64,000 nt of DNA, taken from Pseudomonas sp. JQ170C. GTDB lineage: Bacteria; Pseudomonadota; Gammaproteobacteria; Pseudomonadales; Pseudomonadaceae. Each line of letters starts with the position of its first letter. The first letter of the stretch is position 1. The notes beneath the pieces were generated by a model. It was not told the origin of the DNA, searched no databases, and saw only the letters and a program-made list of their open reading frames with translations. This document shows, piece by piece, positions 1 through 64,000 of the stretch. The DNA lies in NCBI RefSeq assembly GCF_035581345.1, contig NZ_CP141608.1, positions 1,320,001 to 1,384,000 on the forward strand. The letters run 5' to 3'. The translations under genes and the position numbers were made by a program.

Positions 1-669
1 TGTCTGGATGTCGCGCAGCCCGCCCGGTGAACCCTTCACGTTGGGCTCAAGGTTATATTCGGTGTCGTTGTACTTGTGGTGCCGGGCCTTCTGCTCCGCG
101 CGCTTGGCCAGGAAGAACTCCTTGCTCGGCCACATGTGCGCGATGCTGGTGACCTCGAGCATGCGCTGGCGCAGATGCTCGGGGCCGGCGATGGTGCGGC
201 TTTCCATGAGGTTGGTGACCACGGTCAGGTCAGAGCGCGCCTGTTCTGCACATTCCTCGACCGAGCGCACGCTTTGGCCCACTTCCAGGCCAATATCCCA
301 GAGCAAGGTCAGAAAGCGTTCGATCGAGTCGCGAAACACCTCGTGGTCGGCGCTGTCGAGCAGGATCAGCAGGTCGATGTCGGAGTGGGGGTGCAGTTCG
401 CCGCGCCCGTAGCCACCGGTGGCAATCAGGGCGATATCGGCGTCTTCGCTCCAGGTGAACTGGTTCCAGGCCTGTTGCAGGATGTTGTCGACGAACCAGG
501 CGCGGTCCTCGATCAGCCGGCGAATCTCGCGGTTGTCGCGAAAGCGCTTGTCGAGGACTTCGCCCGCCTGGCGGATGGCCTTCTTGAAGGCAGCGATAGG
601 GCTTGCCTTGAGGGCCAGTTCAGCCTGGAACTGGCCGCGATCGAACAGCTCGGGATCCACCTGGGGCAT
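1..669 (-). CDS. glnD: PII uridylyltransferase/uridylyl-removing enzyme GlnD, N-terminal part (cut by window edge)
   Basis: The first 223 codons of GlnD are present and the rest lies beyond position 1. GlnD adds UMP to and removes it from the PII signal proteins according to glutamine level, and so controls nitrogen assimilation in the cytoplasm. The nucleotidyltransferase signature is visible: GGYGRG at about residues 85-90, followed by the metal-binding pair D97 and D99 in HSDIDL. The ATG at 669-667 gives the usual start [12 protein letters not shown]. The HD and ACT domains expected downstream are out of view. The gene lies 21 bp downstream of map on the same strand, a common arrangement in Pseudomonas, so co-transcription from map is likely. 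Confidence 0.95.
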
Positions 670-690
670 CGAGTCACTTTCCTGTTTGAA

Positions 691-1473
691 TCAGGCCGAC
701 GTGCGGGGAATGGTGTCGTCTTTACGCAGGGTGAAGATCTCGTAGCCCGTGGCGGTCACCACCAGGGTGTGTTCCCACTGCGCCGAGAGCTTGCGGTCCT
801 TGGTGATGGCGGTCCAGCCGTCGCCCAGTACCTTGGTGTCGGCACGGCCCTGGTTGATCATCGGCTCGATGGTGAAGGTCATGCCTTCCTTGAGTTCCAT
901 GCCGGTACCGGCGCGGCCGTAGTGCAGGATCTGCGGCTCTTCGTGGAACACTTTGCCGATGCCGTGGCCACAGAATTCGCGAACCACCGAGAAGCCGTTC
1001 TTTTCAGCGTGCTTCTGGATCACTTCGCCGATATCGCCCAGGCGGCAGCCCGGCTTGACCAGTTCGATGGCCTTGTACATGCATTCCTGGGTGACCTGAG
1101 ACAGGCGCTCGGCCCAGACCGGCACGTTGCCGACGTGGAACATGCGGCTGGTGTCGCCGTGGTAGCCATCCTTGATGACGGTCACGTCGATGTTCAGCGT
1201 GTCACCGTCCTTGAGCGGCTTGTCGCCGGGGATGCCGTGGCACACCACATGGTTGACCGAGGTGCAGATCGACTTGGGGAAGCCCTTGTAGTTGAGCGGC
1301 GCCGGGATCGCCTTCTGGACATTGACGATATAGTCGTGGCACAGGCGGTCGAGCGCTTCGGTGGTGACACCGGGCTTGACGTGCTCTTCGATCATCTCCA
1401 GGACTTCGGCGGCCAGGCGGCCGGCGATACGCATCTTTTCGATGTCTTCGGCGGTTTTGATGGTTACGGTCAT
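691..1473 (-). CDS. map: Methionine aminopeptidase, type I
   Basis: This 260-residue enzyme removes the N-terminal methionine from nascent proteins. All five metal ligands of the pita-bread fold are in place: D96, D107 (in HGDTSR), H170 (in CGHGIGKVFHEEP), E203 (in TIEP) and E234 (in QWEHT). The substrate histidine H79 is also present (CHGIPG). The length fits the type Ia form with no N-terminal extension. It diverges from rpsB across 339 bp and reads into glnD. Confidence 0.97.
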   Translation of the reverse strand: MTVTIKTAEDIEKMRIAGRLAAEVLEMIEEHVKPGVTTEALDRLCHDYIVNVQKAIPAPLNYKGFPKSICTSVNHVVCHGIPGDKPLKDGDTLNIDVTVIKDGYHGDTSRMFHVGNVPVWAERLSQVTQECMYKAIELVKPGCRLGDIGEVIQKHAEKNGFSVVREFCGHGIGKVFHEEPQILHYGRAGTGMELKEGMTFTIEPMINQGRADTKVLGDGWTAITKDRKLSAQWEHTLVVTATGYEIFTLRKDDTIPRTSA

Positions 1474-1643
1474 TGCAGGCTCTCTACGGCGCTGGGGTGC
1501 GCGAATGAACTGAGGAAAGGCCGGATTCTACCAGAGCACTGCCCGCTCAGGCGGCTATGGTGCTGATACAGCCTTTATATAGAGGCATTCTGGCGCGATT
1601 GTGGCGCCGGTGCAAAAGCGCTGAAGGCCGATGTTATTTCGGG

Positions 1644-1672
1644 TTCCGTTTGCCCGCCTTCTGTGATATAAA
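1644..1672 (+). promoter_or_regulatory. Probable sigma70 promoter of rpsB-tsf
   Basis: The -10 element is TATAAA at 1667-1672, 17 bp after a weak -35 TTCCGT at 1644-1649. It is followed by a GC-rich stretch (TGCGCCGC), the kind of discriminator seen at stringently controlled ribosomal promoters. The placement before the rpsB leader fits. The transcription start was inferred, not measured. Confidence 0.5.
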
Positions 1673-1679
1673 ATGCGCC

Positions 1680-1812
1680 GCTTTGCGGGGATAGCCCCGA
1701 AAGCTTAAACCCACACACGTGTCGACACGATGACCTGGGTGCCTCAGATCACAGATCCGGGGTTGGTCATTGGGATACGTGGAGGCCCAACCCGACTTAT
1801 CAAGGAACTATC
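1680..1812 (+). promoter_or_regulatory. rpsB 5' leader, candidate S2 autoregulatory RNA
   Basis: About 130 nt separate the predicted promoter from the rpsB start codon. They contain a short GC hairpin (GCGGGGAT-AGCCCCG near 1685-1698) and then a GGAGGCCCAACCCGAC stretch just before the start. Gammaproteobacterial rpsB leaders are known to bind S2 and repress rpsB-tsf. The position and length agree, but I could not fold or align it, so the function is inferred. Confidence 0.4.
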
Positions 1813-2547
1813 ATGTCCCAAGTCAACATGCGCGATATGCTGAAGGCCGGTGTGCACTTCGGTCACCAAACCCGTTACTGGAACCCGAAAATGGGTAAGT
1901 ACATTTTTGGCGCGCGCAACAAGATTCACATCATCAACCTTGAAAAAACCCTGCCAATGTTCAATGAGGCTCTGACCTTCGTAGAGCGTCTGGCCCAGGG
2001 CAAAAACAAGATTCTGTTCGTCGGCACCAAGCGTTCCGCTGGCAAGATCGTTGCTGAAGAAGCAGCACGTTGCGGTTCGCCGTACGTCGATCACCGCTGG
2101 TTGGGCGGCATGCTGACCAACTACAAAACCATCCGTGCTTCGATCAAGCGCCTGCGCGACCTGGAAACTCAGGCCGAAGATGGCACTTTCACCAAGCTGA
2201 CCAAGAAAGAAGCGCTGATGCGCTCCCGTGATCTGGAAAAACTGGATCGCAGCCTGGGTGGTATCAAGGACATGGGCGGCCTGCCTGATGCCCTGTTCGT
2301 GATCGACGTTGACCACGAGCGCATCGCTATCACCGAAGCCAACAAGCTGGGCATCCCGGTCATCGGCGTTGTCGATACCAACAGCAGCCCAGAAGGCGTT
2401 GACTACATCATCCCAGGTAACGATGACGCTATCCGCGCTATCCAGCTGTACATGGGTTCGATGGCTGACGCCGTTATCCGTGGTCGTAACAACGTTGCCG
2501 GCGGCACCGAAGTTTACGCGGAAGAAGCAGCACCAGCTGCTGAGTAA
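1813..2547 (+). CDS. rpsB: 30S ribosomal protein S2
   Basis: This 244-residue S2 protein binds the back of the 30S head-body junction. The family start [20 protein letters not shown] and the RNA-contact segment [11 protein letters not shown] are clear, as is the [10 protein letters not shown] motif. The ATG follows AAGGAAC. It is the first gene of rpsB-tsf and is separated from tsf by a strong hairpin that probably lowers read-through to EF-Ts. Confidence 0.98.
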
Positions 2548-2574
2548 TTGACGCCTGGCGTCTACTCGGCACGC

Positions 2575-2599
2575 AAAAAGGGGGCTAGGCCCCCTTTTT
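2575..2599 (+). terminator. Intrinsic terminator/attenuator between rpsB and tsf
   Basis: A perfect stem AAAAAGGGGGC / GCCCCCTTTTT with a TAG loop, ending in a T run, follows the rpsB stop by 27 bp. Because tsf follows on the same strand with no obvious promoter of its own, partial termination is likely. Confidence 0.85.
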
Positions 2600-2736
2600 G
2601 CCACCTTGAAATCCTCTTGTCAGCATCGCCGTTGCAACCTTGTCAGGGCATGAGTGCTGGTGAGTGGATTTACAGAATTGAACGCCCGTCAAGTATCGGG
2701 TGGAATGGTTGAAAACCTATCCAAGAGGAATTTGAA

Positions 2737-3600
2737 ATGGCAGCAATTACTGCAGCGCTGGTCAAAGAACTGCGTGAGCGTACTGGCGAAGGCATGATGG
2801 ATTGCAAAAAGGCCCTGGAAAAGGCCGGCGGCGACATCGAAAAAGCCATTGACGACATGCGCGCTTCGGGCGCCATCAAGGCCGCTAAAAAGGCTGGCAA
2901 CGTTGCCGCTGAAGGCGCTATCGCCATCAAGGCTGACGACACCTCTGCCGTCCTGCTGGAAGTTAACTCGCAGACCGACTTCCTGGCTCTGCAAGACGAC
3001 TTCAAAAACTTCGTGGCTGAAAGCGTTGAACAAGCTTTCGCCGAGAAGCTGACCGACGCCGCTCCGCTGATCGCTGCTCGCGAATCGGCTCGTGAAGCAC
3101 TGGTTGCCAAAGTAGGCGAAAACGTCAACATCCGTCGCCTGGTGCGCGTTGAGGGTGACGTTGTCGGTACCTACCTGCACGGTAACAAGATCGGTGTTGC
3201 TGTTGTCCTGAAGGGCGGCGACGTCCAGCTGGCCAAAGAAATCGCCATGCACGTGGCTGCAAGCAACCCAGAGTTCCTGCTGCCATCGGAAGTTTCGGCC
3301 GAAGCGATCGAGCGTGAGAAGAACGTCTTCCTGACCCTGAACGAAGAGAAGATCAAGGGCAAGCCTGAGAACATCGTCGAGAACATGGTCAAAGGCCGTA
3401 TCTCGAAGTTCCTGGCCGAAGCCAGCCTGGTCGAGCAAGCGTTCGTCATGAACCCGGAAATCAAGGTCGGTGAACTGGCCAAGAAAGCCGGCGCTGAAAT
3501 CGTTTCCTTCACCTACTTCAAAGTAGGCGAAGGCATCGAGAAGCCAGTCGACAACTTCGCTGAAGAAGTTGCTGCGCAACTGGCTGCTGCCAAGCAGTAA
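2737..3600 (+). CDS. tsf: Translation elongation factor Ts
   Basis: EF-Ts, 287 residues, exchanges GDP for GTP on EF-Tu. The N-terminal UBA-like domain has the family signature LRERTGEGMMDCKKAL (residues 11-26), and the core has the TDF motif (NSQTDFLA). The start ATG is preceded by AAGAGGAAT. It is transcribed with rpsB through the hairpin at 2575-2599. Confidence 0.98.
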   Translation: MAAITAALVKELRERTGEGMMDCKKALEKAGGDIEKAIDDMRASGAIKAAKKAGNVAAEGAIAIKADDTSAVLLEVNSQTDFLALQDDFKNFVAESVEQAFAEKLTDAAPLIAARESAREALVAKVGENVNIRRLVRVEGDVVGTYLHGNKIGVAVVLKGGDVQLAKEIAMHVAASNPEFLLPSEVSAEAIEREKNVFLTLNEEKIKGKPENIVENMVKGRISKFLAEASLVEQAFVMNPEIKVGELAKKAGAEIVSFTYFKVGEGIEKPVDNFAEEVAAQLAAAKQ

Positions 3601-3624
3601 GACAGAGTCAAATCTGTCGCCCCG

Positions 3625-3660
3625 AAGAGGCTGCCCGCTCACGCGCGCAGCCTCTTTGTC
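3625..3660 (+). terminator. Probable weak terminator after tsf
   Basis: Stem AAGAGGCTGC / GCAGCCTCTT with a 12-nt loop, followed by only a short T run (TTTGTC). It sits 25 bp after the tsf stop. It may only partly stop transcription into pyrH. Confidence 0.55.
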
Positions 3661-3782
3661 AAAGCGGGAGCGGTTTACGAGACCGCCTTTCGCTGGCGCA
3701 GTCGCTGCGCCACGCTTAGAGTTACGCGCAGGCTGAAAACAGCCCCGCAAGATTTTTACAAACGCCGCAGGAGAGATTCGCA

Positions 3783-4526
3783 ATGGCTCAGCAGGGCAGT
3801 GGTTATCAAGCTCGCTATAAACGCATTCTACTCAAACTGAGCGGCGAGGCCCTGATGGGCTCGGAAGAATTCGGGATCGACCCCAAGGTCCTGGATCGCA
3901 TGGCGCTGGAAGTCGGCCAGCTGGTCGGCATCGGTGTTCAAGTAGGCCTGGTGATCGGTGGTGGCAACCTGTTCCGTGGGGCGGCGCTCAGTGCAGCCGG
4001 CATGGATCGCGTCACTGGCGACCACATGGGTATGCTGGCCACCGTCATGAACGCTCTTGCCATGCGTGATGCGCTGGAACGCGCGAATATCACCGCTATC
4101 GTCATGTCGGCAATTTCCATGGTAGGCGTGACCGATCACTACGATCGCCGCAAAGCCATGCGCCACCTGAACGCCAAAGAAGTTGTAATCTTCGCTGCCG
4201 GCACCGGCAACCCGTTCTTCACCACCGACTCCGCCGCTTGCCTGCGCGCCATCGAAATCGATGCCGACGTGGTATTGAAGGCAACCAAGGTCGATGGTGT
4301 ATACACTGCAGATCCATTCAAAGACCCGCATGCCGAGAAGTTCGATCATCTGACCTACGATGAAGTGCTGGATCGCAAGCTGGGCGTGATGGACCTGACG
4401 GCAATCTGCCTGTGCCGCGACCACAAGATGCCGCTGCGCGTCTTCAACATGAACAAGCCTGGCGCCCTGCTGAACATCGTGCATGGCGGCGCTGAAGGAA
4501 CTCTGATCGAGGAAGTTCAAAAATGA
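3783..4526 (+). CDS. pyrH: UMP kinase
   Basis: Bacterial UMP kinase of the amino-acid-kinase fold, 247 residues. It makes UDP from UMP. The N-terminal KLSGEALMG and the GGGNLFRG phosphate loop are present, as is the nucleotide-binding [14 protein letters not shown] segment. The start is preceded by AGGAGAG. Its stop overlaps the frr start by four bases (ATGA), so the two are translationally coupled. Confidence 0.97.
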
Positions 4527-5080
4527 TCAACGAAATCAAGAAAGACGCCCAAGAGCGTATGCAGAAATCGCTGGAGTCCCTGGCGCAGGCATTCAGCCGT
4601 ATTCGTACCGGCGCGGCCAACCCGCAGATCCTGGCTGGCGTTCAAGTGCCTTACTACGGTGCCGACACCCCGATCAACCAGGTTGCCAACGTCACTGTCA
4701 AGGACGCCCGCACACTGCAAGTCGTTGCCTTCGAGCGCAACATGCTGGCTGCGGTAGAGAAAGCCATCCTCAACTCGGGCCTGGGTTTCAACCCGACCAA
4801 CCTGGGTGAGCTGCTGCTGATCTCGATGCCGGCACTGACGGAAGAAACCCGTAAAGGTTTCACCAAGCAAGCCCGTGATGCCGCCGAAGATGGCCGCATT
4901 GCCGTGCGTAACATCCGTCGTGACGCGTTGAGCCAGCTCAAAGACCTGGTCAAAGAGAAAGAAATCAGCGAAGACGAAGAGCGTCGCGCCGCTGACGACA
5001 TCCAGAAGCTGACCGACAAGTTCGTGGCTGACATCGAAGTTGCTGTGAAGCAGAAAGAAAAGGACCTGATGGCCGTTTAA
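4523..5080 (+). CDS. frr: Ribosome recycling factor
   Basis: RRF, 185 residues, splits post-termination ribosomes together with EF-G. The three-helix bundle segments are clear (the [10 protein letters not shown] segment near residue 30 and RNIRRDAL near residue 133). It overlaps pyrH by 4 bp and is followed 16 bp later by uppS. Confidence 0.98.
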
Positions 5081-5096
5081 GGGTCGGGACTTTTTG

Positions 5097-5852
5097 ATGG
5101 AAAAGACCAAGCAGGGTGTGTCCCCATCGGTGCCGCGCCATGTCGCGATCATCATGGATGGGAATAATCGCTGGGCGAAAAAGCGCCTGTTGCCCGGTGT
5201 AGCCGGGCATAAGGCAGGCGTGGATGCGGTGCGCGCGGTCATCGAGGTGTGCGCCGAAGCCAAGGTCGAGGTGCTGACCCTGTTCGCCTTCTCCAGCGAA
5301 AACTGGCAACGACCGGCCGAAGAGGTCGGTGCGTTGATGGAGCTGTTCTTCTCGGCCTTGCGCCGGGAAGCCAAGCGCCTCAACGACAACAACATCAGCC
5401 TGCGCATCATCGGTGATCGCTCACGCTTTCACCCGGAGTTGCAGGCTGCCATGCGTGAGGCCGAGGCGCTGACCGCAGGCAACAACCGCTTTATCCTGCA
5501 AATCGCCGCCAACTACGGCGGACAATGGGATATTGCCCAGGCCGCCCAGCGCCTGGCGCGCGAAGTTCAGGCCGGTCACCTGCGTCCTGAAGACATCACC
5601 CCGGAACTGTTGCAAACCTGTCTGGCTACTGGCGATCTGCCGTTGCCTGACCTGTGTATCCGTACCGGTGGCGAGCATCGCATCAGCAACTTCCTGTTGT
5701 GGCAGCTGGCCTACGCCGAGCTGTACTTCTCCGACCTGTTCTGGCCGGACTTCAAACACGAGGCCATGCGCAAAGCGCTGGCCGATTACGCTTCGCGCCA
5801 GCGCCGCTTCGGGAAAACCAGCGAGCAGGTCGAGGCTGGAGCCCGTGCTTAA
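5097..5852 (+). CDS. uppS: Undecaprenyl diphosphate synthase (cis-prenyltransferase)
   Basis: This 251-residue enzyme condenses isopentenyl diphosphate onto farnesyl diphosphate to make the C55 carrier for peptidoglycan and O-antigen. The catalytic D21 lies in IIMDGNNRWAKKR, and the C-terminal RTGGEHRISNFLLWQ motif is intact. An upstream in-frame TTG at 5094 is ignored in favour of the ATG at 5097. The stop shares one base with the cdsA start (TAATG). Confidence 0.96.
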   Translation: MEKTKQGVSPSVPRHVAIIMDGNNRWAKKRLLPGVAGHKAGVDAVRAVIEVCAEAKVEVLTLFAFSSENWQRPAEEVGALMELFFSALRREAKRLNDNNISLRIIGDRSRFHPELQAAMREAEALTAGNNRFILQIAANYGGQWDIAQAAQRLAREVQAGHLRPEDITPELLQTCLATGDLPLPDLCIRTGGEHRISNFLLWQLAYAELYFSDLFWPDFKHEAMRKALADYASRQRRFGKTSEQVEAGARA

Positions 5853-6667
5853 TGCTTAAACTACGCATCATCACTGCGCTGATCCTGCTACCGATTGCCC
5901 TGGGCGGCTTCTTTCTCCTCGATGGAGGGGATTTCGCCCTGTTCATCGGGTTGGTGGTGAGCCTCGGTGCCTGGGAGTGGGCGCGTCTGGCAGGTCTGGC
6001 CGCTCAAGCGTTTCGTGTTGCCTACGCCGCCGTCGTGGCCGGGTTGCTCATGCTGCTCTACCTGATGCCGGACCTTGCACCCTGGGTGCTGGGCGCTTCG
6101 GTATTGTGGTGGGCGGGAGCCACCTGGCTGGTGCTGACCTACCCACGTACCAGTGAGCTGTGGTCCAGCGTTGCCTGTCGGCTGTTGATCGGTCTCCTGA
6201 TCCTTTTGCCGGCCTGGCAGGGCCTGGTGCTGCTCAAGCACTGGCCGCTGGGTAACTGGCTGATCATGGCGGTCATGGTGCTGGTCTGGGGTGCAGATAT
6301 TGGCGCCTACTTTTCCGGCCGGGCCTTTGGCAAGCGCAAGCTGGCGCCGCAGGTCAGTCCGGGCAAGAGCTGGGAAGGCGTCTACGGCGGTCTGGCGCTG
6401 AGCCTGGTGATCACCGCAGTCGTTGGCGTGAGTCGCGACTGGAGTTTCGGCGAGCTGGTGCTTGGCTTGCTGGGCGCTGCTGTCGTGGTGTTGGTGTCGG
6501 TGGTCGGTGACCTGACCGAAAGCATGTTCAAGCGTCGCTCCGGGATCAAGGACAGCAGCAATCTGCTGCCGGGTCACGGTGGCGTACTGGATCGTATCGA
6601 CAGCCTGACCGCGGCCATTCCGCTGTTTGCCGTGCTGCTCTGGGCAGCCAACTGGGGCGTGATGTGA
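5852..6667 (+). CDS. cdsA: Phosphatidate cytidylyltransferase (CDP-diglyceride synthase)
   Basis: This 271-residue inner-membrane enzyme makes CDP-diacylglycerol from phosphatidate and CTP. The sequence is almost entirely hydrophobic membrane segments. It ends with the CdsA signature [20 protein letters not shown] followed by GVLDRID (about residues 224-252). I chose the ATG that overlaps the uppS stop. The open frame continues upstream only as an out-of-frame reading of uppS. Confidence 0.95.
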
Positions 6668-7854
6668 GCGGCGTGCAACGTATTACCGTGCTGGGAGCTA
6701 CCGGCTCCATCGGCATGAGCACCCTGGATGTCATCGGGCGTCATCCCGACCGCTACCAGGTGTTTGCGCTGAGCGGCTATTCGCGGCTCCAGGAATTGCT
6801 TGCGCTTTGCCTGCGCCATACGCCGACCTTTGCCGTGGTGCCCAGCGCCGAGGCGGCGCAGCAGTTGCGCGAAGGCCTGGCGGCGGCCGGATCGGCCACC
6901 GAAGTGCTCGAAGGCGAAGCCGGGTTGTGCCAGGTCGCTTCGGCGCCCGAGGTCGATACGGTGATGGCGGCCATTGTGGGGGCGGCGGGCTTGCGTCCGA
7001 CCTTGGCGGCGGTTGAGGCCGGCAAGAAGGTCCTGCTGGCCAACAAGGAAGCCTTGGTGATGTCCGGTGCGCTGTTCATGCAGGCGGTGCAGCGCAGTGG
7101 CGCCGTGCTGTTGCCCATCGACAGCGAGCACAATGCGATTTTCCAATGTTTGCCAGGTGACTATGCGCGTGGCCTGTCTCAGGTCGGTGTGCGGCGAATC
7201 CTGTTGACCGCCTCGGGTGGGCCGTTTCGCGAAACGCCATTGTCGGCGCTGGCCGAGGTCAGTCCGGAGCAGGCCTGTGCTCACCCTAACTGGTCGATGG
7301 GCCGCAAGATCTCGGTCGACTCGGCAAGCATGATGAACAAGGGCCTGGAGCTGATCGAGGCCTGCTGGTTGTTCGATGCGCGGCCAAGCCAGGTTGAAGT
7401 GGTGGTGCACCCCCAGAGTGTCATTCACTCGCTGGTGGATTACGTCGATGGTTCGGTGCTGGCCCAGTTGGGCAACCCGGACATGCGCACGCCGATCGCC
7501 AATGCGCTGGCCTGGCCGCAGCGGATCGACTCCGGCGTCGCGCCACTGGACCTGTTTGCCATTGCGCGTCTGGATTTCCAGGCGCCCGATGAGCAGCGGT
7601 TCCCGTGCTTGCGCCTGGCGCGCCAGGCTGCTGAGGCGGGCAACAGTGCGCCGGCGATGCTCAATGCGGCCAACGAAGTGGCTGTGGAGGCATTTCTCCA
7701 GCGACGCATCCGCTTCCCGGAGATCGCGAGTATGATCGAACAAGTGCTTGATCAGGAGCCGGTCGTGGCGGTGCAGACGCTCGATGCGGTGTTTGCTGCC
7801 GACCAGCGCGCACGGCAGCTGGCGGGGCAATGGTTGAGTCATCACGGGCGCTGA
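6664..7854 (+). CDS. dxr: 1-deoxy-D-xylulose 5-phosphate reductoisomerase
   Basis: Dxr (IspC), 396 residues, converts DXP to MEP, the second step of the non-mevalonate isoprenoid pathway. The NADPH-binding GATGSIG is at the N-terminus. The metal site [10 protein letters not shown], the ASGGPFR loop and [15 protein letters not shown] are all present. The start is GTG inside a GTGA overlap with the cdsA stop. With uppS, ispD and ispF it is one of four isoprenoid genes in the window. Confidence 0.97.
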
Positions 7855-7908
7855 GGCCGGGCGCACTGCGTCGGGCCCGGCTGCGCTGAACGTCATTCGG
7901 AGAAAGAT

Positions 7909-9261
7909 ATGAGTGCGCTCTACATGATTATCGGCACCCTGGTGGCATTGGGTGTGCTGGTTACCTTTCACGAATTCGGTCACTTCTGGGTGGCCCGGCG
8001 TTGTGGTGTCAAGGTCCTGCGTTTTTCCGTCGGTTTCGGCATGCCGTTGCTGCGCTGGCATGACCGCCACGGCACCGAGTTCGTGGTCGCGGCCATTCCC
8101 CTGGGTGGCTACGTCAAGATGCTCGATGAGCGTGAAGGTGACGTGCCGCCAGAGCAGGCAGAGCAATCCTTCAATCGCAAATCGGTACGCCAGCGCATCG
8201 CGATCGTCGCGGCGGGGCCGATTGCCAACTTCCTCCTCGCCATTTTGTTCTTCTGGGTCCTGGCAATGCTTGGCACCCAGCAGGAGCGCCCTGTCATTGG
8301 CGGGGTAGAGGCGGGCAGTGTGGCGGAAGTGGCGGGCCTGAAGGCTGGCCAGGAAATCATGTCCATCGATGGCAAGCCGACCAGTGGCTGGGCCGCCGTC
8401 AACCTGCAACTGATTCGCCGCCTGGGCGAGAGTGGCCAGCTGCACATTAATGTGCGTGAAGAGGGGGCGACAGTCGACAGCGCCCATGTGCTGACCCTCG
8501 ATAACTGGCTCAAGGGCGCCGATGAGCCTGATCCGATCCGCTCCCTGGGGCTGCGCCTGTGGCGCCCGGCGTTGCCACCGGTGCTGGCGGAGCTCGATCC
8601 GAAGGGGCCTGCCAAGGCCGCAGGCCTGCAAACTGGCGATCGCTTGCTGAGCCTGGATGGAAAAGCCTTGAACGATTGGCAGCAAGTGGTCGATACCGTG
8701 CGCGGACGTGCCGGTAGCAAGATCGTGCTGCAGGTCGAGCGTGACGGCGCCACCCTGGACATTTCGGTTACCCTGGCCACCCGTGGCGAAGGTAAATCGG
8801 CCAGTGGTTACCTGGGGGCAGGGGTGAAGCCGGTGAAGTGGCCCGATGCCATGCTCCGCGAGGTCAGCTATGGACCGTTGGAGGCTGTTGGCGAGGGGGT
8901 TTCGCGGACCTGGAACATGAGCGTCCTGACCCTCGAATCCTTGAAGAAAATGCTGTTCGGCGAGCTCTCGGTAAAAAACTTGAGCGGACCGATAACCATT
9001 GCTAAAGTGGCGGGCGCTTCGGCCCAGTCGGGTGTTGGAGATTTCCTGAATTTCCTCGCCTACCTGAGCATTAGCCTGGGGGTTCTTAATTTGCTGCCCA
9101 TTCCTGTACTGGATGGGGGGCATTTGCTGTTCTACCTGATCGAGTGGGCGCGTGGTCGCCCGCTCTCGGATCGGGTGCAAGGTTGGGGGATTCAAATCGG
9201 TATCAGTTTGGTAGTCGGGGTGATGTTGCTTGCCCTGATAAACGATTTGGGTCGACTGTAA
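7909..9261 (+). CDS. rseP: Site-2 intramembrane zinc protease RseP
   Basis: RseP, 450 residues, cuts the anti-sigma factor (MucA in Pseudomonas) within the membrane and so releases the envelope-stress sigma factor. The zinc site HEFGH is at residues 21-25 in the first membrane segment, with the third ligand D402 in PVLDGGH. Two PDZ domains lie between them (about 120-210 and 220-300). Lying just before bamA fits its role in sensing outer-membrane assembly faults. Confidence 0.96.
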   Translation: MSALYMIIGTLVALGVLVTFHEFGHFWVARRCGVKVLRFSVGFGMPLLRWHDRHGTEFVVAAIPLGGYVKMLDEREGDVPPEQAEQSFNRKSVRQRIAIVAAGPIANFLLAILFFWVLAMLGTQQERPVIGGVEAGSVAEVAGLKAGQEIMSIDGKPTSGWAAVNLQLIRRLGESGQLHINVREEGATVDSAHVLTLDNWLKGADEPDPIRSLGLRLWRPALPPVLAELDPKGPAKAAGLQTGDRLLSLDGKALNDWQQVVDTVRGRAGSKIVLQVERDGATLDISVTLATRGEGKSASGYLGAGVKPVKWPDAMLREVSYGPLEAVGEGVSRTWNMSVLTLESLKKMLFGELSVKNLSGPITIAKVAGASAQSGVGDFLNFLAYLSISLGVLNLLPIPVLDGGHLLFYLIEWARGRPLSDRVQGWGIQIGISLVVGVMLLALINDLGRL

Positions 9262-9280
9262 AGCTTCGCTCAATTGCGAA

Positions 9281-9301
9281 CCTGCCGCGTCCCGCGGCGG
9301 G
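9281..9301 (+). other. GC-rich hairpin between rseP and bamA
   Basis: A 9-bp stem CCTGCCGCG / CGCGGCGGG (one G-T pair) with a three-base loop, followed by TCGTTTATT. The T tract is too poor for a confident terminator. It may tune read-through or protect the bamA 5' end. Confidence 0.4.
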
Positions 9302-9335
9302 TCGTTTATTGCCAGTTGGAATAAGAAAGGACTTC

Positions 9336-11684
9336 ATGAAACGTCTGCTGCTAACTGCGGTTCTCGCCGTACTGATGATCGCTGAAGTTCACGCCGAGTC
9401 CTTCACCATCTCCGATATTCGTGTCAATGGTCTGCAGCGGGTTTCCGCGGGCAGCGTTTTCGGCGCTTTGCCATTGAACGTCGGGGATGAGGCCGATGAC
9501 CGTCGCCTGGTGGAATCCACCCGTGCGTTGTTCAAGACCGGTTTCTTCCAGGATATCCAACTGGGCCGTGACGGTAACGTCCTGATCATTACCGTGGTCG
9601 AGCGTCCTTCGGTGTCCAGCATCGAAATCGAAGGCAACAAGGCCATCAGCACTGAAGACCTGATGAAAGGTCTGAAGCAGTCGGGTCTGTCCGAAGGCGA
9701 AATCTTCCAGCGCGCCACCCTCGAAGGTGTGCGTAACGAACTGCAGCGCCAGTACGTTGCCCAGGGCCGCTACTCGGCCGAGGTCGAGACTGAAGTGGTG
9801 CCGCAGCCGCGCAATCGCGTCGGCCTGAAGATCAAGATCAACGAAGGCACCGTCGCTGCCATCCAGCACATCAACGTGGTCGGCAACACCGTCTTTCCGG
9901 ACGAAGACCTGATCGGCCTGTTCGAGCTCAAGACCACCAACTGGCTGTCGTTCTTCAAGAACGATGACAAGTACGCCCGTGAAAAACTCTCCGGCGACCT
10001 TGAGCGTCTGCGTTCCTACTACCTGGACCGCGGCTACATCAACATGGACATCGCCTCTACCCAGGTATCCATTACCCCGGACAAGAAGCACGTCTACATC
10101 ACGGTCAACGTCAACGAAGGCGAGAAGTACACCGTTCGCGACGTCAAGCTCTCTGGTGACCTCAAGGTGCCGGAAGACCAGGTCAAGTCGCTGATGCTGG
10201 TGCAGCCAGGCCAGGTGTTCTCGCGCAAAGTGATGACCACCACCTCCGAGCTGATCACCCGCCGCCTGGGTAACGAGGGCTATACCTTCGCCAACGTCAA
10301 CGGCGTGCCTCAGCCAAACGACCAGGATCACACTGTCGATATCACCTTCGTGGTCGACCCGGGCAAGCGTGCCTACGTCAACCGAATCAACTTCCGTGGC
10401 AACACCAAGTCCGAAGACGAAGTGCTGCGCCGCGAAATGCGTCAGATGGAAGGTGGCTGGGCATCGACTTACCTGATCGACCAGTCCAAGACCCGTTTGG
10501 AGCGCCTGGGCTTCTTCAAGGAAGTCAACGTCGAGACTCCGGCTGTTCCGGGTACCGACGACCAGGTCGACGTCAACTACAGCGTCGAGGAGCAAGCCTC
10601 CGGTTCGATCACCGCCAGCGTTGGTTTCGCCCAGAGCGCAGGCCTGATCCTGGGTGGTTCGATCAGCCAGACCAACTTCCTGGGTACCGGTAACAAGGTG
10701 TCCATCGGCCTGACCCGAAGCGAATACCAGAGCCGCTACAACTTCGGCTTCGTCGACCCCTACTGGACTGCCGATGGTGTCAGCCTGGGTTACAACGCCT
10801 TCTATCGCACCACCGACTACGATGACCTTGATGTCGACGTGGCCAGCTATGCGGTAGACAGCCTCGGTGCCGGTGTCAGCGTCGGCTACCCGATCAGTGA
10901 AACTTCGCGTCTGACCTTCGGTCTGACCGTGCAGCAGGACGAAATCAAGACGGGCAAGTACACCGTTGACGAGATCTTCGACTTCGTTAACGAAGAGGGT
11001 GACAAATACCTGAACTTCAAGGCCTCGGCCGGTTGGTCCGAGTCGACCCTGAACAAGGGTGTGCTGGCGACCCGTGGTCACTCCCAGAGCCTGGTGCTCG
11101 AAGCGACCACGCCAGGCAGCGACCTGTCGTTCTTCAAGCTCGACTACCGTGGCCAGCTGTTCAAGCCGATCACCAACGACTACACCCTGCGCCTGCACAC
11201 CGAGCTGGGCTATGGTGATGGTTTCGGTGGCACCTCGGGCCTGCCGTTCTATGAGAACTACTATGCCGGTGGTTTCAACTCGGTACGCGGTTTCAAGGAC
11301 AGCAGCCTGGGTCCACGCAGTACCCCGAGCGACGGTCATAACCCGGGTACCATTGCCGACCCGGACCAGGATCCGCTGCCGTTCGGTGGTAACGTTCTCG
11401 TCCAGGGTGGTGTAGAGCTGCTGTTCCCACTGCCGTTCGTCAAGGACCAGCGTTCGCTGCGTACCTCGGTCTTCTGGGATGTGGGTAACGTGTTCGACAC
11501 CAACTGCGGTTCCAAACCTGATTGCGAGGATGTCGGCCTGTCGGGGCTGGCCAGTTCCGTAGGTCTGGGTGTTACCTGGATCACTGCGCTGGGTCCGTTG
11601 AGCTTCAGCCTGGCGATGCCGGTCAAGAAGCCGGACGAAGCCGATACCCAGGTGTTCCAATTCTCTCTGGGCCAGACCTTCTAA
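9336..11684 (+). CDS. bamA: Outer membrane protein assembly factor BamA
   Basis: BamA, 782 residues from the chosen ATG, inserts beta-barrel proteins in the outer membrane. A signal peptide (MKRLLLTAVLAVLMIAEVHA) is followed by five POTRA domains to about residue 420 and then the 16-strand barrel. The loop-6 lock motif VRGF is present in NSVRGFKDSS. The last residues FQFSLGQTF carry the C-terminal phenylalanine signal. The ATG follows AAGAAAGGA. The frame is open further upstream but has no start-site support there. Confidence 0.97.
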   Translation: MKRLLLTAVLAVLMIAEVHAESFTISDIRVNGLQRVSAGSVFGALPLNVGDEADDRRLVESTRALFKTGFFQDIQLGRDGNVLIITVVERPSVSSIEIEGNKAISTEDLMKGLKQSGLSEGEIFQRATLEGVRNELQRQYVAQGRYSAEVETEVVPQPRNRVGLKIKINEGTVAAIQHINVVGNTVFPDEDLIGLFELKTTNWLSFFKNDDKYAREKLSGDLERLRSYYLDRGYINMDIASTQVSITPDKKHVYITVNVNEGEKYTVRDVKLSGDLKVPEDQVKSLMLVQPGQVFSRKVMTTTSELITRRLGNEGYTFANVNGVPQPNDQDHTVDITFVVDPGKRAYVNRINFRGNTKSEDEVLRREMRQMEGGWASTYLIDQSKTRLERLGFFKEVNVETPAVPGTDDQVDVNYSVEEQASGSITASVGFAQSAGLILGGSISQTNFLGTGNKVSIGLTRSEYQSRYNFGFVDPYWTADGVSLGYNAFYRTTDYDDLDVDVASYAVDSLGAGVSVGYPISETSRLTFGLTVQQDEIKTGKYTVDEIFDFVNEEGDKYLNFKASAGWSESTLNKGVLATRGHSQSLVLEATTPGSDLSFFKLDYRGQLFKPITNDYTLRLHTELGYGDGFGGTSGLPFYENYYAGGFNSVRGFKDSSLGPRSTPSDGHNPGTIADPDQDPLPFGGNVLVQGGVELLFPLPFVKDQRSLRTSVFWDVGNVFDTNCGSKPDCEDVGLSGLASSVGLGVTWITALGPLSFSLAMPVKKPDEADTQVFQFSLGQTF

Positions 11685-11725
11685 GGTCTGCCCCTTGCTA
11701 ACAACGGATTCTGTAGGAGTGCATC

Positions 11726-12229
11726 GTGCGTAAGTTGACCCAACTGGCAGTACTGGCTGCGGCCCTGGTCGCAACCCCGGCTTTCGCCGAAATGAAAATT
11801 GCCGTACTGAACTATCAGATGGCCCTGCTTGAGTCGGACGCGGCCAAGAAGTACGCCGTCGATGCCGAGAAGAAGTTCGGTCCGCAACTGACCAAGCTGA
11901 AGAACCTGGAAAGCAGTGCCAAGGGCATCGCCGACCGCATTCGTGCCGGTGGCGACAAAATGGCCCAGCCAGAGCGTGAGCGTCTGGAGCTTGAATACAA
12001 GCAGAAAGCCCGTGACTTCCAGTTCCAGTCCAAGGAACTGAACGAGTCCAAGGCCGTGGCTGACCGCGAAATGCTCAAGCAGCTGAAGCCGAAACTCGAC
12101 GGCGCTGTTGAAGAAGTCATCAAGAAAGGCGGTTTTGATCTGGTTCTCGAGCGTGGCGCGGTCATTGATGTCAAGCCTCAGTACGACATCACCCGCCAGG
12201 TCATCGAGCGCATGAATCAGTCCCGTTGA
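11726..12229 (+). CDS. skp: Periplasmic chaperone Skp/OmpH
   Basis: This 167-residue protein has a signal peptide ending in TPAFA. Its body is rich in charged helix ([35 protein letters not shown]), matching the tentacle-like coiled coil of Skp, which holds unfolded outer-membrane proteins. The start is GTG after TAGGAG. It sits between bamA and lpxD, the usual order. Confidence 0.94.
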
Positions 12230-12231
12230 GT

Positions 12232-13287
12232 ATGACCGTGACTATGAAACTCGGTCAGTTGGCCGAGTTCCTCGGGGCTACCTTGAGTGGCCCCGCGGAG
12301 CTGGAAATTACCGGCCTGGCAACCCTTCAGGAAGCCGGGCCGGGTCAGTTGAGCTTCCTCGCCAATCCGCAGTACCGCAAGTACCTCGGCGATAGCCATG
12401 CGGCCGCCGTGCTGCTCAAGGCTGCCGATGCCGAAGGTTTTGCCGGTCATGCGCTGATCGTTGCCGATCCGTACCTTGCCTACGCACGCATCTCCCACCT
12501 GTTCGATCCAAAGCCCAGGGCTGTAGCGGGAATTCATCCCAGCGCCGTGGTTGCCAGTGATGCCCAGGTGGATGCCAGTGCTAGCGTTGGTGCCTTTGCG
12601 GTGATCGAGAGCGGTGCGCAGATCGGTCCGGGTGTGGCTATCGGTGCCCAGTGCTTCATCGGCGCGCGCTGCGTGATCGGAGAGGGCGGCTGGTTGGCAC
12701 CGCGGGTAACCCTGTACCACGATGTGCGCATCGGCAAGCGCGTGGTGATCCAGTCGGGCGCGGTGATCGGCGGCGAAGGCTTCGGCTTTGCCAACGAGAA
12801 AGGCGTCTGGCAGAAGATCGCCCAGATTGGCGGCGTGAGCATCGGCGATGATGTCGAGATCGGCGTAAACACCGCGGTAGACCGTGGTGCCCTGGCCGAC
12901 ACCAGGATCGGAGACGGGGTCAAGCTCGACAACCAGATCCAGATCGCCCATAACGTACAGATTGGCGATCACACGGCCATGGCCGCGTGTGTCGGTATTT
13001 CCGGCAGTACCAAGATCGGCAAGCATTGCACCATCGCCGGCGGTGTCGGCATGGTAGGGCATATCGATGTCTGTGATGGTGTGTTCGTATCCGGCATGAC
13101 CATGGTCACCCGCTCGATTACCGAGCCAGGAGCCTATTCTTCCGGTACGGCGATGCAGACACTGGGCGAGTGGCGTAAAAGTGCCGCCCGGATTCGTCAA
13201 CTCGACGAGATGGCCAAACGGCTCCAACAGCTGGAAAAGCGTGTCGAGGCCGTGACCTCAGGCAGCCAGTCTTCATCTGAAGGCTGA
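12232..13287 (+). CDS. lpxD: UDP-3-O-(3-hydroxyacyl)glucosamine N-acyltransferase
   Basis: LpxD, 351 residues, adds the N-linked acyl chain in lipid A synthesis. An N-terminal uridine-binding domain (to about 100) is followed by a left-handed beta-helix of hexapeptide repeats ([16 protein letters not shown]). The catalytic histidine is in [11 protein letters not shown]. The ATG at 12232 is 2 bp after the skp stop. An in-frame TTG at 12226 and an ATG at 12244 are alternatives. Confidence 0.95.
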
Positions 13288-13398
13288 TACCATTTCCTGA
13301 TCGAGAGTGAATAGCCGCAGGCTGACTCTTTGATTTTGCAAAAGGAGCGCCTGGCGAATACGGGCGCTCCCTATCTTTACTACAGGCTTCCCCCCGAA

Positions 13399-13839
13399 AT
13401 GATGGACATCAACGAGATTCGCGAATACCTGCCTCACCGTTACCCGTTCCTGCTGGTGGACCGTGTAGCGGAGCTGGACGTCGAGGCCAAGCGCATTCGT
13501 GCCTACAAGAATGTCAGCATCAACGAACCCTTCTTCAACGGTCACTTCCCGGCGCACCCGATCATGCCGGGTGTTCTGATCATTGAAGCGATGGCTCAGG
13601 CAGCCGGTATCCTTGGCTTCAAGATGCTCGATGTGAAGCCGGCCGATGGCACCCTTTACTACTTCGTTGGCTCCGACAAGCTACGCTTTCGTCAGCCTGT
13701 GTTGCCGGGTGACCAACTGATTCTCGAAGCCAAGTTCATCAGCTGCAAGCGCCAGATCTGGAAATTCGAGTGCCAGGCGTCGGTCGACGGCAAGCCAGTA
13801 TGCTCGGCCGAGATCATCTGCGCGGAACGTAAACTATGA
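13399..13839 (+). CDS. fabZ: 3-hydroxyacyl-[ACP] dehydratase FabZ
   Basis: FabZ, 146 residues, dehydrates 3-hydroxyacyl-ACP in fatty acid elongation. The hot-dog fold active site is complete: H49 in NGHFPAHP and E63 in [10 protein letters not shown]. The open frame reaches upstream to 13330, but homology begins at [14 protein letters not shown]. Its location between the lpx genes links fatty acid and lipid A supply, which share the 3-hydroxyacyl-ACP pool. It overlaps lpxA by 4 bp. Confidence 0.97.
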
Positions 13840-14612
13840 GTTTGATTGACCCTCGGGCAATCATCGATCCATCGGCGAAGATCGCCGACGGCGTCGAGGT
13901 CGGCCCTTGGTCTATCATCGGTGCCGGGGTTGAGATCGGCGAGGGGACCGTCATTGGTCCGCACGTGATTCTCAAAGGCCCGACCCGTATTGGTAAGCAC
14001 AACCGCATCTACCAGTTCTCCTCGGTAGGTGAAGACACCCCTGACCTCAAGTACAAGGGTGAGGCCACGCGCCTGGTGATTGGTGATCACAATGTGATTC
14101 GCGAAGGCGTGACTATCCACCGTGGCACCGTGCAAGACCGCTCGGAAACCACGTTGGGTGATCACAACCTGATCATGGCCTATGCCCACATCGGTCACGA
14201 CAGCGTCATAGGCAATCATTGCATCCTGGTCAACAACACGGCGCTGGCAGGTCATGTACACGTTGACGACTGGGCGATCCTGTCCGGTTTCACCCTCGTG
14301 CATCAGTTCTGCCATATCGGCGCGCACAGCTTTTCCGGCATGGGCACGGCGATCGGCAAGGATGTTCCGGCCTATGTCACTGTGTTCGGTAATCCGGCCG
14401 AAGCCCGCAGCATGAACTTCGAGGGCATGCGTCGCCGCGGTTTCAGCGAAGATGCCATTCATGCCCTGCGTCGCGCCTACAAGGTGGTTTACCGCCAGGG
14501 CCTGACGGTCGAGCAAGCGATTGCCGAACTGGCGGAGCCTGCGACCCAATTCCCTGAAGTCGACGTGTTCCTCAAGTCGATCCAGAACTCCACCCGCGGC
14601 ATCACCCGCTGA
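13836..14612 (+). CDS. lpxA: UDP-N-acetylglucosamine O-acyltransferase
   Basis: LpxA, 258 residues, catalyses the first step of lipid A synthesis. Hexapeptide repeats of the left-handed helix run from residue 1 to about 190. The catalytic histidine is H121 in [11 protein letters not shown] helical C-terminal domain follows ([18 protein letters not shown]). The start overlaps the fabZ stop (ATGA) and lpxB follows 1 bp after the stop. Confidence 0.97.
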
Positions 14613-14613
14613 T

Positions 14614-15741
14614 ATGGCTGAACTCTGTGTAGCGCTGGTGGCGGGTGAGGCCAGCGGTGACATTCTGGGTGCCGGGTTGATGCGCGCGCTTAAGGCGCGC
14701 CATCCTCAGGTGCGCTTCATTGGTGTCGGTGGCCCGCTGATGCAGGCCGAGGGCCTGGTCTCCTACTTCCCCATGGAGCGTCTTGCGGTCATGGGCCTGG
14801 TCGAAGTGCTCGGGCGCCTGCGTGAGCTGCTCAAACGGCGCAAGGCGCTGATCCAGACATTGATCGACGCATGTCCAGACGTGTTCATCGGTATCGATGC
14901 CCCGGATTTTACCCTCAACATCGAATTGAACCTGCGCAAGGCCGGGATCAAGACCGTGCATTACGTCAGCCCGTCGGTCTGGGCCTGGCGGCAGAAGCGC
15001 GTGCTGAAGATCCGTGAAGGCTGCGACCTGGTACTGACACTGTTCCCTTACGAAGCCAGGTTCTACGAAGAGAAGGGTGTGCCGGTGCGTTTTGTCGGCC
15101 ATCCGCTGGCCGACAGCATTCCGCTCCAGGCCGACCGGGCTCAGGCCCGTGAACAGCTTGGGCTGGGCGACGGGCCCTTGGTGGCCTTGATGCCAGGCAG
15201 TCGTGGCGGTGAAGTGGGGCGTTTGGGGGCTTTGTTTCTCGATGCTGCGCAGCGGTTGCAAACACTGGTGCCTGGTGTTCGCTTCGTCTCGCCTTGCGCC
15301 AATGCTGAGCGTCGCGCGCAGCTTGAGCAAATGATGGCAGGCCGCGATCTGCCCCTGACCTTGCTCGACGGTCGCTCCCACGAGGCCCTGGCGGCCTGTG
15401 ACGCGGTGCTGATCGCCTCCGGTACTGCCACCCTGGAAGCGTTGCTGTTCAAGCGCCCGATGGTGGTTGCCTATCGCATGGCGCCGCTGACTTACTGGAT
15501 TCTTAAACGACTGGTCAAAAGCCCTTACGTCTCCCTGCCCAACCTGCTGGCCCAGCGAATGCTGGTGCCTGAGTTGCTGCAGGAAGCTGCCACCGCCGAA
15601 GTACTGGCCCAGACCCTGGCGCCATTGGTGGAAGGTGGCGAGCAGCAGACCGAAAGCTTTGACCAGATTCACCGTACCCTGCGCCGCGATGCCTCCAACC
15701 AGGCAGCTGACGCGGTGCTGGCCTTGCTGGAAACCCGATAG
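14614..15741 (+). CDS. lpxB: Lipid-A-disaccharide synthase
   Basis: LpxB, 375 residues, is a GT19 glycosyltransferase joining UDP-diacylglucosamine and lipid X. The family start [15 protein letters not shown] is clear. [14 protein letters not shown] near residue 113 and the donor-site segment [19 protein letters not shown] follow. The ATG is one base after the lpxA stop, and its own stop abuts the rnhB start. Confidence 0.97.
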
Positions 15742-16371
15742 ATGCAAATGGGACTGGACTTCACCCTGGTCGAAGACCTGGTGGCCGGGGTCGACGAAGT
15801 CGGCCGTGGGCCGTTGTGCGGCGCGGTGGTGACCGCTGCCGTGATTCTCGATCCGCAGCGACCCATTCTTGGTCTGAACGACTCGAAGAAGCTCACCGAG
15901 GCCCGTCGCGAGAAGCTGTTCGACGAAATCTGCGAAAAAGCCCTGAGCTTCTGCATTGCGCGCGCCGAAGTCGAAGAAATCGACGAACTGAACATTCTGC
16001 ATGCCACCATGTTGGCCATGCAGCGGGCCGTCGAAGGCCTGAGCATCACGCCAAAACTGGCCCTGATCGACGGCAATCGCTGCCCCAAGCTGTCGGTTCC
16101 GGCTGAGCCGGTGATCAAGGGCGATAGCCAGGTGCCGGCCATTGCTGCCGCGTCGATCCTGGCCAAGGTCACCCGTGACCGTGAAATGGCCGCCTTTGAG
16201 CTGATGTACCCAGGCTACGGCATTGGCGGGCACAAGGGGTATCCGACCCCGGTGCATCTCGAAGCCTTGGCACGCCTGGGGCCGACGCCGATTCATCGGC
16301 GCTCCTTCGCGCCTGTGCGCGCCGCTTATGAAGCCCGAGAGGCCCTGGGTAGCGAGTTCGCCGGGGCCTGA
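15742..16371 (+). CDS. rnhB: Ribonuclease HII
   Basis: RNase HII, 209 residues, removes ribonucleotides from DNA. The metal-binding D18-E19 lie in the signature [12 protein letters not shown]. Further conserved segments are [11 protein letters not shown] and [12 protein letters not shown]. The start ATG follows the lpxB stop with no gap, so translation is probably coupled. Confidence 0.96.
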
Positions 16372-16419
16372 TGGCTTGGGACAGGTATCAGCAGCCCTGC
16401 GCTGGCTGATGTTTTGATC

Positions 16420-16451
16420 AAGGCCCGGTACAATCCGGGCCTTGTTGTTTT
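16420..16451 (+). terminator. Intrinsic terminator after rnhB
   Basis: Perfect 9-bp stem AAGGCCCGG / CCGGGCCTT with a TACAAT loop, followed by GTTGTTTT. It lies 48 bp after rnhB and directly before the dnaE start region, so dnaE is likely to use a nearby promoter or partial read-through. Confidence 0.65.
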
Positions 16452-16470
16452 GTGCTGCTATAGGATCATC

Positions 16471-19400
16471 ATGTCGGCTTCTTTCGTTCATCTTCGCCTG
16501 CACACCGAATACTCGCTGGTCGATGGCCTGGTGCGGATCAAGCCGCTGGCCAAGGCGCTGGCCGCGATGAACATGCCGGCCGTAGCGGTCACCGACCAGA
16601 GCAACATGTGCTCGCTGGTCAAGTTCTACAAGAACGCCATGGGCGCCGGCATCAAGCCGATCTGCGGAGCCGACCTGTGGTTGAGCAACGGCGACCCGGA
16701 TGCCCCGTTGGCGCGCATCTGCTTCCTGGCCATGGACCCGAAGGGTTATCGCAACCTGACCGAGTTGATCTCGCGGGGCTGGGTCGATGGACAGCGCAAC
16801 GGCCTGGTGATCATCGAGCGTGACTGGATTGCCCCGGCCAGCGAGGGTTTGATTGCCCTGTCGGCTGCCAAGGAGGGTGATATCGGTATCGCCCTGCTCA
16901 ACGGCAACCCCGATGAGGCCGAGGCCTTGCTGCGCGACTGGATGGCGATGTTCCCCGATCGTTTCTATGTCGAAGTACAGCGTACCAACCGCACAGGCGA
17001 CGAAGAGTACCTGCATGCGGCAGTGGCGCTTGCCGACAAGCTGGGTGCGCCGCTGGTCGCGACCAACGATGTGCGCTTCATCAAGCAGTCGGACTACGAC
17101 GCCCACGAGACCCGTGTGTGCATCGGTGAAGGTCGTGCCCTGGATGACCCGCGGCGTTCGCGTAACTACAGCGACCAGCAGTACCTCAAAAGCCCGGAAG
17201 AAATGGCCGAGCTGTTCAGCGACCTGCCCGATGCGGTGGCAAACACCGTCGAAATCGCCAAGCGCTGCAACATCCAGGTTCAATTGGGCAAGCACTTCCT
17301 GCCGGACTTCCCCACGCCAAACGGCATGGGCATCGACGATTACCTGCGGCATGTGTCCCACGAAGGCCTGGAAGAGCGCCTGGCGGTGCTCTGGCCGAAA
17401 GAGACCACGCCCAACTATGAAGAAAAACGCCAGGTCTACCTCGACCGCCTGAAGTTCGAGCTGGATATCATCATCCAGATGGGTTTCCCCGGTTACTTCC
17501 TGATCGTTATGGACTTCATCAAGTGGGCCAAGAACAACGGCGTGCCAGTGGGCCCGGGCCGGGGTTCGGGTGCCGGCTCGCTGGTGGCCTATGTACTGAA
17601 GATCACCGACCTCGATCCACTGGCCTATGACCTGCTGTTCGAGCGTTTCCTCAACCCCGAACGGGTTTCGATGCCCGACTTCGACGTCGACTTCTGCATG
17701 GACGGCCGCGACCGGGTGATCGAGTACGTGGCTGACGCTTACGGCCGTAACGCGGTCAGCCAGATCATCACCTTCGGCACCATGGCCGCCAAGGCGGTGG
17801 TGCGTGACGTTGCGCGCGTCCAGGGCAAGTCCTATGGCCTGGCCGACCGTCTGTCGAAGATGATCCCGTTTGAAGTCGGCATGACCCTGGAGAAGGCCTA
17901 CGAGCAAGAGGAAATGCTCCGTGACTTCCTCAAGACCGACGAGGACGCCAAAGAAATCTGGGACATGGCGCTCAAGCTCGAAGGTGTCTGCCGTGGTACC
18001 GGTAAGCACGCCGGTGGCGTGGTAATCGCGCCAACCAAACTGACCGACTTTTCACCGATCGCCTGCGATGAAGAGGGCGGCGGCCTGGTGACCCAGTTCG
18101 ACAAGGATGACGTCGAGGCGGCGGGCCTGGTGAAGTTCGACTTCCTCGGTCTGCGGACCTTGACCATCATCAAGTGGGCGATGGAGACCATCAACCGCGA
18201 ACAGGCCAAGAAAGGCCTTGATGACCTGAACATCGACTTCATCCCGCTGGATGACAAGAAAACCTACGAACTGCTGCAAAAAGCCGAAACCACGGCGGTA
18301 TTCCAGCTTGAATCGCGGGGCATGAAGGAGCTGATCAAAAAGCTCAAGCCCGACTGCCTTGAAGACCTCATCGCACTGGTGGCGCTGTTCCGTCCGGGCC
18401 CGTTGCAGTCCGGCATGGTGGATGACTTCATCAACCGCAAGCATGGTCGCGCAGAGCTGGCCTATCCGCACTCGGACTACCAGTACGAAGGCCTCAAGCC
18501 AGTATTGGCACCGACCTACGGCATCATCCTGTATCAGGAACAGGTGATGCAGATTGCCCAGGTCATGGCCGGCTACACCCTCGGCGGCGCCGACATGCTG
18601 CGTCGGGCAATGGGTAAGAAAAAGCCCGAGGAGATGGCCAAGCAGCGGGGCGGTTTCATCGAGGGTTGTGCCACCAACAACATCGACCCCGACCTGGCCG
18701 GTAACATCTTTGACCTGGTAGAAAAGTTCGCGGGATACGGCTTCAACAAATCCCACTCCGCCGCCTATGGCCTGGTCTCGTACCAGACTGCCTGGTTGAA
18801 AACCCACCATCCGGCGCCTTTCATGGCGGCGGTGCTGTCGGCGGATATGCACAACACCGACAAGGTCGTGACCTTGATCGAGGAAGTGCGCAGCATGAAG
18901 CTGCGCCTCGATGCGCCGGATGTGAATACCTCCGATTTCAAGTTCACCGTCAACGATGACGGTCGTATCGTGTATGGCCTGGGTGCCATCAAGGGCGTGG
19001 GCGAGGGCCCGGTCGAGGCTATCGTCGAGGCGCGGATGGCCGGGCCGTTCAAGGACCTGTTCGATTTCTGCGAGCGAGTCGACCTCAAGCGCATCAACAA
19101 GCGCACCCTCGATGCGCTGATCCGCAGTGGTGCGCTGGATCGCCTGGGGCCGTATTTCCATGACGAACTCAAGGCCTATCAGGCCAACATCGACCGCAAT
19201 CGCGCGGTGTTGCTTGCGGCGATGGAAGAGGCGATCAAGGCGGCCGAACAAACCGCACGTACCGCTGACAGCGGTCATGCCGACTTGTTCGGTGGGCTGT
19301 TCGTCGAAGAAGATGCCGATGTCTATGCCAACCATCGCAAGGCTCGCGAGCTGACGCTCAAGGAGCGCCTGCGGGGCGAGAAGGACACGCTGGGCCTGTA

Positions 19401-19992
19401 CCTCACCGGTCACCCGATCGACGAGTACGAAGGCGAGATCCGTCGGTTTGCCCGTCAGCGCATCATCGATCTGAAGCCTGCCCGTGATACCCAGACGGTG
19501 GCCGGCATGATCATCGCCCTGCGGGTGATGAAGAACAAAAAGGGCGACAAGATGGGCTTTGTCACCCTCGACGACCGCTCCGGGCGTATCGAGGCTTCAC
19601 TGTTCGCCGACGCGTTCATGGCGGCCCAGGCGCTGCTGCAGACCGACGCAATGGTGGTGGTTGAGGGCGAGGTCAGCAACGATGACTTCTCCGGTGGCCT
19701 GCGGCTGCGGGTCAAGCGCGTGATGAGCATGGAAGATGCCCGCACCAACCTGGCCGAAAGCCTGCGCCTGAAGGTGCACAGCGATGCCCTCAAGGGCGAT
19801 CGCTTGAACTGGCTGGGCGAGTTGTTCAAGCGTCATCGTGGCGCGTGCCCGATCACCATGGAATACACCGGCAGCGATGCCAAGGCCATGCTGCAGTTCG
19901 GCGAAGGTTGGCGAATCGACCCGGCCGATGGCCTGATTCAGGCGCTGCGTGACCAGTTCGGACGTGAGAACGTCTTTTTGCAATATCGATGA
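16471..19992 (+). CDS. dnaE: DNA polymerase III alpha subunit
   Basis: DnaE, 1173 residues, is the replicative polymerase. The N-terminal PHP domain opens with HLRLHTEYSLVDGLVR. The palm catalytic aspartates are in MPDFDVDFCMDGRD (about residues 400-415) and KFDFLGL (near 555). The helix-hairpin-helix and OB-fold regions follow. The ATG at 16471 gives the usual MSASFVHLRLHTEYS start, preceded by TAGGATC. Confidence 0.97.
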   Translation: MSASFVHLRLHTEYSLVDGLVRIKPLAKALAAMNMPAVAVTDQSNMCSLVKFYKNAMGAGIKPICGADLWLSNGDPDAPLARICFLAMDPKGYRNLTELISRGWVDGQRNGLVIIERDWIAPASEGLIALSAAKEGDIGIALLNGNPDEAEALLRDWMAMFPDRFYVEVQRTNRTGDEEYLHAAVALADKLGAPLVATNDVRFIKQSDYDAHETRVCIGEGRALDDPRRSRNYSDQQYLKSPEEMAELFSDLPDAVANTVEIAKRCNIQVQLGKHFLPDFPTPNGMGIDDYLRHVSHEGLEERLAVLWPKETTPNYEEKRQVYLDRLKFELDIIIQMGFPGYFLIVMDFIKWAKNNGVPVGPGRGSGAGSLVAYVLKITDLDPLAYDLLFERFLNPERVSMPDFDVDFCMDGRDRVIEYVADAYGRNAVSQIITFGTMAAKAVVRDVARVQGKSYGLADRLSKMIPFEVGMTLEKAYEQEEMLRDFLKTDEDAKEIWDMALKLEGVCRGTGKHAGGVVIAPTKLTDFSPIACDEEGGGLVTQFDKDDVEAAGLVKFDFLGLRTLTIIKWAMETINREQAKKGLDDLNIDFIPLDDKKTYELLQKAETTAVFQLESRGMKELIKKLKPDCLEDLIALVALFRPGPLQSGMVDDFINRKHGRAELAYPHSDYQYEGLKPVLAPTYGIILYQEQVMQIAQVMAGYTLGGADMLRRAMGKKKPEEMAKQRGGFIEGCATNNIDPDLAGNIFDLVEKFAGYGFNKSHSAAYGLVSYQTAWLKTHHPAPFMAAVLSADMHNTDKVVTLIEEVRSMKLRLDAPDVNTSDFKFTVNDDGRIVYGLGAIKGVGEGPVEAIVEARMAGPFKDLFDFCERVDLKRINKRTLDALIRSGALDRLGPYFHDELKAYQANIDRNRAVLLAAMEEAIKAAEQTARTADSGHADLFGGLFVEEDADVYANHRKARELTLKERLRGEKDTLGLYLTGHPIDEYEGEIRRFARQRIIDLKPARDTQTVAGMIIALRVMKNKKGDKMGFVTLDDRSGRIEASLFADAFMAAQALLQTDAMVVVEGEVSNDDFSGGLRLRVKRVMSMEDARTNLAESLRLKVHSDALKGDRLNWLGELFKRHRGACPITMEYTGSDAKAMLQFGEGWRIDPADGLIQALRDQFGRENVFLQYR

Positions 19993-20090
19993 ATTTTTAA
20001 TCTCGACCTGAATGCGCCTGATCCCTTAAGGTAGGGCGCCAAACGGATCAACCGGCCGGCCGCCTGGCCGTAGACCCAAGACGGATGCCT

Positions 20091-21038
20091 ATGAACCCGA
20101 ATTTTCTGGATTTCGAACAGCCGATTGCTGACCTGCAAGCCAAGATCGAAGAGCTGCGCCTGGTGGGCAATGACAACTCGCTGAACATCGGCGATGAGAT
20201 CGCCCGTCTGCAAGACAAGAGCAGCACCCTGACCGAAAGCATCTTCGGCAACCTGACCAGCTGGCAGATTGCCCGCTTGGCGCGTCACCCCCGTCGTCCG
20301 TACACCCTGGACTACATCGACCATATCTTCACCGAGTTCGACGAGCTGCACGGCGACCGTCACTTCTCCGACGACGCCGCGATCGTTGGCGGTATCGCCC
20401 GCCTGGACAACAAGCCGGTCATGGTTATCGGTCACCAGAAAGGCCGTGAGGTCCGCGAGAAGGTACGCCGCAACTTCGGTATGCCGCGTCCGGAAGGCTA
20501 CCGCAAGGCTTGCCGCCTGATGGAAATGGCCGAACGTTTCAAGATGCCGATCCTGACCTTCATCGACACCCCGGGTGCTTACCCGGGCATCGACGCCGAA
20601 GAACGCAACCAGAGCGAAGCCATTGCCTGGAACCTGCGTGTCATGGCGCGCCTGAAAACCCCGATCATCGCCACTGTTATCGGTGAGGGTGGCTCTGGCG
20701 GCGCACTGGCCATTGGTGTGTGCGACCAGCTGAACATGCTGCAGTACTCCACCTATTCGGTGATTTCGCCGGAAGGTTGTGCCTCGATCCTGTGGAAGAC
20801 CGCCGACAAGGCGTCCGACGCTGCTGAAGCAATGGGCATCACTGCAGAGCGTCTCAAGGGCCTGGGTATTGTCGACAAGGTGATTTCCGAGCCTCTGGGT
20901 GGTGCACACCGCGACCCGGCGAAAATGTCGGAAAGCATCCGTGGCGAGCTGATCGAGCAGTTGGCCATGCTCAAGAAGTTCGACAACGACGCACTGCTCA
21001 AGCGCCGTTATGACCGTCTGATGAGCTACGGGCTCTGA
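20091..21038 (+). CDS. accA: Acetyl-CoA carboxylase, carboxyltransferase alpha subunit
   Basis: AccA, 315 residues, pairs with AccD to transfer carboxyl from biotin to acetyl-CoA, the first committed step of fatty acid synthesis. Conserved segments include [11 protein letters not shown], the crotonase-like [15 protein letters not shown] and [11 protein letters not shown]. Two in-frame ATGs lie six bases apart. The second (20091, [11 protein letters not shown]) gives the family start. A REP pair separates it from tilS. Confidence 0.96.
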
Positions 21039-21057
21039 TCTGACGCATTGGTGCGCT

Positions 21058-21112
21058 CATCGCGGGGCAAGCCCGCTCCCACACCCAGTAGGAGCGGGCT
21101 TGTCCCGCGATC
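21058..21112. repeat. Inverted pair of REP elements (REPIN) between accA and tilS
   Basis: Two REP units face each other. ATCGCGGGGCAAGCCCGCTCC is followed by a short spacer and GGAGCGGGCTTGTCCCGCGAT, giving a near-perfect long palindrome. The core matches the REP type typical of the P. putida/fluorescens group. It fills most of the 78-bp gap and probably forms a stable RNA hairpin between the two genes. Confidence 0.85.
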
Positions 21113-21116
21113 GCCG

Positions 21117-22409
21117 ATGATCGACATCACCAGCAAACTCTCCCCCTGGCTCCAAGCCCCCTCCTGGTGCGTCGCCCTCTCTGGCGGCCTGGACTCCACC
21201 GTCCTCCTGCACTTGCTTGTCCACGCCTCGCATCAACAAGCCCTCCCGCCCATTCGCGCGATTCACATCCATCACAGCCTGCAAGCCGCCGCTGACAGCT
21301 GGCCGGCTCATTGCCAGCGCCTGTGCGACGCCCTGGGGGTCAATCTGCAGGTTATCGAGGTCAAGGTCGCCCCAGGCGCGAGCCTTGAGCAGGGCGCGCG
21401 GGATGCTCGCTATGCTGCCTTCGCGCACTCCTTGCAAGCAGGCGAGGTCTTGCTGACCGGCCAGCACCGCGAAGACCAGGCGGAAACCCTGCTGTTTCGT
21501 TTGTTGCGTGGTGCGGGGGTTCGCGGCTTGGCGAGCATGCCGCAGGTCCGGGCGCTGGGGCAGGGGCTGCTGGTGCGGCCATTGCTAGATGTACCACGGC
21601 GGCTACTTGAGGCCTTTGCCCGCGAGCAGCAGTTGCAGTGGGTGGAAGACCCGTCCAACAGCGACACGCGGTTTTCTCGCAACTATCTGCGCCATGCGGT
21701 TTTCCCTGTCCTACAGCAGCGCTGGCCCCAGGTCGCGCAAAACCTGGCACGCAGCGCCGAGCATCTGGACGAGGCGCAAGGGTTGCTGGATGAACTGGCT
21801 GTTCAGGACCTTGCCCAGGCATCGACGCCAGGCGGCTTTGACTGGTTGACCCTGGCTTCGCTGGACCTGGCCGTGTTGCGAGGACTTTCGCCGGCTCGCC
21901 AGCGCAATGCATTGCAGTACTGGCTGGCCTCGCGCACGCGCTTGCCCGATGCTCGGCATTGGGTCGGTTGGGAAAGCCTGCGCGACGCAGCCGGGGATGG
22001 GCAGCCCTGCTGGCAACTGACCGACGGCGAGCTTCATCGCAGTCACAACCGTATCTGGTGGTTGGCCGACGACTGGCTCAAGACGCCGCAGGCGCAACGC
22101 TGGGATTGCCCGGATCAGGCGCTGGAGTTGGTCGGCAATGGCCGCGTGCAGTTGAGCGGCATCTTGCCGCAGGGGCCGTTGCACATTGCCTACCGCCAGG
22201 GTGGCGAGGCCTTGCAGGTTGCGGGCCGCGGCCGCCGAGACCTCAAGCGTTTGCTCAACGAACAACAGGTGCCGCCGTTCGTCCGCTCGCGCCTGCCGCT
22301 GCTTTACCGTGGCGATCAATTGTTGGCTGTGGCCAACCTGCCCAGCTTGAGTCAGGGCGAATGGCAATTGCACTGGTGTGTACCGACGAGCGAGCAAGGT
22401 TTGAGATGA
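21117..22409 (+). CDS. tilS: tRNA(Ile)-lysidine synthase
   Basis: TilS, 430 residues, converts C34 of the AUA-reading tRNA-Ile to lysidine. The PP-loop SGGLDS is at residues 22-27, with HHS near residue 54 and the NSDTRFSRNYLR signature near 180. The C-terminal TilS domains follow. The ATG at 21117 excludes the REP sequence, through which the frame stays open upstream. Confidence 0.94.
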   Translation: MIDITSKLSPWLQAPSWCVALSGGLDSTVLLHLLVHASHQQALPPIRAIHIHHSLQAAADSWPAHCQRLCDALGVNLQVIEVKVAPGASLEQGARDARYAAFAHSLQAGEVLLTGQHREDQAETLLFRLLRGAGVRGLASMPQVRALGQGLLVRPLLDVPRRLLEAFAREQQLQWVEDPSNSDTRFSRNYLRHAVFPVLQQRWPQVAQNLARSAEHLDEAQGLLDELAVQDLAQASTPGGFDWLTLASLDLAVLRGLSPARQRNALQYWLASRTRLPDARHWVGWESLRDAAGDGQPCWQLTDGELHRSHNRIWWLADDWLKTPQAQRWDCPDQALELVGNGRVQLSGILPQGPLHIAYRQGGEALQVAGRGRRDLKRLLNEQQVPPFVRSRLPLLYRGDQLLAVANLPSLSQGEWQLHWCVPTSEQGLR

Positions 22410-22659
22410 AAGGCACATTCGGGTAGACTACGCTCCCTTCTTGATACAGCTTCTGTGGCTTCCCCGAAATCACAGCAGTTGCCGATTACCAAGCAGTTTT
22501 TTGCTGGGCGATTCTAAAAATGTTTAGCGAGCTCCTAACCGGGATTTCAACCCCTGGTGTGTCCAGACGCGGCAGTTTTTTAAGATGCACTGTAATTGAC
22601 GCAGGTGATCGGGGGCTTCGGCCTTCCTTCGCTTTCCCCGGCGGCACTGACCGCTTTAA

Positions 22660-26602
<3,943 letters not shown>

Positions 26603-26691
26603 GCAAGAGATGGTAAAAAGACAGCAGCCCAAGCGTGCCGAGCAGTCATACTGACTGTTCAGCCGCTTTTTGCCGCAGGTCTGTGAACACA

Positions 26692-26713
26692 AAGCCTGGC
26701 TTCGGCCAGGCTT
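26692..26713 (+). other. cUUCGg tetraloop hairpin between eno and ftsB
   Basis: A 9-bp stem AAGCCTGGC / GCCAGGCTT closes on TTCG. In RNA this is the exceptionally stable C(UUCG)G tetraloop. No T run follows (CGTGCCATC), so it may stabilise or pause the transcript rather than end it. Confidence 0.5.
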
Positions 26714-26765
26714 CGTGCCATCAGCGCCCTGTACAAGTGGCGGTCTTTTTCCACTGGATACCCTG

Positions 26766-27044
26766 ATGCGCAGTCCCTATTGGTTGTTCCTCGTCTTGCT
26801 TCTGCTGCTCGGTGGCCTGCAGTATCGTTTGTGGGTGGGCAATGGCAGCCTGGCCCATGTCACCGAACTCCAGCAGCAGATTGCCGACCAGCACGCCGAG
26901 AACGAGCGCTTGCTGGAGCGCAATCGTGTGCTTGATGCAGAAGTACTGGAGTTGAAGAAAGGTATGGAAACCGTCGAAGAACGGGCACGCCATGAGTTGG
27001 GTATGGTCAAGGAGGGTGAAACCCTCTACCAGTTGGCCCAATGA
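26766..27044 (+). CDS. ftsB: Cell division protein FtsB
   Basis: FtsB, 92 residues, forms the FtsQLB complex at the septum. One N-terminal membrane helix (about residues 4-20) is followed by a periplasmic coiled coil (LQQQIADQHAENERLLERN) and the conserved tail ERARHELGMVKEGE. The ATG gives the usual MRSPYWLFLVLLLLLGG start. It overlaps ispD by 4 bp (ATGA). Confidence 0.95.
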   Translation: MRSPYWLFLVLLLLLGGLQYRLWVGNGSLAHVTELQQQIADQHAENERLLERNRVLDAEVLELKKGMETVEERARHELGMVKEGETLYQLAQ

Positions 27045-27748
27045 ACCAGAACTTGCCGGCCTTCTGGGCCGTGATTCCCGCCGCGGGCGTTGGTGCCCGC
27101 ATGGCTGCCGACCGACCCAAGCAGTACCTGCAATTGGGCGGGCAGACCATCCTCGAGCATAGCCTCGACTGTTTTCTCGACCATCCCTGTGTAAAAGGGG
27201 TGGTTGTCAGCGTTGCTGCTGACGATCCTTACTGGCCCGGCCTGCGTTGCGCCAATGATCCGCGCATCCAGCGTGCAGCGGGCGGTCAGGAACGCGCCGA
27301 CTCCGTACTCAATGCCTTGTTGTTGCTGCATGCCCAGGGCGCAGCCGACACCGACTGGGTATTGGTTCACGATGCGGCGCGGCCAAACCTGGCACGCAGC
27401 GATCTGGATCGCTTGTTGGCCGAGCTGGCCGACGATCCGGTCGGCGGCCTGTTGGCCGTGCCGGCCCGCGACACACTGAAGCGCGCAGATGCCAAGGGCC
27501 GGGTCAGTGCAACCATCGACCGTAGCACCGTCTGGCAGGCTTACACGCCGCAGATGTTTCGCCTCGGTGCCTTGCATCGGGCGTTGGCCGACAGCCTGGT
27601 GGCCGATGTGGCCATCACCGATGAGTCTTCGGCCATTGAGTGGGCAGGGCAGGCGCCGCGTTTGATTGAGGGGCGCAGTGACAATATCAAGGTGACCCGG
27701 CCCGAAGACCTGGAGTGGCTGCGTCAGCGCTGGGCCAAGCGCGGCTGA
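27041..27748 (+). CDS. ispD: 2-C-methyl-D-erythritol 4-phosphate cytidylyltransferase
   Basis: IspD, 235 residues, makes CDP-ME from MEP and CTP. The nucleotidyltransferase start IPAAGVGARMAADRPKQYL and the DAARP motif (VLVHDAARP) are present, with the C-terminal ITDESSAIE segment. It overlaps ftsB and is the last gene of this transcript, as a convergent LysR gene ends 18 bp away. Confidence 0.96.
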   Translation: MNQNLPAFWAVIPAAGVGARMAADRPKQYLQLGGQTILEHSLDCFLDHPCVKGVVVSVAADDPYWPGLRCANDPRIQRAAGGQERADSVLNALLLLHAQGAADTDWVLVHDAARPNLARSDLDRLLAELADDPVGGLLAVPARDTLKRADAKGRVSATIDRSTVWQAYTPQMFRLGALHRALADSLVADVAITDESSAIEWAGQAPRLIEGRSDNIKVTRPEDLEWLRQRWAKRG

Positions 27749-27765
27749 ACACAGCAATTGCGCAG

Positions 27766-28662
27766 TTAATGCCCCCGATATTCCGGCAAGGTCGCCAACC
27801 CTTCGCGCAAGTAATCCACCAGCTTGCGCACTTTGGGCGAAAGATGCCGCTGCTGCGGATACAGCGCCCACACCGCGGTGTTGGGCGGCTGATGCGTTTC
27901 CAGCAGCGACACCAGTGCACCAGTCTTGAGATGTTCCAGAACGTAGTAATCCGGCAACTGGCACAAGCCTATCCCTTGCAGCGCCGCATCCAGCACCGCC
28001 TGGCCACTGTTGCAGCGCCAGTTACCCTGCACACGCAGGCCATATTTGCGGCCGTCCTGCTGCAATGGCCAGGTATCTGTGCTGCCGATCAGGCAGTTGT
28101 GTCGCGCCAGTTCCGACAGGCTATGCGGCCGACCATAGCGCTCCACATAGGCCGGTGACGCGCACAGGTACATGCGCCGGGGCGCAAGGCGGGTGGCCAC
28201 CAGTCGCGAATCCTGCAGGCGGCCCAGGCGAATGGCCAGGTCCAGGCCTTCATGCAACAGGTCCAGGGTGCGGTTGCTCAGCTCGATGTCGACCCGCAAT
28301 TGCGGATACAGCGCCATGAACCGGGTCACCAGCGGCACGATGAAGCGCTCGCCATAAGCCACCGCGCAGGTCATGCGCAGCAACCCCTTGGGCTCGCTGG
28401 TGAGATCGCCCATCGCGCGCAACGCTTCTTCGCGGCCATCCTGCAGCCGCTGGCAATGTTGCAGAAAGGTCTGTCCGGCCTCGCTCAAGGTGACCTTGCG
28501 CGTGCTGCGGTAAAGCAGGCGTGTTTGCAGGCGGTCTTCCAGGCGCGCGATCTGGCGGCTGATGTGGGATGAAGAAACGCCCAGGCGTTCGGCGGCAGCG
28601 GTGAACTGACCCGATTCGGCGACGGCGACGAATTCGTCGATGCCTTCCCAGCGGTTGCTCAT
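27766..28662 (-). CDS. LysR-family transcriptional regulator divergent from frmA
   Basis: 298 residues with an N-terminal winged helix-turn-helix (FVAVAESGQFTAAAERLGVS, SHISRQIARLEDRL) and a C-terminal ligand-binding domain from about residue 90. The subfamily with ERFIVPLVTRFMALYP and HEGLDLAIRLG resembles CrgA-type LysR proteins. It is transcribed divergently from frmA across 106 bp that contain a LysR-type dyad at 28707-28727. Control of frmA-fghA and of itself is the natural inference. The effector is unknown. Confidence 0.9.
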   Translation of the reverse strand: MSNRWEGIDEFVAVAESGQFTAAAERLGVSSSHISRQIARLEDRLQTRLLYRSTRKVTLSEAGQTFLQHCQRLQDGREEALRAMGDLTSEPKGLLRMTCAVAYGERFIVPLVTRFMALYPQLRVDIELSNRTLDLLHEGLDLAIRLGRLQDSRLVATRLAPRRMYLCASPAYVERYGRPHSLSELARHNCLIGSTDTWPLQQDGRKYGLRVQGNWRCNSGQAVLDAALQGIGLCQLPDYYVLEHLKTGALVSLLETHQPPNTAVWALYPQQRHLSPKVRKLVDYLREGLATLPEYRGH

Positions 28663-28706
28663 TGATTATCCCTGTACGGCAATAATGTTTTGTCTTTGGC
28701 CGGATT

Positions 28707-28727
28707 ATTCATCAAATAAGGATGAAT
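28707..28727. promoter_or_regulatory. LysR-type operator dyad between the regulator and frmA
   Basis: A perfect 7-bp inverted repeat ATTCATC-N7-GATGAAT, with the T-N11-A pattern of LysR boxes. It lies 45 bp upstream of the regulator and 41 bp upstream of frmA. The assignment to the adjacent regulator is by position. Confidence 0.65.
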
Positions 28728-28738
28728 TACACTGCTGA

Positions 28739-29881
<1,143 letters not shown>

Positions 29882-29889
29882 GGTTTGCC

Positions 29890-30738
29890 ATGAGCCTGGA
29901 AAACATCTCTTGCCAGAAAAGCTTCGGCGGCTGGCACAAGCGCTACCGACACCGTTCCCAAGTGCTCGGTTGCGACATGGTCTTTGCGGTCTACCTGCCA
30001 CCGCAGGCCGAGCAAGGCGAAAAGCTGCCAGTGCTGTATTGGCTCAGTGGCCTGACCTGCACGGATGAGAACTTCATGCAGAAGGCCGGTGCGCACAAGC
30101 TTGCTGCCGAGCTCGGGATGATCATCGTCGCCCCCGACACCAGCCCGCGCGGGCCTCAGGTGCCGGGCGACCCGGATGGCGCCTGGGACTTCGGGCTGGG
30201 GGCTGGTTTCTATCTCAATGCCAGCGAGCAGCCCTGGTCCCAGCACTACCGTATGCATGACTACGTGGTGCAGGAGCTGCCTGCGCTGGTCGATGCGCAT
30301 TTCCCGGCGTCCGATCGGCGCGGTATCAGCGGTCATTCCATGGGCGGGCATGGTGCGTTGGTGTGTGCGCTGCGCAATCCCGGGCGCTACCGTTCGGTCT
30401 CGGCCTTTGCGCCGATCAGCAATCCGATGGATTGCCCCTGGGGCCAGAAGGCCTTCTCTCGTTACTTGGGTGAAGACCGGGCGCGCTGGCGCGAATGGGA
30501 TGCCAGTGTGTTGATTGCCGAGGCGCAGGAGCGTTTGCCGTTGTTGGTGGATCAGGGCGATCGCGACGATTTTCTCGACAATCAGCTCAAGCCCCAGGCA
30601 TTGGTCCAGGCGGCCAAGGCGGCCGGGCATCCGCTGGAGCTGCGTTTGCAGCCTGGCTATGACCACAGCTATTACTTCATCGCCAGCTTCATTGATGAGC
30701 ACCTGCGCCATCATGGCGTGGCCCTGGGTTTGTTGTAG
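29890..30738 (+). CDS. fghA: S-formylglutathione hydrolase
   Basis: 282 residues of the esterase D alpha/beta-hydrolase family. It hydrolyses S-formylglutathione to formate and glutathione. The nucleophile is S150 in the GHSMGG elbow, and the catalytic histidine is in GYDHSYYF near the C-terminus. Its place 8 bp after frmA makes a two-gene formaldehyde detoxification operon. Confidence 0.96.
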
Positions 30739-30785
30739 GCACCGCCCTACAAATAAGCCCAAGGCCCGGCAAAGCAGGTAGAATC

Positions 30786-30814
30786 ACGCCCTGACTCAAT
30801 CAGGGCGTTTTTTT
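30786..30814 (+). terminator. Intrinsic terminator after fghA that abuts the ispF start codon
   Basis: Stem ACGCCCTGA / TCAGGGCGT with a five-base loop and seven T residues. The ispF ATG begins at the next base (30815). The only purine-rich tract that could serve as a ribosome binding site for ispF (AGGGCG, 30802-30807) lies inside the 3' arm. Confidence 0.75.
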
Positions 30815-31288
30815 ATGCGTATTGGCCACGGCTACGATGTGCACCGCTTCGCGGAAGGTGATTTCATCACCTTGGGTGGGGTGCGCATTGCGCACAAGTT
30901 CGGGCTGTTGGCCCATTCCGATGGTGACGTCGTGCTGCATGCCTTGAGCGATGCCTTGCTGGGCGCCGCCGCACTTGGGGATATCGGCAAGCATTTTCCC
31001 GACACCGACCCGCAGTTCAAGGGTGCTGACAGTCGCGTACTGTTGCGCCACGTGGTGAAGGTCGTCCAGGCCAAAGGCTGGAAGGTCGGCAATGTCGACG
31101 CCACCATCGTTGCCCAGGCGCCGAAGATGGCGCCGCATATCGAAACCATGCGCCAACTGATTGCCGAGGACCTTCAGGTCGAGCTCGACCAGGTCAACGT
31201 CAAGGCAACAACCACAGAGAAACTTGGTTTCACCGGCCGTGAAGAAGGCATTGCCGTCCACGCCGTGGCCTTGTTGCTGCCAGCATGA
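30815..31288 (+). CDS. ispF: 2-C-methyl-D-erythritol 2,4-cyclodiphosphate synthase
   Basis: IspF, 157 residues, cyclises CDP-ME-2-phosphate. Metal ligands D8, H10 (GYDVHRF) and H42 ([13 protein letters not shown]) are present, as is the tail [18 protein letters not shown]. It is preceded directly by a terminator-like hairpin (see 30786-30814). The stop overlaps the truD start by 4 bp. Confidence 0.97.
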
Positions 31289-32330
31289 CCGAACTGGAAC
31301 TGCTGGGCCCGCGCGCCTCGGGCCAGGCGCTGGGCAGCGCGATTCTCAAGGCCACTGCCGATGACTTCCAGGTAGACGAAGTCCTGGATATTCCGCTCTC
31401 GGGCAATGGTGAACACCTGTGGTTGTGGGTCGAAAAGCGCGACCTCAACACCGAAGAGGCGGCTCGCCGTCTGGCTCGGGCAGCGGGCGTGCCGCTGCGC
31501 AGCATCAGCTATGCCGGCCTCAAGGACCGTCAGGCGCTGACTCGGCAGTGGTTCAGCCTGCACTTGCCAGGCAAGGCCGACCCGGATTTCGGCGCGGCCG
31601 AGAACGAGACCCTCAGCATCCTCAAGCGCACCCGGCACTCTCGCAAACTGCAGCGTGGTGCGCATTCTGCCAATGGCTTCACCCTGCGCCTGACAGGCCT
31701 GGTCGCCGACCATGCAGCCCTGGATGCGCGGCTGGAACTGCTGCGCCGTCAGGGTGTGCCGAACTATTTCGGCAGCCAGCGCTTCGGTCACGCCGGCGGC
31801 AACGTTCATGACGCTCAGGATTGGGCTTCCCGCCAGGCACTGCCGGAGCAACGCAACGTGCGCTCACGGCTGCTCTCCAGTGCCCGTAGCTATGTGTTCA
31901 ACCAGGTATTGGCAGCGCGTGTTGCCGACGGCAGTTGGCAAACGGCTCTGGTCGGTGACCTGCTGGCGTTCACCGACAGTCGCAGCTTTTTCCCGGCCGG
32001 CGAGGCGGAGTGTTCTGATCCTCGTCTGGCCATTCTGGATCTGCACCCCACGGGTCCCCTGTGGGGCGAAGGGGCGCCGGGTACCGGTGGTGCAACCGGT
32101 GAGCTCGAACAGGCCATTGGCGAGCAACACGCTTCGTTGTGCCAATGGCTGGCGCGAGCAGGCATGAGTCAGGAACGACGCATCCTGCGACTGCCCATTG
32201 GCGGCCTGACGTGGCATTATCCCGAGCCTGATATTCTGCAACTGGAATTCGTCCTTCCGGCCGGATGCTTTGCCACCGTCGTGGTGCGCGAGCTTGTTGA
32301 TCTGGTGTCGGCAGGGCAGACGGATAGCCC

Positions 32331-32343
<13 letters not shown>
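31285..32343 (+). CDS. truD: tRNA pseudouridine(13) synthase
   Basis: TruD, 352 residues, makes pseudouridine 13 in tRNA-Glu. The catalytic aspartate is D81 in [17 protein letters not shown]. The TRUD-insert region with [12 protein letters not shown] follows near residue 155. It overlaps ispF by 4 bp and surE by 13 bp. The order ispF-truD-surE-pcm-nlpD-rpoS is a conserved gammaproteobacterial cluster. Confidence 0.96.
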
Positions 32344-33757
<1,414 letters not shown>

Positions 33758-33860
33758 TCGAAGCTATTTTTTCGCCGCGGGAGAATTTCCCCGACATTGC
33801 TCTGTCTATCTGGCGGGCTATCTTGGTTTGTCGAGTGTCACATTTTGCGAATGCCTGTGA

Positions 33861-33889
33861 TCCGCAAGGGGTATGCGCTCGGGTATAAT
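33861..33889 (+). promoter_or_regulatory. Possible promoter upstream of nlpD
   Basis: A perfect -10 TATAAT lies at 33884-33889, 50 bp before the nlpD start. The -35 position (TCCGCA at 33861-33866) is poor. Activity would need an activator or another sigma factor. Confidence 0.35.
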
Positions 33890-33938
33890 TGCAACAATAT
33901 TGCATTTTCACAGCAGTCACCATCAGAGGGAGCGGCGG

Positions 33939-34823
33939 GTGGGTCACACAATCAGTCGGCAGCGCAGGGACTTTTCGAGCTACAAGCTTCTGGTGATTGC
34001 ACTTGCCCTGGGTACGCTGATTTCCGGTTGTTCCAGCACGTCCTCCAACAGTGCGCGAGTCGTCGATCGCAACGCGCCCGTAGCCAAGCGCCCAGCAGTC
34101 ACCAGTGGCCAGTATGTGGTGCGTCCGGGCGATACCTTGTACTCCATCGCCTTCCGTTACGGCTGGGACTACAAAGACCTGGCCGCGCGCAATGGCATCA
34201 CTGCCCCCTATACCATTCGCGTCGGCCAGGCGATCCGTTTTGACGGTCGCTCGGGTGCTCCTGCCGGGGGAACTACCACCGTAGTCACCAGTTCGTCCTC
34301 GCCGTCGAGCAAGACCACCATCACCACCCGACCTGCTGGTACCCCCGCCAAGCCTGTGACCCCTACGTCCCCTCCGGTTGCCACGCCTGCCCCCTCTGCC
34401 CCCTCTGCCCCCCCTGCAGCGCCGGTCCAGGTACCTGCTGCAGAGCGTTCTGTGGGCGGCTGGGCCTGGCCGGCCAACGGCGTGTTGATTGGAAAATTCG
34501 CTTCAAACGGTAGTTTGAATAAAGGCATTGATATCGCCGGTGATTTGGGACAGCCTGTTTTTGCTGCGTCTGATGGTTCAGTTGTCTACGCCGGGAGTGG
34601 CTTGCGGGGCTACGGCGAGTTGGTAATCATCAAGCACAGCGATACCTACGTCAGCGCCTACGGTCACAACCGCAGGCTATTGGTTCGGGAGGGACAGCAG
34701 GTCAAAGTTGGGCAGACAATTGCCGAAATGGGTTCCACGGGCACGGACCGGGTGAAGCTGCATTTTGAGATTCGCCGCCAGGGCAAACCTGTTGATCCGC
34801 TGCAATTCCTGCCGCGTCGTTGA
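33939..34823 (+). CDS. nlpD: Lipoprotein NlpD-like, LysM and M23 (LytM) domains
   Basis: 294 residues from a GTG preceded by GAGGGAGCG. The lipobox is LISGC, so the mature protein is probably anchored in the outer membrane. One LysM domain (YVVRPGDTLYSIAFRYGWD) binds peptidoglycan. A Pro/Thr/Ala-rich linker leads to a LytM domain (SDGSVVYAGSGLRGYG, DRVKLHFEIRR). LytM proteins of this kind activate the amidases that split daughter cells. The domain keeps the HFE of the last motif, but GIDIAGDLG replaces the HxxxD metal motif, which suggests a non-catalytic activator like E. coli NlpD. It contains a PsrA-type box. Confidence 0.92.
   Translation: MGHTISRQRRDFSSYKLLVIALALGTLISGCSSTSSNSARVVDRNAPVAKRPAVTSGQYVVRPGDTLYSIAFRYGWDYKDLAARNGITAPYTIRVGQAIRFDGRSGAPAGGTTTVVTSSSSPSSKTTITTRPAGTPAKPVTPTSPPVATPAPSAPSAPPAAPVQVPAAERSVGGWAWPANGVLIGKFASNGSLNKGIDIAGDLGQPVFAASDGSVVYAGSGLRGYGELVIIKHSDTYVSAYGHNRRLLVREGQQVKVGQTIAEMGSTGTDRVKLHFEIRRQGKPVDPLQFLPRR
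34504..34517. promoter_or_regulatory. PsrA-type binding box inside nlpD (rpoS promoter region)
   Basis: CAAAC-GGTA-GTTTG fits the published PsrA consensus (C/G)AAAC-N2-4-GTTT(G/C). It lies 413-426 bp upstream of the rpoS start codon, close to where PsrA binds at the main rpoS promoter in studied pseudomonads. Regulation here is inferred from that match. Confidence 0.65.
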
Positions 34824-34929
34824 TTGCTAGACCCGGCCTGTTCCTCGCGTAGAGGGGACAGGCTCCAGCGTTGCCAAGGATATAGGCGTCGCTTGAGTCT
34901 GAGTTCGAACTCAGCAAAGGACTATAACA

Positions 34930-35937
34930 ATGGCTCTCAACAAAGAAGTGCCGGAGTTTGACATCGACGATGAAGTGCTCCTGATGGAGACGGGCATCGT
35001 TTTGGAAACGGATGTGGTGTCAGACGAACCTGCTGTATCTTCGGTTCGGACAAGGGCCAAGCAAGGCTCTTCGCTAAAGCAACACAAGTACATCGACTAC
35101 ACTCGGGCACTTGACGCAACTCAGCTTTACCTCAATGAAATCGGGTTCTCGCCTCTTCTCTCGCCAGAGGAAGAAGTCCATTTTGCACGGCTGTCGCAAA
35201 GTGGTGACCCGGCCGGTCGCAAGCGGATGATCGAAAGCAATTTGCGCCTGGTGGTGAAAATCGCCCGACGTTATGTGAATCGTGGGCTTTCACTGCTGGA
35301 CCTGATCGAAGAGGGCAACCTTGGGCTGATTCGCGCGGTCGAGAAGTTCGACCCTGAGCGTGGCTTCCGATTCTCCACCTACGCTACCTGGTGGATTCGG
35401 CAAACCATCGAACGGGCGATCATGAACCAGACCCGTACCATTCGCTTGCCCATTCACGTGGTCAAGGAGCTGAACGTCTACCTGCGCGCCGCACGGGAAC
35501 TCACCCAGAAGCTCGATCACGAACCGTCCCCGGAAGAGATTGCCAGCCTCCTGGAAAAACCTGTGGGTGAGGTCAAGCGCATGCTTGGGCTCAACGAGCG
35601 GGTATCGTCGGTTGATGTGTCCCTGGGGCCGGATTCAGACAAGACGCTACTCGATACCCTCACCGATGACCGCCCAACCGACCCTTGTGAGCTGCTTCAG
35701 GATGATGACCTGTCCCAGAGCATCGACCAGTGGTTGAGCGAACTCACCGACAAGCAGCGTGAAGTGGTGATTCGCCGCTTCGGCCTCAGAGGGCATGAGA
35801 GCAGCACCCTGGAAGATGTAGGTTTGGAAATTGGCCTGACGCGCGAGCGGGTTCGCCAGATCCAGGTCGAGGGACTCAAGCGTCTGCGTGAGATCCTCGA
35901 GAAGAACGGTTTGTCCAGCGAGTCGCTGTTCCAATAA
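34930..35937 (+). CDS. rpoS: RNA polymerase sigma factor RpoS
   Basis: RpoS, 335 residues, directs stationary-phase and stress transcription. Region 2 includes [20 protein letters not shown] and the -10-contact helix [14 protein letters not shown]. Region 4 has the helix-turn-helix [20 protein letters not shown]. The ATG gives [15 protein letters not shown]. It is transcribed from within or before nlpD (106 bp upstream) and ends in the terminator at 35956-35983. Confidence 0.98.
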
Positions 35938-35955
35938 CAACGCCTCGCAGCAAAG

Positions 35956-35983
35956 AACGCCTCGACTTTGTCGGGGCGTTTTT
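35956..35983 (+). terminator. rpoS terminator
   Basis: An 11-bp stem AACGCCTCGAC / GTCGGGGCGTT (one T-G pair) with a TTT loop and a T run, 18 bp after the rpoS stop. Confidence 0.85.
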
Positions 35984-36088
35984 GTGTGTGGCTCTTCAGC
36001 TTGAGGGTGAAACCTCTCCGTCTGTTGCAACCGAAACATCCGGTTCTGGACGAATGCGTGCTAAAGCCGCGGGTAATGTTCTTGTTTG

Positions 36089-36106
36089 TGTAAGACTTAG
36101 CTTACG
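36089..36106. promoter_or_regulatory. GacA upstream activating sequence of rsmZ
   Basis: TGTAAG-ACTTAG-CTTACG matches the GacA box TGTAAG-N6-CTTACA at 11 of 12 defined positions. It is centred about 180 bp before the predicted rsmZ start, the known spacing for this promoter class. Between the box and the promoter lies a very AT-rich stretch (about 36115-36205), as expected for IHF or MvaT/H-NS-type binding. Confidence 0.88.
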
Positions 36107-36244
36107 CATTATGTAAGCCATTGCTGCGAGTTTAAGTAAATGCTTGTCTTTTTTAGTGTGGGCTTTTGTTTAATTTATTGATTTAAAAGATATTTTTTAA
36201 GTGTGACAGTTAAGTTTCCGCTGCTTCGGCAGCGTTGGGTGCTA

Positions 36245-36272
36245 TTGCTTGTAACGCTGCAGGCGTTAGTAT
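36245..36272 (+). promoter_or_regulatory. rsmZ core promoter
   Basis: TTGCTT at 36245-36250, a 16-bp spacer and TAGTAT at 36267-36272 place the start near 36280. It needs GacA from the upstream box for strong activity in studied species. Confidence 0.6.
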
Positions 36273-36280
36273 TTGAACTG

Positions 36281-36410
36281 TGTCTACGGACGGACACAGG
36301 CTTTCAAGGATGAGGGTCAGGACATCGCAGGATGCGATTCATCAGGATGATGAAAGGGATCAAAGGGACTACGGAAAAAATGTGGGCGGGTCAAACCGCC
36401 CCTTTTTTTT
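36281..36410 (+). ncRNA. rsmZ: Small regulatory RNA RsmZ
   Basis: About 130 nt carrying nine GGA motifs (for example ACGGACGGAC, CAAGGATG, TCAGGACA, GCAGGATG, AGGGATC, ACGGAAA), several in hairpin loops such as CATCGCAGGATGCGATT. These capture RsmA/RsmE proteins and relieve translational repression of their targets. The RNA ends in a clear intrinsic terminator, GGGCGG-GTCAAA-CCGCCC plus eight T, at 36384-36410. Position between rpoS and fdxA, the promoter, and the GacA box all agree with rsmZ of other pseudomonads. Confidence 0.93.
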
Positions 36411-36426
36411 GCCCCACCCAAACATG

Positions 36427-36452
36427 AAAAAAGGCCCCTAGGGGCCTTTTTT
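36427..36452 (-). terminator. fdxA terminator (bidirectional palindrome)
   Basis: Perfect palindrome AAAAAAGGCCCC-TA-GGGGCCTTTTTT, 14 bp beyond the fdxA stop. It can stop transcription in both directions and so also backs up the rsmZ terminator 17 bp away. Confidence 0.85.
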
Positions 36453-36465
36453 TATCTTCAAACGC

Positions 36466-36789
36466 CTAGCGTTCCAGATCAGCGATCTTGCCTGGCTTGC
36501 CATCCCACTCTTCGGCATCTGGCAGGGCGTCTTTGCGCTCAGTGATGTTCGGCCAGATTTCCGCGAGCTCGGCATTGAGCTCGATGAAGTTCTCCATGCC
36601 ACTCGGCACTTCATCTTCCGAGAAAATGGCTTGGGCAGGGCATTCAGGCTCGCACAGTGCACAGTCGATGCACTCATCCGGGTGAATGACCAGGAAGTTC
36701 GGGCCTTCGTAGAAGCAGTCCACCGGACAGACTTCTACGCAGTCGGTGTACTTGCACTTGATGCAGTTGTCGGTGACGACGAAGGTCAT
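36466..36789 (-). CDS. fdxA: Ferredoxin I, 7Fe type (3Fe-4S and 4Fe-4S)
   Basis: 107 residues. The N-terminus carries [18 protein letters not shown] and the second cluster motif is [12 protein letters not shown], the spacing of Azotobacter-type FdxA with one 3Fe-4S and one 4Fe-4S cluster. A C-terminal extension to residue 107 is normal for the family. It is a cytoplasmic electron carrier with unclear partners. It is convergent with rsmZ and lies 140 bp downstream of mutS on the same strand. Confidence 0.96.
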
Positions 36790-36929
36790 TTCTAATTCTC
36801 TCCTCAGGCGACGGCAGCGATACCCTTCCAGACAGGGTCGCGCGGTTTGGTCGTTCGGCTACAGGCCAGGCTAGTAACCTGCAGCACCGCCAAACCGCGC
36901 GGGATTCTATCAGCTTGTACGGGCGCGCG

Positions 36930-39497
36930 TTATAACAGAGTCTTCAGTGTATAGAGCATTTCGATAGCTTGGCGCGGCGTCATATTGTCCAGGTCGAGCT
37001 TCCCGAGCTTCTCGATGGCCGGGTGTGGCAGGCTGGCAAACAGGTCGCTCTGGTGCGGAACATCCGCCGCACCTTTGCTCAAGACAGGTGTTTCATGGGG
37101 TAGGCTGGCCGTTTCCAGGCGCCCCAGATGCTCACGGGCACGCTGGATAACCGGAGTAGGCACACCGGCCAACTGGGCAACGGCCAAGCCATAGCTCTGA
37201 CTGGCAGGCCCCGGCAATACGTGGTGCAGGAACACGATCCGCTCATTGTGCTCGGTGGCGTTCAGGTGCACGTTCGCCACCAGCGGCTCGCTTTCCGGCA
37301 GTACGGTCAGCTCAAAGTAATGCGTGGCGAACAGCGTGTAGGCGCGCAACTGGGCCAGGCGCTCGGCAGCGGCCCAGGCCAGCGACAGGCCGTCGAAGGT
37401 GCTGGTGCCGCGACCCACTTCGTCCATCAGCACCAGGCTGCGGTCGGTGGCGTTGTGCAGGATGTTGGCGGTTTCGCTCATCTCGACCATGAAGGTCGAG
37501 CGTCCGCCGGCCAGGTCATCGCTGGAGCCGATCCGGGTAAAGATCCGATCAACCAGCGACAGCTCGCAGCTGGCGGCCGGCACGAAACTGCCGATATGTG
37601 CCATCAGCACGATGAGGGCGGTCTGACGCATGTAGGTGGATTTACCGCCCATGTTCGGACCGGTAATCACCAGCATGCGCGTGTTGTCATCCAGCGCCAG
37701 GTCATTGGCCACGAACGGGGTGGTCAGCACTTGCTCGACCACAGGGTGGCGACCCTGGTTGATGCGCATGCACGGCTCGTCGACGAAGGTCGGGCAGTTC
37801 AGGTCCAGGTTCAGCGCACGTTCAGCCAGGTTGCTCAGCACGTCCAGTTCGGCCAGGGCGGCGGCGGTGTCCTGCAGCGGCGCCAGATGGCTGATCAGGG
37901 TTTCGAGCAGCGCGTCATAGAGCATCTTCTCCCGAGCCAGGGCGCGGCTTTTGGCCGACAGCGCCTTGTCTTCAAAGGTTTTCAGCTCCGGGGTGATGAA
38001 GCGCTCGGCGCCTTTGAGGGTCTGGCGCCGGATATAGTCGGCAGGTGCCTGCTCGGCCTGCTTGCTCGGCAGCTCGATGAAATAGCCGTGTACACGGTTA
38101 TAGCCGACCTTGAGATTGGCAAGGCCGGTACGGGCTTTTTCCCGGGCCTCGAGGTCGATGAGGAACTGGCCGGCGTTCTCGCTCATGGCCAACAGCTCGT
38201 CCAGCTCACTGTCGTAGCCGGTCTTGAGCACGCCGCCGTCACGGATCACCGCAGGAGGGTTATCGACGATGGCTTTTTCCAGCAGATCGGCCAGCTCCGG
38301 GTACGTGCCGGCGATGGCAGCCAGGCGGGCGAGATGCGGCGCCTCGAGTTCGGCCATGGCGTTTTGCAATTCAGGCAAGGCGCCGAGGGCGTCACGCAGG
38401 CGGGCCAGGTCCCGTGGGCGGGCGTTGCGCAGGCCGATGCGGGCGAGAATCCGCTCGATGTCGCCGATTTCCTTGAGTTGCGGTTGCAACTTCTCGAAGC
38501 GGTAGCCATCGAGCAGGCAGCGAATCGAACCCTGGCGGGCCTGAAGCACTTTCAGGTCACGCAGCGGACGGTTCAGCCAGCGGGTCAGCAGGCGGCTGCC
38601 CATGGCGGTCTGGCAGCGGTCGATGACCGACTGCAAGGTGTTGTCGCGACCACCTGCCAGGTTGATGTCCAGTTCCAGGTTGCGACGGCTGGCGCCGTCG
38701 AGCACCACGGTATCGTCCAGGCGCTCATGCTTGAGGCTGCGCAAATGGGGCAGGGCGGTGCGCTGGGTTTCCTTGGCATAGCCGAGCAGGCAGCCCGCAG
38801 CGCCAATGGCGAGGGTCAGCTTTTCACAGCCAAAGCCCTTGAGGTCCTGGGTTGCGAACTGCTGGCACAGGCTTTTGCGTGCCGAGTCACGGTCGAAGTC
38901 CCAGGGGGCGCGGCGACGGGCGCCCCGGCGTTTTTCAGCCGGCAGGCCTTGTGGCCAGTCGTCCGGAATCAATAGCTCTACCGGATTGATGCGTTCGAGC
39001 TCGGCCAGCAGGTTTTCCCAGCCTTTGATCTCCAGCACCGTGAAGTTGCCGCTGGTAATGTCCAGTACTGCCAGGCCGAACAGACGTTCGTCACCCAGCA
39101 CGGCAGCGATCAGGTTGTCGCGGCGCTCGTCGAGCAACGCTTCATCACTGACAGTACCCGGCGTAAGAATACGCACCACCTGGCGCTCGACCGGACCCTT
39201 GCTGGTGGCCGGGTCGCCAACCTGCTCGCAGATCACCACCGACTCGCCCAGCTTCACCAGCTTGGCCAGGTACCCTTCGGCTGCGTGGAAGGGGATGCCA
39301 CACATGGGGATCGACTGGCCCGCCGACTGCCCGCGGGCGGTCAGGGTAATATCCAGGAGTTTTGCGGCCTTCTTCGCATCTTCGTAGAAGATCTCGTAGA
39401 AGTCGCCCATGCGGTAGAACATCAGCTGGTCCGGGTGCTGGTTTTTCAGCTTCCAGTACTGCTGCATCATCGGAGTGTGTGCGGAAAGATCGCTCAT
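36930..39497 (-). CDS. mutS: DNA mismatch repair protein MutS
   Basis: MutS, 855 residues, recognises mismatches. The mismatch-contact motif FYEIFYEDA is near residue 30. The Walker [14 protein letters not shown] is near residue 610, with [12 protein letters not shown] (Walker B) and the C-terminal dimer region after it. The ATG at 39497-39495 gives the usual [14 protein letters not shown]. Upstream in-frame codons lie in the repressor control region and are not supported. It is the left flank of the degraded bacteriocin locus. Confidence 0.97.
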
Positions 39498-39605
39498 TAC
39501 AGAAACTTGGCTCGCAGTGTCGTTTAGACCAAAGGCAAGCGGGCAATGGTACAGGGATTTTGCCGTGGATGCCGAGGCCATCGGCCGCGCCGCGACCTTT
39601 TGTCC

Positions 39606-39670
39606 ATGCATTTTCGTGCATTGGAGCAATTGCATTTCGCCCAAGCGCTCTGCATTATGCGGATTATGCA
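39606..39670. promoter_or_regulatory. TGCA-motif operator array at the prtR-like gene
   Basis: TGCA cores lie at 39607, 39617, 39631, 39651 and 39667 (first base of each), four of them as TGCAT. Spacings are 10, 14, 20 and 16 bp. They cover the likely repressor promoter and its first codon. The same motif is clustered downstream at 40487-40555. Autoregulation by the repressor is inferred. Confidence 0.55.
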
Positions 39671-40400
39671 AAAACGCAACGTAGCATCCGTCTTAAGAGC
39701 ACTGCTCGACCGTCACGGTATCTCCCCCACGGAGCTTCACCGGCGTACCGGCGTGCCGCAATCCACCTTGTCGCGCATTCTCAGCGAGAAGATCGTCGAT
39801 CCTTCTGACAAGCATGTGTCGAAAATCGCCGAGTACTTCGGGGTGAGCACCGACCAACTGCGTGGCCGTGTCGACCTGGGCGAAAGCCGCGAGGCAGCGC
39901 CTGCCCGCAGCCATGCCGAGTTGCATGACATCAGCCTGTGGGATGACGACACCCCGATCGAGGATGACGAGGTGTCCATCCCGTTTCTTCGCGAGGTCGA
40001 ATTGGCAGCAGGATCAGGACGATTCGTCATCGAGGAAAGCGAGAAGGCCAGCCTGCGCTTCGGCAAGCGCAGCCTGCGTCATAACGGCGTGCAGTTCGAC
40101 CAGGCCAAATGCGTCACCGTACGCGGCAACAGCATGTTGCCGGTGCTGCGCGATGGCGCCACGGTGGGGGTCAATGCCGGTAAAAGTGGCATTGGCGATA
40201 TCGTCGACGGTGATCTCTATGCCATCAATCACAATGGCCAGTTGCGGGTGAAGCAGCTCTACCGCTTGCCTACCGGTATCCGCTTGCGCAGCTTCAACCG
40301 CGACGAGCATCCGGATGAAGACTACAGCTTCCAGCAGATGCAAGAAGAGCAGATCAGCATCCTGGGTCACGTCTTCTGGTGGGGCATGTACGCTCGCTGA
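39666..40400 (+). CDS. PrtR-like self-cleaving repressor (HTH-XRE plus S24 peptidase)
   Basis: 244 residues from the ATG at 39666 ([14 protein letters not shown]); an ATG at 39657 is possible. An N-terminal helix-turn-helix ([19 protein letters not shown]) is followed by an acidic linker and a LexA/CI-type peptidase domain. The Ala-Gly cleavage site is in [10 protein letters not shown] (A115-G116), the nucleophile is S156 in VRGNSM, and the general base is K196 in LRVKQL. This is the architecture of repressors of R/F-pyocins and related tailocins, which RecA filaments inactivate after DNA damage. The gene lies between mutS and cinA, a known tailocin site. No Shine-Dalgarno sequence is visible, so the mRNA may be leaderless. 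Confidence 0.88.
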
Positions 40401-40417
40401 AGCAATCACTTGATCTG

Positions 40418-40444
40418 AAAAACCCGCCTTGGCGGGTTTTTTTT
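40418..40444 (+). terminator. Terminator after the prtR-like gene
   Basis: Stem AAACCCGCC / GGCGGGTTT with a TT loop and a run of eight T, 17 bp after the stop. It isolates the repressor transcript from the lysis cassette. Confidence 0.88.
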
Positions 40445-40486
40445 CGCCTGCTGAAAACCCGTAAGCCCTTACCAGAGAAGGATTTT

Positions 40487-40555
40487 ATGCAGAGGTGCAA
40501 TTCTCGATGCATAAATATCTCAACAAATGCATTGACTGCATATGCATCAGTGCAT
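40487..40555. promoter_or_regulatory. TGCA operator array upstream of the lysis genes
   Basis: TGCA cores start at 40488, 40496, 40508, 40528, 40537, 40543 and 40551. Three are full ATGCAT palindromes. The cores at 40488, 40508 and 40528 are exactly 20 bp apart, two helical turns. They cover and flank the promoter at 40532-40560. A repressor bound here would block RNA polymerase. Confidence 0.65.
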
Positions 40556-40560
40556 AATCT
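40532..40560 (+). promoter_or_regulatory. Promoter of the holin-endolysin cassette
   Basis: TTGACT (40532-40537), a 17-bp spacer and TAATCT (40555-40560), or CATAAT two bases earlier. The spacer holds TGCATATGCAT and a third TGCAT. It faces the holin and lies 89 bp after the repressor terminator. Confidence 0.6.
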
Positions 40561-40857
40561 TTGTCTCAAGCCGGTCGACACCGGCAGTGGAAAAGGCAGC
40601 GATGGATCGGCCTCAACGATTCAGAGGGTTGGCAACTGGCCCGGGTGTGCAGCGTAAAGCACCACGAACAGTTATCCGGCGGGCAGGCGGCCGCGGTCGG
40701 AGGAACAATTTGAAGCGCAGTTGCACAGGGCACCAGACGTGACTGGCAACTGGACAACGCATTACTGCAAAGCCTGGACAGCCCCGGGCTTTTTGGAATG
40801 CCGAGTGATCGGTTCTACAACAAACGCCGCAGGCAGCGTGCCGAGCGGACTTACTAA
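40561..40857 (+). pseudogene. Interrupted reading frame between the lysis promoter and the holin (uncertain)
   Basis: One frame reads WIGLNDSEGWQLARVCSVKH from 40603, is stopped by TGA at 40711-40713, and resumes DWQLDNALLQSLDSPGLFG to TAA at 40855-40857. At the stop, the neighbouring frame reads SEEQFEAQLHRAPDVTGNW, as if a frameshift had occurred. No convincing start codon with ribosome binding site is present. I do not recognise the product. It could be a decayed small phage gene or a long untranslated leader. Confidence 0.3.
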
Positions 40858-40869
40858 GGAGACAGGACA

Positions 40870-41229
40870 GTGACAAATGAGCACCAGACGTTGCTGGAAA
40901 TGCCGATCTGGCTGGTGATCGTCCTGGCTTTGCTGGGCGGTTTGAGCGGCGAAATGTGGCGTGCAGACAAGGACGGCGCCCGAGGTTGGGCGCTGGTCCG
41001 GCGCCTTCTGCTGCGCTCGGGGGCCTGCATGGTCTGCGGTGTGTCCACGGTGATGCTCCTGTATGCCAGCGGCATGTCGATCTGGAGCGCCAGCGCCTTT
41101 GGCTGCCTGACCGCGATGGCGGGAGCTGACATGGCGATAGGCCTTTATGAACGTTGGGCGGCGAGACGATTGGGCATGGAGACGCAACGGCCGGGCGCTC
41201 ACCACCAGGGCAACAAAAAAAGGGAGTGA
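40870..41229 (+). CDS. Holin of tailocin type
   Basis: 119 residues from GTG, with AAGGAG seven bases upstream. Three membrane segments are visible (about residues 12-28, 46-64 and 68-86), with a charged loop (MWRADKDGARGWALVRR) between the first two and a basic tail ending GNKKRE. Small size, three hydrophobic segments and the position after a PrtR-like repressor match holins of Pseudomonas tailocin loci. These open the inner membrane to release the endolysin. A holin-family assignment from sequence alone is moderately certain. The gene is intact. Confidence 0.75.
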   Translation: MTNEHQTLLEMPIWLVIVLALLGGLSGEMWRADKDGARGWALVRRLLLRSGACMVCGVSTVMLLYASGMSIWSASAFGCLTAMAGADMAIGLYERWAARRLGMETQRPGAHHQGNKKRE

Positions 41230-41231
41230 TC

Positions 41232-41470
41232 ATGAGCGAACTGACGACCTTGCATCAGGCCATCACCGCGACCATCAAGACAGCCATGCCTGAGCTGGCC
41301 AGTGTCGATGCGTATGTGGCCGTCGACAGCAGCACGGCTTTGCCCGCGCTGTTTCATTCCATTACTGCCTTGAGACCCGCCGTAGACCCTGGCGATGGTC
41401 GCGCCAGCATCCTGGCGACCTTTGAGGCCCGCCTCCATGTAGATGCGGCAGATACCCAGGCGCCCCTGCG
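41232..41470 (+). pseudogene. 5' fragment of a phage gp37/DUF1834-like gene
   Basis: The start codon and ribosome binding site (AAAGGGAG) are intact, 3 bp after the holin. About 79 codons read MSELTTLHQAITATIK through LPALFHSITALRPAVDPGDG to ATFEARLHVDA. The pattern of an LPAL element, a DPGDGR turn and a FEAR strand fits Mu gp37-like (DUF1834) tail proteins, which are usually longer. After about 41470 the frame continues out of register through another gene's end and stops at 41618. The family call is from memory and moderate. Confidence 0.5.
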
Positions 41471-41628
41471 CCCTGGATGGCGAGTTTCTGATCGAGTCGG
41501 TAGCGCAGACGTTCACAGCATCCGGTTGGAGCACCGCTGTCGAGTGCAACGGCGGCAAGCAGGGCAAGGCCCGGGCCAAGGGCAGTCAAACCGGGCGGGC
41601 TGCGTCGCTCAAGGCTGAGCAGCGTTGA
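41471..41628 (+). pseudogene. 3' fragment of a phage late control D-like (baseplate hub) gene
   Basis: From about 41471 a different frame reads LDGEFLIESVAQTFTASGW and continues VECNGGKQGKARAKG to a TGA at 41626-41628. This resembles the C-terminus of gpD/late control D proteins of Myoviridae-like tails and tailocins. No start exists for it. The fusion to the gp37-like fragment is out of frame by one base, so it is not expressed as a hybrid. Its usual place is just before the endolysin, as here. Confidence 0.5.
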
Positions 41629-41656
41629 CTGCCATACCTGAACATGGAGTGTGTAT

Positions 41657-42202
41657 ATGACGTTGGAACAACTTGCTGCCGTGTTTCCGAACGTCCGCCT
41701 GAACGCGGGCGTTTTTTTACCGGCATTGAATCAGGCCATGACCCGCTGGGAGATCAACACTCCCCGGCGAGTCGCAGCCTTCCTCGCCCAGGTAGGGCAC
41801 GAGTCCGGGCAACTGCGCTACGTCAAGGAACTGGGGAGCGAGCGCTATCTGTCGCGTTACGACACTGGCAGTCTGGCATTGCGCCTGGGCAATACCACCG
41901 AAGCCGACGGTGATGGCCAGTTGTACTGTGGGCGAGGCCTGATCCAGATCACCGGGCGCAATAACTATCGGGCCTGCAGTGTGGCGCTGTTCGGGGATGA
42001 TCGTTTGCTTGATCAACCGCAGTTGCTTGAGCAGCCACAATGGGCCTCGGAGTCTGCCGCGTGGTTCTGGCATTCACGGGGCTTGAACCAGCTGGCGGAC
42101 CGCGGTGAGTTCAATCGCATTACCCGACATATCAATGGCGGGCTCAATGGCCTGGAAGAGCGCCTGAAACTCTGGGCGAGGGCTCGTGAGGTGTTGTATT
42201 GA
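41657..42202 (+). CDS. GH19-type endolysin (lytic enzyme of tailocin/phage)
   Basis: 181 residues from the ATG seven bases after GGAG; an in-frame GTG at 41651 is less likely. The fold is the chitinase-19-like lysozyme of phages: RVAAFLAQVGHESGQL carries the catalytic glutamate, followed by CGRGLIQITGRNNYRA and the C-terminal RITRHINGGLNGLEER. It lacks a signal peptide, so it depends on the holin. No spanin gene follows before cinA. The reading frame is intact although its structural gene neighbours are lost. Confidence 0.9.
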   Translation: MTLEQLAAVFPNVRLNAGVFLPALNQAMTRWEINTPRRVAAFLAQVGHESGQLRYVKELGSERYLSRYDTGSLALRLGNTTEADGDGQLYCGRGLIQITGRNNYRACSVALFGDDRLLDQPQLLEQPQWASESAAWFWHSRGLNQLADRGEFNRITRHINGGLNGLEERLKLWARAREVLY

Positions 42203-42295
42203 GTCGTGCTCGCGTGGGGCGGTGCCGGCGCGTTGAGGATGTGTGGTAGGCCGGAGCTGGTGTAGGGTAGCTGGCAGTCTTTCAAGGAGCTTGCC

Positions 42296-42778
42296 ATGGA
42301 CCCGATCACAGCGCTTTCTGCCCGCCTGGGTGAACACCTGCGTCGCTTCAATGCCCAGGTGACAACGGCCGAATCCTGCACCGGCGGCGGCATTGCAGAG
42401 GCCATTACCCGGATTCCGGGCAGCTCGGCCTGGTTCGAGGCGGGTTACGTGACCTATTCCAATCAGCAGAAAACCCGTCAGTTGGCTGTCCCCGAGGTCT
42501 TGTTTGCCCAGGTGGGAGCGGTCAGCCAGGAGGTGGTCGAGGCCATGGTGCGTGGCGCCCAGGCTGCCAGCGGTGCGCGTTTTGCCGTGGCGGTCAGTGG
42601 CGTGGCCGGGCCGGATGGTGGTTCGCCGGCAAAACCGGTGGGCACCGTGTGGCTGGCCTGGGCCGATGGCAGCCATGTAAGCAGCGAGCGTCGGCACTTC
42701 GAGGGTGACCGCGACGAGGTGCGCCGACAAACGGTAATCGCCGCGCTAGAGGGCTTGTTACACCTTGGCGCGGAGTAA
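42296..42778 (+). CDS. pncC: CinA C-terminal family protein (nicotinamide-nucleotide amidase)
   Basis: 160 residues, the stand-alone CinA C-terminal domain. It probably hydrolyses NMN to nicotinate mononucleotide in NAD recycling. Motifs are VTTAESCTGGGIAEAIT, YVTYSNQQK and AVSGVAGPDGG. The start follows AAGGAG. The N-terminal molybdopterin-like domain of long CinA proteins is absent, which is normal in pseudomonads. It lies directly upstream of recA. Confidence 0.93.
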   Translation: MDPITALSARLGEHLRRFNAQVTTAESCTGGGIAEAITRIPGSSAWFEAGYVTYSNQQKTRQLAVPEVLFAQVGAVSQEVVEAMVRGAQAASGARFAVAVSGVAGPDGGSPAKPVGTVWLAWADGSHVSSERRHFEGDRDEVRRQTVIAALEGLLHLGAE

Positions 42779-42823
42779 ATCGCAATTCGGGGGTAGGCGG
42801 AAAGAAAACCCTGTGGAATAATA

Positions 42824-42839
42824 CTGGCTACTTATACAG
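42824..42839. promoter_or_regulatory. LexA (SOS) box of recA
   Basis: CTG-GCTACTTATA-CAG has the CTG-N10-CAG form of LexA sites, 42 bp before the recA start codon. Confidence 0.8.
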
Positions 42840-42881
42840 GTGTTCTGGCCGTCAGGCCCTATCGATTACGTGAGGACTTCA

Positions 42882-43952
42882 ATGGACGACAACAAGAAGC
42901 GCGCCTTGGCTGCGGCCCTGGGGCAAATCGAACGTCAATTCGGTAAAGGCGCGGTCATGCGCATGGGCGACCACGAGCGCCAGGCAATCCCGGCCATTTC
43001 CACCGGCTCCCTGGGCCTGGACATCGCCCTGGGCATTGGCGGTCTGCCAAAAGGCCGTATCGTCGAGATCTACGGTCCTGAATCGTCGGGTAAAACTACC
43101 CTGACCCTGTCGGTGATCGCCCAGGCTCAGAAAATGGGCGCTACCTGTGCCTTCGTCGACGCCGAGCACGCGCTCGACCCCGAGTACGCTGGCAAGCTGG
43201 GCGTCAATGTCGACGACCTGCTGGTCTCGCAGCCAGACACCGGCGAACAGGCCCTGGAAATCACCGACATGCTGGTGCGTTCCAACGCCGTTGACGTGAT
43301 CATTGTCGACTCCGTCGCAGCCCTGGTACCCAAGGCCGAGATCGAAGGCGAAATGGGTGACATGCACGTGGGCCTGCAGGCCCGCCTGATGTCCCAGGCG
43401 CTGCGTAAGATCACCGGTAACATCAAGAACGCCAACTGCCTGGTGATCTTCATCAACCAGATCCGCATGAAGATCGGCGTGATGTTCGGTAGCCCGGAAA
43501 CCACTACCGGTGGTAACGCGCTGAAGTTCTACGCCTCGGTTCGTCTCGACATCCGCCGTACCGGCGCGGTGAAGGAAGGCGACGAAGTGGTTGGTAGCGA
43601 AACCCGCGTCAAGATCGTCAAGAACAAGGTGGCGCCACCTTTCCGTCAGGCCGAATTCCAGATCCTCTACGGCAAGGGTATTTACCGCAACGGCGAAATC
43701 ATCGACCTGGGCGTGCTGCACGGCTTCCTGGAAAAATCGGGCGCCTGGTACAGCTACCAGGGCAGCAAGATCGGTCAGGGCAAGGCCAACTCGGCCAAGT
43801 TCCTCCAGGAAAACCCGGAAATCGCCGCGACCCTCGAGAAGCAGATTCGCGACAAACTGCTCAATGCAGGGGCTGTCGAGGCTGCTGGCAAGGCTGCAGC
43901 GGTCAGCGCCGAGCCTGAAGACGATCTGGCAGACGCCGAAGCCGGTTACTGA
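42882..43952 (+). CDS. recA: Recombinase RecA
   Basis: RecA, 356 residues, carries out strand exchange and triggers LexA- and CI-type self-cleavage. Walker A is GPESSGKT at residues 65-72, Walker B is in [13 protein letters not shown], and the DNA-binding loop follows [15 protein letters not shown]. The ATG at 42882 ([14 protein letters not shown]) follows GAGGACTTCA. The neighbouring PrtR-like repressor would be one of its targets. Confidence 0.98.
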
Positions 43953-43960
43953 TCCCTCCT

Positions 43961-44428
43961 ATGTCCGTCGTACTCGACACCCCCGTCGCCGTAAGACGGA
44001 CAGCCATGGACCTGCTCGCACGCCGCGAGCATGGTCGAGTCGAGCTGACGCGCAAGTTGCGTCAGCGCGGCGCTCCCCCCGAATTGATTGACCAGGAGCT
44101 CGACCGTCTGACGGAAGAGGGCCTGCTCAGTGAAGCCCGTTACCTGGAAAGTTTCATCAGCTATCGCTCGCGTTCCGGCTACGGCCCGGCACGTATACGC
44201 GAAGAGCTGGGCCAACGCGGCTTGCAACGTAGTGATATCGATCAGGCCCTGCGTGAATGCGGGGTGGACTGGGCGGCTCAGTTGCAGGATGTCTGGCAGC
44301 GAAAGTTTTCGGGTCAACGCCCCGTCGATCCGCGCGCCCGAGCACAGCAAACCCGTTTTCTGGTCTACCGTGGCTTCTCCATGGATATGGTCGGCCGCCT
44401 GCTAAGCGGCCGGGGTTTGGACGACTAG
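43961..44428 (+). CDS. recX: Regulatory protein RecX
   Basis: RecX, 155 residues, inhibits RecA filament growth. Three-helix repeats are visible: [37 protein letters not shown] and [20 protein letters not shown]. It starts 8 bp after recA, after CCTCCT rather than a good ribosome binding site, which fits its usual low expression relative to recA. Confidence 0.95.
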
Positions 44429-44441
44429 CTACCCGTGGGTC

Positions 44442-45560
44442 TCAGGTGACCTTCAGCGCTTCACGGGCGTGTTGTGTGGTGTGCATCGGCTGGGGTTTCG
44501 CCCAGTTTTCCGACAGGTTGATGAAGTCCACCAGTTCGCGTAGACGCCCTTGATCACGGCCGTTGAAGGCAAATGTCAGACGGGTCAGGTGACTGAACCT
44601 GGCTTCATCGTGGTGCTCGCCCGCGTAGGCGTGCTGGTGATAGTGGCCACTGAGGCGCAGATCGGCGAACCCTTCCTGCAGATCGAACAGTGCAGCTTCG
44701 CTCAATGGGTGATGCATGCGGATCACGAATTGGTTCTTCAGCCAGCGGCTTGAATGATAGTTGCTGTAGAACTGGTTGATCTCTTCCACCGCCTCTTCGG
44801 CGCTGTGCACCAGGCGCAGGAGCTTCATGTCGCTAGGCAGGATGTAGCGGTTCTCTTCCAGTTGCCGGGTAATGAAGTTCAGGGCGTCCTGCCAGAAATT
44901 GCCACCGGGTGAATCCAGCAGCACTACAGGTACCAGTGGGCTCTTGCCGGTCTGGATCAGTGTGAGTACTTCCAAGGCTTCATCCAGGGTGCCGAAACCT
45001 CCAGGACAGAGCACCAGCGCGTCGGCTTCCTTGACGAAGAACAATTTGCGAATGAAGAAGAAGTGGAAGGGCAGCAGTTTGTCTGTGCCGTCCACCGTGG
45101 CATTGGCATGCTGCTCGAACGGCAGGGTGATATTGAATCCCAGGCTGTGGTTGACCCCTGCGCCTTCGTGGGCGGCGGCCATGATGCCGCCGCCGGCGCC
45201 GGTAATGACCATCAGGTTGGAGCGTGCCAGTGTCGCACCCAGCTCCCTGGCCAGTGCATACATGGGGTGTTCGACCGGAGTGCGGGCTGAACCAAAGACA
45301 GTGACCTTGCGCCGCCCCTTGTACTGCTCCAGGGTCCGAAACGCATGGTCCAGTTCACGCAGGGCTTGTAGTGTGATCTTGGCATTCCAGCGGTTGCTGT
45401 CGTCGTGGGCCATGCGCAGGACGGTCAGCATCATGTCGCGGTACAGCGGTAGGTTGGGACTGTCGGGGGCAACCAGCGTCAGTTGTTCTTCCAGTTTGCT
45501 CAGGTCAATCCCGTTGTTCTTGAAGTGACTCGACAGCAATTCATTCGGTTGATAAGGCAT
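44442..45560 (-). CDS. LOG-family (TIGR00730-like) Rossmann-fold protein
   Basis: 372 residues, longer than the 190-residue basic LOG enzymes. The core carries the LOG motifs GAGGGIMAAAHEGA and PGGFGTLDEALE. Family members cleave ribose from nucleoside 5'-monophosphates, including cytokinin riboside phosphates. The N-terminal 80 and C-terminal 110 residues are extra and typical of the long proteobacterial form, whose substrate is unknown. A good ribosome binding site (GAAGGAGACG) precedes the ATG. It is convergent with recX. Confidence 0.85.
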   Translation of the reverse strand: MPYQPNELLSSHFKNNGIDLSKLEEQLTLVAPDSPNLPLYRDMMLTVLRMAHDDSNRWNAKITLQALRELDHAFRTLEQYKGRRKVTVFGSARTPVEHPMYALARELGATLARSNLMVITGAGGGIMAAAHEGAGVNHSLGFNITLPFEQHANATVDGTDKLLPFHFFFIRKLFFVKEADALVLCPGGFGTLDEALEVLTLIQTGKSPLVPVVLLDSPGGNFWQDALNFITRQLEENRYILPSDMKLLRLVHSAEEAVEEINQFYSNYHSSRWLKNQFVIRMHHPLSEAALFDLQEGFADLRLSGHYHQHAYAGEHHDEARFSHLTRLTFAFNGRDQGRLRELVDFINLSENWAKPQPMHTTQHAREALKVT

Positions 45561-45959
45561 TCAACGTCTCCTTCTGCAGCAAAACCTCTGACCGGACGTG
45601 ATGTATTGTCCGGCCGCGACACTGCGTGTGTCGCTGGCTGCCGTGGCTCGAGTGTGCGCCCCGAGCATTGCAGTAGACCTGCAAGGTCTCAATGCAGTGA
45701 TGATGAGTGTTCAGTCGTTTTTATTCGGTAATGCAGAGATGGCCCGTCGGCAGTCGCCCCCTCCTGTTACGTGCCTGGAAAGCAGCGGGCACTTGCTATC
45801 AATCTAGACCCTGCGGGATGTTTGTGCCCGAAGGTTCTCCAGGATGGCAGACAAGGATGACGGGGCGTGCAGCGCCATTCGTCAGCCGGGATCCAACCCG
45901 TGCGAGGGTCTGGTTAACTGGAGTTCACAGCGACTGAAGCGGTGCGGGAGGCATGGCAC
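45561..45959. other. Intergenic stretch without a recognised gene
   Basis: About 400 bp between the divergent LOG-family gene and a small orphan gene. No frame with both a start site and plausible codon use was found. No clear promoter, repeat or RNA hairpin with terminator stands out. It must contain the promoters of both flanking genes. Confidence 0.5.
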
Positions 45960-46160
45960 ATGCAACGGCTGAATCTGGAACTGGAACCACAGTTGTTCGA
46001 GTTGCTCGAACGTGCGGCCCAGGCCAATAACCTGAGTCTTGAAGAGGAGTGCCTGCGTCGCCTGGGGGGAGGGGATCGGCACTCACGTTACATTCAGGCC
46101 CTGGTGGCAGAGCTGCGCGCCGATGAAAAGCAGCGGCGCGACAGTGAACAAGTGGCGTAG
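45960..46160 (+). CDS. Small ribbon-helix-helix-like protein
   Basis: 66 residues from an ATG eight bases after GGGAGG. The N-terminus alternates like an RHH beta strand (MQRLNLELEPQL), then two helices follow (FELLERAAQANNLSLEEECLRRL), as in Arc/CopG or FitA-type DNA-binding proteins. A charged helical tail ends the protein. No toxin gene follows; the next gene converges on it 2 bp away. Function is unknown and the RHH call is tentative. Confidence 0.55.
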   Translation: MQRLNLELEPQLFELLERAAQANNLSLEEECLRRLGGGDRHSRYIQALVAELRADEKQRRDSEQVA

Positions 46161-46162
46161 GC

Positions 46163-46579
46163 CTACTTGGTGGTCTTGATACCGCAGCTGGCGGCATTGA
46201 AGGCCTGCTCGCTGACCGGGCGATTTGTCTTGTACTCGGTAAAGCGGTAGGTCAGCACCGCGCCTTTGGCCATCAACTGGCGAAAGCCTGTGTTCTTGCA
46301 CACGCTGTCACCCAATTGGCTGCGGACCCGATTCGGGTCGGCCTGCATCTTCGCGGCGTGGCTGGGAAGCACGCTCAGGTGGTTGATCAGTTGCTTGCCC
46401 TCGACGGTATAACCCTGGTCGAGGATGTCTTCATTAATCGCTCGCGGCGTGCCCACGCTGCTTTCCGTAGCTACTTTTTGCAGCATCTTGCTCAGTTCGT
46501 ACTCCTGCTTGGAGGCAGCATTGGCCGCCAGGGGCAGGGCGAGCAACAGGCTCAAGGACGGGGCGATGAAACGCAGCAT
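46163..46579 (-). CDS. Secreted protein of the PA3611 (QSregVF) family
   Basis: 138 residues with a signal peptide ending about residue 21 (LPLAANAAS). The body carries the family segments SSVGTPRAINEDILDQGYTV, RSQLGDSVCKNTGFRQLM and YRFTEYKTNRPVSEQAF, with two cysteines likely to pair. The P. aeruginosa homologue PA3611 is described as quorum-sensing-regulated and linked to virulence. Its biochemical role is not known. It is probably periplasmic or secreted. Confidence 0.8.
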   Translation of the reverse strand: MLRFIAPSLSLLLALPLAANAASKQEYELSKMLQKVATESSVGTPRAINEDILDQGYTVEGKQLINHLSVLPSHAAKMQADPNRVRSQLGDSVCKNTGFRQLMAKGAVLTYRFTEYKTNRPVSEQAFNAASCGIKTTK

Positions 46580-46816
46580 GAATTTCTCCTGGTTCGGTAA
46601 CTGGCGATTGGACCGGCAACTGCGCGCGGTGTTCCGTCACGGCGTAGTGGCGGTGCCAGTGGGTAGCGACAGGACGTGGATTATAGGGGAGTCGGCACTG
46701 TGGCTGCACGGCAATTACCGTCTGCCCGTAGGCAGGCTCTGATAAACTAGCCCGGTTTTTCTGTCTTGCTGAGTCTGTGCAGTGCCATCCCTTTCCTGTC
46801 TATGTAGTCTGCTGCC

Positions 46817-47527
46817 ATGAGCCATGCCGTATCGCGGCTGCGCGCCGAGCGCCTGGCGCGCAGTGTCAAACCTTTCGTTGCACGCGGTTCACGAGCGCCA
46901 CGCTGCCCGCAGTGTCGGGTGGTGTTCAGCCATTGCCTGTGTGCCTGGCGGCCGCGGGTGCCATCCGACTCGGCCATGTGCCTGCTGATGCATGACACCG
47001 AACCATTGAAGCCAAGCAACACGGGGTGGTTGATTGCTGACCTGATTGCCGATACGTCGGCATTCGGCTGGCAACGTACCTCCGTGGACGAGACCCTGTT
47101 GGCATTGCTAGACCAACCGCATTGGCAACCCTACATCGTATTCCCCGGTGAATTTGTCGCGCCGGAGCGGGTAGTCAATGAAGTGGTGCGTGAGCCTGGC
47201 AAGCGGCCGTTGTTCATCCTGCTGGATGCCACCTGGACCGAGGCTCGCAAGATGTTTCGCAAAAGCCCGTATCTGGAGCGATTCCCGGTGCTGAGCCTGC
47301 AGCCTGAGCAGATCTCGCGTTATCGCCTGCGCCGCTCCAAGCGCGACGATCATTTCTGCACCGCCGAGGTGGCCGCCATGTGCCTGGAGCTGGCCGGTGA
47401 CCAGCGCGCCGCCGAAGCGCTGGATGCCTACCTTGACGTATTCAGTACCCACTATCTCAGCGCCAAGCACCAATGGGCTATTGATGAAGGGGATGCGGTG
47501 CATCAGCGCTTGCATACCTTCCTATAG
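46817..47527 (+). CDS. tapT: tRNA-uridine aminocarboxypropyltransferase (DTW domain)
   Basis: 236 residues. The DTW motif is in ILLDATWTEARKMF, and four cysteines near the N-terminus (CPQCRVVFSHCLC) form the expected zinc-like knuckle. DTW enzymes transfer the aminocarboxypropyl group of S-adenosylmethionine to U47 of tRNA (acp3U). The assignment of the position rests on E. coli TapT. Its 3' end overlaps a small opposite-strand gene by 25 bp. Confidence 0.82.
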   Translation: MSHAVSRLRAERLARSVKPFVARGSRAPRCPQCRVVFSHCLCAWRPRVPSDSAMCLLMHDTEPLKPSNTGWLIADLIADTSAFGWQRTSVDETLLALLDQPHWQPYIVFPGEFVAPERVVNEVVREPGKRPLFILLDATWTEARKMFRKSPYLERFPVLSLQPEQISRYRLRRSKRDDHFCTAEVAAMCLELAGDQRAAEALDAYLDVFSTHYLSAKHQWAIDEGDAVHQRLHTFL

Positions 47528-47673
47528 TACAAGGGGCAGGTGTTGCACATTGGGTCATAATAGGCAGGCCGACGTCCAAGGCGCACCTGTAGCGACCGGG
47601 CAATCAACTTGACCACCCGGTCGTGGCTGGGCATTCTTGGCGCCGATTCAGGCCGGTACAAGGTTTGAAACAC
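47503..47673 (-). CDS. Small conserved-looking protein with a CNTCP motif
   Basis: 56 residues from GTG (VFQTLYRPESAPRMPS), or 43 from an internal ATG at 47634. The C-terminus carries YYDPMCNTCPLYYRKVCKR with three cysteines. Codon choice is ordinary for this genome over the whole length, and the segment fills the gap between tapT and the next regulator. Ribosome binding sites are weak for both starts. Function is unknown. It overlaps the tapT end. Confidence 0.5.
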   Translation of the reverse strand: MFQTLYRPESAPRMPSHDRVVKLIARSLQVRLGRRPAYYDPMCNTCPLYYRKVCKR

Positions 47674-47791
47674 TGTTTTCCCGACCTTGAAAAGCCTTTT
47701 GGGTGCGCGGCAGTGCCGCCAGCACCTTGAGTTGCCCGCCAGGCGCCTATTCTTCCTCCCTGCGCCTGCACAGAACAGGATCATTAGATCG

Positions 47792-48442
47792 ATGGCCACG
47801 TACGAAATCCTGATTGCCGATGACCACCCACTGTTTCGCAGCGCGCTGCGCCAGGCTGTAACCCTCGGCCTGGGGCCTGATGTGCGCCTGGTTGAGGTGG
47901 CGAGCATCGCCGAACTGGAAACGCGCCTCACCGAGAAGTCCGACTGGGACCTGGTGTTGCTGGACCTCAACATGCCGGGCGCCTACGGTTTTTCCGGGCT
48001 GGTGCTGTTGCGCGGCCAGTACCCGCAGATCCCGGTGGTGATGGTGTCGGCGCAGGAAGAAGCGTCGGTCGTGGTCAAGTCCCGCGAGTTTGGTGCCAGT
48101 GGTTTCATCCCCAAATCCAGTCCGCTGGAAGACATTCAGGATGCGGTGCGCAAGGTCCTGGATGGCGAGGTCTGGTGGCCGCCTCAGGCATTTGAAAAAG
48201 TGGATGTGTCCGCCGAAGCCAAAGCCGCGAGCGAGGGCCTGGCCAGCTTGACGCCCCAGCAGTTCCGGGTGCTGACCATGGTCTGTGAAGGCCTGTTGAA
48301 CAAGCAGATCGCCTATGAGCTGAGCGTGTCGGAAGCCACGATCAAGGCGCACGTCACGGCGATATTCCGCAAACTGGGCGTGCGAACCCGGACCCAGGCG
48401 GCCTTGCTGCTGCAACAATTGGAATCGGTTTCCTCTAGTTAA
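47792..48442 (+). CDS. erdR: ErdR-like response regulator (receiver plus LuxR-type HTH)
   Basis: 216 residues. The receiver domain has the acidic pair in IADDHPLF, the phosphoacceptor D58 in LVLLDLNMPG, and K in FIPKSS. A GerE/LuxR helix-turn-helix follows (LTPQQFRVLTMVCEGL, VSEATIKAHVTAIFRKLG). In P. aeruginosa and P. putida the equivalent gene before dgkA-type and fpr neighbours is ErdR, a regulator of ethanol, acetate and carbon metabolism. No kinase gene is adjacent. The family is certain, the symbol moderately so. Confidence 0.8.
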   Translation: MATYEILIADDHPLFRSALRQAVTLGLGPDVRLVEVASIAELETRLTEKSDWDLVLLDLNMPGAYGFSGLVLLRGQYPQIPVVMVSAQEEASVVVKSREFGASGFIPKSSPLEDIQDAVRKVLDGEVWWPPQAFEKVDVSAEAKAASEGLASLTPQQFRVLTMVCEGLLNKQIAYELSVSEATIKAHVTAIFRKLGVRTRTQAALLLQQLESVSSS

Positions 48443-48518
48443 GGCCAATGGCCTTCACGCTTTTTTTACCCAATTTCCCGTAGGCTTCAGCGCTTTTCAG
48501 CGGACGAACTAACTCTCT

Positions 48519-48884
48519 ATGTCATCGCCTTTCAAGGGCCAGACCGGCCTCAAACGTATCCTCAACGCTGCCGGCTATTCGTTTGACGGTTTGCGCGCCG
48601 CGTTTACCGGCGAAGCGGCGTTCCGCCAGCTTGTGCTGCTCAACGTCGTGCTGATTCCGGTGGCGTTCTGGCTGGATGTCAGCCGTGCTGAACGCGCGAT
48701 GCTGATTGCCGTGTGCCTGTTGGGATTGATCGTCGAACTGTTGAACTCGGCCGTCGAGGCGGCGATCGACCGGATTTCCCTCGACCGTCACCCCTTGTCC
48801 AAGAATGCCAAGGACATGGGCAGTGCCGCCCAGTTCGTGGCCCTCACCATGGTGGGGCTGGTCTGGGCGGTGATCCTGCTCTAG
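48519..48884 (+). CDS. dgkA: Diacylglycerol kinase
   Basis: DgkA, 121 residues, is a small integral membrane kinase that returns diacylglycerol to phosphatidate. The conserved EAAFRQLVLLN and VELLNSAVEAAIDRIS segments hold the catalytic and metal-binding glutamates. Three membrane helices are visible. Its stop overlaps the end of finR by 4 bp (convergent). Confidence 0.95.
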   Translation: MSSPFKGQTGLKRILNAAGYSFDGLRAAFTGEAAFRQLVLLNVVLIPVAFWLDVSRAERAMLIAVCLLGLIVELLNSAVEAAIDRISLDRHPLSKNAKDMGSAAQFVALTMVGLVWAVILL

Positions 48885-49807
48885 GCAATCGTCGGCAGGA
48901 CGATTTCGTCGCTGCGCTGTACCCCTGCGGTGAAGCTGCGGCACAGTTCGAGGAACTCGCGCATGGCAGAGGTCTGGTACTTCTGTTTATGCCAGATGAA
49001 GTAGAACTGCCGGGCCAGGTCCAGGTCCGGCGTTTCCACTGCCACCAGGCTGCCGCGACGAAAGGCATCGCGCAGGGCCAGTCGCGAGATGCAGCCGATG
49101 CCCAGCCCGGATTCCACCGCGCGCTTGATTGCTTCGGTGTGTTCCAGTTCCAGGCGGATGTTCAGGTTGGAGCGGTGATGACGCATTGCCTGGTCAAAGG
49201 TCAGGCGCGTACCGGAGCCTTGTTCACGCAGAATCCAGGCCTCGCGGGTCAGTTCCTCCATGCTTGCCTGGCCACGGCGGGCCAGCGGGTGCTGCGGCGC
49301 GCAGAACACCACCAGTTCATCTTCGACCCAGGGCTGCACTTCCAGGTCCGGGTGGTTGCAGTCGCCCTCGATTAGACCCAGATCAATTTCATAGTGGGCG
49401 ACTTGTTGCACGATATGCGCTGTGTTCTGCACATGGAGCTTGACCTGACTTTCCGGGTGGACCTGCATAAAACTGCCAATCAGCAGTGTGGCCAGGTAGT
49501 TGCCGATAGTCAGGGTGGCGCCGACCGCCAGCGAGCCGAAGCCGGACTTGCCGTTGAGCAGGTCTTCGATTTCTTTGGCCTGGTCGAGCAAGGCCACGGC
49601 CTGGGGCAGCAGTTGGTGACCCAGGGCGTTTAGGCTCAGCCGTTTGCCGGCGCGGTCGAACAGCTGGCAACTGGACTGGCGTTCAAGTTCGGTGATCGAA
49701 GTACTGGCGGCCGACTGCGATAGCGCCAGTATGCCCGCGGCGCGTGAGACGCTTTGGTACTGGGCTACGGCGACGAACACCTGGAGCTGACGAAGGGTAA
49801 ATCGCAT
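48881..49807 (-). CDS. finR: LysR-family regulator FinR
   Basis: 308 residues: N-terminal helix-turn-helix (FVAVAQYQSVSRAAGILALS) and a substrate-binding domain with STLT-like AVGATLTIGNYLATLL. It is divergent from fpr across 119 bp. In P. putida the LysR protein at this place, FinR, activates fpr in response to superoxide-generating agents and sulfur-related signals. The identification rests on gene order and family. Confidence 0.88.
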   Translation of the reverse strand: MRFTLRQLQVFVAVAQYQSVSRAAGILALSQSAASTSITELERQSSCQLFDRAGKRLSLNALGHQLLPQAVALLDQAKEIEDLLNGKSGFGSLAVGATLTIGNYLATLLIGSFMQVHPESQVKLHVQNTAHIVQQVAHYEIDLGLIEGDCNHPDLEVQPWVEDELVVFCAPQHPLARRGQASMEELTREAWILREQGSGTRLTFDQAMRHHRSNLNIRLELEHTEAIKRAVESGLGIGCISRLALRDAFRRGSLVAVETPDLDLARQFYFIWHKQKYQTSAMREFLELCRSFTAGVQRSDEIVLPTIA

Positions 49808-49844
49808 ATCTATATAACCGATAAGACATATCTTGATAATTCAT

Positions 49845-49873
49845 TTAACAGATATTGTCGCTCGCACTAAACT
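49845..49873 (+). promoter_or_regulatory. Probable fpr promoter
   Basis: TTAACA (49845-49850), 17 bp, TAAACT (49868-49873). The AT-rich stretch just upstream (49808-49845) includes several ATATCT/ATAAG half-repeats and is the likely FinR site. Confidence 0.45.
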
Positions 49874-49926
49874 ATCGCGCAATCGCGCTCTAGGTTAGCG
49901 CTGCGTTTTATTTCAGGAGCCCGTAC

Positions 49927-50706
49927 ATGAGCAACATGAACCACGAACGTGTCCTCAGTGTTCACCACTGGAATGACACCCTGTTCAGCTTCAAGTGCAC
50001 CCGCGATCCGGGCCTGCGCTTCGAGAACGGTCAGTTCGTGATGATCGGTCTGCAACAGGACAACGGTCGACCGCTCATGCGTGCCTACTCGATCGCAAGC
50101 CCGAACTGGGAAGAGCATCTGGAGTTCTTCAGCATCAAGGTGCCGGACGGCCCGCTGACCTCGCAGCTGCAGCACCTGAAGGAAGGTGATGAAATCATCA
50201 TCTCCAAGAAGCCTACCGGCACCCTGGTACTGGATGACCTGAATCCGGGGAAACACCTGTACCTGCTGAGCACCGGTACCGGCCTGGCGCCCTTCATGAG
50301 CGTCATTCAGGATCCGGAAACCTACGAGCGCTTTGAAAAAGTGATCCTGGTTCACGGTGTCCGTTACGTCAACGAAGTCGCTTACCGTGAGTTCATCACC
50401 GAGCACCTGCCGCAGAACGAGTTCTTCGGCGACGCGCTGCGTGACAAGCTGATCTATTACCCAACCGTGACCCGTGAGCCGTTCGAGAATCAGGGCCGTC
50501 TTACCGACCTGATGCGCAGCGGCAAGCTGTTCAGCGACATCGGTCTGCCACCGATCAATCCGCAGGACGACCGTGCGATGATCTGCGGTAGCCCAAGCAT
50601 GCTCGACGAGACCAGCGAAGTGCTCGACAGCTTCGGCCTGAAAATCTCGGCCCGTATGCGTGAGCCAGGTGACTACCTGATCGAACGTGCGTTCGTTGAG
50701 AAGTAA
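49927..50706 (+). CDS. fpr: Ferredoxin-NADP+ reductase
   Basis: Fpr, 259 residues, moves electrons between NADPH and ferredoxin or flavodoxin via FAD. The FAD motif is RAYSIASP, the NADP motifs are LLSTGTGLAPFMSV and CGSPSML, and the C-terminus ends YLIERAFVEK as in the bacterial subclass. Divergent from finR, its probable activator. Confidence 0.96.
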   Translation: MSNMNHERVLSVHHWNDTLFSFKCTRDPGLRFENGQFVMIGLQQDNGRPLMRAYSIASPNWEEHLEFFSIKVPDGPLTSQLQHLKEGDEIIISKKPTGTLVLDDLNPGKHLYLLSTGTGLAPFMSVIQDPETYERFEKVILVHGVRYVNEVAYREFITEHLPQNEFFGDALRDKLIYYPTVTREPFENQGRLTDLMRSGKLFSDIGLPPINPQDDRAMICGSPSMLDETSEVLDSFGLKISARMREPGDYLIERAFVEK

Positions 50707-50718
50707 TCGACGCTGAAA

Positions 50719-50747
50719 CAAAAAAGCAGGCCTAGGCCTGCTTTTTT
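50719..50747. terminator. Bidirectional terminator between fpr and trmO
   Basis: Palindrome AAAAAAGCAGG-CCTAGG-CCTGCTTTTTT: T runs on both strands serve the convergent fpr and trmO genes. Confidence 0.9.
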
Positions 50748-50758
50748 TATGCCCGCGG

Positions 50759-51448
50759 CTACAGGACCACTTCCAGTACGGTGATCTGGTCGGGTTGCGG
50801 GTAGTGCCAGCGCACCTGTACATCCCAAAGCTTGACGCCGTACACGCGCTCGGGTGGTGGGACCTGGTACGCCGGGCGCGGGTCTTGTGCCAGGCATTGC
50901 TCGATCAGCTCCACCAGCGGCTCTCCAAGGCGAAGGGCGTGCTCACGAGCTTGGGGCAGGGCGTTGTCGCTCCACGTCACCGCAATCGGTTCAGGCGGCG
51001 CACTGGCCATCTGGTTGGTCGCTGCGGCGACTGCATCGGCGTAAGGCACATAGGGCTTGATGTCGATGACCGGTGTGCCGTCGAGCAGGTCGATCCCCGA
51101 CAGCAGCAGGCGTCCGGCTTCGACCTTTTCCAGGCGTACGACGGACTGGCCAATGCCGTTGGGGCGATGCGTGGCCCGGGTGGCGAACACGCCCATGGAG
51201 GTGTTGCCGCCCAGGCGCGGCGGGCGCACCTTGAGCCGTGGCTTGTCTTCCAGGGCCTGGTGGAACAGGAACAGCAGCCAGACATGGCTGACCTGCTCAA
51301 GCCCCGCCACGGCGTCACCGCTGTTGAATGGCGGTACCAGTTCCAGGACCCCGCGCGCTGCGGGCGCCAGCTGAGGCTGGCGCGGGATGGCGAACTTTTC
51401 CTTGAAGCAGGAACGGACGAAGCCGACCGGTGCGACGCTGTAGTTCAT
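50759..51448 (-). CDS. trmO: tRNA (N6-threonylcarbamoyladenosine37-N6)-methyltransferase TrmO
   Basis: 229 residues from the ATG at 51448; a GTG at 51463 that overlaps the upstream stop is an alternative. The TsaA/VirR fold motifs are CFKEKFAIPRQPQLAP, VSHVWLLFLFHQ, RPPRLGG, and the RATHRPNGIGQSVVRLE signature. The enzyme makes m6t6A37 in threonine tRNA. It ends a minus-strand run with a DUF1456 gene. Confidence 0.92.
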   Translation of the reverse strand: MNYSVAPVGFVRSCFKEKFAIPRQPQLAPAARGVLELVPPFNSGDAVAGLEQVSHVWLLFLFHQALEDKPRLKVRPPRLGGNTSMGVFATRATHRPNGIGQSVVRLEKVEAGRLLLSGIDLLDGTPVIDIKPYVPYADAVAAATNQMASAPPEPIAVTWSDNALPQAREHALRLGEPLVELIEQCLAQDPRPAYQVPPPERVYGVKLWDVQVRWHYPQPDQITVLEVVL

Positions 51449-51455
51449 CGTTGGC

Positions 51456-51917
51456 TCAGCCACGGACTCGCAGGGTCAGCCCCTTGAGGAAGTTGCGCAG
51501 CAGTTGGTCGCCGCAGGGACGGTAGTTGTTGTGGCCGACCTTGCGGAACAGGGCGCTGAGCTCCGGTTTGGACACCGGGAAATCGGCAGCCTTGAGAATG
51601 GCGTGCAGGTCATCTTCCTTCAGCTCGAAGGCCACCCGCAGCTTCTTCATGATGATGTTGTTGGTCACTGGCAGTTCGACCGGCAGCGGCGGGCGGCTGT
51701 CGTCCTTGCCACGCTTGAAGATCACCAGGCCATCGAGAAAATGCGCGATGACTTCGTCGGGGCAGCGCACGAAGCCTTCTTCGTCTTCTTTCTTGAGGTA
51801 GGACGCGATGTCGTCGATGGCGACCTCGTAGCCGCTCAGCTTGATGATATCGGTCAGCTTGGCGTCATTGACGTCGAGCAGGTAGCGCAGGCTGCGCAGT
51901 ACATCGTTGTGAATCAT
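51456..51917 (-). CDS. DUF1456 family protein (YehS-like)
   Basis: 153 residues made of two similar halves: MIHNDVLRSLRYLLDVNDAK and ITNNIIMKKLRVAFEL-type starts, each followed by a helical segment and an FLDGL/FLKGL end. Such repeated DUF1456 domains are widespread in gammaproteobacteria without known function. The ATG at 51917 replaces a longer open frame. The stop is 7 bp before trmO. Confidence 0.85.
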   Translation of the reverse strand: MIHNDVLRSLRYLLDVNDAKLTDIIKLSGYEVAIDDIASYLKKEDEEGFVRCPDEVIAHFLDGLVIFKRGKDDSRPPLPVELPVTNNIIMKKLRVAFELKEDDLHAILKAADFPVSKPELSALFRKVGHNNYRPCGDQLLRNFLKGLTLRVRG

Positions 51918-51964
51918 GGTGACAATCCTGTTCGGGGTGCCGCCAGGGTGGCGGCACCTTGTTG

Positions 51965-52675
51965 CTAGAATCTTTCGCTGGTTGCAAGGTAGCGCCACTG
52001 GCCCAGGGGCAGCTTGCTCATGGCGACGCCGCCCAGGCGAATCCGGCGCATGCTCACCGGGGTGACGCCGACACTGCTGCACAGCAGGGCGATCAGGCCG
52101 GGTTGCGGGTTCTTGAGGACCATGCGCAGGCGCGTTTCGTTCTGCCAGCTGGCTTTGATCTTCGGTAGCTCATTGCCCTTCCAGTTGAGCCCGCGATTGA
52201 GTCGCTCCAGGCCGTGGGCGATCATCTGGCCACTGACTTCGACGATGTACTCCTGCTCAAGCTTGGCCAGGTCGGCGTTGAGCTTGCGGGTCACTCGCCA
52301 GTCCTGGGTAAACACCTGCAGGCCGCTGGCGCCTTGTTGCAAGGGGGCCGCGCAGCTCAGGCGGGCAAAGTGGCCCTTGAGTGGGCGTCGGCCTTCACGG
52401 TGGGCTTCAGACAGGCTGTCGGCACTGATGCTGTGGCAGGCGCTGTCGATATCGAGATCGGCGGGCTGGTGGAGCAGCAGGGTGACCGGCTCCAGGGCTT
52501 CGGCGCGGGCACCGGCCTGCAGTTCGACTTTTTGCCCGGCTACTTTGAATTGCGGCTCGTCGACCACCGCGCCATCCACGGTGACCCAGCCGCCTTCGAT
52601 GTACAGCTCGGCCTCCCGTCGGGAGCAGCCGACCAGTTCAATAAGGCGTTTGGAAAGGCGAATGGGTTCAGACAT
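51965..52675 (-). CDS. RluF/RsuA-like pseudouridine synthase homologue lacking the catalytic aspartate
   Basis: 236 residues. An S4 RNA-binding domain opens the protein (IRLSKRLIELVGCSRREAELYIEGG). The RsuA-type fold follows (EQEYIVEVSGQM, the segment NGGLNWKGNELP-like RGLNWKGNELPKIKASW, and SVGVTPVSMRRIRLGGV). The active-site motif RLDxxSxGL is replaced by PLQQGASGL (residues 111-119), so Q113 stands where the catalytic Asp should be. Other family features are kept. Loss of catalysis with retained RNA binding is the likely reading. ATG at 52675 chosen. Confidence 0.82.
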   Translation of the reverse strand: MSEPIRLSKRLIELVGCSRREAELYIEGGWVTVDGAVVDEPQFKVAGQKVELQAGARAEALEPVTLLLHQPADLDIDSACHSISADSLSEAHREGRRPLKGHFARLSCAAPLQQGASGLQVFTQDWRVTRKLNADLAKLEQEYIVEVSGQMIAHGLERLNRGLNWKGNELPKIKASWQNETRLRMVLKNPQPGLIALLCSSVGVTPVSMRRIRLGGVAMSKLPLGQWRYLATSERF

Positions 52676-52805
52676 GACGACAGCCGTAGGCACAGGGAAA
52701 GGTGCCTATTGTAACCGCCTGGGCAGGGCCTGGGCCGGCTACATTCGCCCATCGGGCCATTAATCTGTGATTTCGCGGCATTTCAGAAAAGTACGACGCC
52801 TTCTG

Positions 52806-53276
52806 TCAGCCAATCTGCGCCGTCTTCGTTTGAATTAGCCTCAGATGCAGCAAGGGATAGGGCTGGCCCATGCCATCCGTTTCCGAGCGTCCGACAACCT
52901 CGAATCCCTGACACAGGTAGAAGCCTACTGCCTGGGTGTTCTGTTCGTTGACGTCGAGTTGAACGGCATTGAGTTCATCAATGGCATAGCGCAGCAAGCG
53001 TTTGCCCAGGCCCTGGCCGCGTGTCGCCGGATCGACGAAAAGCATTTCCACGCGACCGGCGGCAACCCCGGCAAAACCGGTGATCCGTTGGCGGGCATCG
53101 CGACAACAGATCAACATCACTGCATCCAGGTACTGGTTGAGCAGCAGCTCTCGTAACAGGCAGATGTAGCTGTCGGGAAGAAAATCATGGGTAGCGCGCA
53201 CTGACGCTTCCCAGACCCGAGCCAGTTCCGGGTAGTCGTCAAACCTGGGGGTGTGGATGCCGTTGTGCCTGTACAT
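52806..53276 (-). CDS. GNAT-family N-acetyltransferase
   Basis: 156 residues. The acetyl-CoA pyrophosphate loop is RGQGLGKRLL after the VEMLFVDPATRG strand. The C-terminal NEQNTQAVGFYLCQGFEVVG is the motif-B region. It resembles E. coli YjaB-type acetyltransferases (HDFLPDSYI near residue 30). The substrate is unknown. Confidence 0.85.
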   Translation of the reverse strand: MYRHNGIHTPRFDDYPELARVWEASVRATHDFLPDSYICLLRELLLNQYLDAVMLICCRDARQRITGFAGVAAGRVEMLFVDPATRGQGLGKRLLRYAIDELNAVQLDVNEQNTQAVGFYLCQGFEVVGRSETDGMGQPYPLLHLRLIQTKTAQIG

Positions 53277-53315
53277 CGCGTGATCTCCTTGGGCAACAGA
53301 CAGAACGATAGTTGC

Positions 53316-53347
53316 AAAAAAAAGCCCCGCCAGGGACGGCAGGGCTA
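53316..53347 (-). terminator. rimO terminator
   Basis: On the minus strand AGCCCTGCC-GTCCCT-GGCGGGGCT is followed by eight T. It lies 20 bp after rimO and before the GNAT gene. Confidence 0.85.
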
Positions 53348-53365
53348 TTTTTCAGCGGCGTGGCC

Positions 53366-54703
53366 TCAGACGGGCTCAGCCCACAGGTCGTATTCGTCGG
53401 CATCGACGACTTTGCAGCGGACCTTGTCGCCTGGCTTGAAGCCGTGGTCACCGTCGATGAACACGTTGCCATCGATTTCCGGTGCATCGAAGAAGCTGCG
53501 GCCTACCGAGCCTTGTTCTTCGACTTCGTCGATCAGCACTTCGATTTCCCGGCCGATACGCAGTTGCAGGCGGGCGCTGCTGATGGCCTGCTGGTGCGCC
53601 ATGAAGCGGTCCCAGCGATCCTGCTTGATGTCGTCCGGCACTTCGTCCAGGCCCAGGTCATTGGCCGGGGCACCTTCCACTGGCGAGTACTGGAAGCAGC
53701 CGACGCGGTCGAGCTGGGCTTCGGTCAGCCAGTCGAGCAGGTACTGGAAGTCTTCCTCGGTCTCGCCCGGGAAGCCGACAATGAAGGTGGAGCGAATGAT
53801 CAGGTCCGGGCACTGTTCGCGCCATTTCTTGATGCGCGCCAGGGTGCGGTCTTCAAAAGCTGGACGCTTCATCGACTTCAGTACCTTGGGGCTGGCGTGC
53901 TGGAAGGGGATATCCAGATACGGCAGGATCTTGCCGGCCGCCATCAGCGGGATCACGTCGTCTACGTTCGGGTAGGGGTAGACGTAGTGCAGGCGCACCC
54001 AGGCGCCCAGGCTGCTCAAGGCTTCGCACAGTTCGAGCATGCGGGTCTTGACCGGGCGACCGTTCCAGAAGTCGGTCTTGTACTTGACGTCCACGCCGTA
54101 GGCGCTGGTGTCCTGGGAGATCACCAGGATTTCCTTGACCCCAGCCTTCACCAGGCGCTCGGCTTCGCTGAGCACTTCCCCGACCGGGCGGCTGACCAGC
54201 TTGCCGCGCATCGACGGGATGATGCAGAAACTGCAGCTGTGGTTGCAGCCTTCGGAAATCTTCAGGTAGGCGTAGTGGCGCGGGGTCAGCTTGACGCCCT
54301 GTGGCGGCACCAGGTCGATCAGCGGATTGTGGTCCTTGCGTGGTGGTACCACTTGGTGGACGGCAGTGACCACCTGCTCGTACTGCTGCGGGCCGGTGAC
54401 AGCCAATACGCTTGGGTGTACGTCGCGGATATTGCCTTCTTCGACACCCATGCAGCCGGTGACGATGACCTTGCCGTTTTCCTTGATGGCTTCGCCGATC
54501 ACTTCCAGGGACTCGGCCTTGGCGCTGTCGATGAAGCCGCAGGTGTTGACCACCACCACATCGGCATCCTGATAGGTGGGCACGACTTCATAGCCTTCCA
54601 TACGCAGCTGGGTCAGGATGCGCTCGGAATCGACCAGGGCCTTGGGGCAACCCAGGGAAACGAAGCCGACCTTGGGCGTGGTGGGCGTAGGGGTGGTGGA
54701 CAT
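53366..54703 (-). CDS. rimO: Ribosomal protein S12 methylthiotransferase RimO
   Basis: RimO, 445 residues, is a radical-SAM enzyme that methylthiolates an aspartate of ribosomal protein S12. The N-terminal cluster cysteines are C19, C55 and C84. The radical-SAM cluster is C153, C157 and C160 in [14 protein letters not shown] domain closes the protein ([19 protein letters not shown]). It ends in the terminator at 53316-53347. Confidence 0.97.
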
Positions 54704-54905
54704 GACTAACCTCGGTATTGATGAGCTTGCCGGGCAGGTGGGCCGGGCAACCTTTGGTGGGCGTTTGGGGCGCCTCTGATCAAAAAGTGCGCAATTCTAG
54801 CGAGCGCAAAGTCACTTGACCAGCAGAAATGCGACGAACGCTCAGCTATGCTTCGCGGCGATAGGCCTGTGTTTGTCTCAAGAGTCTAGATTGCAGGAGT
54901 AATGG

Positions 54906-56804
54906 ATGGTTCAGGCAAGCAATCAGGCAGAATCCGGGCAATCGGCGGCAAAGCCGATTGGCCTGCTGGTGGCTGCAGTGGGGGTGGTTTACGGCGATAT
55001 CGGCACCAGTCCCTTGTACACCCTCAAGGAAGTGTTCTCCGGTGACTACGGTGTACCGGTGAACCACGACGGGGTACTGGGCATCCTGGCCCTGATCTTC
55101 TGGTCACTGATCTGGGTGGTCTCGATCAAGTACATGGTTTTCATCCTGCGCGCCGACAACCAGGGCGAGGGTGGCACCATGGCGCTCACCGCCCTGGCCA
55201 GGCGTGCGTCGGCGCCTTATCCCAAACTGCGTGCGGTCATGGTGGTGTGCGGCCTGATCGGCGCGGCGCTGTTCTATGGCGACAGCATGATCACCCCGGC
55301 CATTTCCGTGCTGTCGGCCGTTGAGGGTATGGAGTTGGCCTTCGACGGCATTGATCACTGGGTCGTGCCGGTGGCGCTGGTGGTGCTGGTAGGCCTGTTC
55401 CTTATCCAGAAGCACGGCACGGCGCGCATCGGTATTTTCTTCGGACCAGTGATGGTCACCTGGTTCGTGGTGCTGGGGGCGTTGGGCGTGCTTGGCATTC
55501 TCCAGAGCCCTGAAGTGCTCAAGGCGCTCAATCCGATGTGGGCGGTGCGCTTCTTTATTGTCCATCCGGGCATGGGTGTGACGATCCTCGGCGCTGTCGT
55601 CCTGGCCTTGACCGGTGCCGAGGCGCTGTACGCCGACATGGGTCACTTTGGCCGTAAGCCGATTGCCCGGGCCTGGTTCATCCTGGTCCTGCCAGCCCTG
55701 GTGCTCAATTACTTCGGCCAGGGTGCCTTGCTGCTGCAGAACCCTGAAGCGGCGCGCAATCCCTTCTATCTATTGGCGCCGGGCTGGGCGCTGATACCGT
55801 TGGTCGGTCTCTCTACCCTGGCCACGGTGATCGCCTCCCAGGCGGTGATCTCCGGTGCCTTCTCCCTGACACGCCAGGCAATCCAGCTTGGCTACGTGCC
55901 GCGCATGCAGATCCAGCACACCTCCAGCGACGAGCAAGGGCAGATCTACATCGGGGCGGTGAACTGGGCGTTGATGGTCGGTGTGGTCTTGCTGGTGCTG
56001 GGCTTCGAGTCGTCCGGAGCGCTGGCCTCGGCCTATGGGGTGGCGGTGACGGGCACCATGCTGATGACGACGATTCTGGTGTCCACGGTAATGCTGTTGC
56101 TGTGGAAGTGGCCACCGGTGCTGGCGGTGCCCGTGCTGCTCGGCTTCCTGTTTGTCGACGGCTTGTTCTTTGCTGCGAACGTTCCGAAAGTGGTGCAGGG
56201 CGGGGCGTTTCCGGTGTTGGCGGGGTTGGTGTTGTTCGTGCTGATGACCACCTGGAAGCGCGGCAAGCAGATACTGGTCGAGCGCCTGGATGAAGGCAGC
56301 CTGCCGCTGCCGCTGTTTATCGGCAGTATTCGTGTGCAGCCGCCGCACCGGGTCGAGGGCACTGCAGTGTTCCTCACGGCGCGACCGGACGCCGTCCCCC
56401 ATGCCTTGTTGCACAACATGCTGCACAACCAGGTCTTGCACAATCAGGTGGTGCTGCTGACGGTGGTCAGCGAAGACATGCCGCGGGTGCCGGCGCAGCA
56501 GCGTTTCGAGGTCGAGACGTATGGTGAAGGGTTCTACCGGGTGCTGCTGCACTTTGGCTTCATGGACGAGCCGGATGTACCGGCGGCGTTGAAGCTGTGT
56601 CATCTGGAGGGGCTGGACTTCAGTCCGATGCGAACCACGTTCTTCCTGAGTCGCGAGACGGTCATCCCCTCGCGTCTGGTAGGCATGTCGCATTGGCGGG
56701 CGACGCTGTTTGCGTTCTTGTTGAAGAATGCCAACGGCAACCTGCGATTCTTCAACCTGCCGTTGAATCGGGTGATCGAGCTGGGCACTCAGGTCGAGAT
56801 CTGA
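54906..56804 (+). CDS. kup: Low-affinity potassium transport system protein Kup
   Basis: Kup, 632 residues, is a K+/H+ symporter of the inner membrane. It begins after a short cytoplasmic tail with [21 protein letters not shown], the family signature. About 12 membrane helices run to residue 450, and a C-terminal cytoplasmic domain follows. The start ATG lies six bases after AGGAG. A second out-of-frame ATG four bases earlier is not used. Confidence 0.95.
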
Positions 56805-56814
56805 GGGTTACTGC

Positions 56815-56883
56815 CAGAGCGGGCTTGCGCCGCGATGAGGCTCCTAAAGCGAGCACATCATCGCGGGGCAAGCCCGCTTCTGT
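56815..56883. repeat. Inverted pair of REP elements (REPIN) between kup and acvB
   Basis: AGAGCGGGCTTGCGCCGCGATGA and TCATCGCGGGGCAAGCCCGCTT face each other across about 25 bp. The core is the same as in the accA-tilS pair, with one base differing in the left unit (TTGCG for TTGTC/TTGCC). It lies between the convergent kup and acvB genes. Confidence 0.85.
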
Positions 56884-56889
56884 TTGGGT

Positions 56890-58185
56890 TCAGTTTTGGG
56901 TGGCGACGCTGGTTTTACCCTGGCGGTTCTCGATATCGCCGATCAGGCGCTTGGCCAGGGCCGGGTAGTTTTCGTCGAAGTGATGCCCGCCCGGCAGTTT
57001 CAGGCGCTCGCCCACCGCGGTGTGATCGGTACAGCCGCTTTCATCGGCTTCTTCCTCGCCATAGATGCACACCACCTTGGACGCTGGCAGCTTGGCCATT
57101 TCCGGCCCGGTAGGGGCCTCTTTGCCGGCATTGCCCAGCCAGCCTTCGACTTCAATCTCGAAGCTGCCACTGCGGGCAAAGGCCAGCAGGATCACCGCGT
57201 CGATACGCTTCTGGTCTTCCTCCGGCAGGCGGTTGTAGATGGCGGGCAACACATCGGCGCCGAAGGAGTAGCCGGTCAGTACAAAGCGTTTGGTACCCCA
57301 TTTTTGCCGGTAATGCTGCATCAACTCCGACAGGTCGATTGCGCTCTGTTCGGGTGTCTTGTGTTGCCAGTAGTAGCGCAGGGTGTCGATGCCGACCACC
57401 GGGTAACCCAGTTTGGCCATTTCGCCTGCCACGTCGCGGTCAAGGTCTCGCCAGCCGCCGTCGCCCGATAAGAACAGGGTGACCGTGTCGGTGGTTTGGC
57501 CGGCCGGGACTTCCACCACCGGGATGCTCATGGCGTTGCCGTCTTCACCTACCAGGGCCTGGGTCAGTTGTGCCTTGAGCACCTGAGGCAGGTGAATGTC
57601 GTAGTCGCTGATGCTGGTTTCGGCATTGGGCTGGTCGCGCACGAAGGCGGCGCTGGCGTCATCCGGGTTGTCGTTCCAGGCCACGCTCCAGTGACCATGG
57701 GCGGCCGATTTGGGCAGGGGGGTGGCGCAACCGGGGCGCTCGACGGTGAAATCCACCGAGATGGCCTGGGCCTTGTCGTTACTCTGGTTTGCCAGCCAGC
57801 TCCAGGCTTGTGCAGCGCCTGGGCCGATACCTGCCACCAGGGTTGCCGGGCCGTTGAGCTGCTGCAGGGCTTGCTGCAGGGCGGTTTGCTGCAAGGCGCA
57901 ATCGGCTGGGGGCAGGATGACCTGGACCATCTGCGCTTCACCGCTCTGGCTCAGGTTCAGCAGTTGTTTGTCTGTGAGGGCCTGGTCCTGGGGGACGGCA
58001 ATGGCGACGAGCGCCTTGGCGCGCGAGCCAGGGTTGACCCGGGTCAGGCTGCTGCCATCGCTCAGGGTCAGGTGCTCAAGGCTGGGCTCGGGCGCCGGGC
58101 GCGTCCATAACCAGAAGACCAGGGTAGAGGCGAGCAGGCCCAGGATCAGGATTACCAGTAGGTACAGCCAGTAGCGTCGAATCAT
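56890..58185 (-). CDS. acvB: AcvB/VirJ-type hydrolase, probable aminoacyl-phosphatidylglycerol hydrolase
   Basis: 431 residues with one N-terminal membrane anchor (residues 6-27) and a periplasmic body. The C-terminal alpha/beta-hydrolase half carries FLSGDGGWRDLD (241-244 GDGG) and the nucleophile S307 in LTGYSFGADVLP. The closing LPGGHHFDENYP holds the catalytic histidine. In Agrobacterium the homologue AcvB hydrolyses lysyl-phosphatidylglycerol and is paired with the synthase LpiA. Here it overlaps the mprF stop by 4 bp, the same pairing. Confidence 0.82.
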   Translation of the reverse strand: MIRRYWLYLLVILILGLLASTLVFWLWTRPAPEPSLEHLTLSDGSSLTRVNPGSRAKALVAIAVPQDQALTDKQLLNLSQSGEAQMVQVILPPADCALQQTALQQALQQLNGPATLVAGIGPGAAQAWSWLANQSNDKAQAISVDFTVERPGCATPLPKSAAHGHWSVAWNDNPDDASAAFVRDQPNAETSISDYDIHLPQVLKAQLTQALVGEDGNAMSIPVVEVPAGQTTDTVTLFLSGDGGWRDLDRDVAGEMAKLGYPVVGIDTLRYYWQHKTPEQSAIDLSELMQHYRQKWGTKRFVLTGYSFGADVLPAIYNRLPEEDQKRIDAVILLAFARSGSFEIEVEGWLGNAGKEAPTGPEMAKLPASKVVCIYGEEEADESGCTDHTAVGERLKLPGGHHFDENYPALAKRLIGDIENRQGKTSVATQN

Positions 58186-60827
58186 CAGCGTTTCACCAAT
58201 CCGGTCAGGCCGCCTGCGATCAGGGCGGCAGTATCGGCCAGTGCCACCAATGGATCGAGTCCGGCAGGCACGGCCATGTAGCGGGGTTCCCAGTCGGGCT
58301 GGAATTTGTCCTTGAAGCGGCGCAGGCCCTGGAAGTTGTAGAGCTGCTCGCCACGCTGGAACACCATCGAACCCAGGCGTTGGGTCAGGGGCGCGCCACG
58401 GCGCGGTTGCAGTCCCGACAGGGGCACCATGCCCAGGCTGAAGCGGCCGTAACCCTGGGCCTTATAGTGTTGGATCAGGCCGATCATCATGAATTCCATG
58501 GTCAGCTTCGGCGCCTGGGGGTGGGCGCGCATCAGGTCGAGGCTGGCCAGTTCCCGGCTGTGGGTTTGAAGCAGGTTGGCAAAGGCCACCGGGCGGCCCT
58601 CGAAGCGGATGATTGCGATGGGAAAGTGCTGCAGGTACTCGGGGCTGAAGCGGCCGAGGGAAAAGCCTTTCTCGCGCACGTTCTTGCCGCTCAGCCAGGC
58701 ATCGGAAATGACCTTGAGTTCTTCGAGCGGTGCTTGCCCCGGCTCATGCACTTCCAGGCTCAAGCCGTCGCGCCCGCCGCGATTCCAGGTGTAGCGCAAA
58801 TCCTTCATCTCCTTGCCCTTGGCTTCCAGATCGAAACGGTTGAGATCGACCCGGGCCTCCTCCCCCAACTTGATCGCGGTCAGGCCGATGTCCATGTAGA
58901 ACGGCAGGTTCTCGGCGCGCACCTGGTAGAACACAGGGCGGGCATGGTGAACGTCGCACAGGTCGCGGAACTGCCAGATCATTTCGGCGCGCTTGTGGGG
59001 CGGGCCGATCGGGTCGTACAGGGCGACCAGGCTGCGCCCGCGACGGGCATACATAAGAAAGGCATCATCATCGGGGTGGAACAGCAGGGCCTTGTCGCCG
59101 GTCAGGGCCAGGCCGCCATCGGGCTGGTCCGAAGCCTGGAGAATACGGCTGGCCCGTTGCAGCTCTTCAGCATTGGGCAAGTGGATCACCGGGCGTGCGG
59201 TGCGCAGCAACCAGGTCAATGCAACCACCACCAGCAATACCGCGCTACCCAGTGCCGAGCGCAGCCCGCGTGGCGCGTCGGCATCCAGGGTGAATTGCCA
59301 CCACAGTTGATGGCTGTAGGGCACGTCCTGATAAGCGAACAGCAACAGCCAGATCGAGGCGCCAATGACGCACGCACTGGCTGCCAGGTAAACCGGTGAG
59401 AACGGCAGTTCCAGCAGGCGGCTAGGGCGATAGAACGAGCGGCGAAACAAGGCCAGCAGGCAGGCTGTGAAGGTGAGGATGGTGGCTTCTTCCCAGTCGA
59501 AACCCTTGAGCAGCGAGAGCAGGGCGCCCACCAGCAGCAAGATGGTGGTCAGCATCCAGGCGGCAGACAGGCGTCGGCGCAGGCCTTGGGCCAGCAGGAG
59601 GCACAGCACGCCTATCAGGCTGGCGCCAAAATGCGAGGCGTCAATCAGCCGATGGGGGATAAGAAAACCCAGGTGCTCCAGGCGCCCATCGATTTCCGGC
59701 GTGGCGCCGGAGAAAAGCAGGACCACGCCGGAGAGGAACACCAGCACTGCCAGCACCGGTGCCGCCAACCCGGAAGCGGCCTTGATGGCCTGGCGAGCAA
59801 CGATAAAGCGTTGAGCTTCATTCACCAGCAGTACCACGCAGGCCAGCAGCAATGGCATGACCACGTAGATCAAGCGGTACAGCAACAGTGCGGCCGCCAG
59901 CGGCGCAGCGCCAAGCTGATCGGCGAAGGCGGCCAGTAGAATCGCTTCAAACACCCCGACGCCGCCAGGAACATGGCTAAGCACGCCGGCGGCCAACGCC
60001 AGCAGGTACACCAGCAGGAAGGCCCCGAAGGGCGGCGCTTCAGGCAGCAGCAGGTACAGCACGGTCGCGGCAGCGGCAACGTCCAGGGCGGTGATCAGGA
60101 GTTGCAACAAGGTCAGGCGGGCGCCGGGCAGGCTCAAGGTGCGTCGACCCACGCGTATCAGCAGGCTGTCTACCCGGGGTTGTTCCGGCAGGCGTCGGCG
60201 GTAAAGGCCGTAGACCAGCAGTGCGGCCAGCCCCAATACCGTTAGCGCAATCCCGGCCAGCAGGGATGGGGGCATGTGCAGCGCGATGGCTGTAGCGGGC
60301 AGGTTGCTCAATGTCGCCAGGGCGGCCAGCGGTGGTAGCGCGCAGCCCAGTGACAGGCTGGCGAACAGAGTCATGCGCGCCACTTCGGCAGCCCCGACAC
60401 CCTGTCGGGCATACAGCCGGTAACGCACTGAGCCACCGGAGAGCAGCGACAAGCCGATGGCGTTACCAATGGCAAAGGCGCTGAAGCCCCCCATGATCAG
60501 TGTGCGGGCGGGCAGATCGACAGCGGCGTAGCGGCTGGCCGACCACTCGTAACCCAGCAGGATAATGAAGCCAACGACCGTAGCTAGCACTGCTCCGGCC
60601 AGGGCAGAGGGGGGCACGCTGAGCAGCGAGTCATGCAGGGCGTAGATGTCCAGCTCGCTCAACAGGTGACGGCAGGCGATCAGGGCAATGGTGAACAGCA
60701 ACAAGGTGACGGCCAGGCCGATCGGTTGCCGGTAGCGGCTCACGCGGTCAAGCCAGCGCAGGTGCTGGACGGCATTGGGCAATGCAGTGGTGACGGGAGT
60801 TTCTGTTTCAGACGTCTGGGTGCGCAT
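58185..60827 (-). CDS. mprF: Phosphatidylglycerol aminoacyltransferase/flippase MprF
   Basis: 880 residues. The N-terminal two thirds hold about 14 membrane helices (flippase and synthase membrane parts). The C-terminal DUF2156 domain (about 540-850) transfers an amino acid from tRNA to phosphatidylglycerol; FHPDDDAFLMYARRGRS and LTMEFMMIGLIQHYKAQG are recognisable. In pseudomonads the product is often alanyl-phosphatidylglycerol, which reduces binding of cationic peptides. The residue added here cannot be read from the sequence. The ATG at 60827 is preferred to a TTG before it. Confidence 0.9.
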   Translation of the reverse strand: MRTQTSETETPVTTALPNAVQHLRWLDRVSRYRQPIGLAVTLLLFTIALIACRHLLSELDIYALHDSLLSVPPSALAGAVLATVVGFIILLGYEWSASRYAAVDLPARTLIMGGFSAFAIGNAIGLSLLSGGSVRYRLYARQGVGAAEVARMTLFASLSLGCALPPLAALATLSNLPATAIALHMPPSLLAGIALTVLGLAALLVYGLYRRRLPEQPRVDSLLIRVGRRTLSLPGARLTLLQLLITALDVAAAATVLYLLLPEAPPFGAFLLVYLLALAAGVLSHVPGGVGVFEAILLAAFADQLGAAPLAAALLLYRLIYVVMPLLLACVVLLVNEAQRFIVARQAIKAASGLAAPVLAVLVFLSGVVLLFSGATPEIDGRLEHLGFLIPHRLIDASHFGASLIGVLCLLLAQGLRRRLSAAWMLTTILLLVGALLSLLKGFDWEEATILTFTACLLALFRRSFYRPSRLLELPFSPVYLAASACVIGASIWLLLFAYQDVPYSHQLWWQFTLDADAPRGLRSALGSAVLLVVVALTWLLRTARPVIHLPNAEELQRASRILQASDQPDGGLALTGDKALLFHPDDDAFLMYARRGRSLVALYDPIGPPHKRAEMIWQFRDLCDVHHARPVFYQVRAENLPFYMDIGLTAIKLGEEARVDLNRFDLEAKGKEMKDLRYTWNRGGRDGLSLEVHEPGQAPLEELKVISDAWLSGKNVREKGFSLGRFSPEYLQHFPIAIIRFEGRPVAFANLLQTHSRELASLDLMRAHPQAPKLTMEFMMIGLIQHYKAQGYGRFSLGMVPLSGLQPRRGAPLTQRLGSMVFQRGEQLYNFQGLRRFKDKFQPDWEPRYMAVPAGLDPLVALADTAALIAGGLTGLVKR

Positions 60828-60999
60828 CAATCACCTCGTGGGTGGTGAGCGCCAGGATGAACGTATCCAGCCAAGGTACCAATCCCTATGGAAAGTAGTG
60901 GCCGCTATGATCGGGCCGCTGCCTGCATTGAGGATAGTTAAAGAATATTTATGTTGCCGCCGCAGGAGGGCCGAAGGGGAGTTGCTGAATCGCAGATGC

Positions 61000-61031
61000 A
61001 AAAAAGGCCACTTTTTGCAAAGTGGCCTTTT
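61000..61031 (-). terminator. Terminator of the first initiator tRNA gene
   Basis: Minus-strand stem AAAGGCCACTTT / AAGTGGCCTTTTTT-like pairing around a GCAAA loop, with T run, 9 bp after the tRNA end. Confidence 0.8.
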
Positions 61032-61039
61032 CTGTTGTT

Positions 61040-61116
<77 letters not shown>

Positions 61117-61129
61117 TCTGATGTGGCGG

Positions 61130-61157
61130 ATTCTACAGCGTTTGGGAAAGCTGTCAA
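61130..61157 (-). promoter_or_regulatory. Promoter of the first initiator tRNA gene
   Basis: On the minus strand TTGACA (61157-61152), a 16-bp spacer and TAGAAT (61135-61130), 14 bp before the tRNA 5' end. Confidence 0.8.
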
Positions 61158-61210
61158 CGCTTAATTGTTGATTTACAATAATTTTCTGCCTGGGCACTTT
61201 CTTCAGGCAA

Positions 61211-61242
61211 AGAAAAAGGCCACTCGTTAGAGTGGCCTTTCT
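61211..61242 (-). terminator. Terminator of the second initiator tRNA gene
   Basis: Stem AAAGGCCACTC / GAGTGGCCTTT with a four-base loop and a T-rich end on the minus strand, 8 bp after the tRNA. Confidence 0.85.
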
Positions 61243-61249
61243 TTGAATC

Positions 61250-61326
<77 letters not shown>

Positions 61327-61339
61327 CCTGTGAGATCGA

Positions 61340-61367
61340 ATTCTACAGTGATGCGCTGGAGTGTCAA
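61340..61367 (-). promoter_or_regulatory. Promoter of the second initiator tRNA gene
   Basis: Minus strand TTGACA (61367-61362), 16 bp, TAGAAT (61345-61340). The elements and spacing are identical to those of the first copy, so promoter, gene and terminator were duplicated together. Confidence 0.8.
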
Positions 61368-61460
61368 GCGCTGATTTAAAGAAATCCTTTTTTCTTCAAA
61401 TGCTTAGCGCGATCGATGGGTGCTGCAGGGCAGCTGCGCCGGGGCTTGCAGGGTAAAAAT

Positions 61461-61476
61461 GTGTATGTTTATCCAG
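61461..61476. promoter_or_regulatory. LexA-like box upstream of dinB
   Basis: GTG-TATGTTTATC-CAG differs from the CTG-N10-CAG rule at one base and keeps the TAT and AT-rich centre. It lies 74 bp before the dinB start. LexA control of dinB is known in related species; binding here is uncertain. Confidence 0.45.
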
Positions 61477-61549
61477 TGCCTGTGGTGCGTATGGCGTATC
61501 GGAATGAGATACTGCCTACATAACCTGCCAACTGTGCCTACGATTGACG

Positions 61550-62614
61550 ATGTCCCAGCGCAAGATCATCCACATAGATTGCGACTGCTTTTATGCCGCC
61601 ATTGAAATGCGCGACGACCCGCGTCTGGCCGGGCGTCCGTTGGCAGTGGGAGGGTCGGCTGAGCGGCGTGGGGTGATTGCCACCTGCAACTATGAAGCGC
61701 GTGCCTATGGCGTGCGTTCGGCGATGTCGTCCCGGCACGCCCTCAATCTCTGTCCTGATCTGCTGATCGTCAAGCCGCGCATGGATGCCTATAAAGAAGC
61801 ATCGCGCGAGATCCATGCGATTTTTCGCGACTACACCGATTTGATCGAGCCGTTGTCACTGGATGAGGCCTACCTGGATGTGTCGGACAGTTCATGGTTT
61901 GCGGGCAGCGCCACGCGCATCGCCGCCGACATCCGTCGCCGGGTGGCCCAGCAACTGCACATCACCGTGTCGGCCGGTGTGGCGCCGAACAAGTTCCTGG
62001 CCAAGATCGCCAGCGACTGGCGCAAGCCCAATGGCTTGTTTGTGGTGACGCCTGATCAAGTCGAGGATTTTGTCGCAGCGTTACCGGTCAGCAAGTTGCA
62101 CGGAGTAGGCAAGGTGACTGCCGACAAGCTCGGCCGCCTGGGCATCATCAATTGCCTGGACTTGCGTGACTGGACGCGCTTGGCCCTGGCCCGTGAATTC
62201 GGCAGTTTTGGCGAGCGGTTGTGGGGGCTGGCGCGAGGAATCGACGATCGCCCTGTGCACAACGACAGTCGCAGGCAGTCGGTGAGTGTTGAAAACACCT
62301 ACGACACAGACTTGCCCGACCTGGCCAGTTGCCTGGAGAAACTGCCTGAGCTGCTGGAAACCCTGGCGGGGCGCATGGCCCGTATCGATGACAGCTACCG
62401 GCCGGGCAAGCCATTCGTCAAAGTGAAGTTTCACGACTTTACCCAGACCACCCTTGAGCAAGCCGGGGCAGGGCGGGACCTTGGCAGTTACCAGCTATTG
62501 CTGAGCCAGGCGTTCGCTCGGGGGAGCAAGCCGGTACGGTTGTTGGGGATCGGCGTGCGTTTGCAGGATTTGCGCGGTGGTCATGAACAGCTGGAGTTGT
62601 TTGGCCGCGACTGA
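61550..62614 (+). CDS. dinB: DNA polymerase IV
   Basis: DinB, 354 residues, is a Y-family translesion polymerase. Catalytic acids are D10 (IHIDCDCFYAAIE) and D105-E106 (PLSLDEAYLD). The steric-gate region and helix-hairpin-helix (LHGVGKVTADKLGRLG) follow. The C-terminus ends GGHEQLELFGRD, a likely clamp-binding motif (QLELF). The ATG at 61550 is preferred to a TTG 6 bp earlier. Confidence 0.96.
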   Translation: MSQRKIIHIDCDCFYAAIEMRDDPRLAGRPLAVGGSAERRGVIATCNYEARAYGVRSAMSSRHALNLCPDLLIVKPRMDAYKEASREIHAIFRDYTDLIEPLSLDEAYLDVSDSSWFAGSATRIAADIRRRVAQQLHITVSAGVAPNKFLAKIASDWRKPNGLFVVTPDQVEDFVAALPVSKLHGVGKVTADKLGRLGIINCLDLRDWTRLALAREFGSFGERLWGLARGIDDRPVHNDSRRQSVSVENTYDTDLPDLASCLEKLPELLETLAGRMARIDDSYRPGKPFVKVKFHDFTQTTLEQAGAGRDLGSYQLLLSQAFARGSKPVRLLGIGVRLQDLRGGHEQLELFGRD

Positions 62615-62616
62615 AT

Positions 62617-62647
62617 AAAAAAACGCCAGCAAGCTGGCGTTTTTCAA
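62617..62647. terminator. Bidirectional terminator between dinB and the lipoprotein gene
   Basis: Stem AAAACGCCAGC / GCTGGCGTTTT with an AA loop and A/T runs on both sides, serving the two convergent genes. Confidence 0.88.
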
Positions 62648-62659
62648 GTGCGGGGGAAC

Positions 62660-63613
62660 TCAGTGTACGCCAGGGTCGGCGACCAGGCGGCCGGCATCCT
62701 TGGTCAGGGACTGAAGAAACTCCTGCTGCAGTTCCGGATCGTTGCGCGTCAGCTCGATCAGGCTCTGCTCCAGTTCACTGGCTTCTTCTTCCAGGCCCAG
62801 TTCCGACAGGCGCTTGACCCGATGGACCCACTGGCTGACTTCATCGTCTTCCAGGTCGTCGAAGATCAGGTCGTGAGCTTCCACCAATTTGCCGCGTAGA
62901 GCGCTGCTGATCAGTAGGCTGGCGTCACCGCGCACGTTGTTGTCTTCATCGGCCACTTGCAGGTGCAGGGTGCCGATATGGGTCAGGTTCTGCTCGGTGA
63001 ATGGACTGTCGAGCAAGTTCAGGTGCAGTACGCCGTTGCGGTCGGTGGTCAGGGTATGGCTGACCTTGCCAGCCTTGACTTCGACCGGGCGGTCGCTCCA
63101 CGGCAGGCTGGTGTACTCCTGGCGTTTGTCCTTCTGTACCTCGGTGATCCCGGCAAGGTTCTGCTGGGCGCGGCCATTGGACTGAGTATTCATCAGCGGG
63201 TTAAGCCCATCGACGCCATAGCTCAACCAGTCATGCGTCACGCTTTCAGGCAAATTGCCCAAGGCAAAGATGTTGACTACGTTGGCGCCGACGCCGGCGA
63301 CCACTGCCACCGCGCCCAGAGGGATCTCGTAGACTTCCCGCCAGGGCTGGTAAGGCGTGTAGCGATCATAACGACGCGTCACCTCGAACTCGGTAACTTC
63401 GAAGTTCTTCTGTTCGTTGATGCGCACACGCCGTTGCGGTAGCTCGAGTACCTTGGGGTCCCCGACATCGATCTGCAGGCTATGTTCGAGCAGCTTGCGC
63501 TCGATGCGTTCCTCATGCTCGCTGCGCTGGGACATCTGGTTGGCGCAGCCGCTGAGCAACAGGGCACCGCACAGTGCGGTGCCCCCCAGGGTAAAGGTAC
63601 TTCGCTTGAACAT
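62660..63613 (-). CDS. Uncharacterised lipoprotein
   Basis: 317 residues. A lipoprotein signal ends in LLLSGCANQ (Cys at residue 23). The mature part starts with a charged helix (RSEHEERIERKLLEHS), has a hydrophobic stretch near 100-118 (IPLGAVAVVAGVGANVVNIFAL) and a helical acidic C-terminal half (ELGLEEEASELEQSLIEL). I do not recognise the family beyond a conserved Pseudomonas hypothetical next to proS. Likely an outer-membrane or periplasmic protein. Confidence 0.75.
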   Translation of the reverse strand: MFKRSTFTLGGTALCGALLLSGCANQMSQRSEHEERIERKLLEHSLQIDVGDPKVLELPQRRVRINEQKNFEVTEFEVTRRYDRYTPYQPWREVYEIPLGAVAVVAGVGANVVNIFALGNLPESVTHDWLSYGVDGLNPLMNTQSNGRAQQNLAGITEVQKDKRQEYTSLPWSDRPVEVKAGKVSHTLTTDRNGVLHLNLLDSPFTEQNLTHIGTLHLQVADEDNNVRGDASLLISSALRGKLVEAHDLIFDDLEDDEVSQWVHRVKRLSELGLEEEASELEQSLIELTRNDPELQQEFLQSLTKDAGRLVADPGVH

Positions 63614-63631
63614 GATTACTCTTGCGTTAGC

Positions 63632-64000
63632 TTAGCGACGGATGCGGGCTTGCAGGAAGGACAGCACCTCGGCCAGTGGCAGCGGTTGCGCGTCACGCTC
63701 CTTGCGGTGCTTGTATTCCAGGTTGCCTTCGGCCAGGCCGCGATCGCTGATCACGATCCGATGCGGGATGCCGATCAGTTCCATGTCGGCAAACTTGATC
63801 CCAGGGCTGGTTTTCTTGTCGCGGTCGTCCAGCAGTACTTCGAAACCGGCGGCGGTCAGCTCGGCATAGAGCTTGTCGGTGGCTTCGCGAACCTGTTCGG
63901 TTTCGTAGCGCAGCGGAACCAGGGCGATCTGGAACGGGGCCAGGGTGTCGCTCCAGATGATGCCGTTCTCGTCGTAGTTCTGCTCGATGGCGGCAGCCAC
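63632..64000 (-). CDS. proS: Prolyl-tRNA synthetase, C-terminal part (cut by window edge)
   Basis: The last 122 codons of ProS are present and the gene continues past 64000. The visible part is the anticodon-binding domain: [31 protein letters not shown] and [17 protein letters not shown], ending [10 protein letters not shown]. ProS charges tRNA-Pro. It is 18 bp upstream of the lipoprotein gene on the same strand. Confidence 0.96.

Follow-up and report, generated by a model that had tools for sequence, protein, structure and literature searches.

A tail-less lysis locus at the mutS-cinA tailocin site of Pseudomonas sp. JQ170C, a possible switch for DNA damage-triggered lysis

Repressor, lysis genes and control regions between mutS and cinA

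The window analysed here is a stretch of 64,000 nucleotides from Pseudomonas sp. JQ170C, in which mutS starts at position 39497 (minus strand) and cinA at position 42296. The interval between both genes (39498-42295, no strand) coincides exactly with that given in the original prediction and amounts to 2798 bp, as compared to about 14.5 kb for the same interval in locus L151 of a P. vranovensis relative. The space between mutS and cinA is a known tailocin site.

A gene on the plus strand (39666-40400) codes for a PrtR-like S24 repressor of 244 amino acids with matches to HTH_3 (1.1e-10) and Peptidase_S24 (1.4e-18). The residues Ala115-Gly116, Ser156 and Lys196, whose roles we assume to be those known from LexA and CI, are present and are conserved in 32/32 aligned repressors, so that the helix-turn-helix and the S24 domain with Ala-Gly site, serine and lysine of PrtR/LexA-type proteins are all found. 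On the window branch, the repressor has accumulated 17 synonymous (S) and no nonsynonymous (N) changes; a search of solved structures with it returned nothing at E 0.01. The holin gene (40870-41229, plus strand) has a GTG start and encodes 119 amino acids (PF16085, 5.3e-52), and a GH19 endolysin of 181 amino acids is encoded at 41657-42202 (plus strand; PF00182, 3.5e-7; phrog_181, 4.3e-70). In comparison to the sister locus L039 from P. putida 31753, dN/dS amounts to 0.08 for the holin and to 0.039 for the endolysin. All three genes were found intact, as had been predicted, the repressor with its complete set of cleavage residues. According to passages of Mavrodi 2009 (PMC2647930), expressing the Pf-5 relatives of these two lysis proteins causes E. 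coli to lyse. When compared with PADLOC defence models, holin and lysin gave no match at 0.01 and the repressor gave weak HTH matches only. Neither sheath, tube, baseplate or fibre genes, nor any gene besides the repressor, the holin, the endolysin and the remnants described below, were recognised in the interval using the ORF list, Pfam and PHROGs. The locus therefore combines the site, prtR-type repressor, holin and lysin of an R-type tailocin with the absence of sheath, tube and baseplate, and from a Gram-negative phage lysis cassette it has holin and endolysin without the spanin (Rz/Rz1).

The TGCA boxes at 39607-39665 (plus strand), with four TGCA counted within the 120 bp upstream of the repressor gene, are probably an autoregulatory operator. 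In the gap between repressor and holin 10 TGCA were counted, compared to a mean of 1.8 and a maximum of 8 in 200 mononucleotide shuffles. A TGCA cluster at 40488-40560 (plus strand) covers the putative promoter of the lysis genes, with TTGACT (40532), a 17-bp spacer and TAATCT (40555). Of the predicted operator-covered promoter, the TGCA operator was confirmed, but a strict sigma-70 consensus scan found no promoter upstream of the holin; we maintain the promoter because the operator-promoter block is conserved. The 13 species with repressor and holin only, treated below, show the same layout (TTGACT-17-TAGTCT in most rows) within a 45-column block that is 95% conserved, whereas the gap alignment as a whole is 44% conserved, with gap-rich columns scored as zero. 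SOS control of the lysis genes would be expected from this arrangement. With up to 3 mismatches, the operator pattern matched a single site in the 5.94-Mb genome, that of the lysis locus, so that further repressor targets were rejected and no co-regulated cargo was located.

Deletion scar and loss of the spanin gene

Between holin and endolysin, the N-terminus of the first structural gene of a tailocin cluster (41232-41472, plus strand; phrog_1072, 3.4e-16) aligns to L151 until about position 4372 and is followed by 51 codons from the end of a gpD-like tail hub gene (41473-41628, plus strand; phrog_52, 9.4e-5; 92% to L151), which stand in a different frame. At the junction (41469-41475, no strand), where a few bases are ambiguous, 11.2 kb are absent with respect to L151 (about 4373-15570). 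This scar, where parts of the first and the last structural gene meet, shows descent from an R-type tailocin, and the prediction that no structural gene remains holds for sheath, tube, baseplate and fibre genes and has to be amended for these out-of-frame remnants at 41232-41628.

The sister locus L039 lacks about 4458-15703 of L151 and the window about 4373-15570; since each keeps bases that the other has lost, both deletions are mutually exclusive and independent. Similar end states were reached via different junctions in the window locus and in its near relatives L039, L041 and L071. On its own branch, the scar remnant of the window has an N/S of 6/10, with 4/5 and 3/4 in relatives, and as no clear relaxation is seen, the deletion may be young.

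A second loss concerns the Rz/Rz1 spanin gene, which follows lys in relatives, being intact in L039 (7108-7608) and matching at 85% over 1-167 of 169 in L151. In the window the alignment jumps over the gene and only its ends remain (42199-42231, plus strand), showing that it was deleted. The claim that the lysis genes had stayed open is therefore correct for holin and endolysin, but not for a complete lysis set. Outer membrane rupture should suffer from this loss unless a spanin is supplied in trans. The spanin is damaged or lost in 6/7 loci of the repressor-holin-endolysin type. Spanin 3' remnants in front of cinA in L184 and L185, and a weaker one in L206 (11 residues, E 3e-5), indicate that these loci also arose by deletion.

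One explanation for such a locus is a recent deletion that has not yet decayed, the window being a passing stage from tailocin to empty site in which hol and lys are open for lack of time. The scar remnant without visible relaxation, the full-sized cluster of the nearby P. vranovensis and the spanin that is already gone are in line with it; the similar end states of four related loci with different junctions argue against it, and so do the data from the survey.

Tail-less loci across Pseudomonas and selection on the holin

From 148 evenly drawn genomes, 8 with mutS and cinA on different contigs were dropped. The intervals of the remaining 140 comprised 24 of less than 400 bp, counted by length, 39 of 400-9000 bp and 77 of at least 9 kb, which by their length were taken as tailocin- or prophage-sized. 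The cross-strain comparison proposed in the original prediction shows that the tail-less form recurs: a tail-less lysis locus at mutS-cinA is present in 11/140 genomes, nine times as repressor and holin only, so that the commonest form lacks the endolysin, and twice with endolysin (the window and G114); G086 and G134 have extra ORFs beside repressor and holin, one of which was searched against Pfam, and L187 (G134) and L075 are one and the same cassette. Partly emptied loci occur in 4 more of the 140 genomes. By a Fitch count on a repressor-holin tree of 53 loci, tail-bearing and tail-less states have changed into one another at least 11 times. Two candidates were rejected as plain tail-less loci. 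In P. putida KH-21-134 (L084) the tail-less stretch sits beside another element: mutS lies outside the 10 kb fetched, and upstream there are an additional lysin, within this locus, and an additional holin, at a distance of 28 kb on the contig. L084 still counts in the 6-locus holin selection test below and in the 7-locus spanin count. In P. guariconensis LMG 27394 (L066/L133) a truncated lysin and ORFs that are baseplate-like by eye are present, and it was left uncounted.

The 13 species with repressor and holin only form one clade (support 1.0, repressor-holin tree). Counting the duplicate pairs L115/L194, L183/L195 and L181/L201 once each, the holin of this clade shows strong purifying selection, with 64 N and 311 S changes and an N/S rate ratio of 0.073, compared to 0.210 in 17 tailocin-bearing loci; the repressor ratio in the clade is 0.097. 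In the 6 loci with repressor, holin and endolysin, whose branches include time before the deletion, the holin ratio is 0.201 and constraint does not exceed that of intact loci. Within the clade, 7/11 splits of the tree are consistent with cinA-recA. The module tree lacks two species-tree splits of high support (0.97 and 0.995), and its own splits in conflict reach a support of no more than 0.78; the module may have been exchanged with other loci. No strain with the scar of the window was found in the collections, which may omit records close to the window, and L039 carries another deletion; the window's own copy may be under selection. The predicted selection for a lysis cassette is thus supported in part, by recurrence, by intact holins and by the 13-species clade, but not for a full lysis set, since 6/7 repressor-holin-endolysin loci have a lost or damaged spanin and the commonest form has no endolysin.

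In all 15 survey loci below 9 kb that have the repressor the holin is intact, so that a broken-holin stage was seen in 0/15. This, together with the old and constrained repressor-holin state of the 13-species clade, speaks against a recent deletion awaiting decay, which for the window locus we consider less likely than a selected switch but well conceivable; the gaps of less than 400 bp in 24/140 genomes are in line with it. Repressor and holin might also persist in a toxin-antitoxin-like manner and without benefit, loss of the repressor being barred while the holin works. These two genes are indeed the last parts to persist, and neither one was found without the other among the 39 intervals of 400-9000 bp. 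Loss of the holin, however, would be free of cost, yet it is intact in 15/15, and purifying selection on the clade holin is not predicted by addiction alone, so we consider such an origin improbable.

A putative lysis switch without a weapon

It is equally improbable, in our opinion, that the switch serves to open the cell for particles or bacteriocins encoded elsewhere. The sole sheath match in the genome, at 2.10 Mb, belongs to a prophage (2.08-2.11 Mb) that is separate from the mutS-cinA locus, has integrase, terminase and portal genes and would be one example of such a partner; a B_lectin protein is encoded between holin and lysin in the partly emptied locus of G005, and a colicin M-like gene follows the holin in Q8r1-96. 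However, the prophage possesses its own related holin, lysin and spanin, a search for Pyocin_S domains (this bacteriocin family only) had no match in the genome, the operator pattern occurs only at the lysis locus and a sheath gene was not found in 9/17 repressor-holin genomes. An endolysin relative is encoded elsewhere in 15/17 of these genomes, and the lone holin may therefore serve prophage enzymes.

We lean, if only slightly, towards the locus being a former mutS-cinA R-type tailocin cluster that was cut down to a switch, a state that recurs in Pseudomonas and is under selection in at least one old clade. The first and the last tail gene were fused by an 11.2-kb deletion, and another deletion took out the spanin. 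The self-cleaving repressor would keep the promoters of its own gene and of the holin-endolysin transcript repressed until DNA damage activates RecA and RecA* provokes its self-cleavage. With the inner membrane then opened by the holin and the peptidoglycan cleaved by the endolysin, a small number of cells would become round and lyse, and their DNA, cytoplasm and vesicles would be set free. This switch, mostly as repressor and holin only, has emerged repeatedly in the genus.

R-type tailocins at mutS-cinA (Pf-5 prophage 01, Q8r1-96, P. protegens CHA0) share the site and the PrtR-type repressor and carry holin and endolysin at opposite ends of the cluster, whereas the window locus is without tail genes and without spanin. 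Passages of Mavrodi 2009 (PMC2647930) name the region between prtR-hol and lys as a possible hotspot of recombination. In the phyllosphere strains S04, S19, S34 and S35, nothing but a regulator of transcription and an R2-pyocin holin lies between mutS and cinA, as was mentioned in passing, in one sentence, in 2020 (PMC7204214); the window locus additionally keeps the endolysin. An analysis of the origin of, or the selection on, such loci was not found in the accessible parts of that paper, nor were recurrence and selection of tail-less lysis loci found in the literature searched. In explosive cell lysis of P. aeruginosa, holin and endolysin of the R/F-pyocin locus (Hol, Lys) release DNA from few cells, as stated in excerpts of PMC8131026 and PMC8609362; there, the tail genes are kept and PrtN is an activator, whereas we take the window repressor to act directly. 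In AlpR-AlpA-AlpBCDE programmed cell death of P. aeruginosa, a self-cleaving repressor responds to DNA damage by freeing a lysis programme that is holin-like (passages of PMC7969949). That system lies at a different locus, and the ORF list, Pfam and PHROGs revealed no gene resembling AlpA or AlpCDE in the interval.

Our data support a DNA damage lysis switch, with repressor and holin as its core, that is kept for its own sake, and the repeated retention of the same or a smaller gene set suggests that a self-bursting switch is useful without a weapon. Somewhat more doubtful, though quite possible, is a standing suicide switch owned by the host (self-cleaving repressor and holin, with or without endolysin), repeatedly carved from tailocin loci next to recA and kept by selection. 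Its benefit would consist in the damage-triggered release of DNA and cell contents, presumably for kin, or in the removal of damaged cells. Strains that possess trigger and lysis genes but no particle make the benefit of self-lysis as such testable. From the recurrence in 11/140 genomes and the long purifying selection on the lone holin of one clade it would follow that a separate cell-death function is fed by tailocin loci and that a locus without tail genes is not necessarily a dead remnant.

Organization of the locus and its deletion scar

Within the genome collection, cinA of the genome analyzed (Pseudomonas; 5.94 Mb, one contig) is most similar to that of P. putida 31753 (98%), followed by P. 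vranovensis DSM 16006 (96%). Between mutS (minus strand, start at 39497), the upstream border of the interval, and cinA, which starts at 42296, we found three open genes, each with a match to its family: one for an S24 repressor at 39666-40400, one for a holin at 40870-41229 and one for a GH19 endolysin at 41657-42202. This confirms the original prediction of an intact repressor, holin and endolysin at this site. The repressor had been said to possess all cleavage residues, and indeed it has Ala115-Gly116, Ser156 and Lys196, which we take to be required for self-cleavage and which all 32 aligned repressors share. The proposed operator-covered promoter fared less uniformly: the repressor-holin gap contains 10 TGCA boxes (mean 1.8 and maximum 8 in 200 mononucleotide shuffles), and their cluster around TTGACT-17-TAATCT was unique genome-wide in a pattern search, but a strict promoter scan did not call TTGACT-17-TAATCT as a promoter. 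The long stretch from operator to holin (40562-40869) resembles in sequence that of relatives and is overlapped by a 66-aa ORF (40542-40742) with no Pfam match; it may represent a leader, a small protein or a Com remnant.

The tail genes are lost, as had been claimed, but two of them left remnants at 41232-41628. The left part of this scar (41232-41472) is the N-terminus of a phrog_1072 gene, the first structural gene 3' of the holin. The right part (41473-41628), in a different frame, comes from the final structural gene ahead of the endolysin, a gpD-like hub gene whose terminal 51 codons are left. Alignment to the P. vranovensis locus (L151) places the deletion junction at 41469-41475; about L151 4373-15570, or 11.2 kb, is missing from the window. 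The claim that the lysis genes stayed open holds for holin and endolysin but not for the Rz/Rz1 spanin, which was overlooked: it follows the endolysin gene in L151 and in the P. putida 31753 locus (L039), and in the window it is deleted except for its ends. This is a real tail-less tailocin locus that retains its predicted lysis switch.

L039 combines the window's gene set with an intact spanin and lacks about L151 4458-15703. The window and L039 each retain bases missing from the other, so that neither scar can be derived from the other by deletion alone. The repressor-holin-endolysin loci of P. alkylphenolica PSB00016 (L041) and Pseudomonas sp. BGr12 (L071) again differ in holin-lysin spacing. 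Among seven loci of this type (window, L039, L041, L071, L084, L132 and L186) the spanin is intact in L039 only; the L132 contig ends 300 bp past the endolysin gene, and L084 adjoins a second element. Mavrodi (2009; PMC2647930) pointed to the region separating prtR-hol from lys as a possible hotspot of recombination.

Recurrence of the tail-less form in the genus

Among 149 evenly drawn Pseudomonas genomes, cinA was found in 148, mutS in 148, and both on one contig in 140, with gaps below 400 bp in 24, of 400-9000 bp in 39 (including the window) and of at least 9 kb in 77. All 38 non-window intervals of 400-9000 bp were fetched. The repressor is present in 15 of these 39 intervals, and in all 15, a count limited to this size range, the holin is intact. 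Nine hold repressor and holin only (survey genomes G051, G021, G116, G107, G132, G137, G128, G134 and G086; G134 and G086 carry additional ORFs, none a recognised tail gene), two hold repressor, holin and endolysin (window, G114), and in four (G059, G135, G005, G121) holin and lysin lie about 2 kb apart with fragments or cargo between them. Repressor and holin were both absent by tblastn (E 1e-3) from the other 24, and neither occurred alone in any of the 39. On a midpoint-rooted repressor-holin tree of 53 loci, with partly emptied loci scored as tail-bearing, at least 11 changes separate tail-bearing and tail-less states; comparison of the interval in relatives bears out recurrence. Spanin 3' remnants 5' of cinA show that loci L184 and L185 also derive from larger loci, as does L206, where the remnant is weak.

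Several loci carry further ORFs. P. guariconensis 20-MO00619-0 has 283-aa and 182-aa ORFs between holin and cinA (L054:8441-9882) with no Pfam match, and the G086 locus (L188) has a 184-aa ORF with, by eye, a similar hydrophobic layout; these ORFs may encode a bacteriocin and its immunity protein, carried by the switch as cargo. The partly emptied G005 locus (L191) encodes, in the holin-lysin gap, a 282-aa B_lectin (D-mannose-binding lectin) protein, presumably LlpA-like. Three records, titled Pantoea sp. Ap-967, Pantoea sp. Cy-639 and Paucimonas MAG (L075, L085, L045), share 89-95% cinA identity with the window; these titles look wrong, and the sources are seemingly Pseudomonas.

Elsewhere in 17 repressor-holin genomes, a phage sheath gene was not found in nine, and an endolysin relative was present in 15 (in one of them only as a weak match) and in none of the other two. 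The window's genome contains a prophage at about 2.08-2.11 Mb (G000:C1:2.076-2.108 Mb; L149, L152, L153) with integrase, primase, gpA terminase, portal, sheath and gpD, and with a related holin, lysin and spanin of its own, the holin and GH19 lysin being of the locus's families; the genome gave no Pyocin_S match. Two lambda-like prophage ends in this genome (G000:C1:1870000-1888000, L148; 3728000-3747000, L150) share a tail-tip region, a 207-aa endolysin and neighbouring ORFs, and are apparently identical over the ORF starts compared.

Constraint on the retained genes

Selection for a lysis cassette had been proposed, and the clearest support comes from other species. When holin-cinA DNA of P. 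paraversuta (L115) was compared with 398 genomes, 55 matched at 1e-60, the match covering holin and cinA in 14 (10 L115-type, E 1e-106 or better, and 4 of other groups). The ten, together with L110, L112 and L116 from the cinA-relative search and with duplicates removed, gave 13 species; because they were found via holin or cinA similarity, their intact holins are no unbiased count. All 13 have repressor, holin and cinA in sequence, without lysin, and form a single clade (support 1.0), with mutS immediately upstream in 12; the L203 contig does not show mutS. The clade holin accumulated 64 nonsynonymous and 311 synonymous changes (rate ratio 0.073), and the repressor gave 0.097. Ratios for holin, repressor and lysin were 0.210, 0.069 and 0.134 in 17 tailocin-bearing loci and 0.201, 0.063 and 0.153 in six repressor-holin-endolysin loci (window, L039, L041, L071, L132, L084), so the clade holin is more tightly constrained than the tailocin holin, and the clade repressor a little less so than its tailocin counterpart. 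Over 45 columns, the clade's operator-promoter block is 95% conserved, compared to a mean of 44% for the gap alignment with gap-rich columns set to zero. Together, holin constraint and conserved operator block indicate that the lone holin is retained, and retained repressible. The module tree agrees with the cinA-recA tree in 7 of 11 splits; it lacks two well-supported species-tree splits (0.97, 0.995), and its own conflicting splits are weak (support at most 0.78).

On the window's branch, synonymous and nonsynonymous changes number 17 and 0 in the repressor, 9 and 2 in the holin and 22 and 3 in the lysin; the scar remnant shows 10 and 6, compared to 5 and 4 and 4 and 3 in relatives. By these counts the window's lysis genes are constrained, but this constraint may partly or wholly predate the deletion, and the window's own copy may be a young ruin as opposed to a kept switch.

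In published work, E. coli was lysed by the Pf-5 holin and endolysin of the mutS-cinA site, although endolysin by itself acted only after chloroform (Mavrodi, 2009; PMC2647930), explosive lysis uses Hol and Lys (PMC8131026, PMC8609362), and an Alp system is described (PMC7969949). One sentence in PMC7204214 reports only a regulator and R2 holin at this site in four phyllosphere strains. A recurrence or selection analysis of tail-less lysis loci was not found in the titles, abstract starts and passages searched, many subscription papers lying outside them, nor in passages of PMC7815802, PMC10598620, PMC5909648 and PMC8319346. In summary, the wider repressor-holin form is recurrent, and in one old clade purifying selection acts on it; the window's own copy may also be a kept switch.
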